64,000 nucleotides of DNA from Thermococcus aggregans (GTDB lineage: Archaea > Methanobacteriota_B > Thermococci > Thermococcales > Thermococcaceae). The stretch's first letter is position 1. Each line of letters begins with the position of its first letter. Both the position numbers and the translations under genes were made by a program. The notes beneath the pieces were generated by a model, which worked only from the letters and a program-made list of their open reading frames with translations, had not been told where the DNA came from and made no database searches. Below, one piece after another: positions 1 to 64,000 of the stretch. The stretch spans positions 186,001 to 250,000 of the forward strand of contig NZ_CP099582.1 of assembly GCF_024022995.1 (NCBI RefSeq). Direction: 5' to 3'.

Positions 1-861
1 GTCTCCCTGCTTTATGCCTTTATGGAGCTTTACTATCCCGGGAACTGCCAAATCAGCGCCATGAGTAACAGCAGCAACTGCGGAATCCCTTATCCACACC
101 TTCGGAAGATGCTCTACAGCTTTTTCCATCGGCTGGATTGCTCTCCTAAAATACTCTTCAATGCCATCTTCTTTCCAAAAATAGTAGGCATCTATGAGAT
201 CATGCAAGGTGACAAGGGTTTCATCTTCCTTAAACGGTCCGCTTCTTGTTCTCCTCAGCTCGGCCATGTGCGCTCCAACTCCCAAAGCCAAACCAATATG
301 GTGGATGAGCGAACGGATATATGTCCCCGCCTCAACTCCTACCCTAAAGAGAACGTCCTTCCCCTCTATCTCAATTATCTCGATATAGTAAACCTTTCTC
401 GTTCTAAGTCTTCTCTTAACGGCACTCCTTAGGGGGGGCCTTTGGATTATCTCACCTTCAAACTCCTTCATAATGGCATAGATTTTATCCTCTGGCACTT
501 CACCATGAAGATGCATCAAAGCCACATACTCCTTACCTGCCGGTAAAAGTGCCTGAACAACCCTCGTGGCCCTTTCCAAAGCTACAGGCAAAACCCCAGT
601 AACTTTTGGATCTAAGGTTCCCCCATGGCCGGCTTTCTGAAGGTTTAAAAGCTTCTTAACCCATGCAACAACCTCGTGACTTGTAGGACCGGGAGGCTTG
701 TCAAGGTTTATAACTCCAAACCGCATATGCATTTCAATAGGCCTTTTATCTGGAGGAAATCCCCATTTCGGATTGGTTTCAGCTTTCTCGTCCTTGATAA
801 TGATTTCTCTTTTGAGATCAGCGGGAAGTATTGCCTCTCGCTTTCCTTTTTTTCTACCCAT
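1..861 (-). CDS. cbf5: H/ACA RNP tRNA/rRNA pseudouridine synthase Cbf5 (partial, 3' end outside window)
   Basis: This is the catalytic pseudouridine synthase of archaeal H/ACA guide RNPs, which can also act on U55 of tRNA. Translation from the ATG at 859-861 starts MGRKKGKREAILPADLK and carries the TruB signature HGGTLDPKVTG, with the catalytic Asp near residue 84. The frame runs open off the left edge after 287 codons. The family is about 330-340 residues, so the end of the C-terminal PUA domain is missing. A GTAGGTGG ribosome-binding site lies 5-6 nt before the ATG. It is the last visible gene of the minus-strand superoperon but has its own TATA box upstream. Confidence 0.95.
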   Translation of the reverse strand, partial: MGRKKGKREAILPADLKREIIIKDEKAETNPKWGFPPDKRPIEMHMRFGVINLDKPPGPTSHEVVAWVKKLLNLQKAGHGGTLDPKVTGVLPVALERATRVVQALLPAGKEYVALMHLHGEVPEDKIYAIMKEFEGEIIQRPPLRSAVKRRLRTRKVYYIEIIEIEGKDVLFRVGVEAGTYIRSLIHHIGLALGVGAHMAELRRTRSGPFKEDETLVTLHDLIDAYYFWKEDGIEEYFRRAIQPMEKAVEHLPKVWIRDSAVAAVTHGADLAVPGIVKLHKGIKQGD

Positions 862-891
862 TCTGCCCACCTACAAAAAATTGAGAAAAGA

Positions 892-907
892 GGTTATAAA
901 CCTTTAC
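892..907 (-). promoter_or_regulatory. TATA box/BRE for cbf5
   Basis: The minus strand reads GTAAAGGTTTATAACC, a typical Thermococcales BRE+TATA element about 35-45 bp upstream of the cbf5 ATG. It would let cbf5 be transcribed separately from the ribosomal superoperon. The rest of the 186-bp gap shows no gene that I can support. Confidence 0.55.
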
Positions 908-1047
908 AGTTCCAAACAGCCTTGAGCATACAAACGCCTCAACATATAATATGCCAGAAAGGCATTAAACGACTTTCCCCATCAAAATGAGAGAGTTAAG
1001 AAAAGAAAGTTTGCAAAGTGGAAAGATAATGGACGAATCGCTCAAGA

Positions 1048-1299
1048 TCACTCAAGACTTATTCCAGCCTGTTCAAGAGCGGCCTTGACGGCTTCGTCAT
1101 CGGCACCGCGCTCGATGTTAATCTTCTCCGGAAGGGGCTCAAGGTGCTTTATGTTCATCCTTCTCCTCTTCACCTTGTTCAAGCCTGCTCCAGTAACGAG
1201 GACGAAGTTCTTATCAATTATGTCAACAACAACTACCTTTTGTCCGGCTCTTCTTCCGGCAATAACCACAGCCAACCTTCCAACATCAATTGCTGGCAT
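1048..1299 (-). CDS. rpl14e: Large subunit ribosomal protein L14e
   Basis: This is an 83-residue archaeal/eukaryotic-type ribosomal protein of the 60S/50S subunit. It starts [20 protein letters not shown], a KOW-like beta domain typical of short archaeal L14e, and the basic [16 protein letters not shown] segment follows. It lies between cmk and cbf5, the conserved order in Thermococcales. Its length matches the family. Confidence 0.95.
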
Positions 1300-1319
1300 T
1301 CATCCCACCTCCATCTTTT

Positions 1320-1877
1320 TTATTTCCCCGTGTCGCCATCGGGGTACAGGTGGTCGATGGCGGCCTTCACAATCGCGAAGACGCCATCGGGACCCCAATT
1401 GGCAGTGTTAATAACCAAATCATAAACTGAAAGGTCGTTAATGTCAATTCCATATAGATTTAAATACCTTTTCCTATTCTGCATTTCTCTCTCGGCAATT
1501 TGCATAAATGCTTCTTCAACACTTATGCCCTCTCTCCTTGCTACACGTTGAGCCCTTATCTGAATCGGCGCATCAAGCCATATCTTTAAATCAGCATCTT
1601 TTACCATCCATCCGGCCAAACGACCTTCTATAACCACATTGCATTCTTTTGCCGCCTCTACTTGCCTTCTATCAACTTCCCTGTCTATTTCTGGATGCAT
1701 CTCCGCATATTCTTGAAACTCCTGGAGAGACATGCCCATCTCTTTTGCCATCTGTCTAAATATCAAACCAGCGTAGACGTGCTTAAACCCATAGTACCTA
1801 GCCAGATTCTTGCAGAGAGTTGTGGTACCGCTCCCCGCTAATCCGCTTACTGTTATCACTAGGCACCCTTTAGGCAT
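1320..1877 (-). CDS. cmk: Cytidylate kinase (archaeal type)
   Basis: This enzyme phosphorylates (d)CMP to (d)CDP with ATP in pyrimidine nucleotide salvage. It has 185 residues with an N-terminal P-loop GLAGSGTTT (about residues 12-20), the CMP-site region around EGRLAGWMVKDADLKIWLDA, and an arginine-rich lid (RAQRVARREG). The ATG at 1877 has GGGATG just upstream. The gene follows L34e in the superoperon and is 20 bp from L14e, as in other Thermococcales. Confidence 0.93.
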   Translation of the reverse strand: MPKGCLVITVSGLAGSGTTTLCKNLARYYGFKHVYAGLIFRQMAKEMGMSLQEFQEYAEMHPEIDREVDRRQVEAAKECNVVIEGRLAGWMVKDADLKIWLDAPIQIRAQRVARREGISVEEAFMQIAEREMQNRKRYLNLYGIDINDLSVYDLVINTANWGPDGVFAIVKAAIDHLYPDGDTGK

Positions 1878-1899
1878 GGTGCATCCCTTTCGTCCAAGA

Positions 1900-2166
1900 T
1901 TAGATGGCAGCCCTTACCTGAGCCTTCATAACCCTTCTCATACAGCTGGGGCAGAGATGTGGATAAGGCCTTTCTGGCCTCTTCTTGGTCTTGGGAAGCT
2001 TTCTTAACTCACTTGCCCTGCCTCTTGGGATTCCGTTTAATGGTCTCCCGCACATTGCACAGTGGGCAATCTTCGGCTTCTTCCTTTCAAAGTGTATCAC
2101 AGTCCTTCCACCCGGAGTTCTAACGTACTTTCTTCTCCATGATCTTGACCTGTACATTGGCTTCAT
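1900..2166 (-). CDS. rpl34e: Large subunit ribosomal protein L34e
   Basis: This is an 88-residue basic ribosomal protein. It contains a probable zinc ribbon, [11 protein letters not shown] then HLCPSCMRR (two CxxC pairs). I placed the start at [20 protein letters not shown] because GGGGTGAG sits 5 nt before that ATG. A longer frame exists upstream (to 2196) but has no ribosome-binding site and does not match the family N-terminus. Confidence 0.95.
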
Positions 2167-2212
2167 ATTTCTCACCCCGCTTAGCTTTTTTGTCAAGCGT
2201 TTTTAAATTTAA

Positions 2213-2740
2213 CTAATATGAGTCCAAGAGCTTTCTTAAAACCTGTCCGACAATCATTGATGTCAAGATGTACCATCCAATATACCCTAGCTCGTTGGCT
2301 TGGAGGGAAGAGTGGTAAAATCTGTGGAACCAGTCAAAGAGGAAAAAGTTAAACGGTGATTTCACGATTGCCGTTTCAACATACCACCTTCTCATCCATC
2401 CAAAGAATATTATGAATATTGGCATTGTAAAGAGCATCGGTTTGAACATTGAGTCCTTCATAACTTCATTTTGAAGCTTTAAAAGCTCCAATTGTTTTTG
2501 TTGAAGCTTTCTCAGTTTTTTCTCGTCTTTAGCCTTTTGAGCCTCTTTCCACTCCTTCTGGAATTCTCTGCTCATTTTTTGCAGTTTTTTCATTTTCTCC
2601 TGGTCTATCAGCAGGTGATTAACTAGTGTGAAAAAGGCTCCAAGTATAATTCCAGAAATTGTTACCACCCACATGGGGTGAGCATTTGTTACCAAAGGTC
2701 CAAACACTTTATCAAGTGCAAGATATACTCCTTCAAGCAT
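2213..2740 (-). CDS. DUF106/EMC3-like membrane insertase homolog
   Basis: This is a membrane protein of about 175 residues of the archaeal DUF106 family, a remote relative of Oxa1/YidC, Get1 and EMC3 insertases. It shows one hydrophobic segment at about 22-42, a charged coiled coil rich in Lys/Glu/Gln at about 48-92, and two hydrophobic segments near 100-120 and 150-170. This is the three-helix-plus-coiled-coil plan of the superfamily. The ATG at 2740 has GGTGAG 5 nt upstream and overlaps the adk stop by 8 nt. Linkage to secY fits a role in membrane protein biogenesis. Function is inferred from the family. Confidence 0.85.
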
Positions 2741-3323
2741 CTTCACTCACCGCCAGATCAAGTATTTTTACCAGCTCATTAACGGCCTCTTCTAAACCTT
2801 TATCCTCATGATTTTCAATTATCTTTATAAGTGCATTGGAATGCATTGCATAGCTTATTGCGGCAGCCCTATTTAAATCTTGATGTCTCTGAATTTGCTC
2901 TTCAGTCTCAACGTCCCTGTCTCTCTTGAGGTCTCTTAGCCTTCTTCCCAGTATTTCACTGGGTGTTGCCTCTATTATAACAATAAATCGTGGGTTTATA
3001 ACCTCAATTACCTCCTTAGGAAAGCCAAGCATGTATCCCAAGGGCGTTTTTATTGTAGCATGGGTATCAAGCAGTACTGGCTCTTTTCTTGATATCTCAA
3101 GAATCCTTTGAGCAGCTTTGAGCTGTAATTCTCTCTGCACATTTAAGCTCAGCTTTCTCATTTCGTCCCTGTGAGTAACCAGTTTAGCCTTCAGGGCTTC
3201 TTCAAACATTATATCTCCAAAGTTAACTACCCTGAATTTTGCTTTAGTCCTTTTTAAAGCCAGCTTTGTGATTGTGCTCTTTCCTACCCCAGGAATCCCC
3301 GTGATGACTACCACAAACGACAT
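2733..3323 (-). CDS. adkA: Adenylate kinase (archaeal AdkA type)
   Basis: It catalyses ATP + AMP = 2 ADP. The product has 196 residues starting [17 protein letters not shown], with the P-loop GIPGVGKST at residues 8-16 and the archaeal trimeric-AK layout rather than the bacterial zinc-lid form. [20 protein letters not shown] is the lid/arginine region. It sits directly after secY, as in most archaeal spc operons. A TATA box in the 93-bp gap gives it a possible promoter of its own. Confidence 0.95.
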
Positions 3324-3374
3324 CTTATATCACCTTGACTAAAACTCGCACTCCAGAGAGTACAAAGAAGAATT

Positions 3375-3387
3375 GGTTTATAAGGTT
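3375..3387 (-). promoter_or_regulatory. TATA box in the secY-adk gap
   Basis: The minus strand reads AACCTTATAAACC here, about 55 bp upstream of the adk ATG. The gap is unusually long for this superoperon, so an internal promoter for adk and downstream genes is plausible. Confidence 0.5.
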
Positions 3388-3416
3388 TTTTAGAAAATGA
3401 AGGCAAAAAGAGAAAC

Positions 3417-4802
3417 TCAACTAAAGAACCTGCGCAGTGCTGGGAACATCTCGGTAGCTTGTTCCCTTGCTATTTCTTCATAAAACCTGTAGAGTATACC
3501 CACTGTAAGCAGTATTCCGGTTCCAGTTCCTAGCGCTCCAAGGAAGTCCGCTAATACTGCAACAACAGCCAAGGTAAATGCTCCCCAGAATGTAACGTAG
3601 GGGATGTATCTCTGCAAGACCCTCTCCAATATTCTTGGGTCTCTTCTAAAGCCCGGTATCTGCAGTCCGGCTCTTTGCAGTTGCCTTGCAATACTCTTAG
3701 CGTCAAGCCCAGTAAGCTCAACCCAGAGGAATCCAAAGATAAGGGAGAACGTTATGGTGAGTATGGCATAAACCAAGGCCCTCAGTGGGTCGGCCGTAAC
3801 GCTGAATATGTCCCTAGGCGGTAGAACGTATCTTACAACTCCAGAAACTGCTGCCCCAGTTTCGTCAAAAGTTCCAAGGATTGGGTGACCAAGTCTTTGT
3901 AAAAGCCTAGCCCAGAGCTGGATGTTTGCATAGAGGGCAAAAGTCAAAATGATCGGGATATTGCTGACATACATGAATCTTATTGGATACCTCCCTCTAA
4001 CAGTTACCCTTCCATAACTGAGGGGAATCTCCACGCGCATGCTTTCTAAGTAGACAACTATCAGGAAGATGACTATCGTTGCTAAAACGCTTAACATATC
4101 TGGAAGTCCCCTTCTGTAGAGAGCCCCTGTAACGTCACCTTTAATTATGTGCTGAATAAACGCCGGAATGGCACCTATTATGGCAGGACCACCTGTTAGT
4201 GGATCTATAGCTTGATTTGTTGTTAATGGGTTAAGTGATCTCGTAACAATTGTCTGTGAAACTCCCGCAGCGATGAAAAGACTTATACCGCTACCAATTC
4301 CCCACTTGCTTACAAGCTCATCCATAATCATTACCATTATTCCACCAAAAGCAAGCTGGAGCATAAGAAGTACCTTGATTGTTAATGTGGGATTTCCAAA
4401 TGCACCTGCAAATACGTAAACAGCTGCCTCGAAGAAGCACATAAATACTGCAAACACCTTCTGCAGAGCTTGATAAAACCTTCTGTCCTCATGGTTTGAG
4501 AGATCAAGCTTTATTATTTCTGATCCCACTAAGAGCTGCATGATAATTCCAGCGGTAACTATGGGACCTATTCCCAAGGTTAATAGACTACCGTTTCTAC
4601 CAGCAAGGACTACTCTTAAAGTCTGGAAATAGTCCTGTATTTGGCCGGGAATTCCAAAAAGAGGTATCTGTGCCATGATAAAATACAACAGCAACGCAAC
4701 TCCTGTCCATGCGAATTTTTCCTTTAGAGGCACGTGTCTCTTTGGTCTTTCAATTTCTGGGAACGCGTGCTCTATCCTGTAAATTATTTCCCTTGCTCCC
4801 AT
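3417..4802 (-). CDS. secY: Protein translocase subunit SecY
   Basis: This is the central pore subunit of the Sec translocon in the cytoplasmic membrane, 461 residues with about ten hydrophobic helices. The plug and first-helix region follows [20 protein letters not shown]. The cytosolic loop between helices 6 and 7 contains [21 protein letters not shown], and the helix 8-9 loop ([18 protein letters not shown]) is the ribosome-contacting loop. Length and placement after L15 match the archaeal spc operon. Confidence 0.97.
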
Positions 4803-4840
4803 AGATTACACCTCAAAGATAATTTATTCAAAAAGAAAAA

Positions 4841-5284
4841 TCAGGCAAGGAGGGCTTCTCCCCCAGCCTTAATTATTTTTTCTTCAGCTTTGGGGGAGAA
4901 TGCTCTAGCCTTAATTACGAGTGGCTTTGTGAGTTTCCCGGTTCCAAGCACCTTATCGGCAAATTGAGTGGTATCAACAATGATTCTTCCCTCTTCCTCA
5001 TAGGCAATGCCGAGCTGCATAAGTTCATCAAGGTGTTCATCAATGAATTTGAGGTTTACTGCAGTTATCTCTCTTTGAGCTTCTATGGGCCTCTTGAAAC
5101 CTCTTTTGCCCAAGTGGTCGGGAGCATATTTGATGACCCATGTCCATTTTGTCTTCTTCCTTTTTCCTGTTCCAGCCATACCTCTACCGCCCTTGTGCCC
5201 TCCACCACGGTGCTTCTTTTTGCATCCCCATCCATGAGTGTGGGAACCGCGAAGTTTTCTCACCTTCTTTTTCCTTCTAATCAT
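4841..5284 (-). CDS. rpl15p: Large subunit ribosomal protein L15
   Basis: This is a 147-residue 50S protein whose N-terminus is basic and glycine-rich ([20 protein letters not shown]), the extended tail of archaeal L15/eukaryotic uL15. I chose the ATG at 5284 because GAGGTG, overlapping the L30 stop, is 6 nt upstream. A GTG three codons earlier would leave no spacing. Confidence 0.97.
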
Positions 5285-5294
5285 TTCTCGCACC

Positions 5295-5759
5295 TCACAG
5301 CATTCTCTCTATAAGCTCATTAATCGCCTCTCCTCTATATCCCAAAGCTCCGCCCTCTTTGAAGGTCCTCTTCTTGCTCCTAATGCCACCTCTTGCCGGG
5401 TGAAGTCTAAAAACAGGCTTAAGCCCTGGTAAGTCGCTGAGCTTCATTTCTCCGTTGATGACCTTTTCGGCGAATTCTTTAATACCCATACCAAGTTTTT
5501 CTTGAACGTACTCCTCTGTAACCCTCTTGTTTCCTTGAAGTCTTCCTCTCTTCTCTATGAGCTTTGCTAGGGTTTCAGCGTTTATCTCTCCCCAAGTGAT
5601 GTAATCCTTCACCTTCTGTATCATGCCCTTGTAAGTCGGAGTATCATCAACGATCACAAGGTGATTTACCTTGTGAAGTCTCAGCATTGCGAGGGTGTCC
5701 TTTACGGGCCTCTTAACATTTACCCTGCCCCTTATCCTAATCAAAGCAAGTTTTGCCAT
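5295..5759 (-). CDS. rpl30p: Large subunit ribosomal protein L30
   Basis: A 154-residue archaeal uL30, much longer than bacterial L30. It starts [20 protein letters not shown], with the conserved [13 protein letters not shown] strand and a C-terminal [21 protein letters not shown] segment. It lies 11 bp after S5 with its own GAGGTGAG site. Confidence 0.97.
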
Positions 5760-5770
5760 CCTCGCTCACC

Positions 5771-6478
5771 TCACAGTTCAAAGTTCTGTGGCATTTCTCT
5801 ACCAACCACTATACCATAGCGCTCGATCATCTCGGGCTTTACAGCGACACTGTTGGTGTTGTAGAGTGCCCCAAAAACTGCCTTCGCAAAGTTAACTGTA
5901 GTTCTTGTTTCACCTAATGTTTGTGACCACACGTCCTTAACTCCTGCCAAGCTGAGTATCTTTTTACCAACGTCACCAATAACAAGGCCAAGTCCTCTAG
6001 GCCCTGGCATGAGTTTTACTTTCACGCTACCGCTTTTACCTTCAACGGCGAATGGGATTGAGTGCGGTCTCCTACACCTACACTCCCATGAACCACAGCC
6101 TCTTTTGATCTCAATTATGTTCATCTTTGCATAGTTGATTGCCTTTCTAATGGCTGTTCCGACTTCCCTTCCGTGACCAATGCCAAGCCCCACATAGCCG
6201 TCTCTGTTTCCTACTGCTGCAAGTACTCTGAACCTAACTCTCCTACCACTGTCTGTCATTCTCACTGTCAAGGCTATGTCAAGCACTTCTTGGTTTTCTC
6301 TTGAGTTGACCTCAGGAAGGAGTACATCAACTATTTCTGGTTCTTTTATCTGGTAACCCCTTCTAAAGATCTCGTGAATATCAGTTATCTGTCCTTCCTT
6401 AACGAGCATACCAAGCTTTGTCTTGGGCTGCCACTCTTCTAATACTCTTTGAGCGTATTCCTTCCAATCCTGGCTCAT
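5771..6478 (-). CDS. rps5p: Small subunit ribosomal protein S5
   Basis: A 235-residue S5 of archaeal length. The double-stranded-RNA-binding fold is visible in the segment [21 protein letters not shown], and the conserved C-terminal domain in [21 protein letters not shown]. The start overlaps the L18 stop by four bases (ATGA), implying translational coupling. Confidence 0.97.
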
Positions 6479-7080
6479 GCTCTCACCTTCTCAAATTTCT
6501 CAATGATTCTCGCCTTAACCTCTTCAAAGTGCTCGGGAAGCCTTTCAGGTTCAAGTCCTCTCACAAGATATCCTCCAAACTGTCTTCTGTACTTCTCCTC
6601 GTCTTCCTCTTTAAGCATCTTTGCATACTCGGCAATGTGTTCTCCTTTAATTCTGTCTTCTCCCGGATAGATTTCCTCGCTGTGTGGAACGTCTAAACCT
6701 GCATCTACAGCTCCCTTGAGGACTGCAAAGATACTTGATCCTCTAGTGGGTGGATGCAGACCAATGTCAAGGATAGCCTCCTCTATACCCTTTTTAAGAG
6801 CTTTGTATCCAATGAGCAGTCCAAGGAGATAAGCGCTCGGCGTATTTCCGCCGTGTCCTTTCCATCCAAAGTCTCTCATGAGTTCTCTTGTGTGAGCTGA
6901 AACAACTGTCTTATCTCCTTTTGGATCGTAAAGCACTATCTGGGCTATATGATGGTTGAGAGTTTTTCTCACAACTAGCCTTGGCTTGCCTGATTTGAGG
7001 AGAGCAAGCCTCTTGTGATAGTTAGTTTTGCCCTCTCTTCTCCTTCTGAATGGAACCCTATATCTTGGTCCATGTGCCAT
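6475..7080 (-). CDS. rpl18p: Large subunit ribosomal protein L18
   Basis: A 201-residue 5S-rRNA-binding protein of the archaeal/eukaryotic uL18 type, starting [20 protein letters not shown]. The conserved [18 protein letters not shown] and [21 protein letters not shown] blocks are present. The start is set at 7080 because AGAGGTGA lies 5 nt upstream. The GTG three codons before it is part of that ribosome-binding site. Confidence 0.97.
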
Positions 7081-7085
7081 ATATA

Positions 7086-7532
7086 TCACCTCTTCAATAT
7101 GCCTTTTTCTTCCATGAACAGGTAAAGCTGGTGTTTGCTCTTGAATTGCCCACCCTTAGCTCTTATGTAAAGGTTGCGGTAGGTGTGTTCGTCAATCTTC
7201 TTCTCTGCCTTGAGCTTTCTAAGCTCCTTTCTAAGGGCCCTAATTGTCATCATCCATCTCTCCTTCTTGCCCATTCTTGCCGTCTTTTTGCCCTTTCTGC
7301 TTCCATGTCCCCTGTGCCTTCCTTTCTTCCTTGCTTCTTGCCTAAGCTTTGCCCTGTATCTGCTTTGTCCTTTAATTGGCTTTTTCTTGATGACGCCTTC
7401 GTTTATCAGTCTTTTAATGTCCTCCCTAGTGATAGCAGACCTAACATCATCAATTCTTTCGGGGTCTATCCAAACCCTATTCTCGCCACATTTCAAAAGT
7501 TCAGCGGCAATCCTTCTCTGCATCTTGAGCAT
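7086..7532 (-). CDS. rpl19e: Large subunit ribosomal protein L19e
   Basis: A 148-residue L19e with the expected [20 protein letters not shown] helix and the highly basic [16 protein letters not shown] linker. The ATG at 7532 follows GAGGTGAAGGTT. The longer GTG start is the ribosome-binding site itself. Confidence 0.96.
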
Positions 7533-7537
7533 AACCT

Positions 7538-7918
7538 TCACCTCGCGTTGAGCACCTTAATACCCAATTCCTTAGCTCTCTCAATTATCATGAGTCTCTT
7601 TCTCTTTCCGACTGTTCTGGCTATCCTAGCGGCTTGTCTTGTTGGGTCTATCGCTTCTAGCTCCTTAACGTTGTGTACAAGAACTTCTTCGTAACCGCTT
7701 GGGTGGAGACCGCGGACAGCTTTGGGTGAGCTCCATCCAATGCTGGGTGATCTAGCTTTCCCTTTAAGCTTTAGTCTCATTTTGCTGTCAGTTCCCTTTG
7801 GTCTTCTCCACTTGGGATCATTCTTAAACTTGGGGAACCTCCACCATTCCTGTCTAAGAAACTTAGGTTTTTTCTTTTTGAGTCTGGCCCTTATTCTTAA
7901 GAGTCTCGCTTTTTCCAT
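7538..7918 (-). CDS. rpl32e: Large subunit ribosomal protein L32e
   Basis: A 126-residue L32e with the diagnostic [20 protein letters not shown] motif and the C-terminal [14 protein letters not shown] block. The start at [20 protein letters not shown] (7918) follows GAGGTGAGACTG. The GTG start three codons upstream is rejected for lack of spacing. Confidence 0.96.
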
Positions 7919-7928
7919 CAGTCTCACC

Positions 7929-8483
7929 TCAGAACTTTATAGGTTTACCCGCCTTTTCAACAATGTAAATACCATCTTGGAAGACTCTCCTATCTCTACC
8001 GGTAATTCTTGTCGCCTGCTCGATGTTTGCTGCAGTCTGTCCGACTTTTTCTTTGTCGATTCCCTCCACTATTATTTCGCTGCCCATGACCTTTACTGTA
8101 ACCCCCGGGAGTATCTCAGCTATTCTAGGTGCTTTTTCACCGAGGAAGTTCTCTATGTAAACCTTGTCTCCTTGAACCTTGACTGTTATTGGGAAGTGGC
8201 TGTAAACGACCTTAAGCTTGTAAGTGAACCCTTCCGTAACGCCCTTGATCATGTTTGCTATGTGAGACTTGAAAGTTCTTGCAATGGCTATGTCCTTCCT
8301 CCTTGGAAAGTCCTTGTAGATAACTACCTTGCCGTCTTCAGTGAATATCTTGACCCCCGGATAGTTGAGCTCTCTCTCAACTTCTCCTTTTGGTCCCTTC
8401 ACCTTGACGAGGTTGCCATTAACTTCAACAGTGACCCCCTCTGGAATTTCAACCTCTTCCCTCACCCATGCATCAATTGGCAT
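7929..8483 (-). CDS. rpl6p: Large subunit ribosomal protein L6
   Basis: A 184-residue uL6 with two repeats of the alpha/beta domain, beginning [20 protein letters not shown]. The [19 protein letters not shown] strand and the C-terminal [19 protein letters not shown] rRNA-binding segment are conserved. The ATG at 8483 is preceded by GAGGTGAGAGAA. Confidence 0.97.
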
Positions 8484-8493
8484 TTCTCTCACC

Positions 8494-8886
8494 TCAGTAG
8501 ACGTAGGCTATTAACCTTCCACCAATGCCCTTCTCAAGGGCCTCTTTGTGTGTCATAACTCCTTGGGATGTGGAAACTATTAGAATACCAAACTCGAATG
8601 CTGGAAGGAATCTCTTTTCCCACTTCTCATATTCCTTGGCTTTTACTGAAAATCTCGGCTTTATTGCCCCGGCTTTGTTTATCTTCCCTAAGAGTTGAAC
8701 CCTGTATATGCCTGCCCTTCCATCATCGATAAACTCAAACTCACCTATGTATCCGTTCTCTTGCATAACCCTAAGTACCTCTCCAATAAGCTTTGAGGCT
8801 GGTTTTATGTAAACCTCTTTCTTTCCAACTCTCTCGCTGTTTGTAATGTGAGATAAAGCATTTGCCAAAGGATCCAACAGAGTCAT
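8494..8886 (-). CDS. rps8p: Small subunit ribosomal protein S8
   Basis: A 130-residue uS8 beginning [20 protein letters not shown], with the C-terminal [20 protein letters not shown] block that binds helix 21 of 16S rRNA. GAGGTGAGATGAG precedes the ATG and overlaps the S14 stop region. Confidence 0.97.
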
Positions 8887-8897
8887 CTCATCTCACC

Positions 8898-9068
8898 TCA
8901 GTCGTATTTCTTAAATCCTAATTTTGGAGCTACCTCTCTAAAGCAGTGCCTGCAGAGCATTAGTCCGTGTATCCTAACGATTGGTCCAAATTGTCCACAC
9001 CTAATGCATCTTCTCGCGCCCTTACCAAACTTTCTTGGCTTTCTCTTGTTGTAATCAGCCTTCGCCAT
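8898..9068 (-). CDS. rps14p: Small subunit ribosomal protein S14 (zinc type)
   Basis: A 56-residue protein starting [20 protein letters not shown]. The two pairs CIRCGQ and CRHCF form the CxxC...CxxC zinc site of short archaeal uS14, and it ends [10 protein letters not shown]. It fills the gap between L5 and S8 exactly, with the L5 stop 2 bp upstream. Confidence 0.95.
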
Positions 9069-9070
9069 AA

Positions 9071-9622
9071 TCATCCCTCCACAATCTGGACTCCAAACTC
9101 TTCCTCCATGAAAACCATACCCTCTTCCTTTGTAAGCTTGTGCCTTGTAGGGATGTGGTGCCTTCTTCTCTTTCTTCTTGCAATTCTGTATCCAGGCCTT
9201 TCAAGCGTTACACAAACGTCCATACCAAATATACCGATCTCTGGATCATATTCCACTCCTGGGATGTTAATGTGTTCATCAATACCAAAGCAAACGTTTC
9301 CATGTTCGTCAAAGCTGGATTCCTTAAGCCTGTTGTCAACAGCGGCCAATAGCCTCTTAAGCATCTCATAAGCTTTTTGTCCCCTTAGGGTTACTTTAAC
9401 CGCTATCGGCTCGCCCCTTCTGATTCCAAAGTCCCTGTTTGTTTTCTTTGCCTTCCTTCTTATTGGCTTTTGACCAACAAGTGATTCTAGCATTGTCTCA
9501 GCCTTTGTAAGTCTCTCACCACTCTCGCCGACACCAATGTTTATGGTGACCTTAGCTATCCTGGGTCTTCTCATAGGATGAGCTTCCCAATCAGCCAGGA
9601 TTGCCTCTCTGTTAGCTATCAT
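9071..9622 (-). CDS. rpl5p: Large subunit ribosomal protein L5
   Basis: A 183-residue uL5 that binds 5S rRNA. It has [20 protein letters not shown] near the N-terminus, [19 protein letters not shown], and the basic [17 protein letters not shown] loop specific to archaea. Its ATG has a GAGGTGAAAAGGA site. Confidence 0.97.
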
Positions 9623-9633
9623 TCCTTTTCACC

Positions 9634-10380
9634 TCACGGTAATGAGATCTTTGGTTCTTCTTTACCCAACACAAACGCGTAATCCTTTAAGGTATCAAAG
9701 AGCTCCCCTTCCTTGTCCTCAATGGTAACCACGTCCGGCCATCCGCCTGGGAATTGCCTGACTTCAACGATTTTTCCTACTCTTGCAACGTTCTTACCCT
9801 GAACAACGAACACATAAGCTCCAATTTCAAATGGGAGCACTTCAATTATTTCTCTCTCCGGAACTTTCATTAAGACGGTGTCTGAAGTCTTGAACTTGTC
9901 TTTGGTCTCATCTGTGAGTGAGCTGAGCTTGACTAGGTGGTTTGTTCCGTCATGGAAGTTAAGCTGCAGGTTTCCTCCCTTTACCATTCTCTTATTGTTT
10001 ATCCTCAGAGGCTTTATTTTTGCCTCTTCTTCGCTTATTGGGTGGAGAATAAGCTTTCCAATTCTATTTGGAAAGACTCTATAGTGCTCCTCAGTTTCCG
10101 GAATTGAGACGACATCCATAATACCAACCGGGAACTTGTAGTCTTTTCTGACTTTTCCATCCACCAATACCTTTCCTTCGTTGAGGATTTTTCTTGCTTC
10201 TCTGCCTGTCTTTGCGTATCCAAGGTAATCCCTAATTATGTAGATAAGGGGAATTGATGTTTTCATGTTGTGTGGGCCCGGAGAGGGCCTTACAGCCCAC
10301 TTGTATGTTTTTCTCTCAATGTACCACTGAGTTGGAGCAGCAAGCCTTTTCAAGTGTCTCTTAGCACCTTTCCTCGCCAT
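9634..10380 (-). CDS. rps4e: Small subunit ribosomal protein S4e
   Basis: A 248-residue eS4 with an S4-like RNA-binding domain (residues about 45-110, including [20 protein letters not shown]), a central eS4 domain, and a C-terminal KOW segment around [20 protein letters not shown]. The start is placed at [16 protein letters not shown] (10380), preceded by GAGGAGGGCTTGAAG. The upstream TTG is too close to the ribosome-binding site. Confidence 0.96.
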
Positions 10381-10382
10381 CT

Positions 10383-10745
10383 TCAAGCCCTCCTCTCAAT
10401 TATCTTTTTCCTTCTCTCATCCTCAAGATTCAGCTCAACAATCATAACGTTTGATGGGTGTATTGGGTAAAACGCCTCAGTACCGTTAACCTTCTTAAGG
10501 GTTGCTCCCTCAACGTGAATTCTGTATCTTTTGAGATCAACTTCCACAACTTTCCCTTCATGTCCCTTAAAGTCCCCTCTCATTATTTTCACTTTGTCTC
10601 CAGCCCTAATTGGAAGAGCTCTAATGCCATACTTCTGTCTGAGCTCTTTTGAAAGGGTAGCGCTGACTATCTTGTGTCTGAGATGAAGAGGAGCATTGTA
10701 CAAAAACTTCCTTTGCTTTCTTGGTTGTTTGCTCTTTAATCTCAT
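10383..10745 (-). CDS. rpl24p: Large subunit ribosomal protein L24
   Basis: A 120-residue uL24 starting [20 protein letters not shown]. The KOW motif is [20 protein letters not shown]. The ATG at 10745 follows GAGGTGAGAGAA. A frame extension of ten codons upstream overlaps L14 and has no ribosome-binding site. Confidence 0.96.
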
Positions 10746-10755
10746 TTCTCTCACC

Positions 10756-11181
10756 TCACAATACCATGCTCGCAATACTTCCTACTCTAACCCATTTTTC
10801 AGCGGCTTCTCTCGCAACGGGTCCTCTAACCTCAGTCCCTCTCGGAACACCTTCAGGTGTCGTAATGACTGCTGCGTTGTCTTCAAATTTTACTCTCATC
10901 CCATCGAGCCTCTTGTACTCTTTCCTCTGCCTTACTATAACTGCCCTAACAACTTGGTGCCTCATGTCTGGCCTTCCCTTCTTTACCGTTGCAACTACCA
11001 TGTCACCAACACCCGCTGAAGCAAGTCTTCTCCTAACGCCTTTGTAGCCTACCACTCCAATTATCTGGATTATCTTTGCTCCTGAGTTGTCTGCCACGTG
11101 AAGGTAAGCACCGATTGGCAATGCTCTAGTGGGCCTAACGGGGGAGATACCCCTTGTAGCACCAGCACCTTTCTTTGCCAT
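10756..11181 (-). CDS. rpl14p: Large subunit ribosomal protein L14
   Basis: A 141-residue uL14 with the signature [19 protein letters not shown] and the conserved [19 protein letters not shown]. The ATG at 11181 follows GAGGTGAAGAAA and lies 5 bp after the S17 stop. Confidence 0.97.
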
Positions 11182-11186
11182 TTTCT

Positions 11187-11522
11187 TCACCTCTCCCCAG
11201 CTCTTTGAGTAACTGCAACAACTACAAAGCTCTTTGTCTTGCTAAGTGGTCTGGTCTCGGCTATGATAACTTTGTCTCCAACTTTTGCGTTTATGCATGG
11301 TGGGTTGTGGGCATGTATCTTGCTTCTTCTAAGCTCGTAACGCTCGTATTTTCTTAGGTAGTGATAGTACTGCCTCTCCACGGTAACCGTGTGTCTTGGC
11401 TTGTCGCTAACAACAACTCCCTCAAACACTCTACCGTGTACTTTAATGTGTCCGTGCCATGGGCACTTTGGATCATCACACTTCTCCGCGGGAGGTTGTA
11501 TCCTCAATCCGATGTCTCTCAT
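11187..11522 (-). CDS. rps17p: Small subunit ribosomal protein S17
   Basis: A 111-residue archaeal uS17 with an N-terminal extension carrying [11 protein letters not shown], then the OB-fold core ([40 protein letters not shown]). The start at 11522 has GAGGTGAAAAAG upstream. Confidence 0.96.
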
Positions 11523-11527
11523 CTTTT

Positions 11528-11896
11528 TCACCTCTTTTTCAATCTCATCTCAGGCCTTCCAATTAGCTCTTCTCCCTTTATTCGTATTTTTTTATCGTCA
11601 ATTTCAAACTCAAATTCGGCAACATTCTTGGGAACTATCCATACCTTTTCTCCAAGGATTGTGAGAGTATTTCTCGTCTCGTCAATCACGTATCCCTCAA
11701 TCCCTACTAACCCCGGATGAGAGCTTTTGACGACCCTAACTTTTAAGCCTATGAGCTCGTGCATTGGTAGTGTTTTTCTGATCACTCGACCTCTATCAAG
11801 TCCTCTGAAAATCCAAGTTCTGCCAATAAGCGCTTCACCTTTTCTCTGTGGTCTCCCTGAAGCTCTATCCTTCCGTTTTTTGCTGTTCCTCCGCAT
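11528..11896 (-). CDS. rnp1: Ribonuclease P protein component 1 (Rpp29/Pop4)
   Basis: A protein subunit of archaeal RNase P, which matures tRNA 5' ends. The Sm-like barrel core runs from [20 protein letters not shown] through [15 protein letters not shown] to the [15 protein letters not shown] end. The longest frame gives 122 residues with a basic N-terminal tail, close to the usual family length, but it overlaps aIF1 by 115 nt in another frame and has no good ribosome-binding site. The N-terminal tail of the family is also basic and poorly ordered, so the ATG at 11896 is kept with reservation. Confidence 0.8.
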
Positions 11897-12078
11897 GCCA
11901 GTTTCGCCTTAAGCTTTTTTGCAATTTCTTCAAGGTTGAACTCTTTTTCATCGATTCCCTCTATTATGGTCTTGAGCTTTCCATAACGAGCCTTTTCAAT
12001 GTAGACTTTAATCCTTTGCTGCTCTTTCAACACCTCTTTAAATAACATCTCATCCAGGGGGTTCACAATCCTAGGCAC
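11782..12078 (-). CDS. Translation initiation factor aIF1 (SUI1 family)
   Basis: A 98-residue SUI1/eIF1 homolog that monitors start-codon selection on the 30S subunit. The conserved core is [20 protein letters not shown] followed by [16 protein letters not shown]. The start codon is GTG at 12078, with AGGTGATGG 3-4 nt upstream and no in-frame ATG nearby. Its 3' third overlaps the Rpp29 frame. Confidence 0.93.
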
Positions 12079-12084
12079 TAACCA

Positions 12085-12285
12085 TCACCTTTTACTCCTC
12101 AACTTTTCATTTCTTATTGTTAAGAGACGGGCAATATCCCTTTTAAGGTTCCTGATAACCATCGGGTTCTCTAGGGAAGTACCCATTGTGAGCATTCCTC
12201 TTTCTTTTGCAAGCTCAAGCCTTAACTCTCTAATCTTGGCCTCAATCTCTTCCAAGCTCATCTCTCTAATCTCGCTTGGTTTCAT
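12085..12285 (-). CDS. rpl29p: Large subunit ribosomal protein L29
   Basis: A 66-residue two-helix uL29 at the exit tunnel, [20 protein letters not shown] onward, with the usual [11 protein letters not shown] end. The ATG overlaps the S3 stop by four bases. Confidence 0.96.
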
Positions 12286-12905
12286 TGTTCGCTCACCTCT
12301 TCTTCAACTGGTTTTTCTATAATTTCAATCTCATCTGGAAGTCTTGCATCTGGTGGCATAATTGAGACCTTAACTCCAATGACACCAAGTTTGAGCAGTG
12401 CTTGTGCATAGCCCCTTGAGACTAAAGTTTCAGCAGGGTTTCCAACTTTTGCAATATATCCTTGGTAGAATCTAACACTTTTAGCTCTTTCTCCTGTGAG
12501 CTTACCGCTTATTCTGATCTCAACTCCTCTCGCACCGTTGTTCATAATTGCTCTTATTGCAGCGTATGCGGCTCTTCTAAAGTGAACTCCTCTCTCCAAC
12601 GCCTGAGCAAGTCTTGTTGCTTGAACCTTAGCGTTAAAGTAGGGGTTCTTAATTTCTTCAACTTCTATCTGGGGGTTTTCCAAGCCAAATTGTCTCTCCA
12701 GTATTCTTGTCAGTTCCCTTATTTTCCTTCCGCCCCTTCCAATAACGAAACCTGGTCTCTCGGCAAAGATAATTACCTTTGTTCCAAGAGGGGTCTTTTT
12801 GATGTCAAGTCCACCATAACCCGCTCTTCTAAGTTCTTTTTCAAGATATTCGTCGATGAGCATCTCTTTGATACCTTCTTTTATGAAATATCTCTCGATT
12901 GCCAT
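12282..12905 (-). CDS. rps3p: Small subunit ribosomal protein S3
   Basis: A 207-residue uS3 at the mRNA entry site. It has a KH domain with the GXXG loop in [20 protein letters not shown] (about residues 50-70) and the C-terminal S3 domain ([20 protein letters not shown]). The start at 12905 has GGAGGTGAGCTC. A longer frame begins inside L22. Confidence 0.97.
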
Positions 12906-12909
12906 GAGC

Positions 12910-13374
12910 TCACCTCCTAATTTCCTCAACAACTATCTCGATGTGTGTTGTCTGCTCGTTGAATGGGGTAGCTCTTCCAAAAGCCCTTGGAATGTATCCC
13001 CTAAGCACTGGACCTCTGTGAGCTGCAGCGTGTATTATCTTCAATCTATCTGGGTCAAGACCCTTCTGTTCTGCGTTGTTCTTGGCATTGAGGAGTATCT
13101 TTTTGATTTCTTTGGCAACTTTTACCGGATACCTTCCTGGACCGAAGCCTTTTCCTCTCTTGTGTCCTTGAGAGTCGTTGAATCTCCTAAGGGGCACAGG
13201 CCTTCTCTTGGCTATTACATCATCAAGGAACTTTATAGCATCGTTGAGCATCATTCCCTTAATTTCCCTGCAGACTTCTACCGAAAACTTTGGAGATATT
13301 CTCAAGTCTCTCCCACTTGCCCTTGCCATTCTCTCTGGGTCAAAATTTTGGAAAGAGTAGGAAAACCTTGCCAT
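12910..13374 (-). CDS. rpl22p: Large subunit ribosomal protein L22
   Basis: A 154-residue uL22 lining the exit tunnel. It starts [20 protein letters not shown], and the beta-hairpin and C-terminal block [20 protein letters not shown] is intact. GAGGTGATTGGGA precedes the ATG. The upstream TTG is not favoured. Confidence 0.96.
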
Positions 13375-13385
13375 TCCCAATCACC

Positions 13386-13784
13386 TCACTTGATTGCAAC
13401 GAACATTGATGACCTTGTAGCACCAACACCAGGTGATCCGTGTTGGACCCTCTTTCTTGTTAAGGCGAACTCTCCAAGGTAGTGACCAATCATTTCTTCT
13501 TTAATTTCTATTGGGACAAACTCCTTACCGTTGTGGACGTAGATTGTCATTCCAACCATTTCTGGAAGGACAATCATATCCCTGCTGTGAGTTCTTATGG
13601 GCTTCTTGTATTTGCCTCTCTTAGCTAGCCTGATCTTTCTAAGAAGCTTCTTCTGTTCGGGTGTTAAACCACGTTTGAGGCTCCTCCTTTGCCTTGCAGG
13701 GAGAAGCTTAGCCAAATCTTCAAGAGACATGTTCATGAGTTCCTCAAGAGTGTAACCGCGATATCTAAATTCTTTTTTTGCCAT
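13386..13784 (-). CDS. rps19p: Small subunit ribosomal protein S19
   Basis: A 132-residue archaeal uS19 with the N-terminal [20 protein letters not shown] extension, and the conserved [20 protein letters not shown] and [20 protein letters not shown] segments. The ATG follows GAGGTGGTGTAA. Confidence 0.97.
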
Positions 13785-13794
13785 TTACACCACC

Positions 13795-14514
13795 TCACTT
13801 TCTCCTTCCAGTCCTTCTCGCAGCTATATGACCAACTTTTCTTCCAGGTGGAGCTCTCCTTGAGACTGTACTTGGCTTACCAATGTGGTGCTCTTTACCA
13901 CCGTGTGGGTGGTTAACTGCGTTCATCTTCACACCTCTTGGCTTGGGCCAGAACCTGTTTCTTGCCTTCATTATGTAGTATGCCTTACCTGCCTTGACTA
14001 TTGGCTTTTCAAGTCTTCCTCCACCAGCAACCACACCAATTGTTGCTCTGCACATTGGGTGGAACGCCTTAAGCTCACCACTTGGTAACTGAACAATTAC
14101 TCTGTTTTTCTCTTTTGAAACAACTAGAGCATAGCTTCCTCCAGCCCTCACGTACTTTCCACCATCACCCGGAGAACCTTCGATATTGTAAACGTATGTA
14201 CCCTCTGGGATGTTTGCAAGTGGAAGTGTGTTTCCAACTGCTACTGGAGCTTCGGGGCCAATATAAATTTCCTGACCAACCAACAGACCTTCTGGAGCAA
14301 GGATGAGCTTCTCAAGACCGTTTTCAAACTTAACCTTAGCAACTGGTGCAGTCCTTCCTGGGTCGTGAAGTATCTCAATTACCTTACCGGCGATGGTCTT
14401 TTTTTGAGTGAAGTTTAGAGGAATGTATTTAACCGCTCCCCTATATCTGTGAGACGGTGCCCTGAAGGTTGTTGTCCCTTTTCCTCTCCTCTGTTGGATT
14501 AAACTCTTACCCAT
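13795..14514 (-). CDS. rpl2p: Large subunit ribosomal protein L2
   Basis: A 239-residue uL2 near the peptidyl transferase centre. It has the RNA-binding OB/SH3 core and the conserved [20 protein letters not shown] loop, whose His residue is important in the family. The start [20 protein letters not shown] at 14514 follows GAGGTGGGTGAGA. Confidence 0.97.
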
Positions 14515-14525
14515 TCTCACCCACC

Positions 14526-14786
14526 TCAGAACAATCCTATTCTAGCAGCAACCTCACTTGCGCTGTATTCGGGCTTCAACTTCACATAAGCTTTCTTTTC
14601 ACCCTTCATTGTTATAAGTGTGTTAACTTTCTCGACCTTGACGTTGTATATTTCCTCGACAGCTCTCTTTATGTCCTGCTTTGTGGCTCTCCTATCAACT
14701 ATGAAGGTAAGCTTGTTTTCTCTCTCAACCATGGATATTGCCTTTTCTGTAACTACAGGCCTTATAATAACCTTATATGGATCCAT
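14526..14786 (-). CDS. rpl23p: Large subunit ribosomal protein L23
   Basis: An 86-residue uL23, the docking site for SRP and nascent-chain factors. It starts [20 protein letters not shown] and contains [20 protein letters not shown] and the VEKVNTLIT strand. The ATG at 14786 follows GGTGATGAGTG next to the L4 stop. Confidence 0.96.
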
Positions 14787-14792
14787 CACTCA

Positions 14793-15560
14793 TCACCCAT
14801 AAATTTCCCTTAATCTCTCTATTGCTCCCTTTGTCCATATCGTAAGTCTTCCGGGGTGTGCACCTGGAGCTAAAAGCTCTACACCCAAGTTGTCCACTAA
14901 AACAACGTCAACACCTGGGTGGTTCCTTGCACCCTGAACTATTCCCTCATTTTTGGCAACTACGATAAGTGGGCCTTTTGCTTTCTTGTATCTCCTGCCC
15001 CTCATCTTACCCTTTCCAGCTCTTACTTTGGTGTTCTTCTTTGCCCTCTCGATATCGTCCCAAACACCGAGCTTCTTGAAGATTTCTCTTGTCTTTGCTG
15101 TCTTGTAGACCTTCTCCAATTCGTCCTCCACCACAAGAGGAACCTGAGGTATGTTATCAATTATGTGGCCCCTTGCTTTAACCAAATCATAGTTTGCAGT
15201 GGCAGCTATAGCGCTCATTAGTGCAAGCCTTCTTTCCTTCTTGTTTATGTCTTCCCATATTATCTTCTCAACCTTTGGTGGGTGTGTTCTTCTTCCACCT
15301 CTGGCGAAGGGAACGAACGCTGCAAACCTTGGGGAAGTCTTTATTCTTTCAACTCTTGCCATGCCGTGACCTTTTCCAATGTTCTCAGTAACTCTCCTCT
15401 TACCTGCCAAGGGATCTCTCCCTTGGGGTTGTATGCGGTGTGTCCATGAGGCGATGACAGCCCTTCTAATGAGATCTGGTCTGAAAGGTGTTTGGAATAC
15501 TTTTGGGAGTTCAATTTCTTCAATTGGCTCGCCATCGAGTGAAAATACCTTAACTTTCAT
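14793..15560 (-). CDS. rpl4p: Large subunit ribosomal protein L4
   Basis: A 255-residue archaeal uL4 with the long tunnel-lining loop (residues about 45-100, including [20 protein letters not shown]) and the C-terminal [20 protein letters not shown] block. It begins [20 protein letters not shown], after GAGGTGAGGGTTT. Confidence 0.97.
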
Positions 15561-15571
15561 AAACCCTCACC

Positions 15572-16657
15572 TCATTGTTTTGATTCTCTACTAACGTATG
15601 TGATTTGTGGAGCCTCAACAGGAGGTCTCTTTGCTGGAGGTCTTATTGCTGGTCTTACTCTGATTATTCTCTTTATAGCACCAGGAATGCTTCCAGCAAT
15701 CATTAGGAAGTCGTTTCTGACTACTCCGTAGTGTGGGAATCCTCCCTTTGGAGTAATCTCGATCTCTTCTCCATCGAGCTTCAATTTTCCATTTTCTCCT
15801 ATTCTTAAGAGCCTCTTGTTGAATTCAGTCCTGTGGTGGAAGCCCATTTGTCCAGCCTGTGGAACAGTCCACATAACTCTCGCAGGGTGCCATGGACCAA
15901 GGTTACCAACGTGTCTTCCCTTTCCAGCTCTCTGAGCCTTGTGGAACTGAATCTTGATACCCCATCTCTTAACTGGACCTTGGGTACCCTTACCCTTTGT
16001 GACTGCTATAACGTCAAGAAGCTCTCCTTCCTTGAGAACTTCACTTACCCTAAGCTCTTTTCCAAGCTTCTCCTTGATGTAAGCGAATTTCTCTTCAACG
16101 CTTGTTCCACCGACAGCGTACTCCATGACCTCGGGCTTCTTCTTTATTCTTGCGAGCCATGGTTGGGTTGCTACAAGGGCTCTAACTTCAACGATTTCCC
16201 CAGACTTAACGAGGTCTTCAAGCTCTCCAAGCTTTTGCTGGAATGTTTCCTCATTGTAGTCCTTTGGAAGGGTTTTGATTCTTCTCTCAAGGAGTTGGTA
16301 GAATGTAACGTTCTTTGCTTTCTTTGATGGGTAATTTTCAAGCTTGAAGTCTGGAACCATAACCTCGGTTGCAGTTTCGAGTCCAAGGTAACCCTGCCTG
16401 TAAGCCCTGACTCCATAGACTATCAAGGGTGGGGCTTCAACTATTGTCACTGGCATGAATATTTCTTTGCCTTTTGTAAGCCCTGGAGTATCGTCTATCA
16501 TAAGTATGTGGGTCATTCCTGCTTTGTATCCCGCAAACCCGAGCATTCTAACTTCTTGTTCTTGTGGCCACTTTCTAATTCTCGGAACTATGCTCTTGGC
16601 TCTTTTTCTTGGGGAATACGCCAATGAACCTCTTCTTGGTTTGCTAATTTTTCCCAT
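15572..16657 (-). CDS. rpl3p: Large subunit ribosomal protein L3
   Basis: A 361-residue archaeal/eukaryotic-length uL3 (bacterial forms are about 210). The N-terminus is basic, [20 protein letters not shown], with the [18 protein letters not shown] segment and the central WKGKGTQG-like block [32 protein letters not shown] precedes the ATG. Confidence 0.97.
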
Positions 16658-16658
16658 T

Positions 16659-17435
16659 TCAATCCCTCCTTATGAAATTAAATATCGCCAATGTCGCCAA
16701 CACGGCTTCCTCCGTTCTAACGGTCTTTGTCTTTTGATTTGGAATCGTATTGAGGATTAGATCAAAGGGATAATCCTCATTAAAGTCTCTCAGGATTTCC
16801 ATTATCCCCTTTCGGGGGGATCCAAACACGAATCCCACTTCCCCCTCCAGAGGGGGAAGGTTCACTTTTCTCACATCCTCACCCTTTCGGGAGGTCGCGA
16901 TTGCAAGGTTGAGGTTTGCCTTTTTAAGTGTTTTTGCTAATGACTTTCTGGTAAGATGTACCCGGTATCCCCAATATTCCTCTGGTTCTGAGGGCACTAC
17001 CTTTAGTGGCTTCAAGGACACTATTTTGAACGTCATTCTCCCTTCTCCACTTCCCTCTACAATGGCGAGCTCGTCAAGGCCAATGTCTGCGTACAGCCTT
17101 CTGCCCTTTCTGATTACAATGCCCTCTCTGATTTCGCCAATCTTGGGTTTCCCCTTGAGCTTGTGGTGGGGGGTTCTTAGGGGTGGTAAGACACCCACGT
17201 GTTTGAGTTCCTTCCTAAGGGGTATCAAGGCCTTTCTCAGATACTGCGGGGTTTCCATGTATTCCAACACAAATTTAATGAATTTCCCGTCTTTTCCGCC
17301 TGCTTTGTAAATCCATATGTGCTCAACACCGAAGATCGCTGCAGCTCTGCCAATTTGTCCGACTTTATAAGTCCGTATTTTTGGATCGGATGTCTCTTCA
17401 AGGAGTGAATCTGGAATGAATATATGCCACGCCAT
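16659..17435 (-). CDS. SPOUT-class RNA methyltransferase (DUF171/COG2106)
   Basis: A protein of about 258 residues of the archaeal SPOUT family, heading the ribosomal superoperon. Family members are predicted or shown to methylate rRNA (for example m3U or m1-pseudouridine types), with SAM bound by the C-terminal trefoil knot. Here that knot lies around [20 protein letters not shown]. It begins [20 protein letters not shown], and an OB-like insert around [20 protein letters not shown] is visible. I prefer the ATG at 17435. An ATG three codons upstream (17444) is also possible. The exact substrate is unknown. Confidence 0.82.
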
Positions 17436-17490
17436 TTCAGCCATCCTTTTACGTTTCTATACCCTAAAGCTGTAGTGGGGTAAAAAGAAA

Positions 17491-17502
17491 GTATTTAAAA
17501 GG
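17491..17502 (-). promoter_or_regulatory. Main promoter of the ribosomal superoperon (BRE/TATA)
   Basis: The minus strand reads CCTTTTAAATAC, with CGAAAG just upstream, about 55 bp before the first gene. Transcription would start near 17467. No comparably clear promoter occurs between here and the adk gap. Confidence 0.65.
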
Positions 17503-17557
17503 CTTTCGAACCCTTCCACCCTTTTGCATCCTCAGAAATGTGAAAAATTTTTGCAAA

Positions 17558-18004
17558 CTATTTTGCAATTGACTCTACCATATTAATAATATTAGGAATA
17601 CTATGGTTTACATCATCACTAATCTCTGTACCAAGATCAATATCCTTGGCAACAACCCCAATAAAATGAATTTCTGCCTCAGGAAGTCGCTTGTCAATGG
17701 CCATCAAAAGCTTGAGTCCATCAATAGCCCCCATAAAATGCGCACTTCTTATTTCCGCCTTAAGTTTTTCAAAAACTTCGTCTCCTTTTAGATGAATAAT
17801 TTCTCCAGGTTTGTACTTGTCCGTTAGTATTGCATCGATTAGTATTATCTTCTCCTCTCCATTGTAATAGCGGTGAAGCTTGAATATATCCGTCCCGACT
17901 TCAAGAACATTGTAACCTTTTTTTGCTAGGATTCTACCAACCTTCAACCCAACGCCATCATCCTTCATTAGTTCATTGCCAAGAGCTAAAATCAAAGTTC
18001 TCAT
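17558..18004 (-). CDS. Hydrogenase maturation endopeptidase (HyaD/HycI family)
   Basis: A 148-residue nickel-dependent protease that removes the C-terminal peptide of a [NiFe]-hydrogenase large subunit after metal insertion. The family signature GNELMKDDGVGLKVG (residues 9-23) with its acidic ligand, the LIDAIL strand and the HFMGAIDGLKLL region are present. It is the last gene of the hyd operon, 41 bp after hydA, so HydA is its likely client. It is the only such protease in the window. Confidence 0.88.
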   Translation of the reverse strand: MRTLILALGNELMKDDGVGLKVGRILAKKGYNVLEVGTDIFKLHRYYNGEEKIILIDAILTDKYKPGEIIHLKGDEVFEKLKAEIRSAHFMGAIDGLKLLMAIDKRLPEAEIHFIGVVAKDIDLGTEISDDVNHSIPNIINMVESIAK

Positions 18005-18045
18005 CTTCCCACCAGCAAAAATATTGAGAAGAGATGTTAAAAAGA

Positions 18046-19326
18046 TTAAATCCTAACAACGTGGACTGAGCAAGAGATACAAGGATCATATGCTCTTGTA
18101 GTCATTTCGGCAAGAAGTTTAAGCCTTTCTGGATCGTCCTGCCAGTGCTTTTCTGCCATCATCCTAACATGGCGTTCCATGATTGCAAGGTTCATTGCTG
18201 TTGGTGTTATTATATCCGCATAGCTGACTCTTCCGTCTTTGACTTCAAGAGCATAAACGACCAATCCTCTTGGAGCTTCAGTTATGCTTACGCCAAATCC
18301 GTCCCTTATCTCAACCTCGTCTCTTTCTTTTATTGGCCACTTTGCGAGGGCCTCCTCAATGATGTCTATTGCTCTTTCCACAAAGTAGACAAGCTCAAGT
18401 GCTTGGGCAAAGTTGTTTGCAAAGCAGTTGTTGTACCTAAAGAGATCTTTGTACTGGTTGTAGAGTTCCTTTGCCTTTCCATAGAGAAGGTCAGCATTGT
18501 TCACTATTCTTGAAAGTGCACCTACCATAAAGGGCTTTCCTTTGTAGAATGAGTGCTTTGCAAAGCTGTGCTCCACGACTTTTTCGACTATATGCTTTTT
18601 GTACTCTTCCACAGGGAATTCGAAGCCATCGCTAACTTTAATATAATCTCCATAGATTCCATAGACGTCATTTCTCGGCTTTACTGCCATATGAACTATT
18701 TCATCATCGTTTACCTCTTCGTACTGTTCGAGCTTTGAGAAGAGCTCCACTGTGTATTCAGCCAAAGGCAGGGCTTCTTTAAGTTCTCTCTTCATTTCCT
18801 CAAACTGGGCTTTTGTTGGGAGTTTTCCAAAACCTCCAAGTATGGCATTCTCTTGGTGAATTGCCCTTGAACCGAGATAGTCCATTATTTTTGAGCCGAT
18901 GTTCTTAAGAGCCATCGCATATTCAATTTCTTTCTTGTATTTGTCCACCATTGCCAACGGATTTGAGTAGCCGAGATAATCGGGCAAGACAAGCAGGTAG
19001 AGATGCAGGGCATGACTCTCTATCATATCACCTATATAGAGCAAATCTCTCAGGTCTTGAATTTCAGGTCTTGGAGTAAAGCCCACAGCCTTTTCAGCCG
19101 CTTCCAGTGCCGTAAGCTTATGGGCCGCTGAACAGAATGAACAAATCCTCGGGTAGACCGCCAAGGCTTCTTCAAGCTTTTTACCGATTGTTATGGCCTC
19201 AAAGAAACGAGGCCCCTCTATGATGTTGAGCTTTACCTCCTTGACGCCCTCATCGCCGACAACTATCTCTACTCCACCCTTGCCCTCAACGCGCGCTATG
19301 TGATCAACTGTAATCGGAATATACAT
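18046..19326 (-). CDS. hydA: Cytosolic sulfhydrogenase I, alpha ([NiFe] large) subunit
   Basis: This is the catalytic subunit of the soluble NADP(H)-dependent hydrogenase (sulfhydrogenase), 426 residues. The four nickel-iron ligands are visible as C62/C65 in RICSFC and C416/C419 in DPCISC. The protein ends CSVH-VVRI, so processing after His422 would remove only four residues. Its start overlaps the hydD stop by one base and has GGAGGGAGAGTA upstream. Gene order hydB-G-D-A matches Pyrococcus SHI. Confidence 0.95.
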   Translation of the reverse strand: MYIPITVDHIARVEGKGGVEIVVGDEGVKEVKLNIIEGPRFFEAITIGKKLEEALAVYPRICSFCSAAHKLTALEAAEKAVGFTPRPEIQDLRDLLYIGDMIESHALHLYLLVLPDYLGYSNPLAMVDKYKKEIEYAMALKNIGSKIMDYLGSRAIHQENAILGGFGKLPTKAQFEEMKRELKEALPLAEYTVELFSKLEQYEEVNDDEIVHMAVKPRNDVYGIYGDYIKVSDGFEFPVEEYKKHIVEKVVEHSFAKHSFYKGKPFMVGALSRIVNNADLLYGKAKELYNQYKDLFRYNNCFANNFAQALELVYFVERAIDIIEEALAKWPIKERDEVEIRDGFGVSITEAPRGLVVYALEVKDGRVSYADIITPTAMNLAIMERHVRMMAEKHWQDDPERLKLLAEMTTRAYDPCISCSVHVVRI

Positions 19327-20114
19327 TACTCTCCCTCCTCAAATACCTTGTTAACCATTTCTTCCAGCTTTGGATTGTGAGCATTGAAAATTTTCATTCT
19401 CTCAAGTATTTCCTCTTTTGTAAGGCCCTTCTTCTTGAACTCCAATGCGAGTGCATCGAACCAAGCAACGTCGTAACCTACAGCACCTCTACACCCAATA
19501 CAAGCGACGTTAAATGCTGGGCACCGAGCATCGCAACCGGCAACTGTCACAGGGCCAAGGCATGGCTCTCCTTTTTCTATGAGGATACATGGGTTTCCTC
19601 TAATTCTGCATTCAACACATACCGGATAGTCTATGTCTTCAGGCCATGAACCTACCAATAAGGCACCCAAAGCGTAGAGGAAGTCCTTTTTCTCCGGCGG
19701 ACAACCATAAAGCTTGTAATCAACTTTAATGTATTTTTCCAGTGGCTCAGCCATCTTTGGTTCAAATTTGACGTGAGCGTCTCCATAAACAGTTTTCCAG
19801 AGTTCACTAAGCCCCTTATCTTTATCCCAGCTCTGCACTCCACCGTGAATGGCACATGAACCCACCGCTATGACTATTTTGGAGTTTTCCCTAATTTTTC
19901 TTACGAGCTCGACTTCCTCTTGAGTTGAAACACTCCCTTCGATAAATGCAATGTCAACTTCCTTATCCTCATCGCTATTGCGTTCGACCATAAACCAGCA
20001 CTCGATGTCGGCTTTATCAAGGAGCTGCAATATTTCATCCATCATAGCAAACTGGAGTTGGCAGCCATAGCATGAAGTGAGAGCATAAAACCCAATCTTA
20101 ATTTTCTCGCTCAT
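19326..20114 (-). CDS. hydD: Cytosolic sulfhydrogenase I, delta (small) subunit
   Basis: A 262-residue small subunit passing electrons from the NiFe site. The proximal [4Fe-4S] ligands are C15/C18 (TSCYGCQ) with GSCAIHGG and GCPPEKKD. Downstream cysteines in [27 protein letters not shown] and CIGCRG supply two further clusters. It lies between hydG and hydA with a GAGGTGACAAAAG site. Confidence 0.94.
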
Positions 20115-20125
20115 CTTTTGTCACC

Positions 20126-21016
20126 TCAGTCGAGCATTCCGGGTGTTGATACGATATCAAAGTACGTGAAGACGGGGCCGTCTTTACAGACGTACTTCCA
20201 TGAGGTGCTTGTTCCCACGTTACAGTGGCCGCACTTTCCTATTCCACACTTCATCATTCTCTCAAGCGTAACGTAGATGTTCTCCGGTCTGTAGCCATAG
20301 TTTATGAGAGCCTCAAAAACATCTTTGTACATTCTTGGAGGACCGCAGATTGCCACTGCTGTGTTCTTGGGGTTTGTATTTGCTTCTACTATGAAGTTCT
20401 GCGGCCTGCCTTTTGGTCCCGGCCAATCGGGATCTCTTGTGACACTCTGAATTATCTTAACGTTTTCAGCCTCCGCTATATCCTTCATAGCCTCAAGCTC
20501 CTTGTAGAAGAGAAGGTCCTTCCCATAGCGGGCAGTGTTTATGAAAGTTATGTTACCGTACTTCCAGCGGTTGTCCATCGCGTAGAGGAAGACACTCCTA
20601 AGGGGCGCAGTTCCAAGGCCCGCCGCTATTAAGAGCAGATCCATGCCTTCCCATTTGTCAACAGGGAAACCGTTTCCATATGGGCCCCTCACGAGTACGG
20701 TATCACCAGGCTTAAGCTTGTGGACTGCAGTAGTAACTCTTCCAGCTTTTCTGATACAGAGTTCAAAGAAACCTTGTCTCATGGGGGAGGAACATACACT
20801 AATCGGCACTTCCCCTATTCCTGGTATTGTAAGCTGGACAAACTGGCCCGGCTTAAATTTCCAGTTCTCTGCAATAGTTGGGTCTTCAAACCTAAATAGG
20901 AACAGCTTTTCTAACTCGGTGAGTTGATACACCCTAAGAACCCTAACTCTTTCTAGGGCATAGGGATTGTCCTCTGCAAAAGTATTGCTCCGAGGAACGG
21001 GTCTTGGGACGGTCAT
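20126..21016 (-). CDS. hydG: Cytosolic sulfhydrogenase I, gamma (FAD/NAD(P)-binding) subunit
   Basis: A 296-residue diaphorase-like subunit of the ferredoxin-NADP reductase superfamily. It has an FAD domain ([20 protein letters not shown]), an NAD(P) domain ([28 protein letters not shown]), and a C-terminal [2Fe-2S] site in [16 protein letters not shown]...C. It transfers electrons between NADP(H) and the Fe-S chain. The ATG overlaps the hydB stop by four bases. Confidence 0.94.
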
Positions 21017-22116
21017 TGTTCACCACCTCCAACAGATGAACCATGTGCAAATCCTCTCTTTGGAATCTCTTCCGAGATTCTCGGTGGACATGAGCTTTCC
21101 TCAAGACCCAAAATGGTTCTCAAATTCCTTACAAAGCTTATCTCCGCAGGGCAGAAGTACGAACACCTACCACATCCAACACAATAGCTGAGACCAAGTT
21201 TTTCAACATAGGAATTTTTGCACATATACCTATTCATAAACCTGGATTTCTTTGTCGGCCTAAAGTTGTGTCCACCTGTCACCATTCCATGCCTTACCAG
21301 CTGACAAGAATCCCATCTCCTAACTCTTGCCCCAGTAACGCCATCGATATTTGGGATATCTTGAACGTCAAAGCACCTGCAAGTCGGGCAGGTGGTATTG
21401 CAGTTACCACATCCCAAACAGAGTTCACTCTGCTCATCCCACATTGGGTGTTCAGTCTCAAGTTCAAGCAAGTACCTTAAGTCCGCCCAGTCCTCATGAT
21501 ACCTAAACATCTGCTGCTTTTTATTTTCAAAATCTCTAAAGTTGCACACATCCTGAGATGTTACTTCCTCAAAGAGAAGTAAGTTCTTATCAACTATCCT
21601 GTGACCAGTGGGAGTCGCAACACGGACAAGCCACCCATCGGGAAGTTCATGAAAGAATAAGTCGAAGCCATCGTCTGCAAAATCCGTCTCCCTTAAGTTA
21701 CAGAAACAATATTCATCTGGAACACAGCTAATGCCTATGATAATGCCTTTTTCCCTCCTAACCTTGTAATATTTGTCTGGAAGCTCGTCCAAGTATATGG
21801 TATCCATTATTTTAAGCCCGAAGATGTCACATGCGTGCACCCCAAAAACAACAAACGGCTCAACATCTTCAATAGCTTCCTTGTACTCTACCTTTGATAG
21901 ATTAAATTCAAACATTTTTTCCCTTGGCAGGAAGAAGAACTTTTTTGGTGGCATTATAGTTCTGTTGTAATGAAACTCTACATCTCTGACGTTTTCTATT
22001 TCTCTAAAATCATAGAATTTTTCAGAGATTTTTACGGGAGCATAGAGTGTTCCCCAGTCTTTTAATCGCTCTAAAAACTCATAAGTATTCTCCTTCGGTA
22101 GCTTAACATACCTCAA
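21013..22116 (-). CDS. hydB: Cytosolic sulfhydrogenase I, beta (Fe-S) subunit
   Basis: A 367-residue subunit with two [4Fe-4S] motifs near the C-terminus, [16 protein letters not shown] and [15 protein letters not shown], related to anaerobic sulfite reductase subunit A. It is the first gene of the hyd operon. I start it at TTG (22114-22116), giving [20 protein letters not shown], because GAGGTGATGGAA gives correct spacing there and the result matches the Pyrococcus HydB N-terminus as I remember it. The ATG two codons upstream sits directly on the ribosome-binding site. Confidence 0.92.
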
Positions 22117-22195
22117 TTCCATCACCTCGTTTTTATAAGTCCATGAACACTAACGGTTTATCTTGTACATTAAACACCAAATATAGTACTTCAAA

Positions 22196-22223
22196 GTCTA
22201 TAAAAAAGCGTCTATAAAAAAGC
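22196..22223. repeat. Two tandem 14-bp repeats over the hyd TATA region
   Basis: GTCTATAAAAAAGC occurs twice without spacer at 22196-22209 and 22210-22223. On the minus strand each copy contains a TATA-like TTTTTTATAGAC, so the hydB promoter may be doubled, or one copy may serve as a binding site. A further TATA-like ACTATATTT at 22180-22190 means the true start is uncertain. Confidence 0.7.
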
Positions 22224-22238
22224 TTTCTAAACCCTTAG

Positions 22239-22261
22239 TTTTCCAACCAAAGGTTTAGAAA
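22239..22261. promoter_or_regulatory. Candidate SurR operator in the hyd/fdh divergent promoter
   Basis: The sequence fits TTTn3AACn5GTTn3AAA. The known SurR site is GTTn3AACn5GTT, with an extended palindrome GTTn3AACn5GTTn3AAC. Both orientations match at 8 of 9 fixed bases and the AACn5GTT core is exact. It lies upstream of the hydB TATA region and about 12 bp upstream of the fdhA TATA. It is also nested in a 10-bp inverted repeat (22224-22233 and 22252-22261). SurR activates hyd genes in Pyrococcus when sulfur is absent. Confidence 0.6.
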
Positions 22262-22272
22262 ATTCTTAAAAA

Positions 22273-22285
22273 CTTTACATATATC
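22273..22285 (+). promoter_or_regulatory. TATA-like element for the fdhA operon
   Basis: TTTACATATATCT lies about 70-80 bp upstream of the fdhA ATG and would place the transcript start near 22308. No better TATA element exists on the plus strand of this gap, and the operon has no other obvious promoter. Confidence 0.45.
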
Positions 22286-22307
22286 TAGGTCAAGGGACAC
22301 TTATGAT

Positions 22308-22338
22308 CATGTGAACATAAATGTACATGTGTACATAA
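22308..22338 (+). repeat. Direct repeat and palindrome in the fdhA leader
   Basis: CATGTGAACATAA (22308-22320) is repeated as CATGTGTACATAA (22326-22338), 12 of 13 identical and 18 bp apart. The second copy lies within the perfect palindrome ATGTACA-TG-TGTACAT (22321-22336). It sits at or just after the predicted transcription start, before the fdhA ribosome-binding site, where a repressor or second activator could bind. Confidence 0.6.
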
Positions 22339-22352
22339 CTGGAGGGAAAGAT

Positions 22353-24266
22353 ATGCGGCTCATCACCTGCCCATACTGCGGAGCCGGGTGCAGGGCATAT
22401 GTGAAGAAAGAGCTATCTCGCCCGTTCATGATAGAGTACGTCACCGATATAAATGTTCCCAATGACCAAGGAAAGCTCTGCCCGAAAGGAAATGCCATGC
22501 TCGAACATATACTCAGCAAAGAAAGGCTAAAAGTCCCGTTGAAGGCCGTTGAAGAGGGAAAATTCGTAAAGATAAGCTGGAAGGAGGCAATAAATGAAAT
22601 CGCATCTTTTATTCGGGATCACATGAAGGACGACCCTAACAAGCTTATGTTCATCGCGGGAGGAAAGGTCAGCAACGAGTCCGCCTATCTTTTCCAGAAA
22701 CTCGCGAGGAGCATCGGGACGAACAACGTTGATAATACCAGCCACCTCTGCCACGGCGTATCCGTGAAGGCCATACTGGACGCAAACTTCGAAAGGAACT
22801 GGGCGATGTACGATGATATCGAAAAGAGCAATGTAGTAATCGTATGGGGGACTAACCTGGCCGAGACCGCCCCACTTATTTTCCGCAGGGTTCTAAAGGC
22901 CAAGAAGGGGGGCGCCAAAATCATAGTCATAGACCCGAGGAAAACCAAGACCACAAAGTTTGCCGGTATCCACGTCCGCCCGTTTCCGGGCACTGACATT
23001 GCGCTGATAAACGCACTCATCAATCTCCTGATGGAAAGGAGAAACGCAAGGAGCGCACACTTCACGGCATCCGATCTCAAAATAATCAGCAAGTACACGC
23101 CGGAGCGCGCCGAAAAAATAACCGGGGTGCCCGCGAGAGACATCGAGAAAATAGCCAGAGAAATTGCTCTTGCAGGAGAGGGCGTTATTTTGTGGGGCTC
23201 AGGCATCGCCCTCCACTCCAACGGCTATGACGTTATCAGGAGTATCATAACGCTCGCCTCAATGGTTGACTTCAAAGTCCTGCCGCTTGCTGGACAGAAC
23301 AACTCCCAGGGAGTCATGGACATGGGCGTGGTGCCCGACTTACTGCCCGGGTACAGGAGGTACGACGAGGTAGACTTCTTCAGGGAAGCATGGAAGAACG
23401 AGGGACTTCCAACTGAAGCCGGGCTCGACATTCCAAAATCAATCAAAGAGGCCCAAAAGTACAACGTTTCGGCGTTTTATATCATGGGAGCAAACATCGC
23501 GGTGAGCTTTCCGGAGGCCGAAAAGGCCCTAAAACGGGCAGAGTTTGTCGTTGCCCAGGACATATTCCCGACGCAGACAACGGAACTTGCCGATATCGTT
23601 CTCCCTGCGGCGGCGTTCCTTGAGAGCGACGGTTCTACAACGAACGCCGAGAGGAGAATCCAGTGGGGCTCCAGGGTAAAGTGGCCCCCGAAGGACGCCA
23701 AGCCGGACTGGGCCATCTTAAGAGAACTGGGAAATGTGCTTGAACTTGAGGGGTTTGACTTCTACTTCGCCGAGGAGATTCTCCGCGAAATAAGCACTCT
23801 CGTCCCCCAGTATGCAAACGCCAGCCCGCGCACTTTGATAAGAACGCCAGAGGGAGTTAGATGGAGCATGGAACCGCACTCCGGGCCCGTTAGGACGTAC
23901 ACTTCCGAGAGAATGCCCACCCTTGAGCCCCCGGTCATGATTACCGTCAGATACGTGGGCCAGTTCCAGACGGGAACTATGACCAAGAGAAGCCCCTCAC
24001 TGAACGTCATGTGGCAAGACCTGCCCATCCTGGTAAGCGAGGAAGACGCCCAGAAGTGGGGGATAAAAGATGGCGACAGGGTCAGGCTCGTCTCAGAGAA
24101 CGGGGAGTACATAGGAACAGTGAAGGTGTCCAAGACGGTCATTCCCGGCACAATCAAAGCCCCCTGGCACGAGGGTGCCAACCGCATAATGGGCCTGGAG
24201 ATTGATGAGGAAACAGGTCTGCCCCAGATGAAAGCATGTTCATGCAAACTTGAGAGGGTGGAGTGA
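22353..24266 (+). CDS. fdhA: Formate dehydrogenase catalytic subunit (Mo/W-bis-PGD)
   Basis: A 637-residue enzyme that oxidises formate to CO2 and passes electrons to its Fe-S partner. The N-terminal [4Fe-4S] site is C6/C9/C13 (CPYCGAGC) plus C43 (CPKG). The metal ligand position is Cys133 followed by His134 (SHLCHGVSV), so this is a cysteine and not a selenocysteine enzyme. The MGD-binding C-terminal domain is around WGIKDGDRVRLVSENGEYIG. The start at 22353 has GGAGGG 6-7 nt upstream. The gene leads the 19-gene cluster and is visibly GC-richer than the flanks. Confidence 0.94.
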   Translation: MRLITCPYCGAGCRAYVKKELSRPFMIEYVTDINVPNDQGKLCPKGNAMLEHILSKERLKVPLKAVEEGKFVKISWKEAINEIASFIRDHMKDDPNKLMFIAGGKVSNESAYLFQKLARSIGTNNVDNTSHLCHGVSVKAILDANFERNWAMYDDIEKSNVVIVWGTNLAETAPLIFRRVLKAKKGGAKIIVIDPRKTKTTKFAGIHVRPFPGTDIALINALINLLMERRNARSAHFTASDLKIISKYTPERAEKITGVPARDIEKIAREIALAGEGVILWGSGIALHSNGYDVIRSIITLASMVDFKVLPLAGQNNSQGVMDMGVVPDLLPGYRRYDEVDFFREAWKNEGLPTEAGLDIPKSIKEAQKYNVSAFYIMGANIAVSFPEAEKALKRAEFVVAQDIFPTQTTELADIVLPAAAFLESDGSTTNAERRIQWGSRVKWPPKDAKPDWAILRELGNVLELEGFDFYFAEEILREISTLVPQYANASPRTLIRTPEGVRWSMEPHSGPVRTYTSERMPTLEPPVMITVRYVGQFQTGTMTKRSPSLNVMWQDLPILVSEEDAQKWGIKDGDRVRLVSENGEYIGTVKVSKTVIPGTIKAPWHEGANRIMGLEIDEETGLPQMKACSCKLERVE

Positions 24267-24267
24267 T

Positions 24268-24765
24268 ATGGGGAAGAGGGTCTTTATCGACTTTAGGAAC
24301 TGCATAGGGTGCAGGGCCTGCGAGATTGCCTGCGCCAGGGAGCACCACGGGAAGGCCAACATCACTCTCATCGAGACATCGGAACTGCTCATGATGTCCT
24401 TTAACTGCAGGCACTGTGAAAACGCCCCCTGTATGCTGGTCTGCCCAGCCAGGGCGCTCTACCGGGACGAAGACGGGGCCGTGCGCGTTAAGGCCCAGGA
24501 CTGCATAGGCTGTATGTTCTGTTCTATTGCATGTCCCTTCGGCATGCCGGAGTTCGTCCCCGAGCTGAAAATTATGGTCAAGTGCGACCTCTGCAGTCAC
24601 CGCAGGGATGAGGGGAAGCTCCCCGCATGTGTGACGACCTGCCCGACCGATGCACTGATTTTCGCCAGCGAGGAGGAGATATTCCAGATAAAGGTCAAAC
24701 AGAACCTTGCCAAGGTTGAGGAGCTCGCCAAGAAGGTTGAAAAGATAATGGGGGGAACCGTATGA
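24268..24765 (+). CDS. fdhB: Formate dehydrogenase 4x[4Fe-4S] electron-transfer subunit
   Basis: A 165-residue polyferredoxin of the HycB/FdhB type. Four cysteine clusters are visible: CIGCRACEIAC, CRHCENAPCMLVCP, CIGCMFCSIACP and CDLCSHRR...CVTTCP. It carries electrons from FdhA to the membrane hydrogenase. The ATG at 24268 follows GGAGTGAT, 2 bp after the fdhA stop. A frame extension upstream lies within fdhA. Confidence 0.92.
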   Translation: MGKRVFIDFRNCIGCRACEIACAREHHGKANITLIETSELLMMSFNCRHCENAPCMLVCPARALYRDEDGAVRVKAQDCIGCMFCSIACPFGMPEFVPELKIMVKCDLCSHRRDEGKLPACVTTCPTDALIFASEEEIFQIKVKQNLAKVEELAKKVEKIMGGTV

Positions 24766-26186
24766 TATTCGAGCTCATCGCGCTTTCAATAATCCTCGCG
24801 TATGCCGGTGCAGTCTGCTTCGCCCTAGATGACAAAAAGGCAGACGCCGTAATGCTCCCCCTCCTCTGGGCCTCGACGGCCCTCCAGGTGGCCGCTGGCG
24901 TCCTGTTCTACTCGTCCCCCTCGACGATTCATGTGAAACTGATGGTGTTAGAGAGCTTTGGAGAGATATATGGCTTCATAATTGACCCGACGAGCGTGTT
25001 CACGGCCCTGGTGGTTTCCTCTGCGGGTGCAATATTCCTGACGTACGCGGTCAGGTATATGGACGACAAAAACATTGGTCACCCCCACAGGGGCCAGAAG
25101 GGAAGGTTCTACGGGTGGATGATGATATTCCTCGGCTCAACGCTCACGTTCATATACTCATCCACGATACTGCAGATGCTGATATTCTTCGAGCTGATGA
25201 GCCTAGCGTGTTGGGGTGTCGTTGGGTTCTACGGAAGCAAGAAATCGGAAAGGTCTGCCCTCAAGGCCCTCCTGATACCGAACTTCGGTGCAGTTGTGGG
25301 TTTCTACACCGCGGTGGCGTTCGGGTTCAAGTACGGTGACCTCAGCCTGAAGTTCCTCGGCAGCCTGCCCGGAAACGAGAAGCTGATTCTGTTCGTCTGC
25401 CTTATGATTGCGGCCTTTACAAAGAGCGCCCAGTTCCCGTTCTACTCGTGGATTCCTGATGCTATGGTGGCCCCAACTCCTGCGAGTGCCTTCCTTCACG
25501 GAGCGGCGATGGTCGAGATGGGTGTCTACCTTCTGGTAAGGGTCGTCCAGTTCATGAACCCGCCCAGAGAGGCATTCTACCCGATGGCGGCGATCCTGTC
25601 CCTGACGCTGGTGATAGCAATCCTCGCGTATCCCAAGCAGACCGACGCCAAGAGGCTGCTCGCCTACTCAACGATAGCCGAGTGTGCCATAATGTATACA
25701 GGAGTTGCGGCTGCCGTCCTCGGTCACCCCGTCGGGATTAAAATCGCGCTGTTCCAGCTCATGAACCACGCCTACCTCAAGGGCCTCGCGTTCCTCACCG
25801 CGGGAGCCTTCACATACTACTACGGCACCCTGGACATGACGAAGATAAGGGGCCTCAAGGAGACCCCGATACTTGCATACGGCTGGGCCATAGGGCTCCT
25901 CGGGCTCGCGGGACTGCCGCCGTTCGGCATTTTCTTCAGCAAGCTCTACCTCTTCCTTAACGCCGGCCCCCTGTACAGCTCCCCGCTCGGTGCACTGCTG
26001 CTGATCCTAATCCTTGCGGACTCAGTCGTACTGCTGGCGGTCGGCCTTAGGAGCATCAACATGATGGTGTTCAGCGATGGAGAAGGAAAGAAAGTTGACG
26101 GCATCGTAAAGGGCGCACTGGCCGGGCTGATACTCCTCTCCCTGGTCTCGGCATACATCGGGTACTTCGCCCTGGGGGTGATGTGA
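24762..26186 (+). CDS. Antiporter-like membrane subunit of formate hydrogenlyase (NuoN/MrpD family)
   Basis: A 474-residue membrane protein with about 14 hydrophobic helices. The antiporter-like features are present: a buried Glu in FFELMSLACWGVVGFY, a Lys in FTKSAQFPFYSWIPDAM, and the APTPASAFLHGAAMVEMGVY helix. It is expected to move H+ or Na+ when electrons flow to the hydrogenase. The start overlaps fdhB by four bases. It is one of three such subunits in the cluster (with 26187 and 34390). Confidence 0.9.
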   Translation: MIFELIALSIILAYAGAVCFALDDKKADAVMLPLLWASTALQVAAGVLFYSSPSTIHVKLMVLESFGEIYGFIIDPTSVFTALVVSSAGAIFLTYAVRYMDDKNIGHPHRGQKGRFYGWMMIFLGSTLTFIYSSTILQMLIFFELMSLACWGVVGFYGSKKSERSALKALLIPNFGAVVGFYTAVAFGFKYGDLSLKFLGSLPGNEKLILFVCLMIAAFTKSAQFPFYSWIPDAMVAPTPASAFLHGAAMVEMGVYLLVRVVQFMNPPREAFYPMAAILSLTLVIAILAYPKQTDAKRLLAYSTIAECAIMYTGVAAAVLGHPVGIKIALFQLMNHAYLKGLAFLTAGAFTYYYGTLDMTKIRGLKETPILAYGWAIGLLGLAGLPPFGIFFSKLYLFLNAGPLYSSPLGALLLILILADSVVLLAVGLRSINMMVFSDGEGKKVDGIVKGALAGLILLSLVSAYIGYFALGVM

Positions 26187-27998
26187 ATGCTGTTCGCAGT
26201 CCTCTTCACCATCGCGATCATAATCGGACTTGTCAGGCGGGAACAGGTCAAAGCAGTTGGGTTACTGTCCGCCCTGGCCTCTTTGGCCCTGATAGTCGAG
26301 GCGTTCAACGGCATCAGTGCTACTTACTCCATTTTCGGGCTTGAGTTCACCTTCATGACCGACACCCTGTCGAGGTTCTTCTGCATACTCGTGGGAATCT
26401 CGGGTTTCGCGGTTTCACTCTACACCACTGAATACATGGAGCCGAGGCACCTGAACCTCGCCGCTTACCCGGCTTTCATACTCTCAATGGCGCTCATAGT
26501 GCTCAGCAGGGACTTCCTTGGGTTCATAATATTCTGGGAGCTCATGACAATAGCCTCCTACGTGCTGATAGTCACGTACTACGACAACCCAGAGACCAAG
26601 AGGGCGAGCCTCATCTACCTCGTTGCAATGCACGCCTTCAACACGGCACCGCTCCTCCTCGCGATAGGTGCCATCTACAGCAATTTCGGAACCCTCAGCT
26701 TCTCCGCCCTGCAGGGGGCCTACGTGCCGACCTGGGTACTCTGGGCGTTCCTGATTGGCTTCATGTCAAAGGCGGGCATATTCCCCATACACTTCTGGCT
26801 CCCGGAGGCACACCCCGTCGCTCCAAGCAACGTGTCCGCACTCCTGAGCGGTACGATGCTGAAGATGGCCATCTACGGTATGATAAGGGTCGTCGAGCTG
26901 TTCCCGGGAAGCGAGGCAATCGCTAGGACGATGGTCGTGCTCGCAATACTCACGATAGCAATTGGAGCAATAATGGCTCTTGTCCAGAAGGACATAAAGA
27001 GGCTCATGGCATATTCGAGTGTGGACAACATGGGCTACCTGTTCCTGGCGCTCGGAGCCTACATAATGCTGGACGGAACCCTCAAGAAAATCGCTTTCCT
27101 TGCCCTACTGCTCCACGCCTTCAACCACCTCGTCTTTAAGAACCTGCTCTTCATGCTTTCGGGCAACGTGCTCCACGCAACGGGCAGGAAAGACCTTGAG
27201 CTGAGGGGCCTTGGAAAGAAAATGCCCTTCACCGCGGCGATGATGGTTGTGGGGATCCTCTCGGTGTCCGCGGTTCCCCCGTTAAACGGCTTCATAAGCA
27301 AGTGGCTGATATACCAGGCAACGTTCCTGTCAAAGGACCCCCTGCTGGTAGGGGGAGGAGTTGTAAGCCTGTTCGCGAGCGCATTAACTCTGGCCGCCTA
27401 CATCAAGATATACCGCATCTTCAGGGAAGAGCCCAACGTTGAGGCCCACGAGGCAACCCCGCTCATGCTCGCGGGGGAGGCCCTCCTTGCAATCCTGTGT
27501 GTGGCCGCTGGAATATTCCCCGGCGCGATAGCCGGGCTGACAGGGATTGACGTCGGAAACCCGTGGCTGATTTCGCTTGGTGGGACGACTTTCAACGCAC
27601 TGCTCTTTGCGGGAGTGTTGTTCTCAATCATAATCGCGGTAGCAATAGCCCTGCCCACAAAGAAGAACCTGGACGCCCCATGGACCACGGGCGAGCCAGC
27701 TGAGAAGTTCGAGCAGAGGCCCGAGCACATGTTCGCTCCAATCGCAAGGTGGGGTGAGAAACTCGGCTTACTCGGCAGAAAGATCGAGGAGAAGCTCTCG
27801 GCCTTCGAAAGGTGGTACTCCTCCAGGGACATGGGATACCTCGACGAGATGGTGTTCATGCCTGTAATCAGGCTGATGGCAGGGACTTCCTACGTGATAA
27901 GGGAGCTGTCCAAGAACCTGAACGCCCTGCTCGCGGTGACGTTCCTGGTGCTGTTCACGATAATCCTAACTATGGCCGTACTTGTGGGGGTGATCTGA
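26187..27998 (+). CDS. Hydrogenase-4 subunit B-like antiporter subunit (HyfB/HycC, NuoL family)
   Basis: A 603-residue NuoL/HyfB-type protein with key residues in FWELMTIASYVLIVTY (Glu) and MSKAGIFPIHFWLPEAHPVA (Lys/His). There are further helices after LMAYSSVDNMGYLFLALGAY and a C-terminal extension ending in a last hydrophobic helix. By analogy to HycC/HyfB it sits at the junction of the antiporter and hydrogenase arms. It starts directly at the previous stop codon with GGGGGTGATGTGA upstream. Confidence 0.92.
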   Translation: MLFAVLFTIAIIIGLVRREQVKAVGLLSALASLALIVEAFNGISATYSIFGLEFTFMTDTLSRFFCILVGISGFAVSLYTTEYMEPRHLNLAAYPAFILSMALIVLSRDFLGFIIFWELMTIASYVLIVTYYDNPETKRASLIYLVAMHAFNTAPLLLAIGAIYSNFGTLSFSALQGAYVPTWVLWAFLIGFMSKAGIFPIHFWLPEAHPVAPSNVSALLSGTMLKMAIYGMIRVVELFPGSEAIARTMVVLAILTIAIGAIMALVQKDIKRLMAYSSVDNMGYLFLALGAYIMLDGTLKKIAFLALLLHAFNHLVFKNLLFMLSGNVLHATGRKDLELRGLGKKMPFTAAMMVVGILSVSAVPPLNGFISKWLIYQATFLSKDPLLVGGGVVSLFASALTLAAYIKIYRIFREEPNVEAHEATPLMLAGEALLAILCVAAGIFPGAIAGLTGIDVGNPWLISLGGTTFNALLFAGVLFSIIIAVAIALPTKKNLDAPWTTGEPAEKFEQRPEHMFAPIARWGEKLGLLGRKIEEKLSAFERWYSSRDMGYLDEMVFMPVIRLMAGTSYVIRELSKNLNALLAVTFLVLFTIILTMAVLVGVI

Positions 27999-27999
27999 G

Positions 28000-28872
28000 A
28001 TGGAACTCATCGGAGCAATCATCGCGCCATTTTTACCTCCATTATTAGATGGGATTGCGAGGAAAGTGAGGGCCATGATACAGAACAGGGTAGGGCCCTC
28101 GATTTTCCAGACGTGGTACGACATAATAACGCTCCTCTCAATGGACTCAATACTCCCAACGTCATCGCTCGCTTTCAGGCTGGCCCCCTACCTCGCGCTC
28201 GCGAGTGCCCTCTGCATGGCCCTCATGCTGCCCTACGGGTCAGACGCGATAATAAACTTCGGGGGAGACCTGATAGCGTTCATATACGTCTTCACACTGT
28301 TTTCCGCGGCCCTGGTGTTTGGAGCCCTGAGCGTGGACAACTCGTACTCACACGCGGGTGCCAACAGAGAGCTAACGCTCTCGCTGGTATTCAAGCCACT
28401 CTTCGCGATTACGATAGGCATATTCGCCCTCAAGACGGGCTCGCTGAGCATAACCGAGATCGCCCACTCGGTATCCCCGAGCATCTCAATCATCGGGGCC
28501 TACCTGCTGCTCCTCTACGTTACCTACGTGGAGTCTGGGTTCATACCCTACGACATTGCCGAGGCGGAGACGGAAATCCTGGAAGGACCCCTCACAGAGT
28601 ACAGTGGCAGGCTTCTCGGCCTGCTCAAGTGGGCACTCCAGATAAAGAGGTTCGCGATGATATGGCTGTTCGCATCTTTTGTGGCCCTCCCGGTGGCGGA
28701 AGGGGCCATCGCCTTCGTCCTCCAGTTGCTGGTATTTCTGCTCACTTACCTGCTGATGGTGACCTACGAGTCCCTGAACGCCCGCTACAGGCTCGACCAG
28801 GCAACGAAGCAGGGAGTTAAGGGCATCGTTATCGGAGTGATACTCATGATAATCGCATGGCTGGGATGGTGA
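28000..28872 (+). CDS. Membrane hydrogenase subunit, NuoH/HycD family
   Basis: A 290-residue protein with about eight hydrophobic helices, the subunit that anchors the soluble hydrogenase arm in complex I-like enzymes. It has the RKVRAMIQNRVGPSIFQTWY motif near the N-terminus and the acidic loop FIPYDIAEAETEILEGPLTE, a quinone-site relic thought to connect redox chemistry to ion transfer. The ribosome-binding site is GGGGGTGATCTGAG. Confidence 0.94.
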   Translation: MELIGAIIAPFLPPLLDGIARKVRAMIQNRVGPSIFQTWYDIITLLSMDSILPTSSLAFRLAPYLALASALCMALMLPYGSDAIINFGGDLIAFIYVFTLFSAALVFGALSVDNSYSHAGANRELTLSLVFKPLFAITIGIFALKTGSLSITEIAHSVSPSISIIGAYLLLLYVTYVESGFIPYDIAEAETEILEGPLTEYSGRLLGLLKWALQIKRFAMIWLFASFVALPVAEGAIAFVLQLLVFLLTYLLMVTYESLNARYRLDQATKQGVKGIVIGVILMIIAWLGW

Positions 28873-28876
28873 GACT

Positions 28877-30517
28877 ATGATAAGGGAGTTTGAAGAAAAA
28901 TTTGGCTCGACGCTTGAGAAAAAGGTCATCGCAAAGAACAAAGTGCTTTACACGCTGATGGTGAGAAGAGAGGACTTCACCGACATAATCAACTACATCC
29001 TCAGCAGGCCGAACACTAGGCTCTTCACGATGGTCGGAATGGACGAGAGGAACACCGAAGAGGCCTTCAGCGTGACCTACTGGTTCCTTGACTGGAAGGA
29101 TCAGGAAGTCATCGGAGTAAGGCTCTACGTTCCGGAAGATGAGCCCTACTTCCCCAGCGTCGGTGCTTTCCACAAGGGGGCAATATGGTTCGAGAGAGAG
29201 GTCCAGGACTTGCTGGGCCTGAAGGCGGAGGGGCTTCCAGACCCAAGAAGGCTTATACTCCCTGACGACTGGCCAGAGGGAGTTTACCCGCTGAGGGAGG
29301 ACTTCCAGTACTGCCACTCCCCAGCCGGAACGAGGAACTACCCCTACAAGGAGCCGCCCGAAGACTCTACGGTGCACCCGATGGGGCCGTACCACGTCGC
29401 GCTGGACGAGCCGGCGCACTTCAGGCTCTTCGTTAAGGGTGAGGAAATAGTTGACGTGGACTACCGCGGCTTCTACTCCCACAGGGGCATAGAAAAGCTC
29501 GCAAGGGGAAGGCTGAACTACAACCAGATCATATTTATCGCGGAGAGGATATGTGGTATATGCGGATTCTCCCACTCCGTAGCGTACGCCCAGGCCGTTG
29601 AGGAGGCAGCTGGAATTGAAGTGCCGGACAGGGCGAGGTACATCAGGACGATACTCCTTGAGATTGAGAGGCTGCACTCCCACCTCCTCTGGCTGGGCGT
29701 CGCGGCCCACCTGACAGGCTTTGACACGGCCTTTATGCGCTCGTGGGAGATTAGGGAGCAGGTCATGGAGCTCGCCGAGAGGCTCACCGGCAACAGGAAA
29801 ACGTACGGCCTTGTTCTCGTTGGCGGAGTCAGGAGAGACCTCCTAGACTACAGAAAGTCCCTGATTCTTGAGACTCTCAAGAACCTGAGGAGAGAGTTCG
29901 ACGAGCTCGTTGACATGCTCGTATCAACGAAGAGCTTCGTAAAGAGGTGCGAGGGCGTCGGTGTGCTCCCGAAGGAGAAAGCGAGGGAGTGGGACACCGC
30001 CGGCCCCCTGGCAAGGGCTTCTGGAATTGACTATGACACGAGAAAGGGCCTCCCCTACGCGGCATACGATGAGCTGAGCTTTGACGTCCCCGTCTACAAG
30101 GAGGGAGACGTCCTGGCAAGGGCCCTCGTGAGGATTGACGAAGTGAGGGAGAGCATCTCCCTGCTGGAGCAGGCGGTTGACGCTATTCCCGGCGGCCCCG
30201 TGATGGCGGAGTTCAACGAAGTCCCAAGCTGGAGAGAGGGCATATCGGCCGTTGAAGCCCCGAGGGGAGAGAACACCCACTACGTGATGACAGGGGAGGT
30301 AAACAGAATCTACAGGTGGAGGGTGAAGGCGCCGACGTACAACAACCTCCAGGCAGTTCCGGACATGCTGAGAGGCTACACAATAGCCGATGCCCCGCTG
30401 ATAGTGGCCTCGATAGACCCCTGCTACTCGTGTACCGAGAGGGTTCAGGTCGTCGACGTGGAGTCAGGAAAGGCGAAGGTAATCTCACTGGGCGGGGGGA
30501 TAGGGGCATGCCCGTGA
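28877..30517 (+). CDS. [NiFe]-hydrogenase large subunit with fused NuoC domain (HycE-like)
   Basis: A 546-residue NuoC-NuoD fusion, residues about 1-150 and 165-546, joined near HPMGPYHVALDEPAHFRLFV. The NiFe ligands are C226/C229 (RICGICGFSH) and C516/C519 (DPCYSCTER), so it is a true hydrogenase. A 24-residue tail follows Arg522. HycE is cut after the equivalent Arg, so a maturation endopeptidase is required. It produces H2 from electrons supplied by FdhAB. Confidence 0.94.
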   Translation: MIREFEEKFGSTLEKKVIAKNKVLYTLMVRREDFTDIINYILSRPNTRLFTMVGMDERNTEEAFSVTYWFLDWKDQEVIGVRLYVPEDEPYFPSVGAFHKGAIWFEREVQDLLGLKAEGLPDPRRLILPDDWPEGVYPLREDFQYCHSPAGTRNYPYKEPPEDSTVHPMGPYHVALDEPAHFRLFVKGEEIVDVDYRGFYSHRGIEKLARGRLNYNQIIFIAERICGICGFSHSVAYAQAVEEAAGIEVPDRARYIRTILLEIERLHSHLLWLGVAAHLTGFDTAFMRSWEIREQVMELAERLTGNRKTYGLVLVGGVRRDLLDYRKSLILETLKNLRREFDELVDMLVSTKSFVKRCEGVGVLPKEKAREWDTAGPLARASGIDYDTRKGLPYAAYDELSFDVPVYKEGDVLARALVRIDEVRESISLLEQAVDAIPGGPVMAEFNEVPSWREGISAVEAPRGENTHYVMTGEVNRIYRWRVKAPTYNNLQAVPDMLRGYTIADAPLIVASIDPCYSCTERVQVVDVESGKAKVISLGGGIGACP

Positions 30518-31005
30518 CAAAGTACTATCCCTTCGAGCCGGAGCAGGCGCCGCCGGAATACAGGGGGATCCCGGAGATAGACCCGCGCCTGTGCGTGGGA
30601 TGCGGTGCATGTGTGAACGCCTGCCCACCTGACGCGCTGATCAAGATAGATGACTACGAGAAGGGGACGAGAAAGATAGTCCTCGACATCGGCAGGTGCA
30701 TAAGGTGTGCGAGGTGCGAGGAGGTCTGTCCGACCGGAGCGATAAGGTTAACGCAGGAATTCGAGGCGGCGAGCGACGACAGAAGCTCTCACGTGGAGGT
30801 AGTGGAGCTGAGACTCGCAAGGTGCAGGAACTGTGGAGAGTACACCGACTACACCGAGAGACAGCTCCAGAAAGTCCTCTCAGTGATACCTCCCGGCATC
30901 GTTGAGTTCGACAGGGTGAGAGAGAAGCTCCCGCTCTGCAGGAAATGTAAGAGGCTCCTGACGGTTGTTAACGCCACAAAGTTCGAGGAGGAGATGAGGG
31001 AATGA
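30508..31005 (+). CDS. Hydrogenase ferredoxin-like subunit (NuoI/HyfH family)
   Basis: A 165-residue protein with two [4Fe-4S] motifs, CVGCGACVNACPPDAL and CIRCARCEEVCPTGAI. A later CRNCGEY plus CRKCKRLL may form a zinc or extra metal site. It carries electrons to the NuoB-like subunit. The start MPVTKYYPFEPEQAPPEYRG at 30508 overlaps the large subunit by 10 nt after a GGGGGGATAGGGG stretch. The longer frame upstream is a shadow of the large subunit gene. Confidence 0.9.
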   Translation: MPVTKYYPFEPEQAPPEYRGIPEIDPRLCVGCGACVNACPPDALIKIDDYEKGTRKIVLDIGRCIRCARCEEVCPTGAIRLTQEFEAASDDRSSHVEVVELRLARCRNCGEYTDYTERQLQKVLSVIPPGIVEFDRVREKLPLCRKCKRLLTVVNATKFEEEMRE

Positions 31006-31772
31006 AGCTCAGGTCCGTTTGGGTCTTTCACCTCAACACAGGGGCGTGCAACGGCTGTGACATAGAGATACTCGACGTCCTCACCCCCTACTACGACGTC
31101 GAAAGGCTTGGTGTCAAGCTCGTCTCAACTCCCAGACACGCTCACGCCTTACTGGTCACCGGGCCTCTAACAAGGCAGTCCTACTATGCCGCCAAGAGGG
31201 CCTACGAGGCAATGCCCCCCAAGCCAAGGATAGTCATCGCCATAGGCACCTGTGCCTGCAGCGGCGGAATCTTCTACAACAGCTACGCCGTAAGGCGGGA
31301 GTCAGAAAGGCTTGGACTGGAGTACCCGAGGGCCGGGGGAACTTCTGAGTTCCTGCCGGTGGACGTGTATATTCCAGGGTGCCCGCCAAGGCCAGAGGAG
31401 ATACTCTACGGGCTTGCGCTCCTGCTCGGGATTGCCGAGAAGAAGCTGTCACCGCGCCACTACAGGGAGGAAGAGTTCGTCCTCCCGCGCACCCAGTTCA
31501 AGGCATGGGTTGAGGTAATCCTCAAGGCGAGGATCAGGAAGGAGCTCGGCTACTTCGACGGTTACAAGCTCCTTGAGAGGTTCATGGAGCTCGTGGACGT
31601 TGCAGAGACGCCGGAAGCCCTCAAGAGGCTTGTCGAAGAAGAGAAACTCAAAGAAAAGGACAGCCGGCTCAGGTACGGACTGGATAAGCTCTATGAGTAC
31701 TACCTAGAGGTGGTGAGGACGTATGAGGATATACTTAGTCAGAAAAGGAGGGTACTTAGAGTTCAAAAATGA
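31002..31772 (+). CDS. [NiFe]-hydrogenase small subunit (NuoB/HycG family) with C-terminal extension
   Basis: A 256-residue subunit holding the proximal [4Fe-4S] cluster: NTGACNGCDIE, GTCACSGG and PGCPPRPEE supply the four cysteines. The family core ends near residue 155. The remaining roughly 95 residues are charged and predicted helical (YFDGYKLLERFMELVDVAET, SRLRYGLDKLYEYYLEVVRT), longer than in HycG. The ATG overlaps the NuoI-like gene by four bases. Confidence 0.92.
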   Translation: MKLRSVWVFHLNTGACNGCDIEILDVLTPYYDVERLGVKLVSTPRHAHALLVTGPLTRQSYYAAKRAYEAMPPKPRIVIAIGTCACSGGIFYNSYAVRRESERLGLEYPRAGGTSEFLPVDVYIPGCPPRPEEILYGLALLLGIAEKKLSPRHYREEEFVLPRTQFKAWVEVILKARIRKELGYFDGYKLLERFMELVDVAETPEALKRLVEEEKLKEKDSRLRYGLDKLYEYYLEVVRTYEDILSQKRRVLRVQK

Positions 31773-31974
31773 CGTTGCACGGGTGCTCGATCACTTCGAG
31801 TCCAACTTTTCAACCGAGGAAATCGTTGGAGAGGTCGGCGAGAGGAGTGCGGAGCTGGTCGAGAAGGGTGTGACGGATATAGACGCCTACCCGGAAGAGG
31901 ATAGGAAGACGATAGCCAGACTGCTTCCCGAGATAGAGAGGGGCCTCATAGCAGTGAGGAGGGTCTTTAGATGA
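31723..31974 (+). CDS. Small protein of the formate hydrogenlyase cluster, function unknown
   Basis: An 83-residue acidic, soluble and likely helical protein (VARVLDHFESNFSTEEIVGE, EEDRKTIARLLPEIERGL). I recognise no domain. It overlaps the NuoB-like gene by 50 nt in another frame and its stop overlaps the mnhF ATG by four bases, so it is firmly within the operon. The start could be further downstream, but no better ribosome-binding site is seen. It sits at the junction of the hydrogenase and Mrp modules. Confidence 0.7.
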   Translation: MRIYLVRKGGYLEFKNDVARVLDHFESNFSTEEIVGEVGERSAELVEKGVTDIDAYPEEDRKTIARLLPEIERGLIAVRRVFR

Positions 31975-32240
31975 TTGAGACGGCAATTTACATACTGTTT
32001 GCGGTTTACGGGCTCTCAGGCCTGCTCTACTTCATCAGGCTACTCAGGGGGCCAACCGTGGTGGACTCAATCCTTGCCGCGGACTGTGTGTCCCTCGATG
32101 TCGCGCTGATAGCGCTGCTCCTGTCAATCTACTACAGGAACTCGTTCCTGGCGGTCGGAGCACTGTTCCTGGTGCTCTGGGCGTTCATCCTGGACGTGTT
32201 CGCGGCCAAATACCTCACGAGAGGGGAGGTGGGAACTTGA
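31971..32240 (+). CDS. mnhF: Mrp-type antiporter subunit F
   Basis: An 89-residue MrpF/MnhF-like protein with three hydrophobic helices and the family segment LLRGPTVVDSILAADCVSLD. It opens the Mrp Na+/H+ antiporter module. Four-base overlap with the preceding gene. Confidence 0.9.
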   Translation: MIETAIYILFAVYGLSGLLYFIRLLRGPTVVDSILAADCVSLDVALIALLLSIYYRNSFLAVGALFLVLWAFILDVFAAKYLTRGEVGT

Positions 32241-32569
32241 TACTCACGGTCATCGGGCTTATACTCCTCGCCATAGGCGCAGTCTGCGACCTCCTCGGTG
32301 CGATAGGAATGCACCGGTTTAACACGTTCTACCTCAGACTGCACGCCGCGACCGTCGGCACCGTTGGAGGAAAGTTCTACCCGCTCCTCGGAGTGGCGTT
32401 TATAGCGGCGGAGCAGGGCCTGTGGCCCGTGGTCGGAATCTCGGTACTTGCGGCGCTCCTCGTCCTGGTCACGACCCCCGTGGGAAGCCACGCACTCGCC
32501 TACGCCGCGAGCAAGGCCAGGATAGTGGAGATTAAGCTCGACGAATTTAGGGGGGAGGAAGATGTTTGA
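32237..32569 (+). CDS. mnhG: Mrp-type antiporter subunit G
   Basis: A 110-residue MrpG/MnhG-like protein with three helices and the motif GAIGMHRFNTFYLRLHAATV. The start codon is TTG at 32237, with GGAGGTGG 4 nt upstream, and it overlaps the mnhF stop. Confidence 0.9.
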   Translation: MILTVIGLILLAIGAVCDLLGAIGMHRFNTFYLRLHAATVGTVGGKFYPLLGVAFIAAEQGLWPVVGISVLAALLVLVTTPVGSHALAYAASKARIVEIKLDEFRGEEDV

Positions 32570-32804
32570 GCTGGCGGCGGTTTTCCTCCTGTGCGCAGTG
32601 GCCCTCAGCTACCTCATAGTCACCGAGACAGACCTGCTGAAGGCAGTCGCATATTCTGGCGTCTTCGGGGGACTCATACTGCTGACGCTGTACGTTCTGA
32701 TGGCCCCTGACGTAATCCTCGCGTACGTTGCGATATCCGTGGGACTATCCACCGGCCTTATGGTGTTCGTGGTAAGCAAAACGACGAGACACGAGGTGGT
32801 CTGA
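32562..32804 (+). CDS. MbhD-like (DUF4040) membrane subunit
   Basis: An 80-residue three-helix protein (ELAAVFLLCAVALSYLIV, AVAYSGVFGGLILLTLYVLM, VILAYVAISVGLSTGLMVFV) matching the small MbhD/MrpA-C-terminal type subunit. GGGGGGAGGAAG precedes its ATG, and it overlaps mnhG by 8 nt. Confidence 0.82.
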   Translation: MFELAAVFLLCAVALSYLIVTETDLLKAVAYSGVFGGLILLTLYVLMAPDVILAYVAISVGLSTGLMVFVVSKTTRHEVV

Positions 32805-32805
32805 A

Positions 32806-33528
32806 GTGAGGAAGGTCATCACGCTCTCCCTCATCATGCTGGCGGTCATAGCGGGGGCGTACTACCTCTCCCCACACCTGGTCCCCAAGACGGAGCTGAA
32901 CGCGCTTGGTGAGTTTTACATCAGAAACAGCTACTTCGGGGAGCACTCCGCCGGTTCGCCCGAAGTCATAACTGCAATCCTCTGGGACTACAGGGGCCTT
33001 GACACGTACTTTGAGACCGCCGTCCTGTTCATGGCAATAATCGGCGCGGTCTCAATCTTCAGGAACATGCCCAGCGTGAGCTTCCACCCGCGCGGCTTCA
33101 CCGACATCACCAGAACCGGAGTGAAGATAGTCGGACTCATTACCTTCGTAGCGGCCGCCACGACCGCGTTCCACGGACACATAACGCCCGGAGGTGGCTT
33201 CCAGGGCGGTTCAATGCTCGCCGTGGTGCCCCTGCTGGTGATAGTTGCGTTCTCCAAGAAGGCCCTTGAGAAGGCTGGGCTCACCAAGGAGAGGGCCCTC
33301 GTCATTAGGACGATAGGCCTCCTCACAATAGCCATCGTCGCGTTCTACCCCCTCCTCGCGGGAGGCTACTTCATGCAGAACCTGCCGGTGTACCCGAAGG
33401 AGCTCCACGGAATGCTCGTCAGCGGAAGCCTGTCCCTCTTCAACATGGCGGAGTTCCTGGCGGTTGGAGCAGGGTTCACGATAATATTCCTGCTCCTTTC
33501 AAACCCTGAGGGGGGGAGCGAAGCATGA
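32806..33528 (+). CDS. mnhB: MrpB-type antiporter subunit with fused MbhE-like N-terminus
   Basis: A 240-residue membrane protein. Residues about 1-90 (one signal-like helix, ITAILWDYRGLDTYFETAVL, and a second helix) resemble MbhE. Residues about 100-240 (FHGHITPGGGFQGGSMLAVV, then four helices) are the MrpB/MnhB domain. In Mbh these are separate genes. The start codon is GTG at 32806 with GAGGTGGTCTGAA upstream. Confidence 0.85.
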   Translation: MRKVITLSLIMLAVIAGAYYLSPHLVPKTELNALGEFYIRNSYFGEHSAGSPEVITAILWDYRGLDTYFETAVLFMAIIGAVSIFRNMPSVSFHPRGFTDITRTGVKIVGLITFVAAATTAFHGHITPGGGFQGGSMLAVVPLLVIVAFSKKALEKAGLTKERALVIRTIGLLTIAIVAFYPLLAGGYFMQNLPVYPKELHGMLVSGSLSLFNMAEFLAVGAGFTIIFLLLSNPEGGSEA

Positions 33529-33902
33529 CGTTTGCCCTCGCGCTGATAGTGAGCAGCATAGCCGCGATCATCGTAATCTCACTCTACGGCGTAGCCGTGA
33601 GGCCAAACCTCGTGAAGAAGATAATCTGCCTCGGCATATTCTCCGACATCATCAACGTGGCCGTCATACTGCTCGGCTACCGCGCCGTCGAGAGGCCCCT
33701 CCCTCCGGTGCTCACAGACTACTCGCAGAAGGGCGTTGAGGAGCTCGTTAGGGGGGCCGTTGACCCGCTTCCGCAGGCCCTCACCATCACCGCGATAGTC
33801 ATTGGCCTGGCAATAACCGTGCTCATGGCCTACGGTGCTATCCATATCCAGAGGAAGTACGGCACCGTGGACGTTAGAAAGCTCGCGAGGTGGGAGGAAT
33901 GA
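33525..33902 (+). CDS. mnhC: Mrp-type antiporter subunit C
   Basis: A 125-residue MrpC/NuoK-like protein with three helices. The sequence LVKKIICLGIFSDIINVAVI and the segment VDPLPQALTITAIVIGLAIT are typical. An extracellular-type loop after YRAVERPLPPVLTDY is present. Four-base overlap with mnhB. Confidence 0.9.
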   Translation: MTFALALIVSSIAAIIVISLYGVAVRPNLVKKIICLGIFSDIINVAVILLGYRAVERPLPPVLTDYSQKGVEELVRGAVDPLPQALTITAIVIGLAITVLMAYGAIHIQRKYGTVDVRKLARWEE

Positions 33903-34384
33903 GGTTCCTGCCGGTGACCCTGCTCGCGTTCATACTGTACATCATAATAACCGGCTCGGCCACTCTGTACGACATCGCAACGGGGGCAGTAACAGCGGTC
34001 ATTGCGGGCCTGCTCTTCGGTAAATACCTCGTGAAAAACCCCAAGAAAGCCCTCAACCCGGCAAGATGGGTTGCCATGGTGGCCTACTTCATCAAGTACA
34101 TCACGGTGATCGAGCTCAAGGCCCACCTGGACGTCATAAAGCGCATAATATCCGGCGAGACGAACCCGGGCATCATCAAGGTCCCCATCACCGTGAAGGA
34201 CGAGTACGCCAAGTTCCTGGTCGCCAACTCGATAACGAACACCCCAGGCACCGTAACGGTGTACATGGACGAGGAATACGCCTACGTCAACTGGATAGAC
34301 GTGAAGACGAGAGAGCCAGACGAGGCCAGGAAGGAAATCCTTGAGGAGTTCGAAAAACACGCGAAGAGGATTTTTGAGGGGTGA
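33899..34384 (+). CDS. mnhE: Mrp-type antiporter subunit E
   Basis: A 161-residue MrpE/MnhE-like protein: an N-terminal hydrophobic region followed by the soluble domain with NPGIIKVPITVKDEYAKFLV and SITNTPGTVTVYMDEEYAYV, the standard MrpE signature. The ATG at 33899 overlaps the mnhC stop and follows GAGGTGGGAGGA. Confidence 0.9.
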   Translation: MRFLPVTLLAFILYIIITGSATLYDIATGAVTAVIAGLLFGKYLVKNPKKALNPARWVAMVAYFIKYITVIELKAHLDVIKRIISGETNPGIIKVPITVKDEYAKFLVANSITNTPGTVTVYMDEEYAYVNWIDVKTREPDEARKEILEEFEKHAKRIFEG

Positions 34385-34389
34385 TCCAG

Positions 34390-35931
34390 ATGAACGCACT
34401 GATACTCCCCACGATTCCAATGGCGTTTGCGTTCGCGCTCCCCGTCTTATCCCAGATACTTAAGGGCAACAGGAAGTTCGTCAACGCCTACGCCATGATA
34501 GTCACGGGTCTAACGTTCATATTAAGCTTGGACATCTTCAGGGCGGCGTACTCCTCAGAAAAGCCGCTGATTTACACCTTCGGCGGGTGGAAGGCCCCGA
34601 TAGGCATAATATACGAGGTGGACAAGTTCGGGGCACTCCTGGCACTCACGACGTCGTTCCTCATGTTCATAATAACGTTCTACTCGGTCAGGTACCTTGA
34701 GCGCGAGACCGGTGTCGAGTGGTACTACACCCTCTACCTTGGGCTGGAGGCGGGACTGCTGGGAATCTTCCTCACCGGAGACGCGTTCAACCTCTTCGTA
34801 ATGCTCGAAGTTACCGCAGTCGCTGCCTACGGACTTGTTATGTTCTACACGGAGGAAGGCTACCCTGCCTACTCCGGTGTCAGGTACGCCATCATAAGCT
34901 CCATCGGAACGACCTTCTACTTCCTGGCGCTCGGCGTGCTCTACTACGGCTTCGGCACTGTGAACTTCGCAGACCTCGCGGCGAAAGCCAGGGGCTACCC
35001 GTTCCCGGTGTCAGAAGCTTCTGGCAACCTCCTGATGGCCTTCGCCCTTGCAATGGCGCTCATAACTTGGGCCTTCACAATAAAGGCAGCAATTATGCCC
35101 AACCATTTCTGGCTTCCGGGGGCACACTCCTCAGCACCGTCCCCGATATCGGCAGTCCTGAGTGGCCTTGTGGTCAACGCAGGAATTTACGGTCTGGCAA
35201 GGTTCATCTGGCTGTTCACGGGAGTTCCAGAATTCGAAAATGCCGTGAGAGTCGTCTCGACGGTGCTGATAGGGCTGGGTGCAGTATCCGCCCTGCTGGC
35301 TTCCCTGGCAATGACCGCACACGACGACGTTAAGAGGATTGTCGCCTACTCCACGATCCTCCACATGGGGTACCTCGCAATGGCGGTAGGTCTGCGGACT
35401 GAACTCGGAACCAAGGCGATGACCTTCCACATGCTCAACCACTCGCTGGGTAAGGCGCTCCTATTCCTTGCCGTTGGTGTCTTCATCCACGAGGCCGGAA
35501 GCAGAAAACTCCAGGATCTCGCGGGACTCGGCAAGAAGATGCCCCTCACCACTGCAAGCCTCGCCATAGCGACAATATCCCTCGTCGGCCTTCCTCCGAC
35601 CAACGTGTTCTTCAGCAAGCTCGTGCTCTACTACGCCTACCTGGAGAAGAGCGTGGCCCTTGTAGTTGTCCTGGTGCTCTCAAGCGTCTTTGCACTGGTA
35701 AGTTACATGAAGATGCTCTACTGGCTCTGGATTAAAAAGGCCGAGAACAACATTGCCGCAAAAGAGCCCAAGAGCATGGTGGCAGTGCTGCTGTTGCTGG
35801 CCGTGCTGTGCCTTGCGATTGGAATCCTCTCGCCGCTGATACTCGAAAAAGTAATTGACCCCGCTACAGTGCAGGCCCTCGACGTCGAAGGGTACATACA
35901 GGCGGCCATAAACGTCCTTGGAGGGAAGTGA
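34390..35931 (+). CDS. mnhD: Mrp-type antiporter subunit D
   Basis: A 513-residue NuoN/MrpD-type protein with about 14 helices. The conserved Glu lies in MLEVTAVAAYGLVMFYTEEG and the Lys/His pair in IKAAIMPNHFWLPGAHSSAP. It is the expected proton- and Na+-translocating subunit of the Mrp module. The ATG at 34390 follows GGGGTGATCCAG. Confidence 0.92.
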   Translation: MNALILPTIPMAFAFALPVLSQILKGNRKFVNAYAMIVTGLTFILSLDIFRAAYSSEKPLIYTFGGWKAPIGIIYEVDKFGALLALTTSFLMFIITFYSVRYLERETGVEWYYTLYLGLEAGLLGIFLTGDAFNLFVMLEVTAVAAYGLVMFYTEEGYPAYSGVRYAIISSIGTTFYFLALGVLYYGFGTVNFADLAAKARGYPFPVSEASGNLLMAFALAMALITWAFTIKAAIMPNHFWLPGAHSSAPSPISAVLSGLVVNAGIYGLARFIWLFTGVPEFENAVRVVSTVLIGLGAVSALLASLAMTAHDDVKRIVAYSTILHMGYLAMAVGLRTELGTKAMTFHMLNHSLGKALLFLAVGVFIHEAGSRKLQDLAGLGKKMPLTTASLAIATISLVGLPPTNVFFSKLVLYYAYLEKSVALVVVLVLSSVFALVSYMKMLYWLWIKKAENNIAAKEPKSMVAVLLLLAVLCLAIGILSPLILEKVIDPATVQALDVEGYIQAAINVLGGK

Positions 35932-35932
35932 A

Positions 35933-36286
35933 ATGCCCCTTGAACTTCTTAAAAGGCACTACGGGGACAACCTGCTTGCAGTTGCACAGGTAAGGGACAC
36001 CCTGCTGGTAATACTCAGGGAGGGAGACAAGGTCGAACTGCTGGCCGATGCGGCTGAAAACGTCTTCGAACCCCTTGCCGAGAAGGGCTACGACGTAATG
36101 CTGTGGCTTTCGGACTCGATTGACACCCTCCACCCTGAAGTGTTTGGTGGTATGGACGACTTTCGTATTTTGTATGACCCTGAGGACTTCCTCTCACACC
36201 ATCTTCCGAAGTTATTGGAGATGAAAGGAGCCCTTCCAACGGTCAAAAACCTTGACAAGATGCTGGTTAAGGAGGTGGTAAGATGA
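35933..36286 (+). CDS. Unknown 117-residue protein after the Mrp module
   Basis: A soluble alpha/beta protein starting MPLELLKRHYGDNLLAVAQV. I recognise no family with confidence. The strand pattern VRDTLLVILREGDKVELL, then YDVMLWLSDSID and FRILYDPEDFLSHHLPKLLE, loosely recalls a minimal nucleotidyltransferase-like fold, but catalytic motifs are not evident. It is coupled at both ends (overlap with the following gene of four bases; GGAGGGAAGTGAA before the ATG), so it belongs to the operon. Confidence 0.75.
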   Translation: MPLELLKRHYGDNLLAVAQVRDTLLVILREGDKVELLADAAENVFEPLAEKGYDVMLWLSDSIDTLHPEVFGGMDDFRILYDPEDFLSHHLPKLLEMKGALPTVKNLDKMLVKEVVR

Positions 36287-37338
36287 GCGGAATGAGATTT
36301 GCATTCCTGTGTAGAGAAAAGCCAAATCCTACTGGAAAGAAGGTCGCCATCATCGGTGCGGGGCCGGCTGGCCTCAGCGCCGCGGGCTATCTCGTCTGCC
36401 ACGGCCACGATGTCCACGTTTACGACAAGCTCCCAGAGCCTGGAGGACTGATGCTCTTCGGAATCCCCGAGTTCAGAATCCCCATCTACCGCGTCAGAGA
36501 GGGCTACAAGGAGCTCGAGAACGTCTTTGAAGTCAAGTTCTACCCAAACACCAAGGTAAGCTTTGGGGACGAGGAAGAAGAGGGAGACGACTTCGTCAAG
36601 AACGTCGTGGACTTCAACGAGCTCGTCCAAAACTACGACGCGGTTCTAATCGCAACGGGAACGTGGAAGTCATTCATCCCCGACATAGAAGGCGTCGAGC
36701 TTGAGGGCGTTTACCCGGCGCTGGGTTACCTGTTCAGGATAAAGAGCGCCAAACTCGGCCACCTGGACTGGAGCGAGGTCGTTCCCATTGAAGGAAAGCG
36801 GGTTATGGTGATTGGAGCTGGCCACACTGCAGTTGATGCCGCAATGGAGAGCCTGCTCCTCGGCGCTGAAAAGGTCTACATGAGCTACAGGAGGACAATA
36901 AGGGAGGCCCCTGCCGGAGCATACGAGATTAACCTCCTCCAGAAGAGGGGCGTCAAGTGGCTTGAGCTGACCGTCCCGGTTCGCATAATCGGCGAGAACG
37001 GTAAGGTGAAGGCCATTGAGCTCCAGAAGTGCAAACTGAGCGAACCCGACGAGACCGGCAGGAGGAGGCCCATACCCATAGAGGGTTCGAACTTCCAGAT
37101 AGACGTTGACTACGTAATCTTCGCCGTGGGCCAGAGGCCGACCCCACCCAAGGGGGCTGAAATTGCCGTTGACAAGAAGGGCAGGATAATAGTGGACTCA
37201 AGGCACATGACGAGCATAGAGGGAGTTTTTGCCGCCGGCGACGTTGCCACCGGCCCCTCGAAGGTTGGGAGGGCCGTTTTGGACGGCCTTTTGGCGGCCG
37301 AAAGCATGCACCACTGGCTTATGGAGGTGAGAAAATGA
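36283..37338 (+). CDS. GltD/NfnB-like FAD-NAD(P) oxidoreductase subunit
   Basis: A 351-residue flavoprotein related to the small subunit of glutamate synthase. It has an FAD site VAIIGAGPAGLSAAGYLV, an NAD(P) site VMVIGAGHTAVDAAMESLLL, and the C-terminal FAA GDVATGPSKVGRAVLDG motif. It lacks the N-terminal two-[4Fe-4S] domain of GltD, so the polyferredoxin encoded next (37335) probably supplies clusters. Such pairs occur with formate dehydrogenase near soluble hydrogenases in other Thermococcales, suggesting an NADP-linked branch. Confidence 0.85.
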   Translation: MSGMRFAFLCREKPNPTGKKVAIIGAGPAGLSAAGYLVCHGHDVHVYDKLPEPGGLMLFGIPEFRIPIYRVREGYKELENVFEVKFYPNTKVSFGDEEEEGDDFVKNVVDFNELVQNYDAVLIATGTWKSFIPDIEGVELEGVYPALGYLFRIKSAKLGHLDWSEVVPIEGKRVMVIGAGHTAVDAAMESLLLGAEKVYMSYRRTIREAPAGAYEINLLQKRGVKWLELTVPVRIIGENGKVKAIELQKCKLSEPDETGRRRPIPIEGSNFQIDVDYVIFAVGQRPTPPKGAEIAVDKKGRIIVDSRHMTSIEGVFAAGDVATGPSKVGRAVLDGLLAAESMHHWLMEVRK

Positions 37339-37838
37339 GGAGGATACTCCACGTTGACTACAGCCTCTGTATAGGGTGTGAGACCTGCCAGGGGGTCTGT
37401 GAGTTCCTCCACCACGGAAAGCCAAACATAAGGATATACTACACAATGAGCGGTCTCCCAATCCCGATAAACTGTCGCCACTGTGAAAAGGCCCCGTGTA
37501 TGGAGATATGCCCCGTCGGCGCCATTTCGAGAGACAACGACGGCGCTGTTATCGTGGACCCCCAGAGGTGCATTGGATGTTTCATGTGCCTTGCGGTGTG
37601 TCCCTTTGGTGTTCCTAGCTTCAACGTGGAAGTGAGGGCCATTACAAAGTGTGATATGTGTGCAGACAGGCGCGAGCTTGGAATGGAGCCGGCATGTAAG
37701 GAGATGTGTCCAGCAGAGGCAATATTCTTCGGAAAGCCAGAGGAAGTCGAGGACAGGGTCAGGAGAAGAACTGCAGAAAAGATAGCGAGGGAGAGAATTT
37801 CGTCAGAGTCCTTCGAGAGCTTTGGACAGATGCTTTAA
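37335..37838 (+). CDS. 4x[4Fe-4S] polyferredoxin, partner of the GltD-like subunit
   Basis: A 167-residue HycB/FdhB-type protein and paralog of the fdhB product at 24268. It shows CIGCETCQGVCEF, CRHCEKAPCMEICP, CIGCFMCLAVCP and CDMCADRR...CKEMCP. It probably transfers electrons between a formate dehydrogenase or hydrogenase and the NAD(P)-binding subunit upstream, whose gene it overlaps by four bases. It is the last gene of the GC-richer block. Confidence 0.88.
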   Translation: MRRILHVDYSLCIGCETCQGVCEFLHHGKPNIRIYYTMSGLPIPINCRHCEKAPCMEICPVGAISRDNDGAVIVDPQRCIGCFMCLAVCPFGVPSFNVEVRAITKCDMCADRRELGMEPACKEMCPAEAIFFGKPEEVEDRVRRRTAEKIARERISSESFESFGQML

Positions 37839-38953
37839 CCTCTCTTTTTATTTTCTGATCTCTGCTCTTGCGCCAATATTAATAAACTCAAAAGATACAT
37901 CCCAGAAATTGAATAAAATGCCACTTCATAACCTATCCTATCTATTAAAATGCCAATGAAATATGGGCCAGCAGTTGCTCCAAAAAAGCCCATCATGTTT
38001 ACAAAACCCATAACTGTGCCAAGATTTTCTTCGCTTGCGTGCTCACTTGTGTAAGCAGTTACTATAGGGCCAACGGAGTAAAAGAACAACCCCAATAACA
38101 AAACCAGAAAAGGATAAGCTGTTTTCACCAACAGAAAAGACAGAAGGGCATTAAACGCAAGAACAGACAAAAGGCTAGCTTTTCCAACCTTATCATATAT
38201 TCTCCCCCCACCGATAGAACCAAAAATCCCTACTATTGAGAGAAGGGAGAAATAAAAAGAAGCCTCTTCTACACTTCTGCCTTTGTTTACAAAGAAATCT
38301 GGAAGGAAAGTTAATATTCCAAAGAAAGCTGCCAAAGCGATGAAGTTCATGATGCTCAGACCTAATACCTTCTTAGGTATTGTGAACTTTGGTTGTTCAA
38401 CTTGCTTTACTTCCCCTTTGATTGCTAACATAAGTGCTATTCCAATAGTCAGACTCATAAGTGAAAGGGCTAAAAACGAGTACCTCCATTCTAAGGCCAA
38501 AGCTATCGGAACAACAATTGCCGGAGCAATGGCACTTCCTATCGGTGGCCCAACCATGAAAACACCCAGCGCAGATCCCTTTCTTTCTCTGTATATCTCA
38601 CTTATAAGAGCGGTTGCAGGAGCATAGTATAAGCCAGCGAAGACACCGTATAGGGCCCTAATCCCTACGAGATGCCAGTACTCCCGAGCAAAAATAGCTA
38701 ATGAGCTTGCTAAGGAATAACCAAGAATACTGATAACCACGAGCTTTTTTCTTCCAAATTTATCTCCAAAATAACCGGCAGGCACCTGAATTATTGCGTA
38801 AGGAAGAAGAAGAGAGGTCATAAGCAGTCCTGCTTGTGCATTTGTTATAGCAAACTCCTCCTTGATTATCGGAATAAGAGGAGGAATAGCCATCCTGTGG
38901 GCATAGTTGAATATCCAGCCAAGGGAGAGCAATAAGAGGAGTTTTTTCTGCAT
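37835..38953 (-). CDS. MFS transporter, substrate unknown
   Basis: A 372-residue protein with about 12 hydrophobic helices and the family loop GYFGDKFGRKKLVVISILGY between helices 2 and 3. Helix 1 reads LSLGWIFNYAHRMAIPPLIP. It is AT-rich, unlike the formate hydrogenlyase block it converges with (four-base tail overlap). The TATA box is about 28 bp before the ATG and there is no ribosome-binding site, suggesting a leaderless mRNA. The substrate cannot be told from the sequence. Confidence 0.88.
   Translation of the reverse strand: MQKKLLLLLSLGWIFNYAHRMAIPPLIPIIKEEFAITNAQAGLLMTSLLLPYAIIQVPAGYFGDKFGRKKLVVISILGYSLASSLAIFAREYWHLVGIRALYGVFAGLYYAPATALISEIYRERKGSALGVFMVGPPIGSAIAPAIVVPIALALEWRYSFLALSLMSLTIGIALMLAIKGEVKQVEQPKFTIPKKVLGLSIMNFIALAAFFGILTFLPDFFVNKGRSVEEASFYFSLLSIVGIFGSIGGGRIYDKVGKASLLSVLAFNALLSFLLVKTAYPFLVLLLGLFFYSVGPIVTAYTSEHASEENLGTVMGFVNMMGFFGATAGPYFIGILIDRIGYEVAFYSISGMYLLSLLILAQEQRSENKKRG
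37844..37855 (+). terminator. T-rich terminator after the formate hydrogenlyase cluster
   Basis: CTTTTTATTTTC follows the last stop codon of the cluster, typical of archaeal intrinsic termination at T-runs without a hairpin. It lies inside the end of the convergent MFS gene. Confidence 0.45.
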
Positions 38954-38967
38954 ATTTTGAAGTGAGG

Positions 38968-38986
38968 AACCAAATGTTTAAAAATT
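38968..38986 (-). promoter_or_regulatory. MFS promoter with SurR-like half-palindrome
   Basis: The TATA-like element (minus strand AATTTTTAAAC, 38976-38986) overlaps AACn5GTTn3AAA at 38968-38984, an 8-of-9 match to the reverse of the SurR consensus GTTn3AACn5GTT. Overlap with TATA would imply repression. Single matches of this quality arise by chance about once per 9 kb per strand. Confidence 0.35.
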
Positions 38987-39015
38987 TATTGAAAATTTAC
39001 CAGATTATCGGAGAG

Positions 39016-39029
39016 TTAAATATAAAAAG
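39016..39029 (+). promoter_or_regulatory. TATA box for rio2
   Basis: TTAAATATAAAAAG lies about 30-40 bp before the rio2 ATG, followed by a GAGTGAGAG ribosome-binding region. Confidence 0.6.
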
Positions 39030-39056
39030 GAGAGAACATAGAGCAGAGTGAGAGCC

Positions 39057-39980
39057 ATGGTAAGCAAACTTCTTGCACTTGAGGTCTATCCAAACCTCAA
39101 AGATCTCGATTTCAGGGTACTCAGAGGGGTAGAGCTTAATATGCGTCATTACGAATGGGTACCCCTTGAAGTAGTGGCCAAGTTTGCCCGAGTGGATATT
39201 GAAACAGCATCCTATCGTCTAGGAAAGCTCGATAACTGGGGACTCGTTAGGAGAAGGAGCGACATAGGCTACATAGGCTACCAGCTCACGATACACGGAT
39301 ATGATGCCTTGGCAATAAGGGCATTTGCCCAAAAAGAAGTAATTAAGGCAATAAGCCAAACCCAGATTGGAGTAGGGAAAGAGGCTGATGTGTACGTCGG
39401 GATAACCCCAAATGAAGAGAAAGTGGCAGTCAAGTTTAATCGAATAGGGAGAACAAGCTTTACGAGAATAAAACTTTACAGACCCGATTTTGTCGATAAA
39501 AGGCACATATCGTGGCTTTATATTTCAAGGCTTGTTGCCCAAAGAGAGTACGAAGCACTGCAACTTTTGAGCCCAATAGCCAAGGTTCCAAAGCCTATTG
39601 CATGGAACAGACATGCGATCGTTATGGAATTTATAGAAGGAGTTGAGCTGGTAGAGCTTACAGACACTGATTTAACAAAAGAAGAAGCAGCAGAGATATT
39701 GGACAAAGTTCTAGAGGAGTACAAGAAGATAGTCGAGTTTGGAATAATACACTCCGATATGAGCCTCTATAACATAGTCCTTAAAAAGGATGGGGACATA
39801 CTAATAATAGATTGGCCCCAATATCTCACAACTGCCTTTCCAGACGCCAAATACTACTTGGAGAGAGACCTCAGAGTGCTCCTGAATTCGTTTAAACGAA
39901 AGTGGCGGGTAGAAAAAGACTGGAACGAAGTGTGGAAAGAATTTGAAGAGGCTTTTAAAAAGAGTTTAAAAGAGGAGTAA
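39057..39980 (+). CDS. rio2: RIO2-type atypical serine kinase
   Basis: A 307-residue Rio2 kinase, an ATPase/kinase in small-subunit ribosome maturation. It has a winged-helix domain at residues about 1-85 (VAKFARVDIETASYRLGKLD) and a nucleotide loop at IGVGKEADVYVG. The catalytic loop has His232-Ser233-Asp234 (HSDMSLYN) and the metal-binding Asp252 is in IIDWPQ. The start is the ATG at 39057 rather than a GTG three codons upstream. It is followed 3 bp later by the helical gene at 39984. Confidence 0.93.
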   Translation: MVSKLLALEVYPNLKDLDFRVLRGVELNMRHYEWVPLEVVAKFARVDIETASYRLGKLDNWGLVRRRSDIGYIGYQLTIHGYDALAIRAFAQKEVIKAISQTQIGVGKEADVYVGITPNEEKVAVKFNRIGRTSFTRIKLYRPDFVDKRHISWLYISRLVAQREYEALQLLSPIAKVPKPIAWNRHAIVMEFIEGVELVELTDTDLTKEEAAEILDKVLEEYKKIVEFGIIHSDMSLYNIVLKKDGDILIIDWPQYLTTAFPDAKYYLERDLRVLLNSFKRKWRVEKDWNEVWKEFEEAFKKSLKEE

Positions 39981-39983
39981 AAC

Positions 39984-40471
39984 ATGGCAAAAAGAGAAGA
40001 CGTTATAGCATCTCTCTTCAAAGAGGCCTACATAGCATTAAACAAACAAAAAATTGATGTCGCAAAAAAGAAATTCGAAGAGGTAATGCACCTCTCAAAA
40101 GGCTTTTATCCCTGGATTTATTTTGAAGCCTGTTTTGGTCTGGTAGAGGCGTTTATAGAAGAGGGTAACTACAGCGGTGCTATAAAATGCGCAATTAGGG
40201 CACTTCTAAATGCCTCAGATGAGGAGATGTTTTCGCTTGGGGTTGAAAGACTAAAAAATGTCTTCGCAATAATCAAGAAGAATGATAAAATTGACTCGCT
40301 CAAGACTAGCTGGATATTTCGATTCCGCAATCACTCTCCAATAAAGACCTCCAAATGTTTGTGATGGCACTAGATAGCTTTGCAAGGGGTAATTTAACAG
40401 AAGCACAGCTTCTAAGCAAGAATATAAGATCAAAGGAGCTCAAAGAAATTGTAGGGTCACTCTTGGAATAA
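39984..40471 (+). pseudogene. TPR-like helical protein, apparently frameshifted
   Basis: The frame from 39984 gives 126 residues (MAKREDVIASLFKEAYIALN, helical pairs like TPR units) and stops at 40364. The last residues after about 40310 look non-native. In the -1 frame, LDISIPQSLSNKDLQMFVMA and following residues continue the helical pattern to a TAA at 40469-40471, giving about 160 residues if joined. So one indel near 40300-40313 splits the gene. It could be a real mutation or a sequencing error. It is coupled to rio2; function unknown. Confidence 0.65.
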
Positions 40472-41407
40472 CTCCCCTAATATCTTCTCAAACTGTCTTT
40501 TTTCAGGTCTTACTGGAAAATTGTATGGTTCTTTGCTGGGCTTCTCATTGTAATAAGGCCGATTGCATCCAGGGCAACCGTGAGTCATGAAGACGCTCTC
40601 GTCAAGAACTTTCAAAAGCTCCTCTCTAGAAAGGCCGAAGTCTACAAGTTTTCCGTTATCAAACTTAAACTCTTCCACCCTTGCTATTTTGTTTTCAATC
40701 AAATAAACTCCAATCTGCATCAGCCTGTACCTTTTAGGATCTGGAGGGGTTTTGTTTTCTAATCTAGTCCCTTTAACCGGAGTAAATGCAAAAATCGAAA
40801 CTTTGGCTTTTGAATCATATGCCCTTTGAACCGCCTGCAAAAATTCTTCTTCGCTCTCCCCCAACCCGAAGATAAAGTGAACAAACGCTTTTCCTTCACC
40901 AAAGACATTAATGACTTCATCAACGAACTTCCACATTTCCTCCCATGAGTACATGGAGTCCTTTACTTGGTTATACACCCTTTCAGATGCCGCATCTATT
41001 CCAACACCAATATAATCCACTCCCCATCTTTGAAACTCCTTGAGAGACTTTTTGTCCACTGGAGTTATCGAAAGGGAAATAGGAAAACCCAGAGAGTAAA
41101 ACGCCCTTAGAATCTTCATGACATCTTCTTTTAGGTCTGGATAATCCACGGTCTGCAGACATATTCTTGCGAATCTTGAAGTCTTTAACCGTTCTAAAAC
41201 TTCTTTCAAGTCAAATGCAGGCCAAGTTATCCTTGAGAGCTTTTCCAGATTCGATTTGCTCTCCCTAGCTTGGACACAAAAAGCACAATTGTTCAAACAT
41301 CTCCCTTCATAATATGCCATAAGATAAGCCGTTGTTGGTTTTGCAAGCATTTTCCCTTTTTTAAGCCCCAAGACAACCGCGGTTCCATATGAAACCCTAA
41401 TCTTCAT
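40457..41407 (-). CDS. Radical SAM protein (biotin/lipoyl synthase-like)
   Basis: A 316-residue radical SAM enzyme. The cluster motif is CLNNCAFC (CxxxCxxC) near residue 36, followed by a TIM-barrel pattern (GVDYIGVGIDAASERVYNQV, HFIFGLGESEEEFLQAVQRA). A C-terminal THGCPGCNRPYYNEKP could bind an auxiliary Fe-S cluster. This layout recalls the archaeal two-part lipoyl synthases (LipS1/LipS2), but I cannot confirm that assignment. The ATG overlaps the upstream MFS gene by four bases; its 3' end overlaps the convergent helical gene by 15 nt. Confidence 0.82.
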   Translation of the reverse strand: MKIRVSYGTAVVLGLKKGKMLAKPTTAYLMAYYEGRCLNNCAFCVQARESKSNLEKLSRITWPAFDLKEVLERLKTSRFARICLQTVDYPDLKEDVMKILRAFYSLGFPISLSITPVDKKSLKEFQRWGVDYIGVGIDAASERVYNQVKDSMYSWEEMWKFVDEVINVFGEGKAFVHFIFGLGESEEEFLQAVQRAYDSKAKVSIFAFTPVKGTRLENKTPPDPKRYRLMQIGVYLIENKIARVEEFKFDNGKLVDFGLSREELLKVLDESVFMTHGCPGCNRPYYNEKPSKEPYNFPVRPEKRQFEKILGELFQE

Positions 41408-42573
41408 CTTTTTTTCCTCCTGAATACCCTGACTAATATGAGGTTAAGTAGAGATAAAAACGTTAGCATCGGCAGGTATGGAAACACAGATTCATAGCCT
41501 TCAATCTCAGCCAGATACCCAAGGGCTAAAGGTCCAGAGAGGTAACCTAAATCATAGAACATCGTGTATAGGCTTGAGCCCATCCCCCTTATGTTCTTGG
41601 GAAGACTTGCTAAAGCGAGCATTTGAAGGGAAGGCACAGTTAAACCAAACCCCATTCCCAAAATAGCCGCACTTAGGTATGCTTTCGGAGGAAGGAGATA
41701 TAAAACTAAGAGAAGGTATGCAGAGGTTATTAGCAGCAATCCCAAAGAGGCAACTGGTATTGGCCCCCTTTTATCCGCTTCTCTCCCACCAAAAACCCTC
41801 GTGAGAAGGCTAAAGCCGCCCATAATGCTTGCGTATATTCCAAAAACACTTGTGCCTAATCCCACAATTTTGTAATATGCCGGAAGAAACGTGTACATTC
41901 CACTATATGCAAAGGCCATGAAAAAGAGCGAAATCGAAGCCCCTACGAAATACAAGTTAAGTATATCCTTGTAAGAGCTACTCTTTTCTTCACTTTCTTT
42001 GAACTTCACCTTTGTTCTAACTTCTTTATATGCGGTTGAAACAAATGAAAAGCCGACCAACGAAAATAGAATTGCTAGGATAAACGCAGAATGAAATCCA
42101 AAATAATCCGCAACTAATCCCCCCATAGCCGGGCCAATAAGCTGGCTTAGGGAAAACATTGTTCCTCTCCATCCTAAAGTCTCCCCAACTCTCCCCTTAG
42201 GTGCTAAGTTTATTGCTGTCGAGAGGGAAGATGGGAAGAAAAATGCCGATGCTATCCCATGTACTACCCTTCCCACGGCAAAGATAACCAAGCTTCGCAT
42301 GAAAAATGAGAGAAGGTAGAACCCGCCTGCAAGAGCCCCAAGAATTGTGCCTATCATCATCGCTTCGAAACTTTTTCCTTTATCCCCCAAGATGCCCCCT
42401 ACGGGTTTCAGTACGAAGGCAAATATTGATGACACAGAAGCTATAATGCCGACCAAAAATGGACTAGCACCAAAAGCTATTGCAAGGGGAGAGATTAGAG
42501 GTGCCACTAGGATGTAGCCTAAGAAAAAGAAAAGTGCTGAAAAATGAAGAAGCCACAAGTCCTTTCTTTTCAT
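41404..42573 (-). CDS. MFS transporter, multidrug-like
   Basis: A 389-residue protein with about 12 hydrophobic helices. The loop PVGGILGDKGKSFEAMMIGT follows helix 2 and GRVVHGIASAFFFPSSLSTA is the helix 4 motif seen in drug/H+ antiporters. It is translationally coupled to the radical SAM gene and lies 10 bp after the asparaginase gene. The substrate is not predictable. Confidence 0.88.
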   Translation of the reverse strand: MKRKDLWLLHFSALFFFLGYILVAPLISPLAIAFGASPFLVGIIASVSSIFAFVLKPVGGILGDKGKSFEAMMIGTILGALAGGFYLLSFFMRSLVIFAVGRVVHGIASAFFFPSSLSTAINLAPKGRVGETLGWRGTMFSLSQLIGPAMGGLVADYFGFHSAFILAILFSLVGFSFVSTAYKEVRTKVKFKESEEKSSSYKDILNLYFVGASISLFFMAFAYSGMYTFLPAYYKIVGLGTSVFGIYASIMGGFSLLTRVFGGREADKRGPIPVASLGLLLITSAYLLLVLYLLPPKAYLSAAILGMGFGLTVPSLQMLALASLPKNIRGMGSSLYTMFYDLGYLSGPLALGYLAEIEGYESVFPYLPMLTFLSLLNLILVRVFRRKKR

Positions 42574-42583
42574 TCTTGGCCCC

Positions 42584-43501
42584 CTAGATCTCTACTCTCG
42601 GGTCCTCCATGCCATCTTTCATATAGGCAACGCTCATGTGCTTGGTGTTTTTGGCAAATCCTACATTACCATCCCTATCAACCATAATTATTCCCATGTT
42701 GTCCTTTCCAAAATATTTTGTCGCAAGCTCTATGGCAGCTTCACTGGCTTTTTGTGCATTTAGCCCAAATCTAACAAAATCTGTGGCAGTTTTTGCAAGA
42801 GAGAGCTTTATAGCAACTTCGCCAAGCCCAGTGCACGAAGCTCCTGCGAATTCGTTTGCATAAGTTCCCGCTCCAATTATTGGAGTATCGCCAACCCTTC
42901 CAAACATTTTCAAAAAGACTCCGCCTGTGGAGGTTCCAGCTACTATCTCTTCTCCATCAAAAGCAACTGCTCCAACGGTACTCCTTAAGACTTCGGGGTA
43001 TTCCTTTATCAGCTCACTAATCTTTTTCCAGTGTGGAATGCTTCCCTCTCCAAGGAGTTTTTGTTTAAGTTTCTTCCATTGTTCAATTCTTTCCTCAGTC
43101 ACTGGATTGTATTCTTCAAATCCCATCAAACGGGCAAACTTCATGGCTCCCTCTCCAACAAGGAGAACGTGATCAGTTTTCTCCATGACTTTTCTTGCAA
43201 CGCTTATGGGGTTTTTAACCCCCCATATACTAGCAACGGCACCTGCTTCAAGGTTAGAGCGCATAATAGCAGCGTCCATTTCAACTCTCCCATCCAAAGT
43301 AAAAACACTGCCCGTCCCGGCATTAAATATTGGGTTATCCTCTAACACTTTAACGGCCTCTTCAACAGCATCTAAGGCGGAGCCTCGTTTTAGCTCTTTC
43401 CACCCAGCCAAGACGGCCTCTCTGACACCTTCAAGAACTTTGGGGATCCTGTCCTCATTTTTTATTGTGCCCGCACCACCATGGACAATAATTGCGACCA
43501 T
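42584..43501 (-). CDS. Plant-type L-asparaginase / isoaspartyl aminopeptidase
   Basis: A 305-residue N-terminal nucleophile hydrolase that hydrolyses asparagine or isoaspartyl peptides. It starts MVAIIVHGGAGTI and has DAVEEAVKVLEDNPIFNAGT. The autocleavage site is before Thr175 in LRS-TVGAVAFDGE, which would give alpha and beta chains of about 174 and 131 residues. The substrate-binding GRVGDTPIIGAG and SCTGLGE motifs are present. The ATG at 43501 follows GGTGGTGG. The preceding residue is Ser rather than the commoner Gly/Asp. Confidence 0.93.
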   Translation of the reverse strand: MVAIIVHGGAGTIKNEDRIPKVLEGVREAVLAGWKELKRGSALDAVEEAVKVLEDNPIFNAGTGSVFTLDGRVEMDAAIMRSNLEAGAVASIWGVKNPISVARKVMEKTDHVLLVGEGAMKFARLMGFEEYNPVTEERIEQWKKLKQKLLGEGSIPHWKKISELIKEYPEVLRSTVGAVAFDGEEIVAGTSTGGVFLKMFGRVGDTPIIGAGTYANEFAGASCTGLGEVAIKLSLAKTATDFVRFGLNAQKASEAAIELATKYFGKDNMGIIMVDRDGNVGFAKNTKHMSVAYMKDGMEDPRVEI

Positions 43502-43530
43502 TAGAACCACCACCACTTAATGCCTTCGAA

Positions 43531-43543
43531 AGGTTAAAAGCAT
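43531..43543 (-). promoter_or_regulatory. TATA-like element for the asparaginase operon
   Basis: The minus strand reads ATGCTTTTAACCT about 30-40 bp upstream of the ATG. It would serve the asparaginase, MFS and radical SAM genes as one transcript. Confidence 0.45.
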
Positions 43544-43559
43544 TGTGGAAACGAAAAGA

Positions 43560-44474
43560 CTAGCTTAGGCTCATGTTTATTATAGTCTCTCCTATGTTTT
43601 CAAGGTATTCAAGTATTCTACGATAGCTATCCATGGCAATGGATTTTCTGTAATCGATGGACTTTATGTGTGCTTTTAGCTCAAGCATTATCTTATCAAT
43701 CTTCTTTAGGTCTTTCTGGGTTATTTGAACCATGACTTTCTGCACTATCTCCTTTAAGTACGCAATATCCAAATCCGGATCGAAGTTTTCGGCAATTCTA
43801 ACCATATGATCCCCTATTCTTTCAATGTTACGCACTATAAACAGAATTCCCAGAAGATCGAAGTTCCTCTTAATCAATCCACCATCCTTTACTATGCTGC
43901 CCCCCGAGAGGATTTTGTTTACTGCCCTCAGGGTTAAGAAATAAAAGCGATCCAGCTCGTTTTCAAGCCCATTGATATCCTTAAGGACTTCTTTCTTCTC
44001 AAACTCCCTTATAAGCATTAGATCCTCTATCATCGAAATCAGGATGGACGTTAACCTTTCTATTATCTCCCTTAAGTTGACTTCCTCATCTGCCAATAGG
44101 CTTTTGCTTGTAATTCTAAGAGGTTCTTCTAAAATTATTTCCAATCCTGGAAGAGTTTGAATCGTTCCCCTTATCTTTACCTTATAGAGGGGCATATCCT
44201 CCATAAACTTCACATCGATGATGTCATATCCTTGTATGTATGCGGAAATCAGCAACCTTACTGCCATATCCGGCGAAATATCTTTGGAAATTATGAGTTC
44301 TTTACTTTCGCTAATCTCTTTGGGCTCTTTGGGTAGTATTAGCAGGGATCCGTCGGGATTAATAACTATTGGGACAGCATCCCCCTGCTTCAGATTATTT
44401 TTCTTAACCCACTTCTTTGGAAGTGAAATTATGTATGAGCTTCTTCCAGTGAACTGTATCTTCCTGAACTCCAT
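43560..44474 (-). CDS. AbrB-PhoU domain protein (phosphate uptake regulator-like)
   Basis: A 304-residue protein. The first 45 residues form an AbrB/SpoVT-like swapped-hairpin domain (MEFRKIQFTGRSSYIISLPK). The rest has two PhoU-type helical repeats, for example RLTSILISMIEDLMLIREFE and IGDHMVRIAENFD. Archaeal members are taken as regulators of phosphate transport. No pst genes are nearby, so the role here is uncertain. The start is placed at 44474, after GGGTGTTTGGT, instead of a GTG three codons upstream. Confidence 0.85.
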   Translation of the reverse strand: MEFRKIQFTGRSSYIISLPKKWVKKNNLKQGDAVPIVINPDGSLLILPKEPKEISESKELIISKDISPDMAVRLLISAYIQGYDIIDVKFMEDMPLYKVKIRGTIQTLPGLEIILEEPLRITSKSLLADEEVNLREIIERLTSILISMIEDLMLIREFEKKEVLKDINGLENELDRFYFLTLRAVNKILSGGSIVKDGGLIKRNFDLLGILFIVRNIERIGDHMVRIAENFDPDLDIAYLKEIVQKVMVQITQKDLKKIDKIMLELKAHIKSIDYRKSIAMDSYRRILEYLENIGETIINMSLS

Positions 44475-44508
44475 ACCAAACACCCGATCTATATAGAAAC
44501 TTGCTCAA

Positions 44509-44522
44509 GATATAAATATTTT
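44509..44522 (-). promoter_or_regulatory. TATA box for the AbrB-PhoU gene
   Basis: The minus strand reads AAAATATTTATATC about 40 bp before the ATG, a strong TATA element. Confidence 0.6.
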
Positions 44523-44528
44523 GGAAGT

Positions 44529-45896
44529 TTAATCTATTATCCTCCTCATCCACGTACCCCTCAAAAACCAAGCAAGAGCAAAGAGCCCGGCAATCGCATT
44601 ACTAAGGCCCATCCCAAGAAAAACTCCTATCGAAGACCCAAAAATCAAGTAGCCCAAGATATAGCTAAAGGGAATCCTCAACCCCCAGAGCCTCAGAATT
44701 CCAAGCATCATGCTCTTCTTTGTATGCCCTGAGGCTCTGAAAACGTTATTCACAACAACAAAAATACCATTGAAGAAAGGAACAGATGTGAGAAAATACT
44801 TCCAAACAATGGCACTTTCTTTTATCACTGCGTCATCATCAAGAAAAATCCTAAATATCGGAACCCTTAAAACACCTATTACCACAACTGCAGTGGTTGC
44901 TATAATCACATTGACTATCATTGTTCTCTCGGCAATCTTCTTTGCTCTCTCATAATTCTCAGCCCCTACGTTTTGGGCAATCATAGTTCCCATCGCCATA
45001 CTTATCCCTCTGGAAATGCTCGTGAGAAAGTTCACAAGGCGAGTTGTGATTGTATAAGCAGCATATGTAACATCACCAAAGCCGAATATTATACGAGTTA
45101 AGATAACAAAACCAAAGCTGTTTGCAGATTGACCTACTCCAGCAGGCAGGCCCACTTTAAATATACGCTTGTAAAAGTCAAAATCCGGTTTAAGGTCTCT
45201 TAGTGATAATTGTACGGGGGTTCTCCCCGTGAAGAGGAGGTAAGTTCCAATTATTGAACCCAAGGTATTCGAAAGAACAGTTGCTATCGCTGCACCTGCA
45301 ACACCAAGTTTGGGAAGTCCAAAAAGTCCAAATATCAAAATTGGGTCCAGAATAACATTCAGAAAGACTGTAAACATATTAATCTTTACTGGAGTCCTAG
45401 TATCTCCCGCGGCTCTCATAAGGGCACTGAACGCGAACCCAATAAAAGAGAAGGGGATACCTACAAAAATTATTCTTACATATGTGAGGGCATAAGGATA
45501 TACATTCGGTGTAACCTTCATAAACTCCAAAGCTTTAGGAGTTATAATGAAGCCAATAACTGCAGTAATGGATGCAAAAAGCAAGAGCAGAGAGTACAAA
45601 GCCCCAGCAGCCCGATTAGCCTTCTCATAAAGCTTTGCCCCCACATATTGACCTACAAATGCAAATCCTGCAACAGCGAATCCTTGACCCAAGTTCATAA
45701 GAGTTCCAATTAAGGGCCAAGAAACTCCTGGAGCTGATAAAGCCTCTCTCCCAATTTTTCCAAGCCAAAATGTATCAGTTATATTGTACAGCACTTGCAC
45801 AAGATTATTAAGGATTAAAGGCCAAGCTAACCTGAAAAGAGTCTTTTCTATGTCCCCCTCTAGGATTTCTTCTCTCATTTTGTCTACTCGAACCAT
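44529..45896 (-). CDS. MATE-family efflux transporter (copy 1)
   Basis: A 455-residue MATE exporter with 12 helices in two similar halves (FRLAWPLILNNLVQVLYNIT, NITDTFWLGKIGREALSAPG). It probably exports drugs or metabolites using Na+ or H+. It is a close paralog of the next gene upstream (45931-47310), with the same helix-1 and loop sequences. The ATG lies about 30 bp from a TATA box and lacks a ribosome-binding site, so it is probably leaderless. Confidence 0.93.
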   Translation of the reverse strand: MVRVDKMREEILEGDIEKTLFRLAWPLILNNLVQVLYNITDTFWLGKIGREALSAPGVSWPLIGTLMNLGQGFAVAGFAFVGQYVGAKLYEKANRAAGALYSLLLLFASITAVIGFIITPKALEFMKVTPNVYPYALTYVRIIFVGIPFSFIGFAFSALMRAAGDTRTPVKINMFTVFLNVILDPILIFGLFGLPKLGVAGAAIATVLSNTLGSIIGTYLLFTGRTPVQLSLRDLKPDFDFYKRIFKVGLPAGVGQSANSFGFVILTRIIFGFGDVTYAAYTITTRLVNFLTSISRGISMAMGTMIAQNVGAENYERAKKIAERTMIVNVIIATTAVVVIGVLRVPIFRIFLDDDAVIKESAIVWKYFLTSVPFFNGIFVVVNNVFRASGHTKKSMMLGILRLWGLRIPFSYILGYLIFGSSIGVFLGMGLSNAIAGLFALAWFLRGTWMRRIID

Positions 45897-45909
45897 AGTA
45901 AAATAGTTG

Positions 45910-45930
45910 TCGAAACGTTAATATATAAAA
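45910..45930 (-). promoter_or_regulatory. TATA plus shared TAACGTTTCGA motif, MATE copy 1
   Basis: The minus strand carries TTTTATATATTAACGTTTCGA. The 11-bp TAACGTTTCGA (45910-45920) just downstream of TATA is identical to the one in front of MATE copy 2, suggesting a common operator. The same letters on the plus strand also resemble a BRE (CGAAA), so bidirectional activity cannot be excluded. Confidence 0.5.
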
Positions 45931-47310
45931 TTAATGGTCTATTATCCGCTTCATCCATGAACCCTTTAGGAACCACGCAAAACCTATTAATGCTGCTAAA
46001 AAGTTACTTAGACCCATTCCAAACCATACGCCTATTGTATCTGCTAGTAGTTTACCAAGGTAATACGCAAGAGGAATTCTAAGCATCCACAATCTTATCA
46101 TGCCAAGTATCATGCTTTTCTTTGTGTGACCCGAGCTCTGGAAAACGTTGATTACAGCAGAAAAAATACCAAAGAATGGTAAAGAAAATGCAAAATATCT
46201 AACAAACTTAACGCTCTCGGCTAAAACTCTCTCATCTTTAATAAAAAATCCAAATATCTGAGCTCTAAACACAACTACCATTATCGTTCCAATCCCCAGT
46301 ACGACTAAATTGGTAAGCATGGCTCTCTCAGCAATCTTCTTTGCCCTCTCGTAATTCTCAGCACCAACGTTCTGCCCTACCATGGTCCCCATGGCCATGC
46401 TTATTCCATCCGCTATGGCAAACATGAAGTTGGTGAGACGATTCCCTATGGTGTAGGTCGCAAAGGCAACAGTTCCGTAGGCATAGATTATCCTCGTAAG
46501 CACGACAAAGCCAAAAGCATCCGTGGAAGAGCCTACACTCGCGGGCAATCCTACTCTGAAAATACGCTTATAAAAGTCCCAATCAGGCTTAAGATTCTCG
46601 AGAGTCAAATGTATTCCTACCTTTCCCTTAAAAAGTAGATAACCTCCAATCAATGAGCCAACACTGTTAGATAACATGGTTGCTACAGCAGCACCTATAA
46701 CTCCAAATTCCGGAAAACCAAACCATCCAAAAATTAAGAGAGGATCAAGGATAATATTAAGGAAAACCGTGAACATGTTGATTTTTACGGGAGTTCTAGT
46801 GTCCCCAACTGCTCTAAGGAGAAAGTTGAATGCAAATAAGGTAAATGAGAACGGAATTCCAACAAATATCACTCTAACATAATTAAGAGCATAGGGATAA
46901 ACTTCGGGTGTAACTTTCATGAAATTAAGTGCGAAGGGAGCTATTATCAAACCAAATATCGCAACAAAAACTGAAAAAATCATCATGAGGGAATACAGTG
47001 CACCAGCAGCACGATTGGCTTTTTCATAGTCTTTCGCCCCGACATATTGACTCACAAATGCAAATCCCGCGGTTGCAAACCCCATTCCAATGCTCATGAA
47101 AAACCACACAAGAGGCCACGCTGTTCCCGGGGCAGAGAGCTCTTCTGTGCCCAGTTTTCCCAACCAAAACGTATCTGTAAGGTTGTAAAGAACTTGAACC
47201 ATATTGTTGATTATTAAGGGGTAAGCTAACTTGAGCATTGTTTTTTCTATATGGCCTTCCACAATCTCCTGTCGCATTGCTTGAATTTTCTCTCCATCCA
47301 AGTCCTTCAC
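45931..47310 (-). CDS. MATE-family efflux transporter (copy 2)
   Basis: A 459-residue MATE exporter, tandem paralog of copy 1 (LAYPLIINNMVQVLYNLTDT and FWLGKLGTEELSAPGTAWPL). The tandem pair probably arose by duplication and diverged. The start could be GTG at 47310 or TTG three codons later (47301), since AGGTGAAGGAC precedes the TTG. It has its own TATA box 80-90 bp upstream. Confidence 0.92.
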   Translation of the reverse strand: MKDLDGEKIQAMRQEIVEGHIEKTMLKLAYPLIINNMVQVLYNLTDTFWLGKLGTEELSAPGTAWPLVWFFMSIGMGFATAGFAFVSQYVGAKDYEKANRAAGALYSLMMIFSVFVAIFGLIIAPFALNFMKVTPEVYPYALNYVRVIFVGIPFSFTLFAFNFLLRAVGDTRTPVKINMFTVFLNIILDPLLIFGWFGFPEFGVIGAAVATMLSNSVGSLIGGYLLFKGKVGIHLTLENLKPDWDFYKRIFRVGLPASVGSSTDAFGFVVLTRIIYAYGTVAFATYTIGNRLTNFMFAIADGISMAMGTMVGQNVGAENYERAKKIAERAMLTNLVVLGIGTIMVVVFRAQIFGFFIKDERVLAESVKFVRYFAFSLPFFGIFSAVINVFQSSGHTKKSMILGMIRLWMLRIPLAYYLGKLLADTIGVWFGMGLSNFLAALIGFAWFLKGSWMKRIIDH

Positions 47311-47382
47311 CTATTGGGGGTTGGTGTTCACTTACAATAGTTCTTTTGCTCAAAATTGATCACTTAGGGTATCAAACAAGAA

Positions 47383-47403
47383 TCGAAACGTTATTATAAA
47401 AAG
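47383..47403 (-). promoter_or_regulatory. TATA plus shared TAACGTTTCGA motif, MATE copy 2
   Basis: The minus strand reads CTTTTTATAATAACGTTTCGA. TAACGTTTCGA (47383-47393) again directly follows the TATA box, as in MATE copy 1. The remainder of the 190-bp gap holds the ppsA 3' trailer with a TTTTTATTT run just after the stop. Confidence 0.5.
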
Positions 47404-47500
47404 CTTATTGTGGATAAATTATCCTTAAGGTAGTCTACCATTTCCAACGAGAAAACCTTCAGAAATAAAAACTAATTAAGAAGAAAAGAAGTTAAAGAGC

Positions 47501-49870
47501 TCAAAGCTCGTCTTCTTCTTCAAAGAGCTTCTTCCTAGCGGCTTCTAGCATGAGCTTTTTCTCTTCCTGAGCAACGGTCTTTCTGATTAACTCGACAGCG
47601 TCTGGGTTAGCTGAAATGCTGTCGATGCCAAGTCTAACAAGGAGCCTTGCCATCTTTGGATCACTTCCAGCTTGTCCACAGATGCTGGTCTCGACGCCGT
47701 ACTTCTTGCAGACCTTGATGACGTGCTTGATGAGCTTGAGGACAGCTGGGTGCTTCTCGTCGTAGAGCTTGAAGACGCGCTCGTTGTCCCTGTCGATGGC
47801 GAGGGTGTACTGGGTGAGGTCGTTGGTACCGAAGCTGACGAAGTCGATGCCCTCCTTGATGAGGTCCTCGATGATGAGGGCGCTGGCCGGGGTCTCAATC
47901 ATGACGCCCCACTCGACGTCCTTGTGCGGAATGAGGCCAACCTCAAGGGCAATCTCCTTAGCCTTCCTGATCTGCTCAGGGTGGCTGACGAGCGGGAGCA
48001 TGACGCCGATGTTGTCGTAGCCCTCGTCAACGAGCCTCTTGATGGCCTTGAACTCGGCCCTGAGGAGCTCGGGCTGGTCAAGACCGCGCCTGATTCCTCT
48101 CCAGCCGAGCATCGGGTTCCTCTCTTCCGGCTCGTCCTCGCCGCCAGGAAGCTCGCGGAACTCGTTGGTCGGAGCATCGAGGGTCCTGTACCAGACACGC
48201 CTCGGGTAGAAGGCCTCAACAACCTTCCTGATGCCTTCGACGAGCCTGTCAACGAGCTCTTCCTCCTTGCCCTCCCTAATGAACTTGATCGGGTGGGCGC
48301 CTATGCCGAGGATCATGTGCTCAGCCCTGAGGAGGCCGACACCGTCGGCGCCAGTGGCTGCAGCACGCTCAGCTACCTCTGGCATTGAAACGTTGACCTT
48401 GATCTCGGTGGCAGTGATGAGTGGAGCACCAGCAACGATGACCTGTCCGCCAGCGGCGGCCTTCTCTTCCTCCTCCTTCTTGACGAGGCTCTTAACTATA
48501 CCCTCGTAGACAACACCTCTCGTTCCATCAACGGTAACAAGCATGCCGTCCTTGAGGATCTTGGTGGCCTCTTTGGTACCAACAACACATGGGATTCCAA
48601 GCTCTCTGCTGACGATGGCGGCGTGGCAGGTCCTTCCACCCTCGTCGGTGACTATAGCGGAAGCCCTCTTCATGGCCGGAACCATGTCTGGGTTGGTCAT
48701 GGTAGTAACGAGGACGTCACCCTCTTTGACCTTGTCGATCTCGCTAGCATCGAAGATAACGACGACTCTACCAGCACCAACGCCTGGTGAAGCACCGAGA
48801 CCCTTGAGGAGAACCTTCATTTCTTCGGTCATCTCGGCTTCTTCTGTCTTAACTTCTTCTTTGAGGGTTGTAATTGGTCTGGACTGAACGATGTAGAGCT
48901 TACCGTCGTCCTTGTCGTAAGCCCACTCAATGTCCTGTGGCCATCCGTAGTGCTCCTCAATCTTGGCACCCATCTTTGCAACTTCAATTATCTGCTCATC
49001 AGTAAGAACTTGCTTTTCAACGTATTCTGGGCCAAGGTACTCAGCGACTGGAACTTTAACTGTTCCCTTACCTGTTTCTGGGTTCCTAACAATCATTATT
49101 TCCTTCTTGGCAATAACTTTCTCCTTAATCTTCCATGTACCCTTCTCGACAATGTACTCATCTGGTGTGACAGCACCGCTAACAACGGCCTCACCAAGGC
49201 CCCAAGCGGCGTTAATCATTATCTCGCTCCTGTCGTTGGTAACTGGATTTGCAGTGAACATAACACCGCTAGTCTCGCTGTTAACCATCTTTTGGACAAC
49301 AGCACTTAGGTAAACCTTTGAGTGGTCAAATCCTTGCTTTGCTCTGTAGAAGGTGGCTCTTGCAGTCCAGAGTGAAGCCCAGCATCTCTTTACTTTATCC
49401 TTAACATCGTCTGCACCTAAAACGTCCAAGTAGGTCTCTTGCTGTCCAGCGAATGAAGCTTCTGGAAGGTCTTCTGCTGTAGCTGAGCTTCTAACAGCAA
49501 CATAAACCTCATCTTTACCAAATCTTTGGCTGAGTTCCTTATAAGCTTGCTCAATTTCCTTAGCGATCTCCTCGGGCATTTCCATTGAAATTATCTTCTC
49601 TCTAATCTTGGCTGTATTCTCTTGGAGCTGTTTGCTGTCATCGACGTTGGTCTTGCTTATAATATCCATAATCCACTCTTGAAGAGTTCTTCCGTCTTCA
49701 ACTCTAACGTTTTCAACAAAATACTTGTATGCCTCAGCTGTAACACAGAATCCCGGTGGAACTGGAATTCCAGCTCTTGTCAGTTCTCCAAGGTTTGCAC
49801 CTTTTCCTCCAACAAGTGGGACGTCTTCTTTGCTCAATTCCTCAAACCATTTTATGAATTTGTATGCCAT
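47501..49870 (-). CDS. ppsA: Phosphoenolpyruvate synthase
   Basis: A 789-residue enzyme that converts pyruvate + ATP to PEP + AMP + Pi, or the reverse in Thermococcales glycolysis. The N-terminal ATP-grasp domain starts LVGGKGANLGELTRAGIPVP and includes SSATAEDLPEASFAGQQETY. The phosphohistidine domain has GGRTCHAAIVSRELGIPCVV, and the C-terminal PEP-binding barrel ends TSICGQAGSDPKMARLLVRL. No intein is present. The middle and C-terminal third is GC-richer than the first third. The ribosome-binding site is AAGGAGGGATCGAG. Confidence 0.96.
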   Translation of the reverse strand: MAYKFIKWFEELSKEDVPLVGGKGANLGELTRAGIPVPPGFCVTAEAYKYFVENVRVEDGRTLQEWIMDIISKTNVDDSKQLQENTAKIREKIISMEMPEEIAKEIEQAYKELSQRFGKDEVYVAVRSSATAEDLPEASFAGQQETYLDVLGADDVKDKVKRCWASLWTARATFYRAKQGFDHSKVYLSAVVQKMVNSETSGVMFTANPVTNDRSEIMINAAWGLGEAVVSGAVTPDEYIVEKGTWKIKEKVIAKKEIMIVRNPETGKGTVKVPVAEYLGPEYVEKQVLTDEQIIEVAKMGAKIEEHYGWPQDIEWAYDKDDGKLYIVQSRPITTLKEEVKTEEAEMTEEMKVLLKGLGASPGVGAGRVVVIFDASEIDKVKEGDVLVTTMTNPDMVPAMKRASAIVTDEGGRTCHAAIVSRELGIPCVVGTKEATKILKDGMLVTVDGTRGVVYEGIVKSLVKKEEEEKAAAGGQVIVAGAPLITATEIKVNVSMPEVAERAAATGADGVGLLRAEHMILGIGAHPIKFIREGKEEELVDRLVEGIRKVVEAFYPRRVWYRTLDAPTNEFRELPGGEDEPEERNPMLGWRGIRRGLDQPELLRAEFKAIKRLVDEGYDNIGVMLPLVSHPEQIRKAKEIALEVGLIPHKDVEWGVMIETPASALIIEDLIKEGIDFVSFGTNDLTQYTLAIDRDNERVFKLYDEKHPAVLKLIKHVIKVCKKYGVETSICGQAGSDPKMARLLVRLGIDSISANPDAVELIRKTVAQEEKKLMLEAARKKLFEEEDEL

Positions 49871-49915
49871 CTCGATCCCTCCTTTTTAGAATAACCGTGA
49901 GTGGTATCGAGAGAA

Positions 49916-49928
49916 GCTATTTAAAATT
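49916..49928 (-). promoter_or_regulatory. TATA box for ppsA
   Basis: The minus strand reads AATTTTAAATAGC about 50 bp upstream of the ppsA ATG. I saw no TATCACN5GTGATA glycolytic-regulator motif beside it. Confidence 0.55.
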
Positions 49929-50214
49929 AACTGTTCAAAAATGGCTTTTGTGTTTGTAAAATAATTTCGCTTACACACCAAATACAAAAAATAAAACCAA
50001 AAAATTAGAAATTTTACAATGCCAAAGCAATATTGCAAGATTTCGACAGCATTTTACCCCATATGCATAATCATAAAGCCCTAAAAAGCTCTACTGCAAA
50101 GAAACACTAACACGCAGTTAGGAACGGAGAAAAACTGCATTATCCTTCTCAGAAAGACGATTATGCAAGATAAAATCATATTTCTCCAAACGACTCTCTC
50201 CGCCTTAGTAACAT
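49929..50214. other. Non-coding gap upstream of ppsA
   Basis: The 344-bp interval 49871-50214 is AT-rich and holds no convincing reading frame. It contains the ppsA promoter and the trailer of the polymerase-like operon. A 9-bp inverted repeat TGCATAATC/GATTATGCA lies at 50064-50072 and 50159-50167, and a short GCAGTT/AACTGC pair lies between (about 50114-50138). These could be chance or a small RNA; nothing firmer can be said. Confidence 0.4.
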
Positions 50215-51312
50215 TCATTTTCCATTTCTTCCAACGGCATTAGTGTTTTTGCCAAAAAGCAAAGCAAAGTAAGCGGAACCCATCAAAATTCCGAAGTTTA
50301 AAGCATCAAAGCCAGTCTCAATTGCCGGGACTAAAAAAGCCAGGCTGAGGGCTTTGAACATTGGTGACTTCTCCGAATCGCTCAATGCCATTCCCACGAT
50401 GAAGGCTTCAAAAAGCCCAAAAATGCCCAGATCATAGGCAGGCTGCCCGAAAATTGTGTAGGTGTAGTTCTGCACCTTCCCGAAAAGGGCCGCGACGTAT
50501 TCCCTTGCATTCGGGTTGAGGAGAAGTTCAAAATTCCCAAATGGCATTCCCAATGAAAAAAGCTTCTCATAGACCATGTAAGAAAATCCAGCCCTATATA
50601 CCAGACTCTGAAGGAAGCCAAGCTTCCAGATGGGATACACGCTCTTAGTTGCGTAGAAACGGGCTAAGAACGCCAATCCAATCAAAGGAACGCCGATTAT
50701 TAGAAGCCGTTTCAACTCCTTTTTTTCAGCCCTAAACAGGTAAGTTAAAAAAATTATGAGTGCGTTGGTCCTAAAAGTTGAAACTACTGCAAAAGCTTCT
50801 CCCAGAAGAAAAATAATCGGGTTCGGTTTATATGCAAGGAGGAGAGAAGCAAAAACAGCAGATGCCAAATATAAGTCTTTCAACTTACTGTACCTCGTTT
50901 GAGGGTTTAGAATAGGAATTACCCCTTTTAGCATCGCCAAGAGGGGAAGAGCAATTACCAGAGCTATTCCAGCGTAGTAAGCATATTTGGAATGTTCCTG
51001 TCTGATCCAAGTCCTTCCTCTTAGAATTAGCGTCCCAATCAGGAGAACGACCAAAGCAAGCGCAACTCCCAAAATTCCAGCCGCTGAGCTTACCAAAATG
51101 CCAAGTATCAAGTAAATGTAAGTCCGCTGGCGGGGAAGGTTAAACTTCCTTTCAACGTTGTATCCTAAGAGCAACATCAAAGAAAACATCAGCGCATAAA
51201 GCAGCGCGCCCCAGCTGAGCCCACCGAGATAATCTCTAAAAGCAAACTTTCCAAGCAGTGCAAGGGAAATGTAAGAGGCTAAAAAGAGCGCAAAGATTTT
51301 GTCACTCCTCAA
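50215..51312 (-). CDS. O-antigen-polymerase-like membrane protein (copy 1)
   Basis: A 365-residue membrane protein with 10 or more hydrophobic helices and a large polar loop (AREYVAALFGKVQNYTYTIF) before a final GQPAYDLGIFGLFEAFIVGM helix. Layout and final motif resemble the archaeal O_anti_polymase (Wzy-like) family, which is thought to polymerise polysaccharide repeat units. The start is TTG at 51312 overlapping the upstream gene by 11 nt. No glycosyltransferase is adjacent, so the substrate is unknown. Confidence 0.7.
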   Translation of the reverse strand: MRSDKIFALFLASYISLALLGKFAFRDYLGGLSWGALLYALMFSLMLLLGYNVERKFNLPRQRTYIYLILGILVSSAAGILGVALALVVLLIGTLILRGRTWIRQEHSKYAYYAGIALVIALPLLAMLKGVIPILNPQTRYSKLKDLYLASAVFASLLLAYKPNPIIFLLGEAFAVVSTFRTNALIIFLTYLFRAEKKELKRLLIIGVPLIGLAFLARFYATKSVYPIWKLGFLQSLVYRAGFSYMVYEKLFSLGMPFGNFELLLNPNAREYVAALFGKVQNYTYTIFGQPAYDLGIFGLFEAFIVGMALSDSEKSPMFKALSLAFLVPAIETGFDALNFGILMGSAYFALLFGKNTNAVGRNGK

Positions 51313-52294
51313 TTTTCACCACCTTTATGGTGTACTTACCCCTTATCAGAGCGTAGATGCCCGCAAAGAAAAATAGGTAAACCGGTAAGTCCAAAATTCC
51401 CGTCTCAACGCCCACGATACCATAGGCAAGGGTGGTGTAGTAAATCACCTTCAAAAGAAGATTTTTGGCCTTGCTTATCATACCATAATACATTCCGAAC
51501 AGAAAGCCTTCTACAATCGAGAAAACTCCAAAATCCAGATACATACCCCCTAAAAGCGTCGGAGTTATTGAAACTCCCGTCTTCACATACAAAAAGCGTG
51601 CCACTAAAACTCTTGGTGAATAACCACCCAAGATGTACGACCTAATTCCCGCCCACTGGAGATAACCATGATAGAAGCCATGCCAAGGAGTTCTATCGAT
51701 TATGATATCTAAAACAGAAGTCGTCGCCTGGATTCTAACGAGCTGCATGCTTAATGTTTCTCCTCTCATAAGGGCAATTCCCACAAGCCCTGCCAGGATT
51801 AAGATAAAGAAGCCTACTAAGTGCTTTAACTTGAAGTCAAACTTTTCAAAATAAGCGGCCCCAAAAGCCAATAAGCTAATCAAAACGGGAGTTCTGTACC
51901 CATACAATGCCACAAGGAGGGGGTAAACAAGCGAATATTTCTTCCCTTTCGAGAAAAGGTATACGCTTGACGGAACGCCTAAAAAGTACGTTAAAGCTGT
52001 TATACGAGGACTTAACAGATGCCTAGCTGAGGAATCCAAGAGGGGAATCTTTCTAATCATGAAGATCTGAAATAAAATCAGAAACAGCGATACTAAAAAA
52101 GCCCAACCAATGTATTCTTCCTTTATGAATTTGAATTCCTTTTCTTTCCAAGGTATTTTCTCACCTCTAAAAACTCCGTATGAAAAAGCCATCGCGAAAA
52201 GGGTGCCTATCAGAAGTGTTTTATAAGAAGCGACACCCAGAGCTATAAATGTCATAAAGAGAATAGGAATTACAAGAGGAAGCTTTAGTTTCAT
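51302..52294 (-). CDS. O-antigen-polymerase-like membrane protein (copy 2)
   Basis: A 330-residue membrane protein with about 10 hydrophobic helices. The long loop DIIIDRTPWHGFYHGYLQWA then SITPTLLGGMYLDFGVFSIV (GMYxDFG, glycine-rich helix GFLFGMYYGMI) is typical of Wzy/O_anti_polymase proteins. It is a distant relative of the downstream gene. GGAGGTGAAGACTCT precedes the ATG. Likely role: cell-surface polysaccharide assembly; inferred only. Confidence 0.72.
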   Translation of the reverse strand: MKLKLPLVIPILFMTFIALGVASYKTLLIGTLFAMAFSYGVFRGEKIPWKEKEFKFIKEEYIGWAFLVSLFLILFQIFMIRKIPLLDSSARHLLSPRITALTYFLGVPSSVYLFSKGKKYSLVYPLLVALYGYRTPVLISLLAFGAAYFEKFDFKLKHLVGFFILILAGLVGIALMRGETLSMQLVRIQATTSVLDIIIDRTPWHGFYHGYLQWAGIRSYILGGYSPRVLVARFLYVKTGVSITPTLLGGMYLDFGVFSIVEGFLFGMYYGMISKAKNLLLKVIYYTTLAYGIVGVETGILDLPVYLFFFAGIYALIRGKYTIKVVKIEE

Positions 52295-52956
52295 AGAGTC
52301 TTCACCTCCAGTACTTTGAAGGGCAAATTGCGCTCCTCCGAGTTTACGTAGAGCGTTCCATACATGTAAACTTCCCTGTCTCCAATGTACTTCTCCAGAA
52401 GCTCAATTGGCACCATTCCAGCTGCCAGAATCACGCCATCTGGGAACGACTGCTTTACGTCTATGGAACCATACGTGAGGTAATCAACGTTATATTTGAG
52501 TCTTCCTATCTCTATAGGGTCAGTAAAGTCCTTTACGAATATTAGCCCCGAAAAGCGCTCGGAGTAAGCATCTACCCTGAGCTGTTTAACGATCTCACTA
52601 CACTTACCGCTCTTTGGAGGGAGCTCGTAGACGTAAACTTTTCCCCTCGCTTTAATCTCAATACGCTTTGCCCTTATGTCCTCTTTTGTGGCGGATGGTC
52701 CTCCTACGGTAAGCGTCTCCCCATCCTTGACGATGTAAATTGTTGAACCGCTAACCGAAAAAAGTTCACCTTCTAAAGTTTTCCCATCTACTGTTTCCAC
52801 CAGTACCGTGACATTAAATCCCTGTCTGAGCAAATCAAACCCCCTATTCGCGGCTTCGTAAATTTCTCCACCTTGGTAATGGTCAATGCTATAGTTAATC
52901 ACAAAGCCAAGAGAAGCAATAGCAACTATTAGAGCAAAGAATTTTTTGCTGTCCAC
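52291..52956 (-). CDS. Membrane-anchored extracytoplasmic protein, unknown
   Basis: A protein of about 221 residues with an N-terminal signal anchor (FFALIVAIASLGFVINYSI) and an external beta-rich domain (FNVTVLVETVDGKTLEGELF, TIYIVKDGETLTVG). No known catalytic motif is seen. It is first in a three-gene operon with two polymerase-like proteins, so an accessory surface-polysaccharide role is possible. I start it at GTG 52956 because GGGGTGAT gives a 4-nt spacing; a GTG at 52965 lies inside the ribosome-binding site. Confidence 0.7.
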   Translation of the reverse strand: MDSKKFFALIVAIASLGFVINYSIDHYQGGEIYEAANRGFDLLRQGFNVTVLVETVDGKTLEGELFSVSGSTIYIVKDGETLTVGGPSATKEDIRAKRIEIKARGKVYVYELPPKSGKCSEIVKQLRVDAYSERFSGLIFVKDFTDPIEIGRLKYNVDYLTYGSIDVKQSFPDGVILAAGMVPIELLEKYIGDREVYMYGTLYVNSEERNLPFKVLEVKTL

Positions 52957-53013
52957 AATTATCACCCCTCACTTTTTACATTTTTCTTTATCCTTTACGA
53001 GAGGATGAGCTCC

Positions 53014-53026
53014 TTAATATATATTA
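53014..53026 (-). promoter_or_regulatory. TATA box for the polymerase-like operon
   Basis: TTAATATATATTA lies about 60 bp upstream of the first gene. It is symmetric, so its direction is set by the neighbouring gene. Confidence 0.5.
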
Positions 53027-53109
53027 CTTACTCCCTTCACAAAATAAAGACAGCAACAAGACACTTCAACATTTTTGTTGTTCCGGTGACACATTGCCCA
53101 AGTATGCAT

Positions 53110-53127
53110 CGAAAGGTTAAAATAAAA
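53110..53127 (+). promoter_or_regulatory. BRE/TATA for the aminoacylase gene
   Basis: CGAAAGGTTAAAATAAAA has the CGAAA BRE typical of Thermococcales followed by a weak TATA. The predicted start of the transcript (about 53149) falls within the first copy of the duplicated ribosome-binding site. Confidence 0.55.
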
Positions 53128-53140
53128 ATTTGAGCTAGGT

Positions 53141-53170
53141 AAGGTGGTGAATACCAAGGTGGTGAATACC
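53141..53170 (+). repeat. Tandem 15-bp duplication of a ribosome-binding site
   Basis: AAGGTGGTGAATACC occurs twice in a row (53141-53155 and 53156-53170) just before the ATG at 53172. Both copies contain the AGGTGGTGA Shine-Dalgarno core. Only the second is at useful spacing. Confidence 0.85.
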
Positions 53171-53171
53171 T

Positions 53172-54314
53172 ATGAACCCCCTTGAAGAAGCTCTTAAGAT
53201 TAAAGACCAGATAGTTGCCTGGCGCAGAGACTTTCACATGCACCCAGAGCTCGGTTATGAAGAAGAAAGAACCTCAAAAATCGTTGAAGAACACTTAAAA
53301 GAGTGGGGATACCGGATCAAGCGCGTTGGTACAGGAATAATAGCAGATATTGGAAAAGAAGGAAAAACTGTAGCTTTAAGGGCGGATATGGATGCTTTGC
53401 CTGTCCAAGAAGAAAATGACGTCCCATACAAGTCTAAAATTCCGGGAAAAATGCACGCTTGTGGCCATGACGCCCACACCGCAATGCTTCTCGGAGCCGC
53501 AAAGATAATTGCAGAACACAAGGAGGAGCTCCCCAACAAAGTAAGATTAATCTTCCAGCCTGCTGAAGAAGGTGGCAATGGAGCACTAAAAATGATCGAA
53601 GGCGGAGCCTTAGAAGGAGTTAATGCCATCTTTGGTCTCCACGTATGGATGGAGCTGCCAAGTGGCGTTGTTGGAATTAGAGACGGCCCCTTCATGGCGG
53701 GAGTCGGAAGGTTCGATGTAGAGATAGAAGGCAAAGGTGGTCATGGAGCCTCGCCGCATGAAACAATAGACCCAGTTCCCATAGCGGCTCAAGCAATCCT
53801 TGCATTTCAGACGATCATAAGCAGGAACCTAAATCCCTTGGAAAGCGGAGTCGTGAGTATCGGCTCAATAAAAGCTGGAGATGCGTTTAACGTCATTCCA
53901 GAGAGAGTTTACATGAACGGCACTTACAGGTTTTTCACAGGAGAAACAAAAAATCTCATTGAAAGAAGAATCGAGGAAATTCTAAAGGGTATAACACTGG
54001 CCAATAACGTATCATACAAACTGAAAATAGAAGAAGTTGGACCTCCTACGGTAAACGACCCCAAAATGGCATCTCTAGCTAGGGAAGTTGCCCAGAGTCT
54101 TGGATTGAAAGTAGAAGAAGTTCCAAAAACCATGGGAGCTGAAGACTTTGCATTCTACCTCCAAAAAGTGCCGGGAGCGTTTATAGCTTTGGGCATCAAA
54201 AATGAAGAGAAGGGAATAATCTACCCGCACCATCATCCAAAGTTCAACGTTGATGAAGACGTTCTTCCACTGGGAACTGCTCTAGAAGTCGGGTTGGCTT
54301 TTAGAGACGTTTAA
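53172..54314 (+). CDS. M20D metallopeptidase: aminoacylase / carboxypeptidase
   Basis: A 380-residue zinc amidohydrolase of the M20D family, which removes N-acyl groups from amino acids or C-terminal residues from short peptides. The metal-binding pattern is MHACGHDAHTAMLLGAA (Cys/His ligands) with PAEEGGNGALKMIEGGAL, and a late MGAEDFAFYLQ. A dimerisation domain lies around GKGGHGASPHETIDPVP. T. litoralis and P. horikoshii relatives act as L-aminoacylases. No signal peptide, so it is cytosolic. Confidence 0.92.
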   Translation: MNPLEEALKIKDQIVAWRRDFHMHPELGYEEERTSKIVEEHLKEWGYRIKRVGTGIIADIGKEGKTVALRADMDALPVQEENDVPYKSKIPGKMHACGHDAHTAMLLGAAKIIAEHKEELPNKVRLIFQPAEEGGNGALKMIEGGALEGVNAIFGLHVWMELPSGVVGIRDGPFMAGVGRFDVEIEGKGGHGASPHETIDPVPIAAQAILAFQTIISRNLNPLESGVVSIGSIKAGDAFNVIPERVYMNGTYRFFTGETKNLIERRIEEILKGITLANNVSYKLKIEEVGPPTVNDPKMASLAREVAQSLGLKVEEVPKTMGAEDFAFYLQKVPGAFIALGIKNEEKGIIYPHHHPKFNVDEDVLPLGTALEVGLAFRDV

Positions 54315-54336
54315 ATCCCCATTTCGTACATTTAAT

Positions 54337-54343
54337 CTTTTTT
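54337..54343 (+). terminator. T-run after the aminoacylase gene
   Basis: CTTTTTT, about 25 bp after the stop codon, is a plausible archaeal termination signal. Confidence 0.35.
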
Positions 54344-54354
54344 AAACTCAATTC

Positions 54355-54463
54355 CATTGTTGTCCAAATTATTCTAGCACTTAGCGTAACGCATCATAGA
54401 TGAAAAATTTCTTGACGTCACAAAAATTAGTGGCATTATATAGCACATGTTAGGACAACAATG
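54355..54463. repeat. Separated 11-bp inverted repeat upstream of the protease promoter
   Basis: CATTGTTGTCC (54355-54365) and GGACAACAATG (54453-54463) are perfect inverted copies 87 bp apart. The right copy ends 1 bp before the BRE of the protease promoter. They could be regulator sites. Confidence 0.6.
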
Positions 54464-54464
54464 C

Positions 54465-54480
54465 CGAAAGGCTTATATCT
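54465..54480 (+). promoter_or_regulatory. BRE/TATA promoter of the pyrolysin-like gene
   Basis: CGAAAGGCTTATATCT is a near-ideal Thermococcales BRE+TATA. Transcription would begin near 54503, leaving a leader of about 25 nt with GAGGAGGCG 6 nt before the ATG. Confidence 0.7.
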
Positions 54481-54528
54481 TTGTCTTTCATATTGGATAA
54501 GTGAACACTACTACGAGGAGGCGTCAAA

Positions 54529-57500
54529 ATGAATAAAAAAGTTTTAAGCACTTTAGTTATGGTAGTGATGTTGCTTTCTGCAATTCCGATGGCGTTTTCA
54601 GCGACGCCGGTTGCAGCAGCTCCAACTTACAACTCGATTGAATCCAGTGACACTGTAAATACTGCCAGCAACTTCATACCCGGCGATGTACTACAGAAGG
54701 AAATACAAAAAATCCTGGAGAGTAGCGACAAGACTGTTAGGCTCATAGTAGCCCCCGACAAAGAGCATGCCATGGACGTTTACAACGTTCTCAAAAAACT
54801 TGGCAAAGTCGACCCCATAAGTAAGCCAGAATACCAATTCATAGTTGTGGAGATGCCAGTTTCCAAGGTAGAAGCGCTTCAGGACATTCCGGGCATTCTT
54901 CACGTCTGGAAGGACAGGACAGTCAAACTTGAAGAGCCTGTTCTGCTAGAAGAAGGTATTGAAGCACCTTCCAAAGATATTCCTGTACAGCCCGAGATGT
55001 TCATGAGCATACTCACCATCAATGCCTATGACGCTTGGGAGGATTACGGCGTCTATGGAGATAATGTTACTGTTGCCGTCCTCGATACAGGTGTAGACGT
55101 TGCCCACCCGTTCCTCCAAGTAACCTTGGACGGGAGAAGGAAGATTATAGACATTTACGATGCAAGCGATGAGGGTATCGCCCAGTTATTCAATGTTACG
55201 GCTCCAGTCAGTGGAGTAATAACCGTGAACAAGAACGTAACGCTATATATGGGCTATTATTCTGATCTGTACTATGGTCATCCCTCTAAATACAAGAACT
55301 ACACTCTCACCAGCTACACAGTTGGAAATATAACTGGCGATGCCTACTACCTAGGTGCCCTTCCAGAGAGGTACTTCGACATGAACTTTGACGGCGATAA
55401 GGACGACGTTTACCCCGTACTCGTTGTGGAGAACAACGGTACGTACACCGCTTACCTTGACACTGATATGGACAACGACTTCACTGACGAAACACCCATG
55501 GGGCTCTTTGACGACACTGGAGACTATGCAGTCTTTAACGAGACCCTCGTGACCGTTGCCCTCGCCAGAGTTCACATTGGAGACATGAACAACCCCGAAA
55601 ACATGGAGTTTTATGTTCCCTACGGTGACGGTGATGGATACGCCATGTTCATGTGGGATGCCCACGGCCACGGTACCCACGTCAGCGGTACCATTGCCGG
55701 TGTTGGCCTTCCGGACGACCCTGTGTTCTATGGCGTTTACGGCGTTGCCCCCAATGCACAGCTTATGGAAGTCAAGGTTCTTCCAGGTGAAGAGGGATTC
55801 GGAAGAAGCAGCTGGATAATCAACGGAATGATATACGCCACCCTCAACGGTGCGGACGTCATCAGCATGTCCCTCGGTGGCGGTGGCGAGATAAACGACG
55901 GACTTGAGAACCCAGAGATATTCTACGTTAACTTGCTCACCGACCAGTTCGGTGTCACCTTTGCGATAGCCGCAGGAAACGAAGGGCCGACCACCAACAG
56001 CGTCCACTCCCCAGGCGACAGTGACCTTGCTATAACCGTCGGCAACTACGTTGACAATGAGAGGGAATCCTACTGGTACGGTGTAGACCTAGGTGTAATT
56101 GCTGGCCCATCAATGAGTTCAAGCAGGGGTCCGAGGGACGATGGTCTCCTTGACCCAGACGTTATGGCTCCAGGTACTGACATCTTCTCCAGCCTGCCGA
56201 TGTGGTACACCGTTCTAGAAGGCAATCCTTATTACTACTACGGAATCTGGAGCGGTACCTCAATGGCCACCCCACACGTTAGCGGTGCGGTTGCTCTGAT
56301 GATAAGCTACGCAAAAGCCCATAGCCTTAACTACAACCCGATAATGATAAAGCGTGCCCTTGAGATGAGCGCCAAGCCGGTCAGCGGAACCCCCATAGAC
56401 CAGGGATTTGGTCTCATACAGGTAGACAAAGCCATAGCCAAACTCGAAGAGCTCAGTCAAGAACCGACTACCTACATTTTCGCTGGTACCACCTTTACCA
56501 GCTTTAAGAATCCGATTGAAGAACCACTAATTCCGATTTCTCCGGCGTATGTTGACTTCAATGGTTACTTCCAGAACATGTTTGGATTCCCCTACCTTTA
56601 CAGAGGAGTCTACATAAGGAACGAGTACCCGAGAAGCGTTCCGGTGTATTTCTACCCGATGAACTACGTCGAGGGCTACGGTCTCAACTACACCGCTACT
56701 GAGAAGGTTTACAAGATAAGCACCAGCGTGAACTGGATAATACCCAACACCACCGAGGTCGTTGCGGGTAGTCTAACTCCAGGAAAATTCTTCATAAATA
56801 TCGACTACTCCAAGCTCCAGGAGAGCAGAACCTATGTTGGACTCATTTACATTGACGATCCTGAGACAAGCTACATAGATGGTTATGTCGCGGTAACTGT
56901 TGACATTCCGCTGAACAAGAACGGTGAAACCCACGTTAAGTTCTCTGACACGGAGAAGCCTGGAGAAGCCAAGCACTACTTCATCAAGATCCCGCGTGGA
57001 ACTAAAGAGCTCCGCGTTACCCTTCGTGTTCCGGCGGATGCTAACGGCGTTCCGATGGGCAGAACCAAGCTTGTCATAGCCAGGCCGCTTGGTGGAGTAG
57101 TTTACGATGGAGTGCCAGGCTACTACTACGTCGGAGCAAATCCCGCGGGCTATCTCTACGAATACACCTGGGTGGTTGAGAACCCCATTGAGGGCACCTG
57201 GGAGATAACTGCATATTCAAGTACCTTTACCAAGTACTGGAGTGGATACGACACCTCTCACTACGAGGTTGAAGTCAGTCTAGCTTCGATCTCCATAGAG
57301 CCCGAGCTCATACGTGAAGACTCTGCACAGCCCTCAAACATCACTGTCCAAGCAACTGTGAGCAACAACTACGGCGACTTCAACGCCAGTGTAACCGGCT
57401 ACGGTGTTGGCAAAATGGACCAGAGCTATGCAATGGTCAGGAATGTCAGCCAGGACGAGTGGGACGTTATTGGTACCTTCGAAGTTGATCCCACCACATA

Positions 57501-58788
57501 CTTCATCAAGTTCGGAATCACTCAGTCAGAAGACCCGAACGCTGACCTCGACCTGTACGTGTACTACTTCCCAACCTATGAGGATCTGCTTAACTTTACC
57601 AACTATGTCGAGTACGTGGATCAGATAGGCCCAACCTCCGAGGAAGTCTTTGAGAAGTTTATGCCAGAGCCCGGTTACTACCTCGTGGCAGTATATGGCT
57701 ATGACACCGTTGGTTACAACCCAATTAACTACATATTCTACTACCAGACACTTGGTGATTATGGCAACGTCAACGTTGATGACACTCCGTTTACATTCGC
57801 GTATGGTACTAGTAAGACTATTGAGGCTAACGTTGAACTTAACGACAACGGAACTTATCTTGGAGTAATTGGTCTTATTGATTCCGACACCGACGAGACT
57901 CTCACTTACGCTCCAATGATACTTCAAGTCGGACAGCCTGAAATGTACGTGGCATTAATGGGAACAGCTACAATTGGAGAGCCCTCAACCCTAACTCTCC
58001 AAATACTTGACATGGCGACACTCGAGCCAATTCAGGAAGAAGTCAAGGTAATAATAAACGGAGAAGAATACTATGCAGTAGATGGCAAGCTTAAATTCAC
58101 ATACACGGCAACGTCCTTAGACGATGCAGTGTTTAACGTCAGAGTAATCAGTGACGACTACAAAGACTTCGAAGGACAATTCAAAGTTCCCGTCAAAGAA
58201 CCGTTTGCAGAATTTGCAAGTGAAAACGATGTAAGCGCAACAGTACTTAGTGGACCTGGAGAGATTACAAACTTCCAAGCAGTCCACGGAAAGGTCTCAG
58301 TAACTGTAAGCGGAGAGAGTGGTACTACATCCATTGTTAAGATAACGCTACCAGCGGATGCATACTACATTGAAGTCTCTGGAGACCACGTTGTGAGTTA
58401 TTACATAGTAAAAGGCCAATATGCCCAATACCTCTTTGTTACAGTAAGGTTTGCATCTGAAGCCACTATTGAAGTTACTTACAAGACAAGCTATGACATA
58501 ATGAGAACAATGTACACAACTTGGTATCTACTATACAACAGCTATTCTAGAAAGTTTGACGAGCTCTATGAAAAGGCCATTGAACTGGGAGCCGACAACG
58601 AAACATTAGAGGAAGCCCTCATGCACAAGGAGCTTGCAGAAGAGAATTACAGCATAATAATGGAGAAGTACGGCGTACCATTACAGCCCAGAATCCAAGG
58701 AATTCCATACATAAGAAGGGCATACCTACATATCAAGCAAGCATGCACCATCCTAGAGGAAATAATTGAAGAACTTGAAAGTTCATAG
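54529..58788 (+). CDS. pls: Pyrolysin-like secreted subtilisin (S8) protease
   Basis: A 1419-residue cell-envelope serine protease of the pyrolysin family (P. furiosus pyrolysin is of similar size). It has a signal peptide (LSTLVMVVMLLSAIPMAFSA), a propeptide to about residue 150, and a subtilase domain with Asp186 (VLDTGVD), His381 (HGHGTHVSG), oxyanion Asn484 (AAGNEGP) and Ser578 (GTSMATPH). An insertion of about 195 residues separates Asp from His, as in pyrolysin. The long beta-rich C-terminal region ends in helices. The middle of the gene is GC-richer than both ends. Confidence 0.94.
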   Translation: MNKKVLSTLVMVVMLLSAIPMAFSATPVAAAPTYNSIESSDTVNTASNFIPGDVLQKEIQKILESSDKTVRLIVAPDKEHAMDVYNVLKKLGKVDPISKPEYQFIVVEMPVSKVEALQDIPGILHVWKDRTVKLEEPVLLEEGIEAPSKDIPVQPEMFMSILTINAYDAWEDYGVYGDNVTVAVLDTGVDVAHPFLQVTLDGRRKIIDIYDASDEGIAQLFNVTAPVSGVITVNKNVTLYMGYYSDLYYGHPSKYKNYTLTSYTVGNITGDAYYLGALPERYFDMNFDGDKDDVYPVLVVENNGTYTAYLDTDMDNDFTDETPMGLFDDTGDYAVFNETLVTVALARVHIGDMNNPENMEFYVPYGDGDGYAMFMWDAHGHGTHVSGTIAGVGLPDDPVFYGVYGVAPNAQLMEVKVLPGEEGFGRSSWIINGMIYATLNGADVISMSLGGGGEINDGLENPEIFYVNLLTDQFGVTFAIAAGNEGPTTNSVHSPGDSDLAITVGNYVDNERESYWYGVDLGVIAGPSMSSSRGPRDDGLLDPDVMAPGTDIFSSLPMWYTVLEGNPYYYYGIWSGTSMATPHVSGAVALMISYAKAHSLNYNPIMIKRALEMSAKPVSGTPIDQGFGLIQVDKAIAKLEELSQEPTTYIFAGTTFTSFKNPIEEPLIPISPAYVDFNGYFQNMFGFPYLYRGVYIRNEYPRSVPVYFYPMNYVEGYGLNYTATEKVYKISTSVNWIIPNTTEVVAGSLTPGKFFINIDYSKLQESRTYVGLIYIDDPETSYIDGYVAVTVDIPLNKNGETHVKFSDTEKPGEAKHYFIKIPRGTKELRVTLRVPADANGVPMGRTKLVIARPLGGVVYDGVPGYYYVGANPAGYLYEYTWVVENPIEGTWEITAYSSTFTKYWSGYDTSHYEVEVSLASISIEPELIREDSAQPSNITVQATVSNNYGDFNASVTGYGVGKMDQSYAMVRNVSQDEWDVIGTFEVDPTTYFIKFGITQSEDPNADLDLYVYYFPTYEDLLNFTNYVEYVDQIGPTSEEVFEKFMPEPGYYLVAVYGYDTVGYNPINYIFYYQTLGDYGNVNVDDTPFTFAYGTSKTIEANVELNDNGTYLGVIGLIDSDTDETLTYAPMILQVGQPEMYVALMGTATIGEPSTLTLQILDMATLEPIQEEVKVIINGEEYYAVDGKLKFTYTATSLDDAVFNVRVISDDYKDFEGQFKVPVKEPFAEFASENDVSATVLSGPGEITNFQAVHGKVSVTVSGESGTTSIVKITLPADAYYIEVSGDHVVSYYIVKGQYAQYLFVTVRFASEATIEVTYKTSYDIMRTMYTTWYLLYNSYSRKFDELYEKAIELGADNETLEEALMHKELAEENYSIIMEKYGVPLQPRIQGIPYIRRAYLHIKQACTILEEIIEELESS

Positions 58789-58804
58789 TGTTTCGATATT
58801 TCCC

Positions 58805-58819
58805 TTAAATTTTTAAACC
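58805..58819 (+). promoter_or_regulatory. TATA box for DUF424
   Basis: TTAAATTTTTAAACC about 35 bp before the ATG at 58849 is the only TATA-like element in the short gap after the protease. Confidence 0.5.
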
Positions 58820-58848
58820 CTCCTTCTTCTTTTTATCCCGTGAGACCA

Positions 58849-59148
58849 ATGAAGATATATGTCAAAGTTTATCGGGTTCAGGGAGAAGTTCTAGTAGCGG
58901 CATGTGATGAAGAGCTCTTAGGAAAAACATTCAGAGAAGGAGAGCTCAAGCTAGAGGTAAAGGAGAGATTCTACAAAGGCGAACTTAGAGAAGTCGAAGA
59001 TCTCAAGTCCTTGCTGGAGGAAGCGACGATAGCAAACCTCACCGGCGAGCGCTGTGTTTCAAAGGCCATTGAGCTGGGCTATGTTGACCCAAAGAGGGTT
59101 TTAAGGATTCAGGGAGTTCCCCACGCCCAGATGGCAAAGCTGTTATGA
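58849..59148 (+). CDS. DUF424 family protein
   Basis: A 99-residue archaeal protein of unknown function, starting MKIYVKVYRVQGEVLVAACD and ending DPKRVLRIQGVPHAQMAKLL. These are the conserved ends of DUF424, a family that often neighbours translation genes. The ATG at 58849 is preferred over a GTG three codons earlier. It precedes an NMD3-like ribosome export/assembly homolog. Confidence 0.85.
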   Translation: MKIYVKVYRVQGEVLVAACDEELLGKTFREGELKLEVKERFYKGELREVEDLKSLLEEATIANLTGERCVSKAIELGYVDPKRVLRIQGVPHAQMAKLL

Positions 59149-59179
59149 AAAATGAGCAATTTTCATGGTACCTCTCTGC

Positions 59180-59197
59180 CGAAAGGTTAAGTTTTTA
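59180..59197 (+). promoter_or_regulatory. BRE/TATA for the NMD3-like gene
   Basis: CGAAAGGTTAAGTTTTTA about 35-50 bp before the ATG at 59231; the CGAAA BRE is clear, TATA is weaker. Confidence 0.5.
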
Positions 59198-59230
59198 ATC
59201 ATCTAACCTCACTCGGTAGTGGTGAGAAGA

Positions 59231-60388
59231 ATGAGCGAGAGATTTTGCTATAGGTGTGGAATCAGCGAGAGTGAAGGAGGGCCGTTAGTAGAGGGTCTCT
59301 GTCAGGTATGCTTTAGGAAAGAAAATCCCGTGCTTCTTATAGAGGATGAAATAAACACTGAGCTCTGTCAAAACTGTGGAAGCTATAAGGTTAGGGGCAC
59401 GTGGGTAGATCCAAAGACTTACGAACTCGAGGAGATTATCTTCGAGGTTGCCGACAATGCTCTTATTGAAAACCTTCTTCTTGATGAGAGAGTTAAAGAA
59501 GTAAAGATCGTCCCAAAAGAGGAATTAGAGGAAATTGAAGAAGTACCAGTTGGAACGGCATATGTGAGCTTTGAACCCGTAGAATGGCACATAGAATACT
59601 TCCCGGCAATAATTAACTATGAGGTGGAAACTAAGGCGAGAATTCATGAAATGCAGAAGGAACTTCACCACGAAAAGAAGAAAGTAACGGTCTACGTAAG
59701 GCAGACGGTTTGTCCAAGATGCCAGAAGTTCCTTGGAGGATACTTCGAGGCAATTTTGCAGGTTAGGGCCGAGGGCAGGGTGCTAACAAAAGAGGAAAAA
59801 GACGAAATCTCAAAGCTTGTCGAGGAGAAAGTTGACGAAATAATGAAGCGCGATAGAATGGGGTTCATTCAAGAGACTGTGGAAAAAGAGGAAGGTCTCG
59901 ACTTCTATATGGGATCTACCTCAGCAGCCAGAAAACTCGCCCAGGCGATAAGAGACAAATACGGGGGAAGCATAAGCGAAGCCTATCAGCTGGTTGGACA
60001 AGACAGAATGACGAGCAAAGAGGTCTACCGCACTAGTGTTAGGATTAGAATTCCAAAGTTCAGAAAAGGAGACATAGTCGGCGACAAAAAAGGCAACGTG
60101 TACCGGGTTGAGGAGGTCAATGGGAAGGGTCTGCTCTTAAAGAACCTATCAACACATGAGAACGAGCACAAAGACTGGAAGAGTGCAAAACGGGATGAGA
60201 TAGACACAATAGAGCACGAAAGACTTGAGGCAATGGCAACGAGCTCAACTCCAAGGGAAGTCCAGTTCATGGACATGAAAAGCTACGAGACATTTGAACT
60301 CGAAAAACCGAGGTTTGAAATAAAAGAGGGAGAGATTTACAAGCTCATTAAGGTCAAGGGGAGATATTACATTGAAGAGAAAAAGTGA
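59231..60388 (+). CDS. NMD3-like 60S-export/ribosome-assembly protein
   Basis: A 385-residue archaeal homolog of NMD3. The zinc-ribbon cysteines are visible as CYRCG, LCQVCF, LCQNCGSYKV and VCPRCQKFLGGYFEA. The C-terminal half has a KOW-like segment (FRKGDIVGDKKGNVYRVEEV). It probably acts on the 50S subunit; archaea lack a nuclear export role. The start at 59231 follows GGTGGTGAGAAGA. Confidence 0.9.
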   Translation: MSERFCYRCGISESEGGPLVEGLCQVCFRKENPVLLIEDEINTELCQNCGSYKVRGTWVDPKTYELEEIIFEVADNALIENLLLDERVKEVKIVPKEELEEIEEVPVGTAYVSFEPVEWHIEYFPAIINYEVETKARIHEMQKELHHEKKKVTVYVRQTVCPRCQKFLGGYFEAILQVRAEGRVLTKEEKDEISKLVEEKVDEIMKRDRMGFIQETVEKEEGLDFYMGSTSAARKLAQAIRDKYGGSISEAYQLVGQDRMTSKEVYRTSVRIRIPKFRKGDIVGDKKGNVYRVEEVNGKGLLLKNLSTHENEHKDWKSAKRDEIDTIEHERLEAMATSSTPREVQFMDMKSYETFELEKPRFEIKEGEIYKLIKVKGRYYIEEKK

Positions 60389-60391
60389 GCA

Positions 60392-60402
60392 TTTTTTAAA
60401 CC
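60392..60402 (+). promoter_or_regulatory. TATA-like element for DUF1464
   Basis: TTTTTTAAACC about 30 bp before the ATG at 60430, with GGTGATAAA directly upstream of the start. Confidence 0.4.
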
Positions 60403-60429
60403 TCTTACCTCTTTTCTTTTGGTGATAAA

Positions 60430-61497
60430 ATGAGAGTTATAGGCGTCGATCCGGGTACAAGGAGTTTTGATGTTATCGGCCTTGAAAATGGAAAGATAAA
60501 GCTTGACCTCAGCTTCCCGAGCGAGGTAGTTGCAGAAGAGCCGAGCAAAATCGTCAAGGCAATAGAAGACTTCAACGCAGACATTATCATTGGTCCCTCA
60601 GGATACGGTGTTCCTCTCAAGCACATAAAAGAGCTTACTGAGAGAGACCGCTTTGAGATGACGCTTGTCAGAGAAGAAGAAATGAAAGAAATCCCTGTTC
60701 TCATTGGACTTCAAAAAATGATAGACGAGATGGCCGAAAAGAACATGAATGTATGGTTCATCCCCGGTGTTATTCACCTCCCCACGGTTCCCGAGTGGAG
60801 AAAGTACAACAAAATTGACATGGGAACCGCAGATAAAATGGCCATAACGGTTCTTGGCATCTACGATCAGGCTAAGAGACTTGGAATAGAATACGACGAA
60901 GTTTCTTTTGTCCTGCTGGAGGTTGGCTTTGGATACAACTACGCTGGAGCAGTCAAGAACGGAAAGATAGTAGACGGGATCGGGGGCACAATATTTCCCG
61001 GAGTAGGTTACGTTAACAGCGGAGCGCTAGATGGGGAAGTTGCTTACCTAATGGGGAACGTCAAAAAACAGCACCTCTTCTGGGGAGGAGCTTCCGTAAT
61101 AGCGGCTGGAGAAATACTGCCACCGGAAGAGTTTGCAAAGCGTTTGGATGAGGAGCCTTTTGCAAAAGCCTGGGAAGCTATGAAAGACGGCTTCCTCAAA
61201 GCCATTGCGAGTGAACTTGCCGTTGTGGGAGATGCCAAAGAGATAATACTCTCGGGTAGGCTTATACGCATCGAAGAGCTTAGAAAAGACGTTAAAGACC
61301 TCTTCGAGGATAAATTCGACCTTCCAGTGGTCAAGCTTAGAGAGCTGGAAGGAAAGGCAAAAGAAGCTGCCCAAGGAAGCGCAATAATTGGCGATGGCTT
61401 GGCTGGAGGAGAATTCAAGGAGCTTGTTGAGCACGTTGAGATAAAGAAGAGCTATGGAAGCGTTCTTGATTACGTGAAGCTTCCTTTGAATGTTTGA
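60430..61497 (+). CDS. DUF1464 protein (ASKHA-fold, predicted kinase)
   Basis: A 355-residue protein starting MRVIGVDPGTRSFDVIGLEN, a phosphate-1-type loop of actin/hexokinase-fold enzymes. The segment EVSFVLLEVGFGYNYAGAVK is the second half. The family has been annotated as predicted butyrate kinase, but no substrate has been shown to my knowledge. Late motif AAQGSAIIGDGLAGGEFKEL is conserved. Confidence 0.85.
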   Translation: MRVIGVDPGTRSFDVIGLENGKIKLDLSFPSEVVAEEPSKIVKAIEDFNADIIIGPSGYGVPLKHIKELTERDRFEMTLVREEEMKEIPVLIGLQKMIDEMAEKNMNVWFIPGVIHLPTVPEWRKYNKIDMGTADKMAITVLGIYDQAKRLGIEYDEVSFVLLEVGFGYNYAGAVKNGKIVDGIGGTIFPGVGYVNSGALDGEVAYLMGNVKKQHLFWGGASVIAAGEILPPEEFAKRLDEEPFAKAWEAMKDGFLKAIASELAVVGDAKEIILSGRLIRIEELRKDVKDLFEDKFDLPVVKLRELEGKAKEAAQGSAIIGDGLAGGEFKELVEHVEIKKSYGSVLDYVKLPLNV

Positions 61498-61502
61498 CTT
61501 TT

Positions 61503-61516
61503 CATTAACTTTTTAA
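61503..61516 (+). promoter_or_regulatory. TATA-like element for nsr
   Basis: CATTAACTTTTTAA, about 35-45 bp before the ATG at 61550, is the best TATA candidate. It lies just 5' of the SurR-like site. Confidence 0.5.
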
Positions 61517-61522
61517 CCTTAA

Positions 61523-61539
61523 GTTTACAACCTTTCTTT
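61523..61539 (+). promoter_or_regulatory. Candidate SurR operator at nsr
   Basis: GTTTACAACCTTTCTTT fits GTTn3AACn5GTT at 8 of 9 fixed bases (last triplet TTT). It lies between the TATA and the start codon, where bound SurR would block transcription. NSR-type genes are known SurR-repressed, sulfur-induced targets in Pyrococcus. Confidence 0.6.
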
Positions 61540-61549
61540 GGTGATGCTT

Positions 61550-62872
61550 ATGAAAAAAGTAGTGGTCATAGGTGGCGGAGCGGCTGGAATGAGTGCCGCG
61601 TCAAGGGTAAAGAAGCTGAAGCCCGAATGGGACGTTAAAGTGTTTGAAGCGACTGAGTGGGTTAGCCATGCCCCGTGTGGAGTGCCATATGTCGTTGAAG
61701 GGATTTCTCCAAAGGAGAAGCTCATGCATTATCCACCGGAATTTTTCATCAAAAAGAGAGGGATTGATTTACACCTGAACGCAGAGGTCATAGAAGTTGA
61801 ACAGGGCAGCGTGAGAGTAAGGGAAAAGGATGGAGAGCACACCTATGAGTGGGACTACTTAGTTTTCGCAAACGGAGCTTCTCCTCAAATTCCGAATATA
61901 GAGGGCATTGACTTGAAGGGAGTTTTCACAGCAGATTTGCCGCCAGATGCAGTTGCAATAAGGGAGTACATGGAAAAGAACGATGTAAGGGACGTTGTGG
62001 TTATTGGAACGGGCTATATAGCACTTGAGATGGCCGAAGCTTTTGTGGTTCAAGGGAGGAACATAACACTCATTGGAAGGAGCGAGCGCGTTTTGAGGAA
62101 AACCTTTGACAAAGAAATCACCAACATAGTAGAAACAAAACTCAGAGAACACCTCAACCTCCGCCTAAATGAATCTACACTAAGGATAGAAGGAAAGGAC
62201 AAAGTGGAGAAAGTAATCACCGATGGAGGAGAATACAAAGCCGATTTGGTAATAATAGCTACAGGAATCAAGCCAAACACCGAGCTTGCAGAACAGCTAG
62301 GAGTCAAGATTGGAGAGACCGGAGCAATATGGACGAACGACAGAATGCAGACAAGTGTTGAGAACGTCTATGCGGCTGGGGACGTTGCGGAGACAAAACA
62401 CCTCATAACGGGTAAAAGGGTATGGATACCGTTAGCTCCACCGGGCAACAAAATGGGATATGTGGCGGGAAGCAACATAGCCGGAGTTGAAATAAGCTTT
62501 CCGGGTGTTCTTGGAACATCTATCACTAAATTCATGGATCTGGAGATTGGAAAAACGGGATTAACAGAAGGAGAAGCACTAAAAGAGAGCTACGACGTCA
62601 AAACGGCCTTCATAGAAGCAAGGACAAAGCCCCACTACTATCCAGGAGCAAAGAAGATATGGCTTAAAGCTGTGGCAGATAAAGAAACAGGAAGACTTCT
62701 GGGTCTGCAAGCGGCGGGAGCAGAGATACTTCCAAGAATAGACGCATTTGCAGTTGCTCTGCAGGCAGGTTTTACGACCAAGGACTTGTTCCTTGCAGAC
62801 TTAGCTTATGCTCCGCCATTTGCACCAGTATGGGATCCACTAATTGTCCTAGCAAGGGTTTTGAAGTTTTAG
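61550..62872 (+). CDS. nsr: NAD(P)H sulfur oxidoreductase / CoA disulfide reductase
   Basis: A 440-residue FAD flavoprotein that uses NAD(P)H to reduce CoA disulfide and, in Thermococcales, supports elemental sulfur reduction. It has an FAD site [17 protein letters not shown], a single active cysteine Cys43 in HAPCGVPYV, an NAD(P) site [20 protein letters not shown], and a C-terminal dimerisation domain ending [17 protein letters not shown]. Start: GGTGATGCTT precedes the ATG at 61550; ATGs or GTGs two to four codons upstream are possible. Confidence 0.94.
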
Positions 62873-62914
62873 ACATTACATTTTTCTCTAATTTTTAACT
62901 TCTCTTGAAAAAGC

Positions 62915-62924
62915 CTTATATAAG
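62915..62924 (+). promoter_or_regulatory. TATA box for the DUF998 gene (leaderless)
   Basis: CTTATATAAG is centred about 26 bp before the ATG at 62946, so transcription should begin at or next to the start codon. Confidence 0.65.
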
Positions 62925-62945
62925 TTGAGCGACAAACTAAAAACC

Positions 62946-63500
62946 ATGAAGGGGATAAATAAAACGCCCTGCCGGTCTTTGGCGTATCTCTCAATAGCTG
63001 TACCGTTAATCTCAATCGCCATAGCAATACTTCTCTCAGATTGGTTCAGCATCACAAACAACGCCCTAAGCGACCTTGGGCATGCCACAAAAAGCCCAGT
63101 TGCACCGATATTTAACTTTGGCTTGAGCCTTGGAGGAGCCCTTATTGTATATCTCTCAGCCTTGTGCATGTATAGGGCAAACAAAGCTTTTTCCGTGGTG
63201 GGATTCCTAGTTGGATTTACCCTAATTCTGGTAGCAGTCTTTGATGAAGTTTACGGGAGACTTCATTTTGCAGTTTCCGTGGCGTTCTTCCTGTCTCTTG
63301 CAGTGTTCCTAATTGCCTATGGAATATGTTTCAAAAGCTACCTCCCACTTCCCGCCTTGGGGATTGCAGTGGTTGTGTGGGTTCTTCATTTCACCTACGA
63401 TGTCCCGAAGGGGGCAGCAATTCCAGAACTCATTTCAATATTTGCAACGATCCCGTTTTACCTCGATGCAGTAAGGAGATTTCAAGGTAAAGAAGGATGA
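62946..63500 (+). CDS. DUF998 family membrane protein
   Basis: A 184-residue protein with about six hydrophobic helices. It begins MKGINKTPCRSLAYLSIAVP and contains DWFSITNNALSDLGHATKSP, the loop that marks DUF998. Function unknown. The TATA spacing favours the ATG at 62946 over the TTG at 62925, and there is no ribosome-binding site. Confidence 0.83.
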   Translation: MKGINKTPCRSLAYLSIAVPLISIAIAILLSDWFSITNNALSDLGHATKSPVAPIFNFGLSLGGALIVYLSALCMYRANKAFSVVGFLVGFTLILVAVFDEVYGRLHFAVSVAFFLSLAVFLIAYGICFKSYLPLPALGIAVVVWVLHFTYDVPKGAAIPELISIFATIPFYLDAVRRFQGKEG

Positions 63501-63548
63501 GAAATGCTTTCTTCTCTTTTCCAATTTTAGTTGTTGGACAAGGTGTAA

Positions 63549-64000
63549 CTAAGGTTGAGCTTTGCAAAGCTTTGTAACATCCCTGCAGTCAAGAACTTCG
63601 GCATTTTCTGGAGCTCTCGGCAATACTTTCTTGTCCGGAACTATAAGGAGCTTTTTCTTGGCATTAAGATCTTCAAATTTCTCTTCAGCCTTTCTGATGT
63701 CCCTCTCTTTAATCCTCCCTTTCCATTTAACTTCCGCAACTAGGTACAGTTTTTTATTTCTTAGTAATGCCACATCTACTTCTAAATCAGGCATCTCAAT
63801 CCTGACGGGCTGGAGAGAGTAGTGTTTTGCCAGCAATCTTTCAAAGAATCTCTCAACGTAATGCGGCATTCTCTCCCTAAGGATTCTTTCCACAACTTCG
63901 TCTGGAACCTCGGTTTCAAAGAAACCATATTTGGCATTCAAATAATATGCGAAATCCACCACAGGGGACAAATGTCTGTACTTGAATATCTTCTTCCTCT
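63549..64000 (-). CDS. Archaeal ATPase with DUF234 nuclease-like C-terminus (partial)
   Basis: Only the C-terminal 149 residues or so are in the window; the frame stays open to the right edge. KYRHLSPVVDFAYYLNAKYG then LEVDVALLRNKKLYLVAEVK resembles the DUF234 domain of archaeal DEXX-box/Mja-type ATPases, a PD-(D/E)xK-like fold (Asp in EVDVALL, Glu-Val-Lys in AEVKWKG). The ATP-binding half would lie beyond the window. Its role is unknown; such genes are common mobile-element-linked or defence-type accessories. Confidence 0.75.
   Translation of the reverse strand, partial: RKKIFKYRHLSPVVDFAYYLNAKYGFFETEVPDEVVERILRERMPHYVERFFERLLAKHYSLQPVRIEMPDLEVDVALLRNKKLYLVAEVKWKGRIKERDIRKAEEKFEDLNAKKKLLIVPDKKVLPRAPENAEVLDCRDVTKLCKAQP

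Follow-up and report, generated by a model that had tools for sequence, protein, structure and literature searches.

The window, a 64,000-nucleotide stretch of Thermococcus aggregans DNA, carries two divergent operons that are separated by a single spacer of 227 bp. On the minus strand, hydB (21013..22125; NCBIfam sulfhyd_HydB above cut-off) is the first gene of the soluble hydrogenase (SHI) operon, which continues with hydG (20126-21016), a third gene (19326-20114) and hydA (18046-19326). HydG and HydA were also matched by their NCBIfam families above cut-off. On the plus strand, fdhA (22353..24266; NCBIfam and Pfam matches) is the first gene of the formate hydrogenlyase (FHL) operon at about 22353-37838, which further encodes an FdhB-like Fe-S protein, antiporter-like subunits, [NiFe] large and small subunits and Mnh-type subunits.

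The putative composite operator and the two promoters

The sequence TTTTCCAACCAAAGGTTTAGAAA (22239-22261) locates in the spacer between hydB (start at 22125, minus strand) and fdhA (ATG at 22353, plus strand). It agrees with 8 of the 9 fixed positions of GTTn3AACn5GTT, both on the plus strand (22239-22255) and on the minus strand (22261-22245). The initial annotation had described this 23-mer as a near-palindrome with 8/9 matches in both directions and an exact AACn5GTT core. That description stands, but a second core at 22230-22240 had been overlooked, and the true unit is 22224-22261. This composite near-palindrome, TTTCTAAACCCTTAGTTTTCCAACCAAAGGTTTAGAAA (22224..22261, no strand), was delimited from the sequence, its symmetry and the alignment of five FHL genomes. 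It is self-complementary at 30 of 38 positions, which makes it the top 38-bp palindrome of the window, and it holds two AACn5GTT cores 15 bp apart and three 8/9 SurR matches within 38 bp. The core at 22245..22255 (AACCAAAGGTT/AACCTTTGGTT, no strand), identified by conservation and a weight matrix, is the distal SurR-type core for hydB and the proximal one for fdhA. The core at 22230..22240 (AACCCTTAGTT/AACTAAGGGTT, no strand), recognised from FHL genomes and SHI promoters, is proximal for hydB and distal for fdhA.

A candidate hyd TATA box, CTTTTTTATA (22213..22222, minus strand), is conserved in position together with CTTTTTTA across 72 SHI promoters, and a BRE-like TAGAAAG (22229-22223, minus strand) lies ahead of it. 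On the other side, a candidate fdh TATA box, CTTAAAAA (22265..22272, plus strand), contains a CTTAAAA that is kept in all five FHL spacers, and it is preceded by the BRE-like TAGAAAAT (22256-22263, plus strand). The proximal cores are 7 nt (hyd side) and 9 nt (fdh side) from these candidate TATA boxes. The cores on both sides are thus upstream of BRE/TATA, which is the position of an activator, and the earlier placement of the site upstream of the TATA elements of both operons agrees with these candidates. Another fdh TATA candidate, TTACATATA at about 22276-22284, was discarded for want of conservation in two of the FHL genomes (G018 and G036).

The exact canonical SurR motif (GTTn3AAC or GTTn3AACn5GTT) is absent from 22239-22261, where the outer GTT reads TTT in both orientations. 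Under the broader SurR-type definition, an AACn5GTT core with preference for AACCnnnGGTT, AACCAAAGGTT is an exact match. Because the outer GTT is absent, 22224-22261 is classed as a putative SurR-type variant operator and not as a canonical site.

Several other features were observed around the two promoters. A 14-bp tandem duplication at 22197-22223 (TCTATAAAAAAGCG), whose second copy is one base short, provides the hyd promoter with two TATA boxes; the other four FHL genomes do not have this duplication, and it may add or shift a start site. The fdhA leader contains conserved, partly palindromic stretches at 22292-22338 (TGTGAACATAAATGTACATGTGTACAT), and TGTACA and GTTCA words like those of this leader also occur in hydB leaders. 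Many hydB leaders of genus g4 (among L073-L128) have a short conserved upstream ATG frame at about -31 of hydB (e.g. MSTCIFMFIGGG), which extends out of frame into the hydB start and is absent from the FHL genomes.

Chance level and conservation

The window contains 12 AACn5GTT sequences (16.0 expected) and 17 copies of GTTn3AACn5GTT with one mismatch (13.8 expected). Genome-wide, the one-mismatch long motif occurs 445 times versus 577 times for the reversed control, and TTTn3AACn5GTTn3AAA occurs at 2 places versus 3 for the control. At least one 8/9 site was found in 14% of dinucleotide-shuffled spacers. An 8/9 motif match taken alone is at chance level, and bare motif counts were rejected as evidence. 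Three 8/9 sites within 38 bp were found in only 3 of 10,000 shuffled spacers (0.03%) and never in 60 shuffled windows, and the palindrome quality of the 38-bp unit was attained by 0.1% of shuffled spacers. The sole other stretch of the window with this three-site density is 61509-61539, just before a CoA-disulfide/NAD(P)H sulfur reductase gene.

HydB was detected in 83 of 94 Thermococcales genomes, and the comparison covered the DNA upstream of 74 SHI copies. The hydB-side core and its TATA spacing are kept in 72 of these 74 promoters across Thermococcales, so the search of related genomes for a conserved site, proposed in the initial annotation as a check, gave a positive answer. In those 72, an AACn5GTT core at -103 to -131 from the hydB start is followed by a GGGTTT half-site at fixed spacing and by CTTTTTTA, and the core is 24 bp upstream of the hyd TATA box. 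The two exceptions are L110, without the module, and L109, with CACCTTTGGTT. L110 (genome G073) has lost the core-TATA module upstream of hydB, and this naturally occurring deletion could be used as a control. The flanks outside the module are variable, so the module behaves like a footprint. The GGGTT half of the 22230-22240 core is kept in nearly all SHI promoters, and the outer GTT is mostly absent from them (G in 22 of 73 aligned rows). Nine of the 72 aligned SHI promoters carry an exact GTTn3AACn5GTT at the same place, which makes the core in the window an ortholog of canonical SurR motifs.

The element is counted as beyond chance because it forms a 38-bp double-core near-palindrome and because the hydB-side core and TATA spacing are conserved. 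A chance match, or an extended core-promoter (BRE/TATA) sequence without a regulator, would fit the 14% of shuffled spacers with a single 8/9 match, the genome-wide counts that do not exceed the control, and the TATA-adjacent GGGTTTA half, which could be an extended BRE. It is nevertheless a most improbable explanation in view of the clustering, the conserved core 24 bp upstream of TATA and an independent weight-matrix rank (see below), and a site of similar quality before an MFS gene is not conserved.

FdhA of the type found in the window is present in 5 of 94 genomes, and in all five it is divergent from hydB over one spacer, the arrangement of a Group 3 fhl/sh locus. The operator region can be aligned in all five FHL spacers, and both promoters have the order core, 4 bp, core, TAGAAA, TATA. 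GTTn3AAC was found at the operator site in none of the five. The 22230-22240 core is an exact AACn5GTT in 4 of 5 FHL genomes versus 1 of 68 others, kinship being ignored in this comparison; the imperfect one is in G076 (AGC). An insertion of 31 bp gives G018 and G036 four cores and a full module per promoter, with an imperfect fdh-proximal core in G018. The hydB-side core was found with or without adjacent formate genes. At seven further loci (L086, L089, L091, L095, L097, L099 and L123), hydB is divergent from the gene of a different formate dehydrogenase, whose FdhA is about 42% identical. A second AACn5GTT core, nearer to the formate dehydrogenase start, is present at those seven loci and resembles the SHI module.

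SurR and other candidate SurR sites in the genome

The genome encodes a SurR ortholog of 231 aa (L145:764-1459, minus strand), divergent from pdo. Its best PDB match is PF0095 (2QLZ, E 5e-89), and the CxxC of the redox switch is kept (LTCTECYF). In this genome, mbh, mbs, hypF, surR/pdo, trxR and sulfur reductase (nsr) are preceded by canonical long motifs. The names mbh, mbs and hypF were assigned using family matches together with gene order or translation, and targets of this kind are those expected of SurR. Among 30 surR promoters, GTTnnnAACC is present in all 30 and AACCnnnGGTT in 29. The AACCAAAGGTT core also occurs in the promoter of surR itself and in nsr promoters, and AACCTTTGGTT occurs in many nsr promoters.

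A weight matrix was built from surR and nsr promoter sites, excluding all SHI sites and the nsr site of this genome, and was used to rank the window and selected loci. Among about 128,000 positions of the window, 22245-22261 (minus strand) ranked second and 22239-22255 (plus strand) third. The first rank went to a canonical comparison site outside the operator, GTTGTAAACTTAAGGTT (61515..61531, minus strand; also found by pattern), which lies immediately ahead of the CoA-disulfide/sulfur reductase gene (61538-62872, assigned by its family) in a repressor position. The canonical site before the sulfur reductase gene is conserved in the 20 relatives examined.

Two other genes with a canonical long SurR motif may be SurR targets: an FmdE-domain gene, with the motif at its start (G000:C1:527321, L134), and an acetate-CoA ligase alpha-subunit gene, with the motif before it (G000:C1:1586801, L149). 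A SurR-like near-palindrome of similar motif quality at 38962-38984 overlaps the region just before the MFS transporter gene at the end of the FHL operon. It was rejected as a further SurR target, since in G076 and G077 the gene is kept beside FHL and the site is not.

The AACCnnnGGTT sequence could in principle be recognised by a regulator other than SurR, given that most SHI promoters lack the outer GTT and that part of the SHI sulfur response is left in a partial surR deletion of T. barophilus (PMC12162507). This is very unlikely, as the core equals those of the surR and nsr promoters and the exact long SurR motif occupies the same place in nine orthologous promoters. The SurR-like identity proposed in the initial annotation is thus favoured by the exact canonical orthologous promoters, the surR/nsr core, the independent weight matrix and the presence of a CxxC SurR gene.

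Proposed shared sulfur control, locus history and known systems

Judged from these sequence comparisons, the operator is very probably a SurR docking site through which sulfur would turn off both operons together. SurR control is highly likely for hydB and, with somewhat less confidence, likely for fdhA; that 22224-22261 acts as a bidirectional SurR-type operator, placing hyd and fdh-mhy under common sulfur control, is a well-favoured reading. Each promoter would read the same module, consisting of distal core, 4 bp, proximal core, TAGAAA BRE and TATA, and the distal core of one promoter would be the proximal core of the other. Without sulfur, reduced SurR would bind immediately upstream of each BRE/TATA element, activating both operons. 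With sulfur, the CxxC pair of SurR would be oxidised, SurR would be released and both operons would fall. We infer the SurR occupancy of the operator, the activation in both directions and the release by sulfur.

Published sulfur responses bear on both operons. In T. litoralis, a 2008 study (PMC2432063) reports that RNA and protein of the fdh-mhy operon, which is beside hyh-1, decrease with sulfur on peptide medium, that expression on maltose is already low and sulfur-independent, and that the operon is also regulated by peptides. The primers of that study match exactly in 13 of 13 cases in G077, versus 1, 2 and 6 in three other FHL genomes tested; judged by these matches, G077 appears to be the T. 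litoralis strain used. The G077 spacer has the same operator as the window. In T. barophilus, partial deletion of surR lowered SHI, sulfur represses SHI, and only altered SurR motifs are listed for it (PMC12162507). In the same deletion strain, shI still fell with 0.5 g/L sulfur, and there may be a further input to SHI besides SurR. The published coordinates of the T. barophilus SHI correspond to the HydB match in G086, whose promoter (L071) has CATTTTAACCTTTGGTT. As this SurR-dependent promoter has CATTTTAACCTTTGGTT, the outer GTT seems dispensable. In T. onnurineus, sulfur has the contrary effect and raises the Fdh1/Mhy I proteins (PMC4463584).

SurR may instead serve hydB only, with the fdh promoter merely abutting the site and the FHL sulfur response being indirect or going through a peptide-responsive regulator. 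The hydB-side core is kept with or without FHL, so its presence by fdhA needs no FHL function, and the FHL of T. litoralis is reported to respond to peptides and to show no sulfur effect on maltose (PMC2432063). Against this stand the flank and second core turned into a mirror in FHL genomes only (4/5 versus 1/68, kinship ignored), the conserved fdh TATA spacing that mirrors the hyd side, the extra fdh-side cores in G018 and G036, and the lowering of FHL RNA and protein by sulfur in T. litoralis (PMC2432063). We therefore regard control of hydB only as unlikely. Two results favour the joint control of hyd and FHL suggested in the initial annotation, namely the mirroring of the module in the FHL genomes and the T. 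litoralis repression (PMC2432063); the missing sulfur effect on maltose and the regulation of the operon by peptides count against it.

The initial annotation also took the formate system as probably acquired, and the HydB tree agrees with this. HydB of G018 and G036 (genus g4) is nested inside genus g1 with strong support. The FdhA proteins of these two genomes are 85-92% identical to that of the window, and their SurR is 63% identical, like that of other g4 genomes. The nesting, together with these identities, indicates that the SHI-FHL block with its operator probably moved between genera, in one direction or the other and whatever the origin of FHL itself. In G081, a close relative by HydB, FHL is absent from the short contig and so is the mirrored second core. 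Whether SHI-FHL is a self-wired cassette that crosses genera, its mirrored operator travelling with both operons, is more doubtful, and we propose it only tentatively. If this were true, an acquired FHL would at once come under the SurR of the recipient, in step with the soluble hydrogenase, and the doubled operator in G018 and G036 would give each promoter its own core pair. It would be a possible route for tying a horizontally moving energy-conserving operon to the redox switch of the host.

The shared operator would be a candidate mechanism for the sulfur repression of FHL measured in T. litoralis in 2008. The T. litoralis fdh-mhy/hyh-1 locus is alike in its orthologous operon and spacer and in the down-regulation by sulfur measured on peptides; it differs in its description, as the available part of the report speaks of a typical archaeal promoter but of no regulator, and neither SurR nor the operator is named in it (PMC2432063).

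Holden and Sistu (2023) defined Group 3 as divergent fhl/sh and reported the SurR sequence in no Group 2-4 promoter (PMC10025317). The present locus is similar to their Group 3 in its opposite transcription from one spacer and in an operon without a formate transporter gene. In contrast to the survey, which reported no SurR sequence, a conserved variant was found here. The negative holds here too under the exact motif, and conservation shows that this motif is too strict for these promoters, to which the earlier negative can be ascribed; the statement of SurR-free fhl/sh promoters would be revised accordingly. For nfd promoters of the arrangement seen at the seven loci with the other formate dehydrogenase, the survey likewise reported no SurR sequence, and a second core is present there.

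Compared with the published SurR motif, GTTn3AAC(n5GTT) (PMC12162507, PMC8595942, PMC10025317), the operator has the same AACn5GTT core and the same activator position upstream of BRE/TATA, and as at published sites its core is that of SurR's own promoter and its targets belong to H2 metabolism. It differs by the outer TTT in place of GTT and by two mirrored cores for two promoters. The SurR search motif can thus be widened, since SHI promoters keep the AACCnnnGGTT core and the proximal GGGTTTA half but not the outer GTT, and scans that demand GTTn3AAC would miss a real target class. The divergent surR/pdo spacer, in which a canonical site was found in this genome, is similar in having two SurR sites common to divergent genes. 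Its sites, however, are canonical and its genes are regulated oppositely in the cited model, whereas both operons would be activated from the operator described here.
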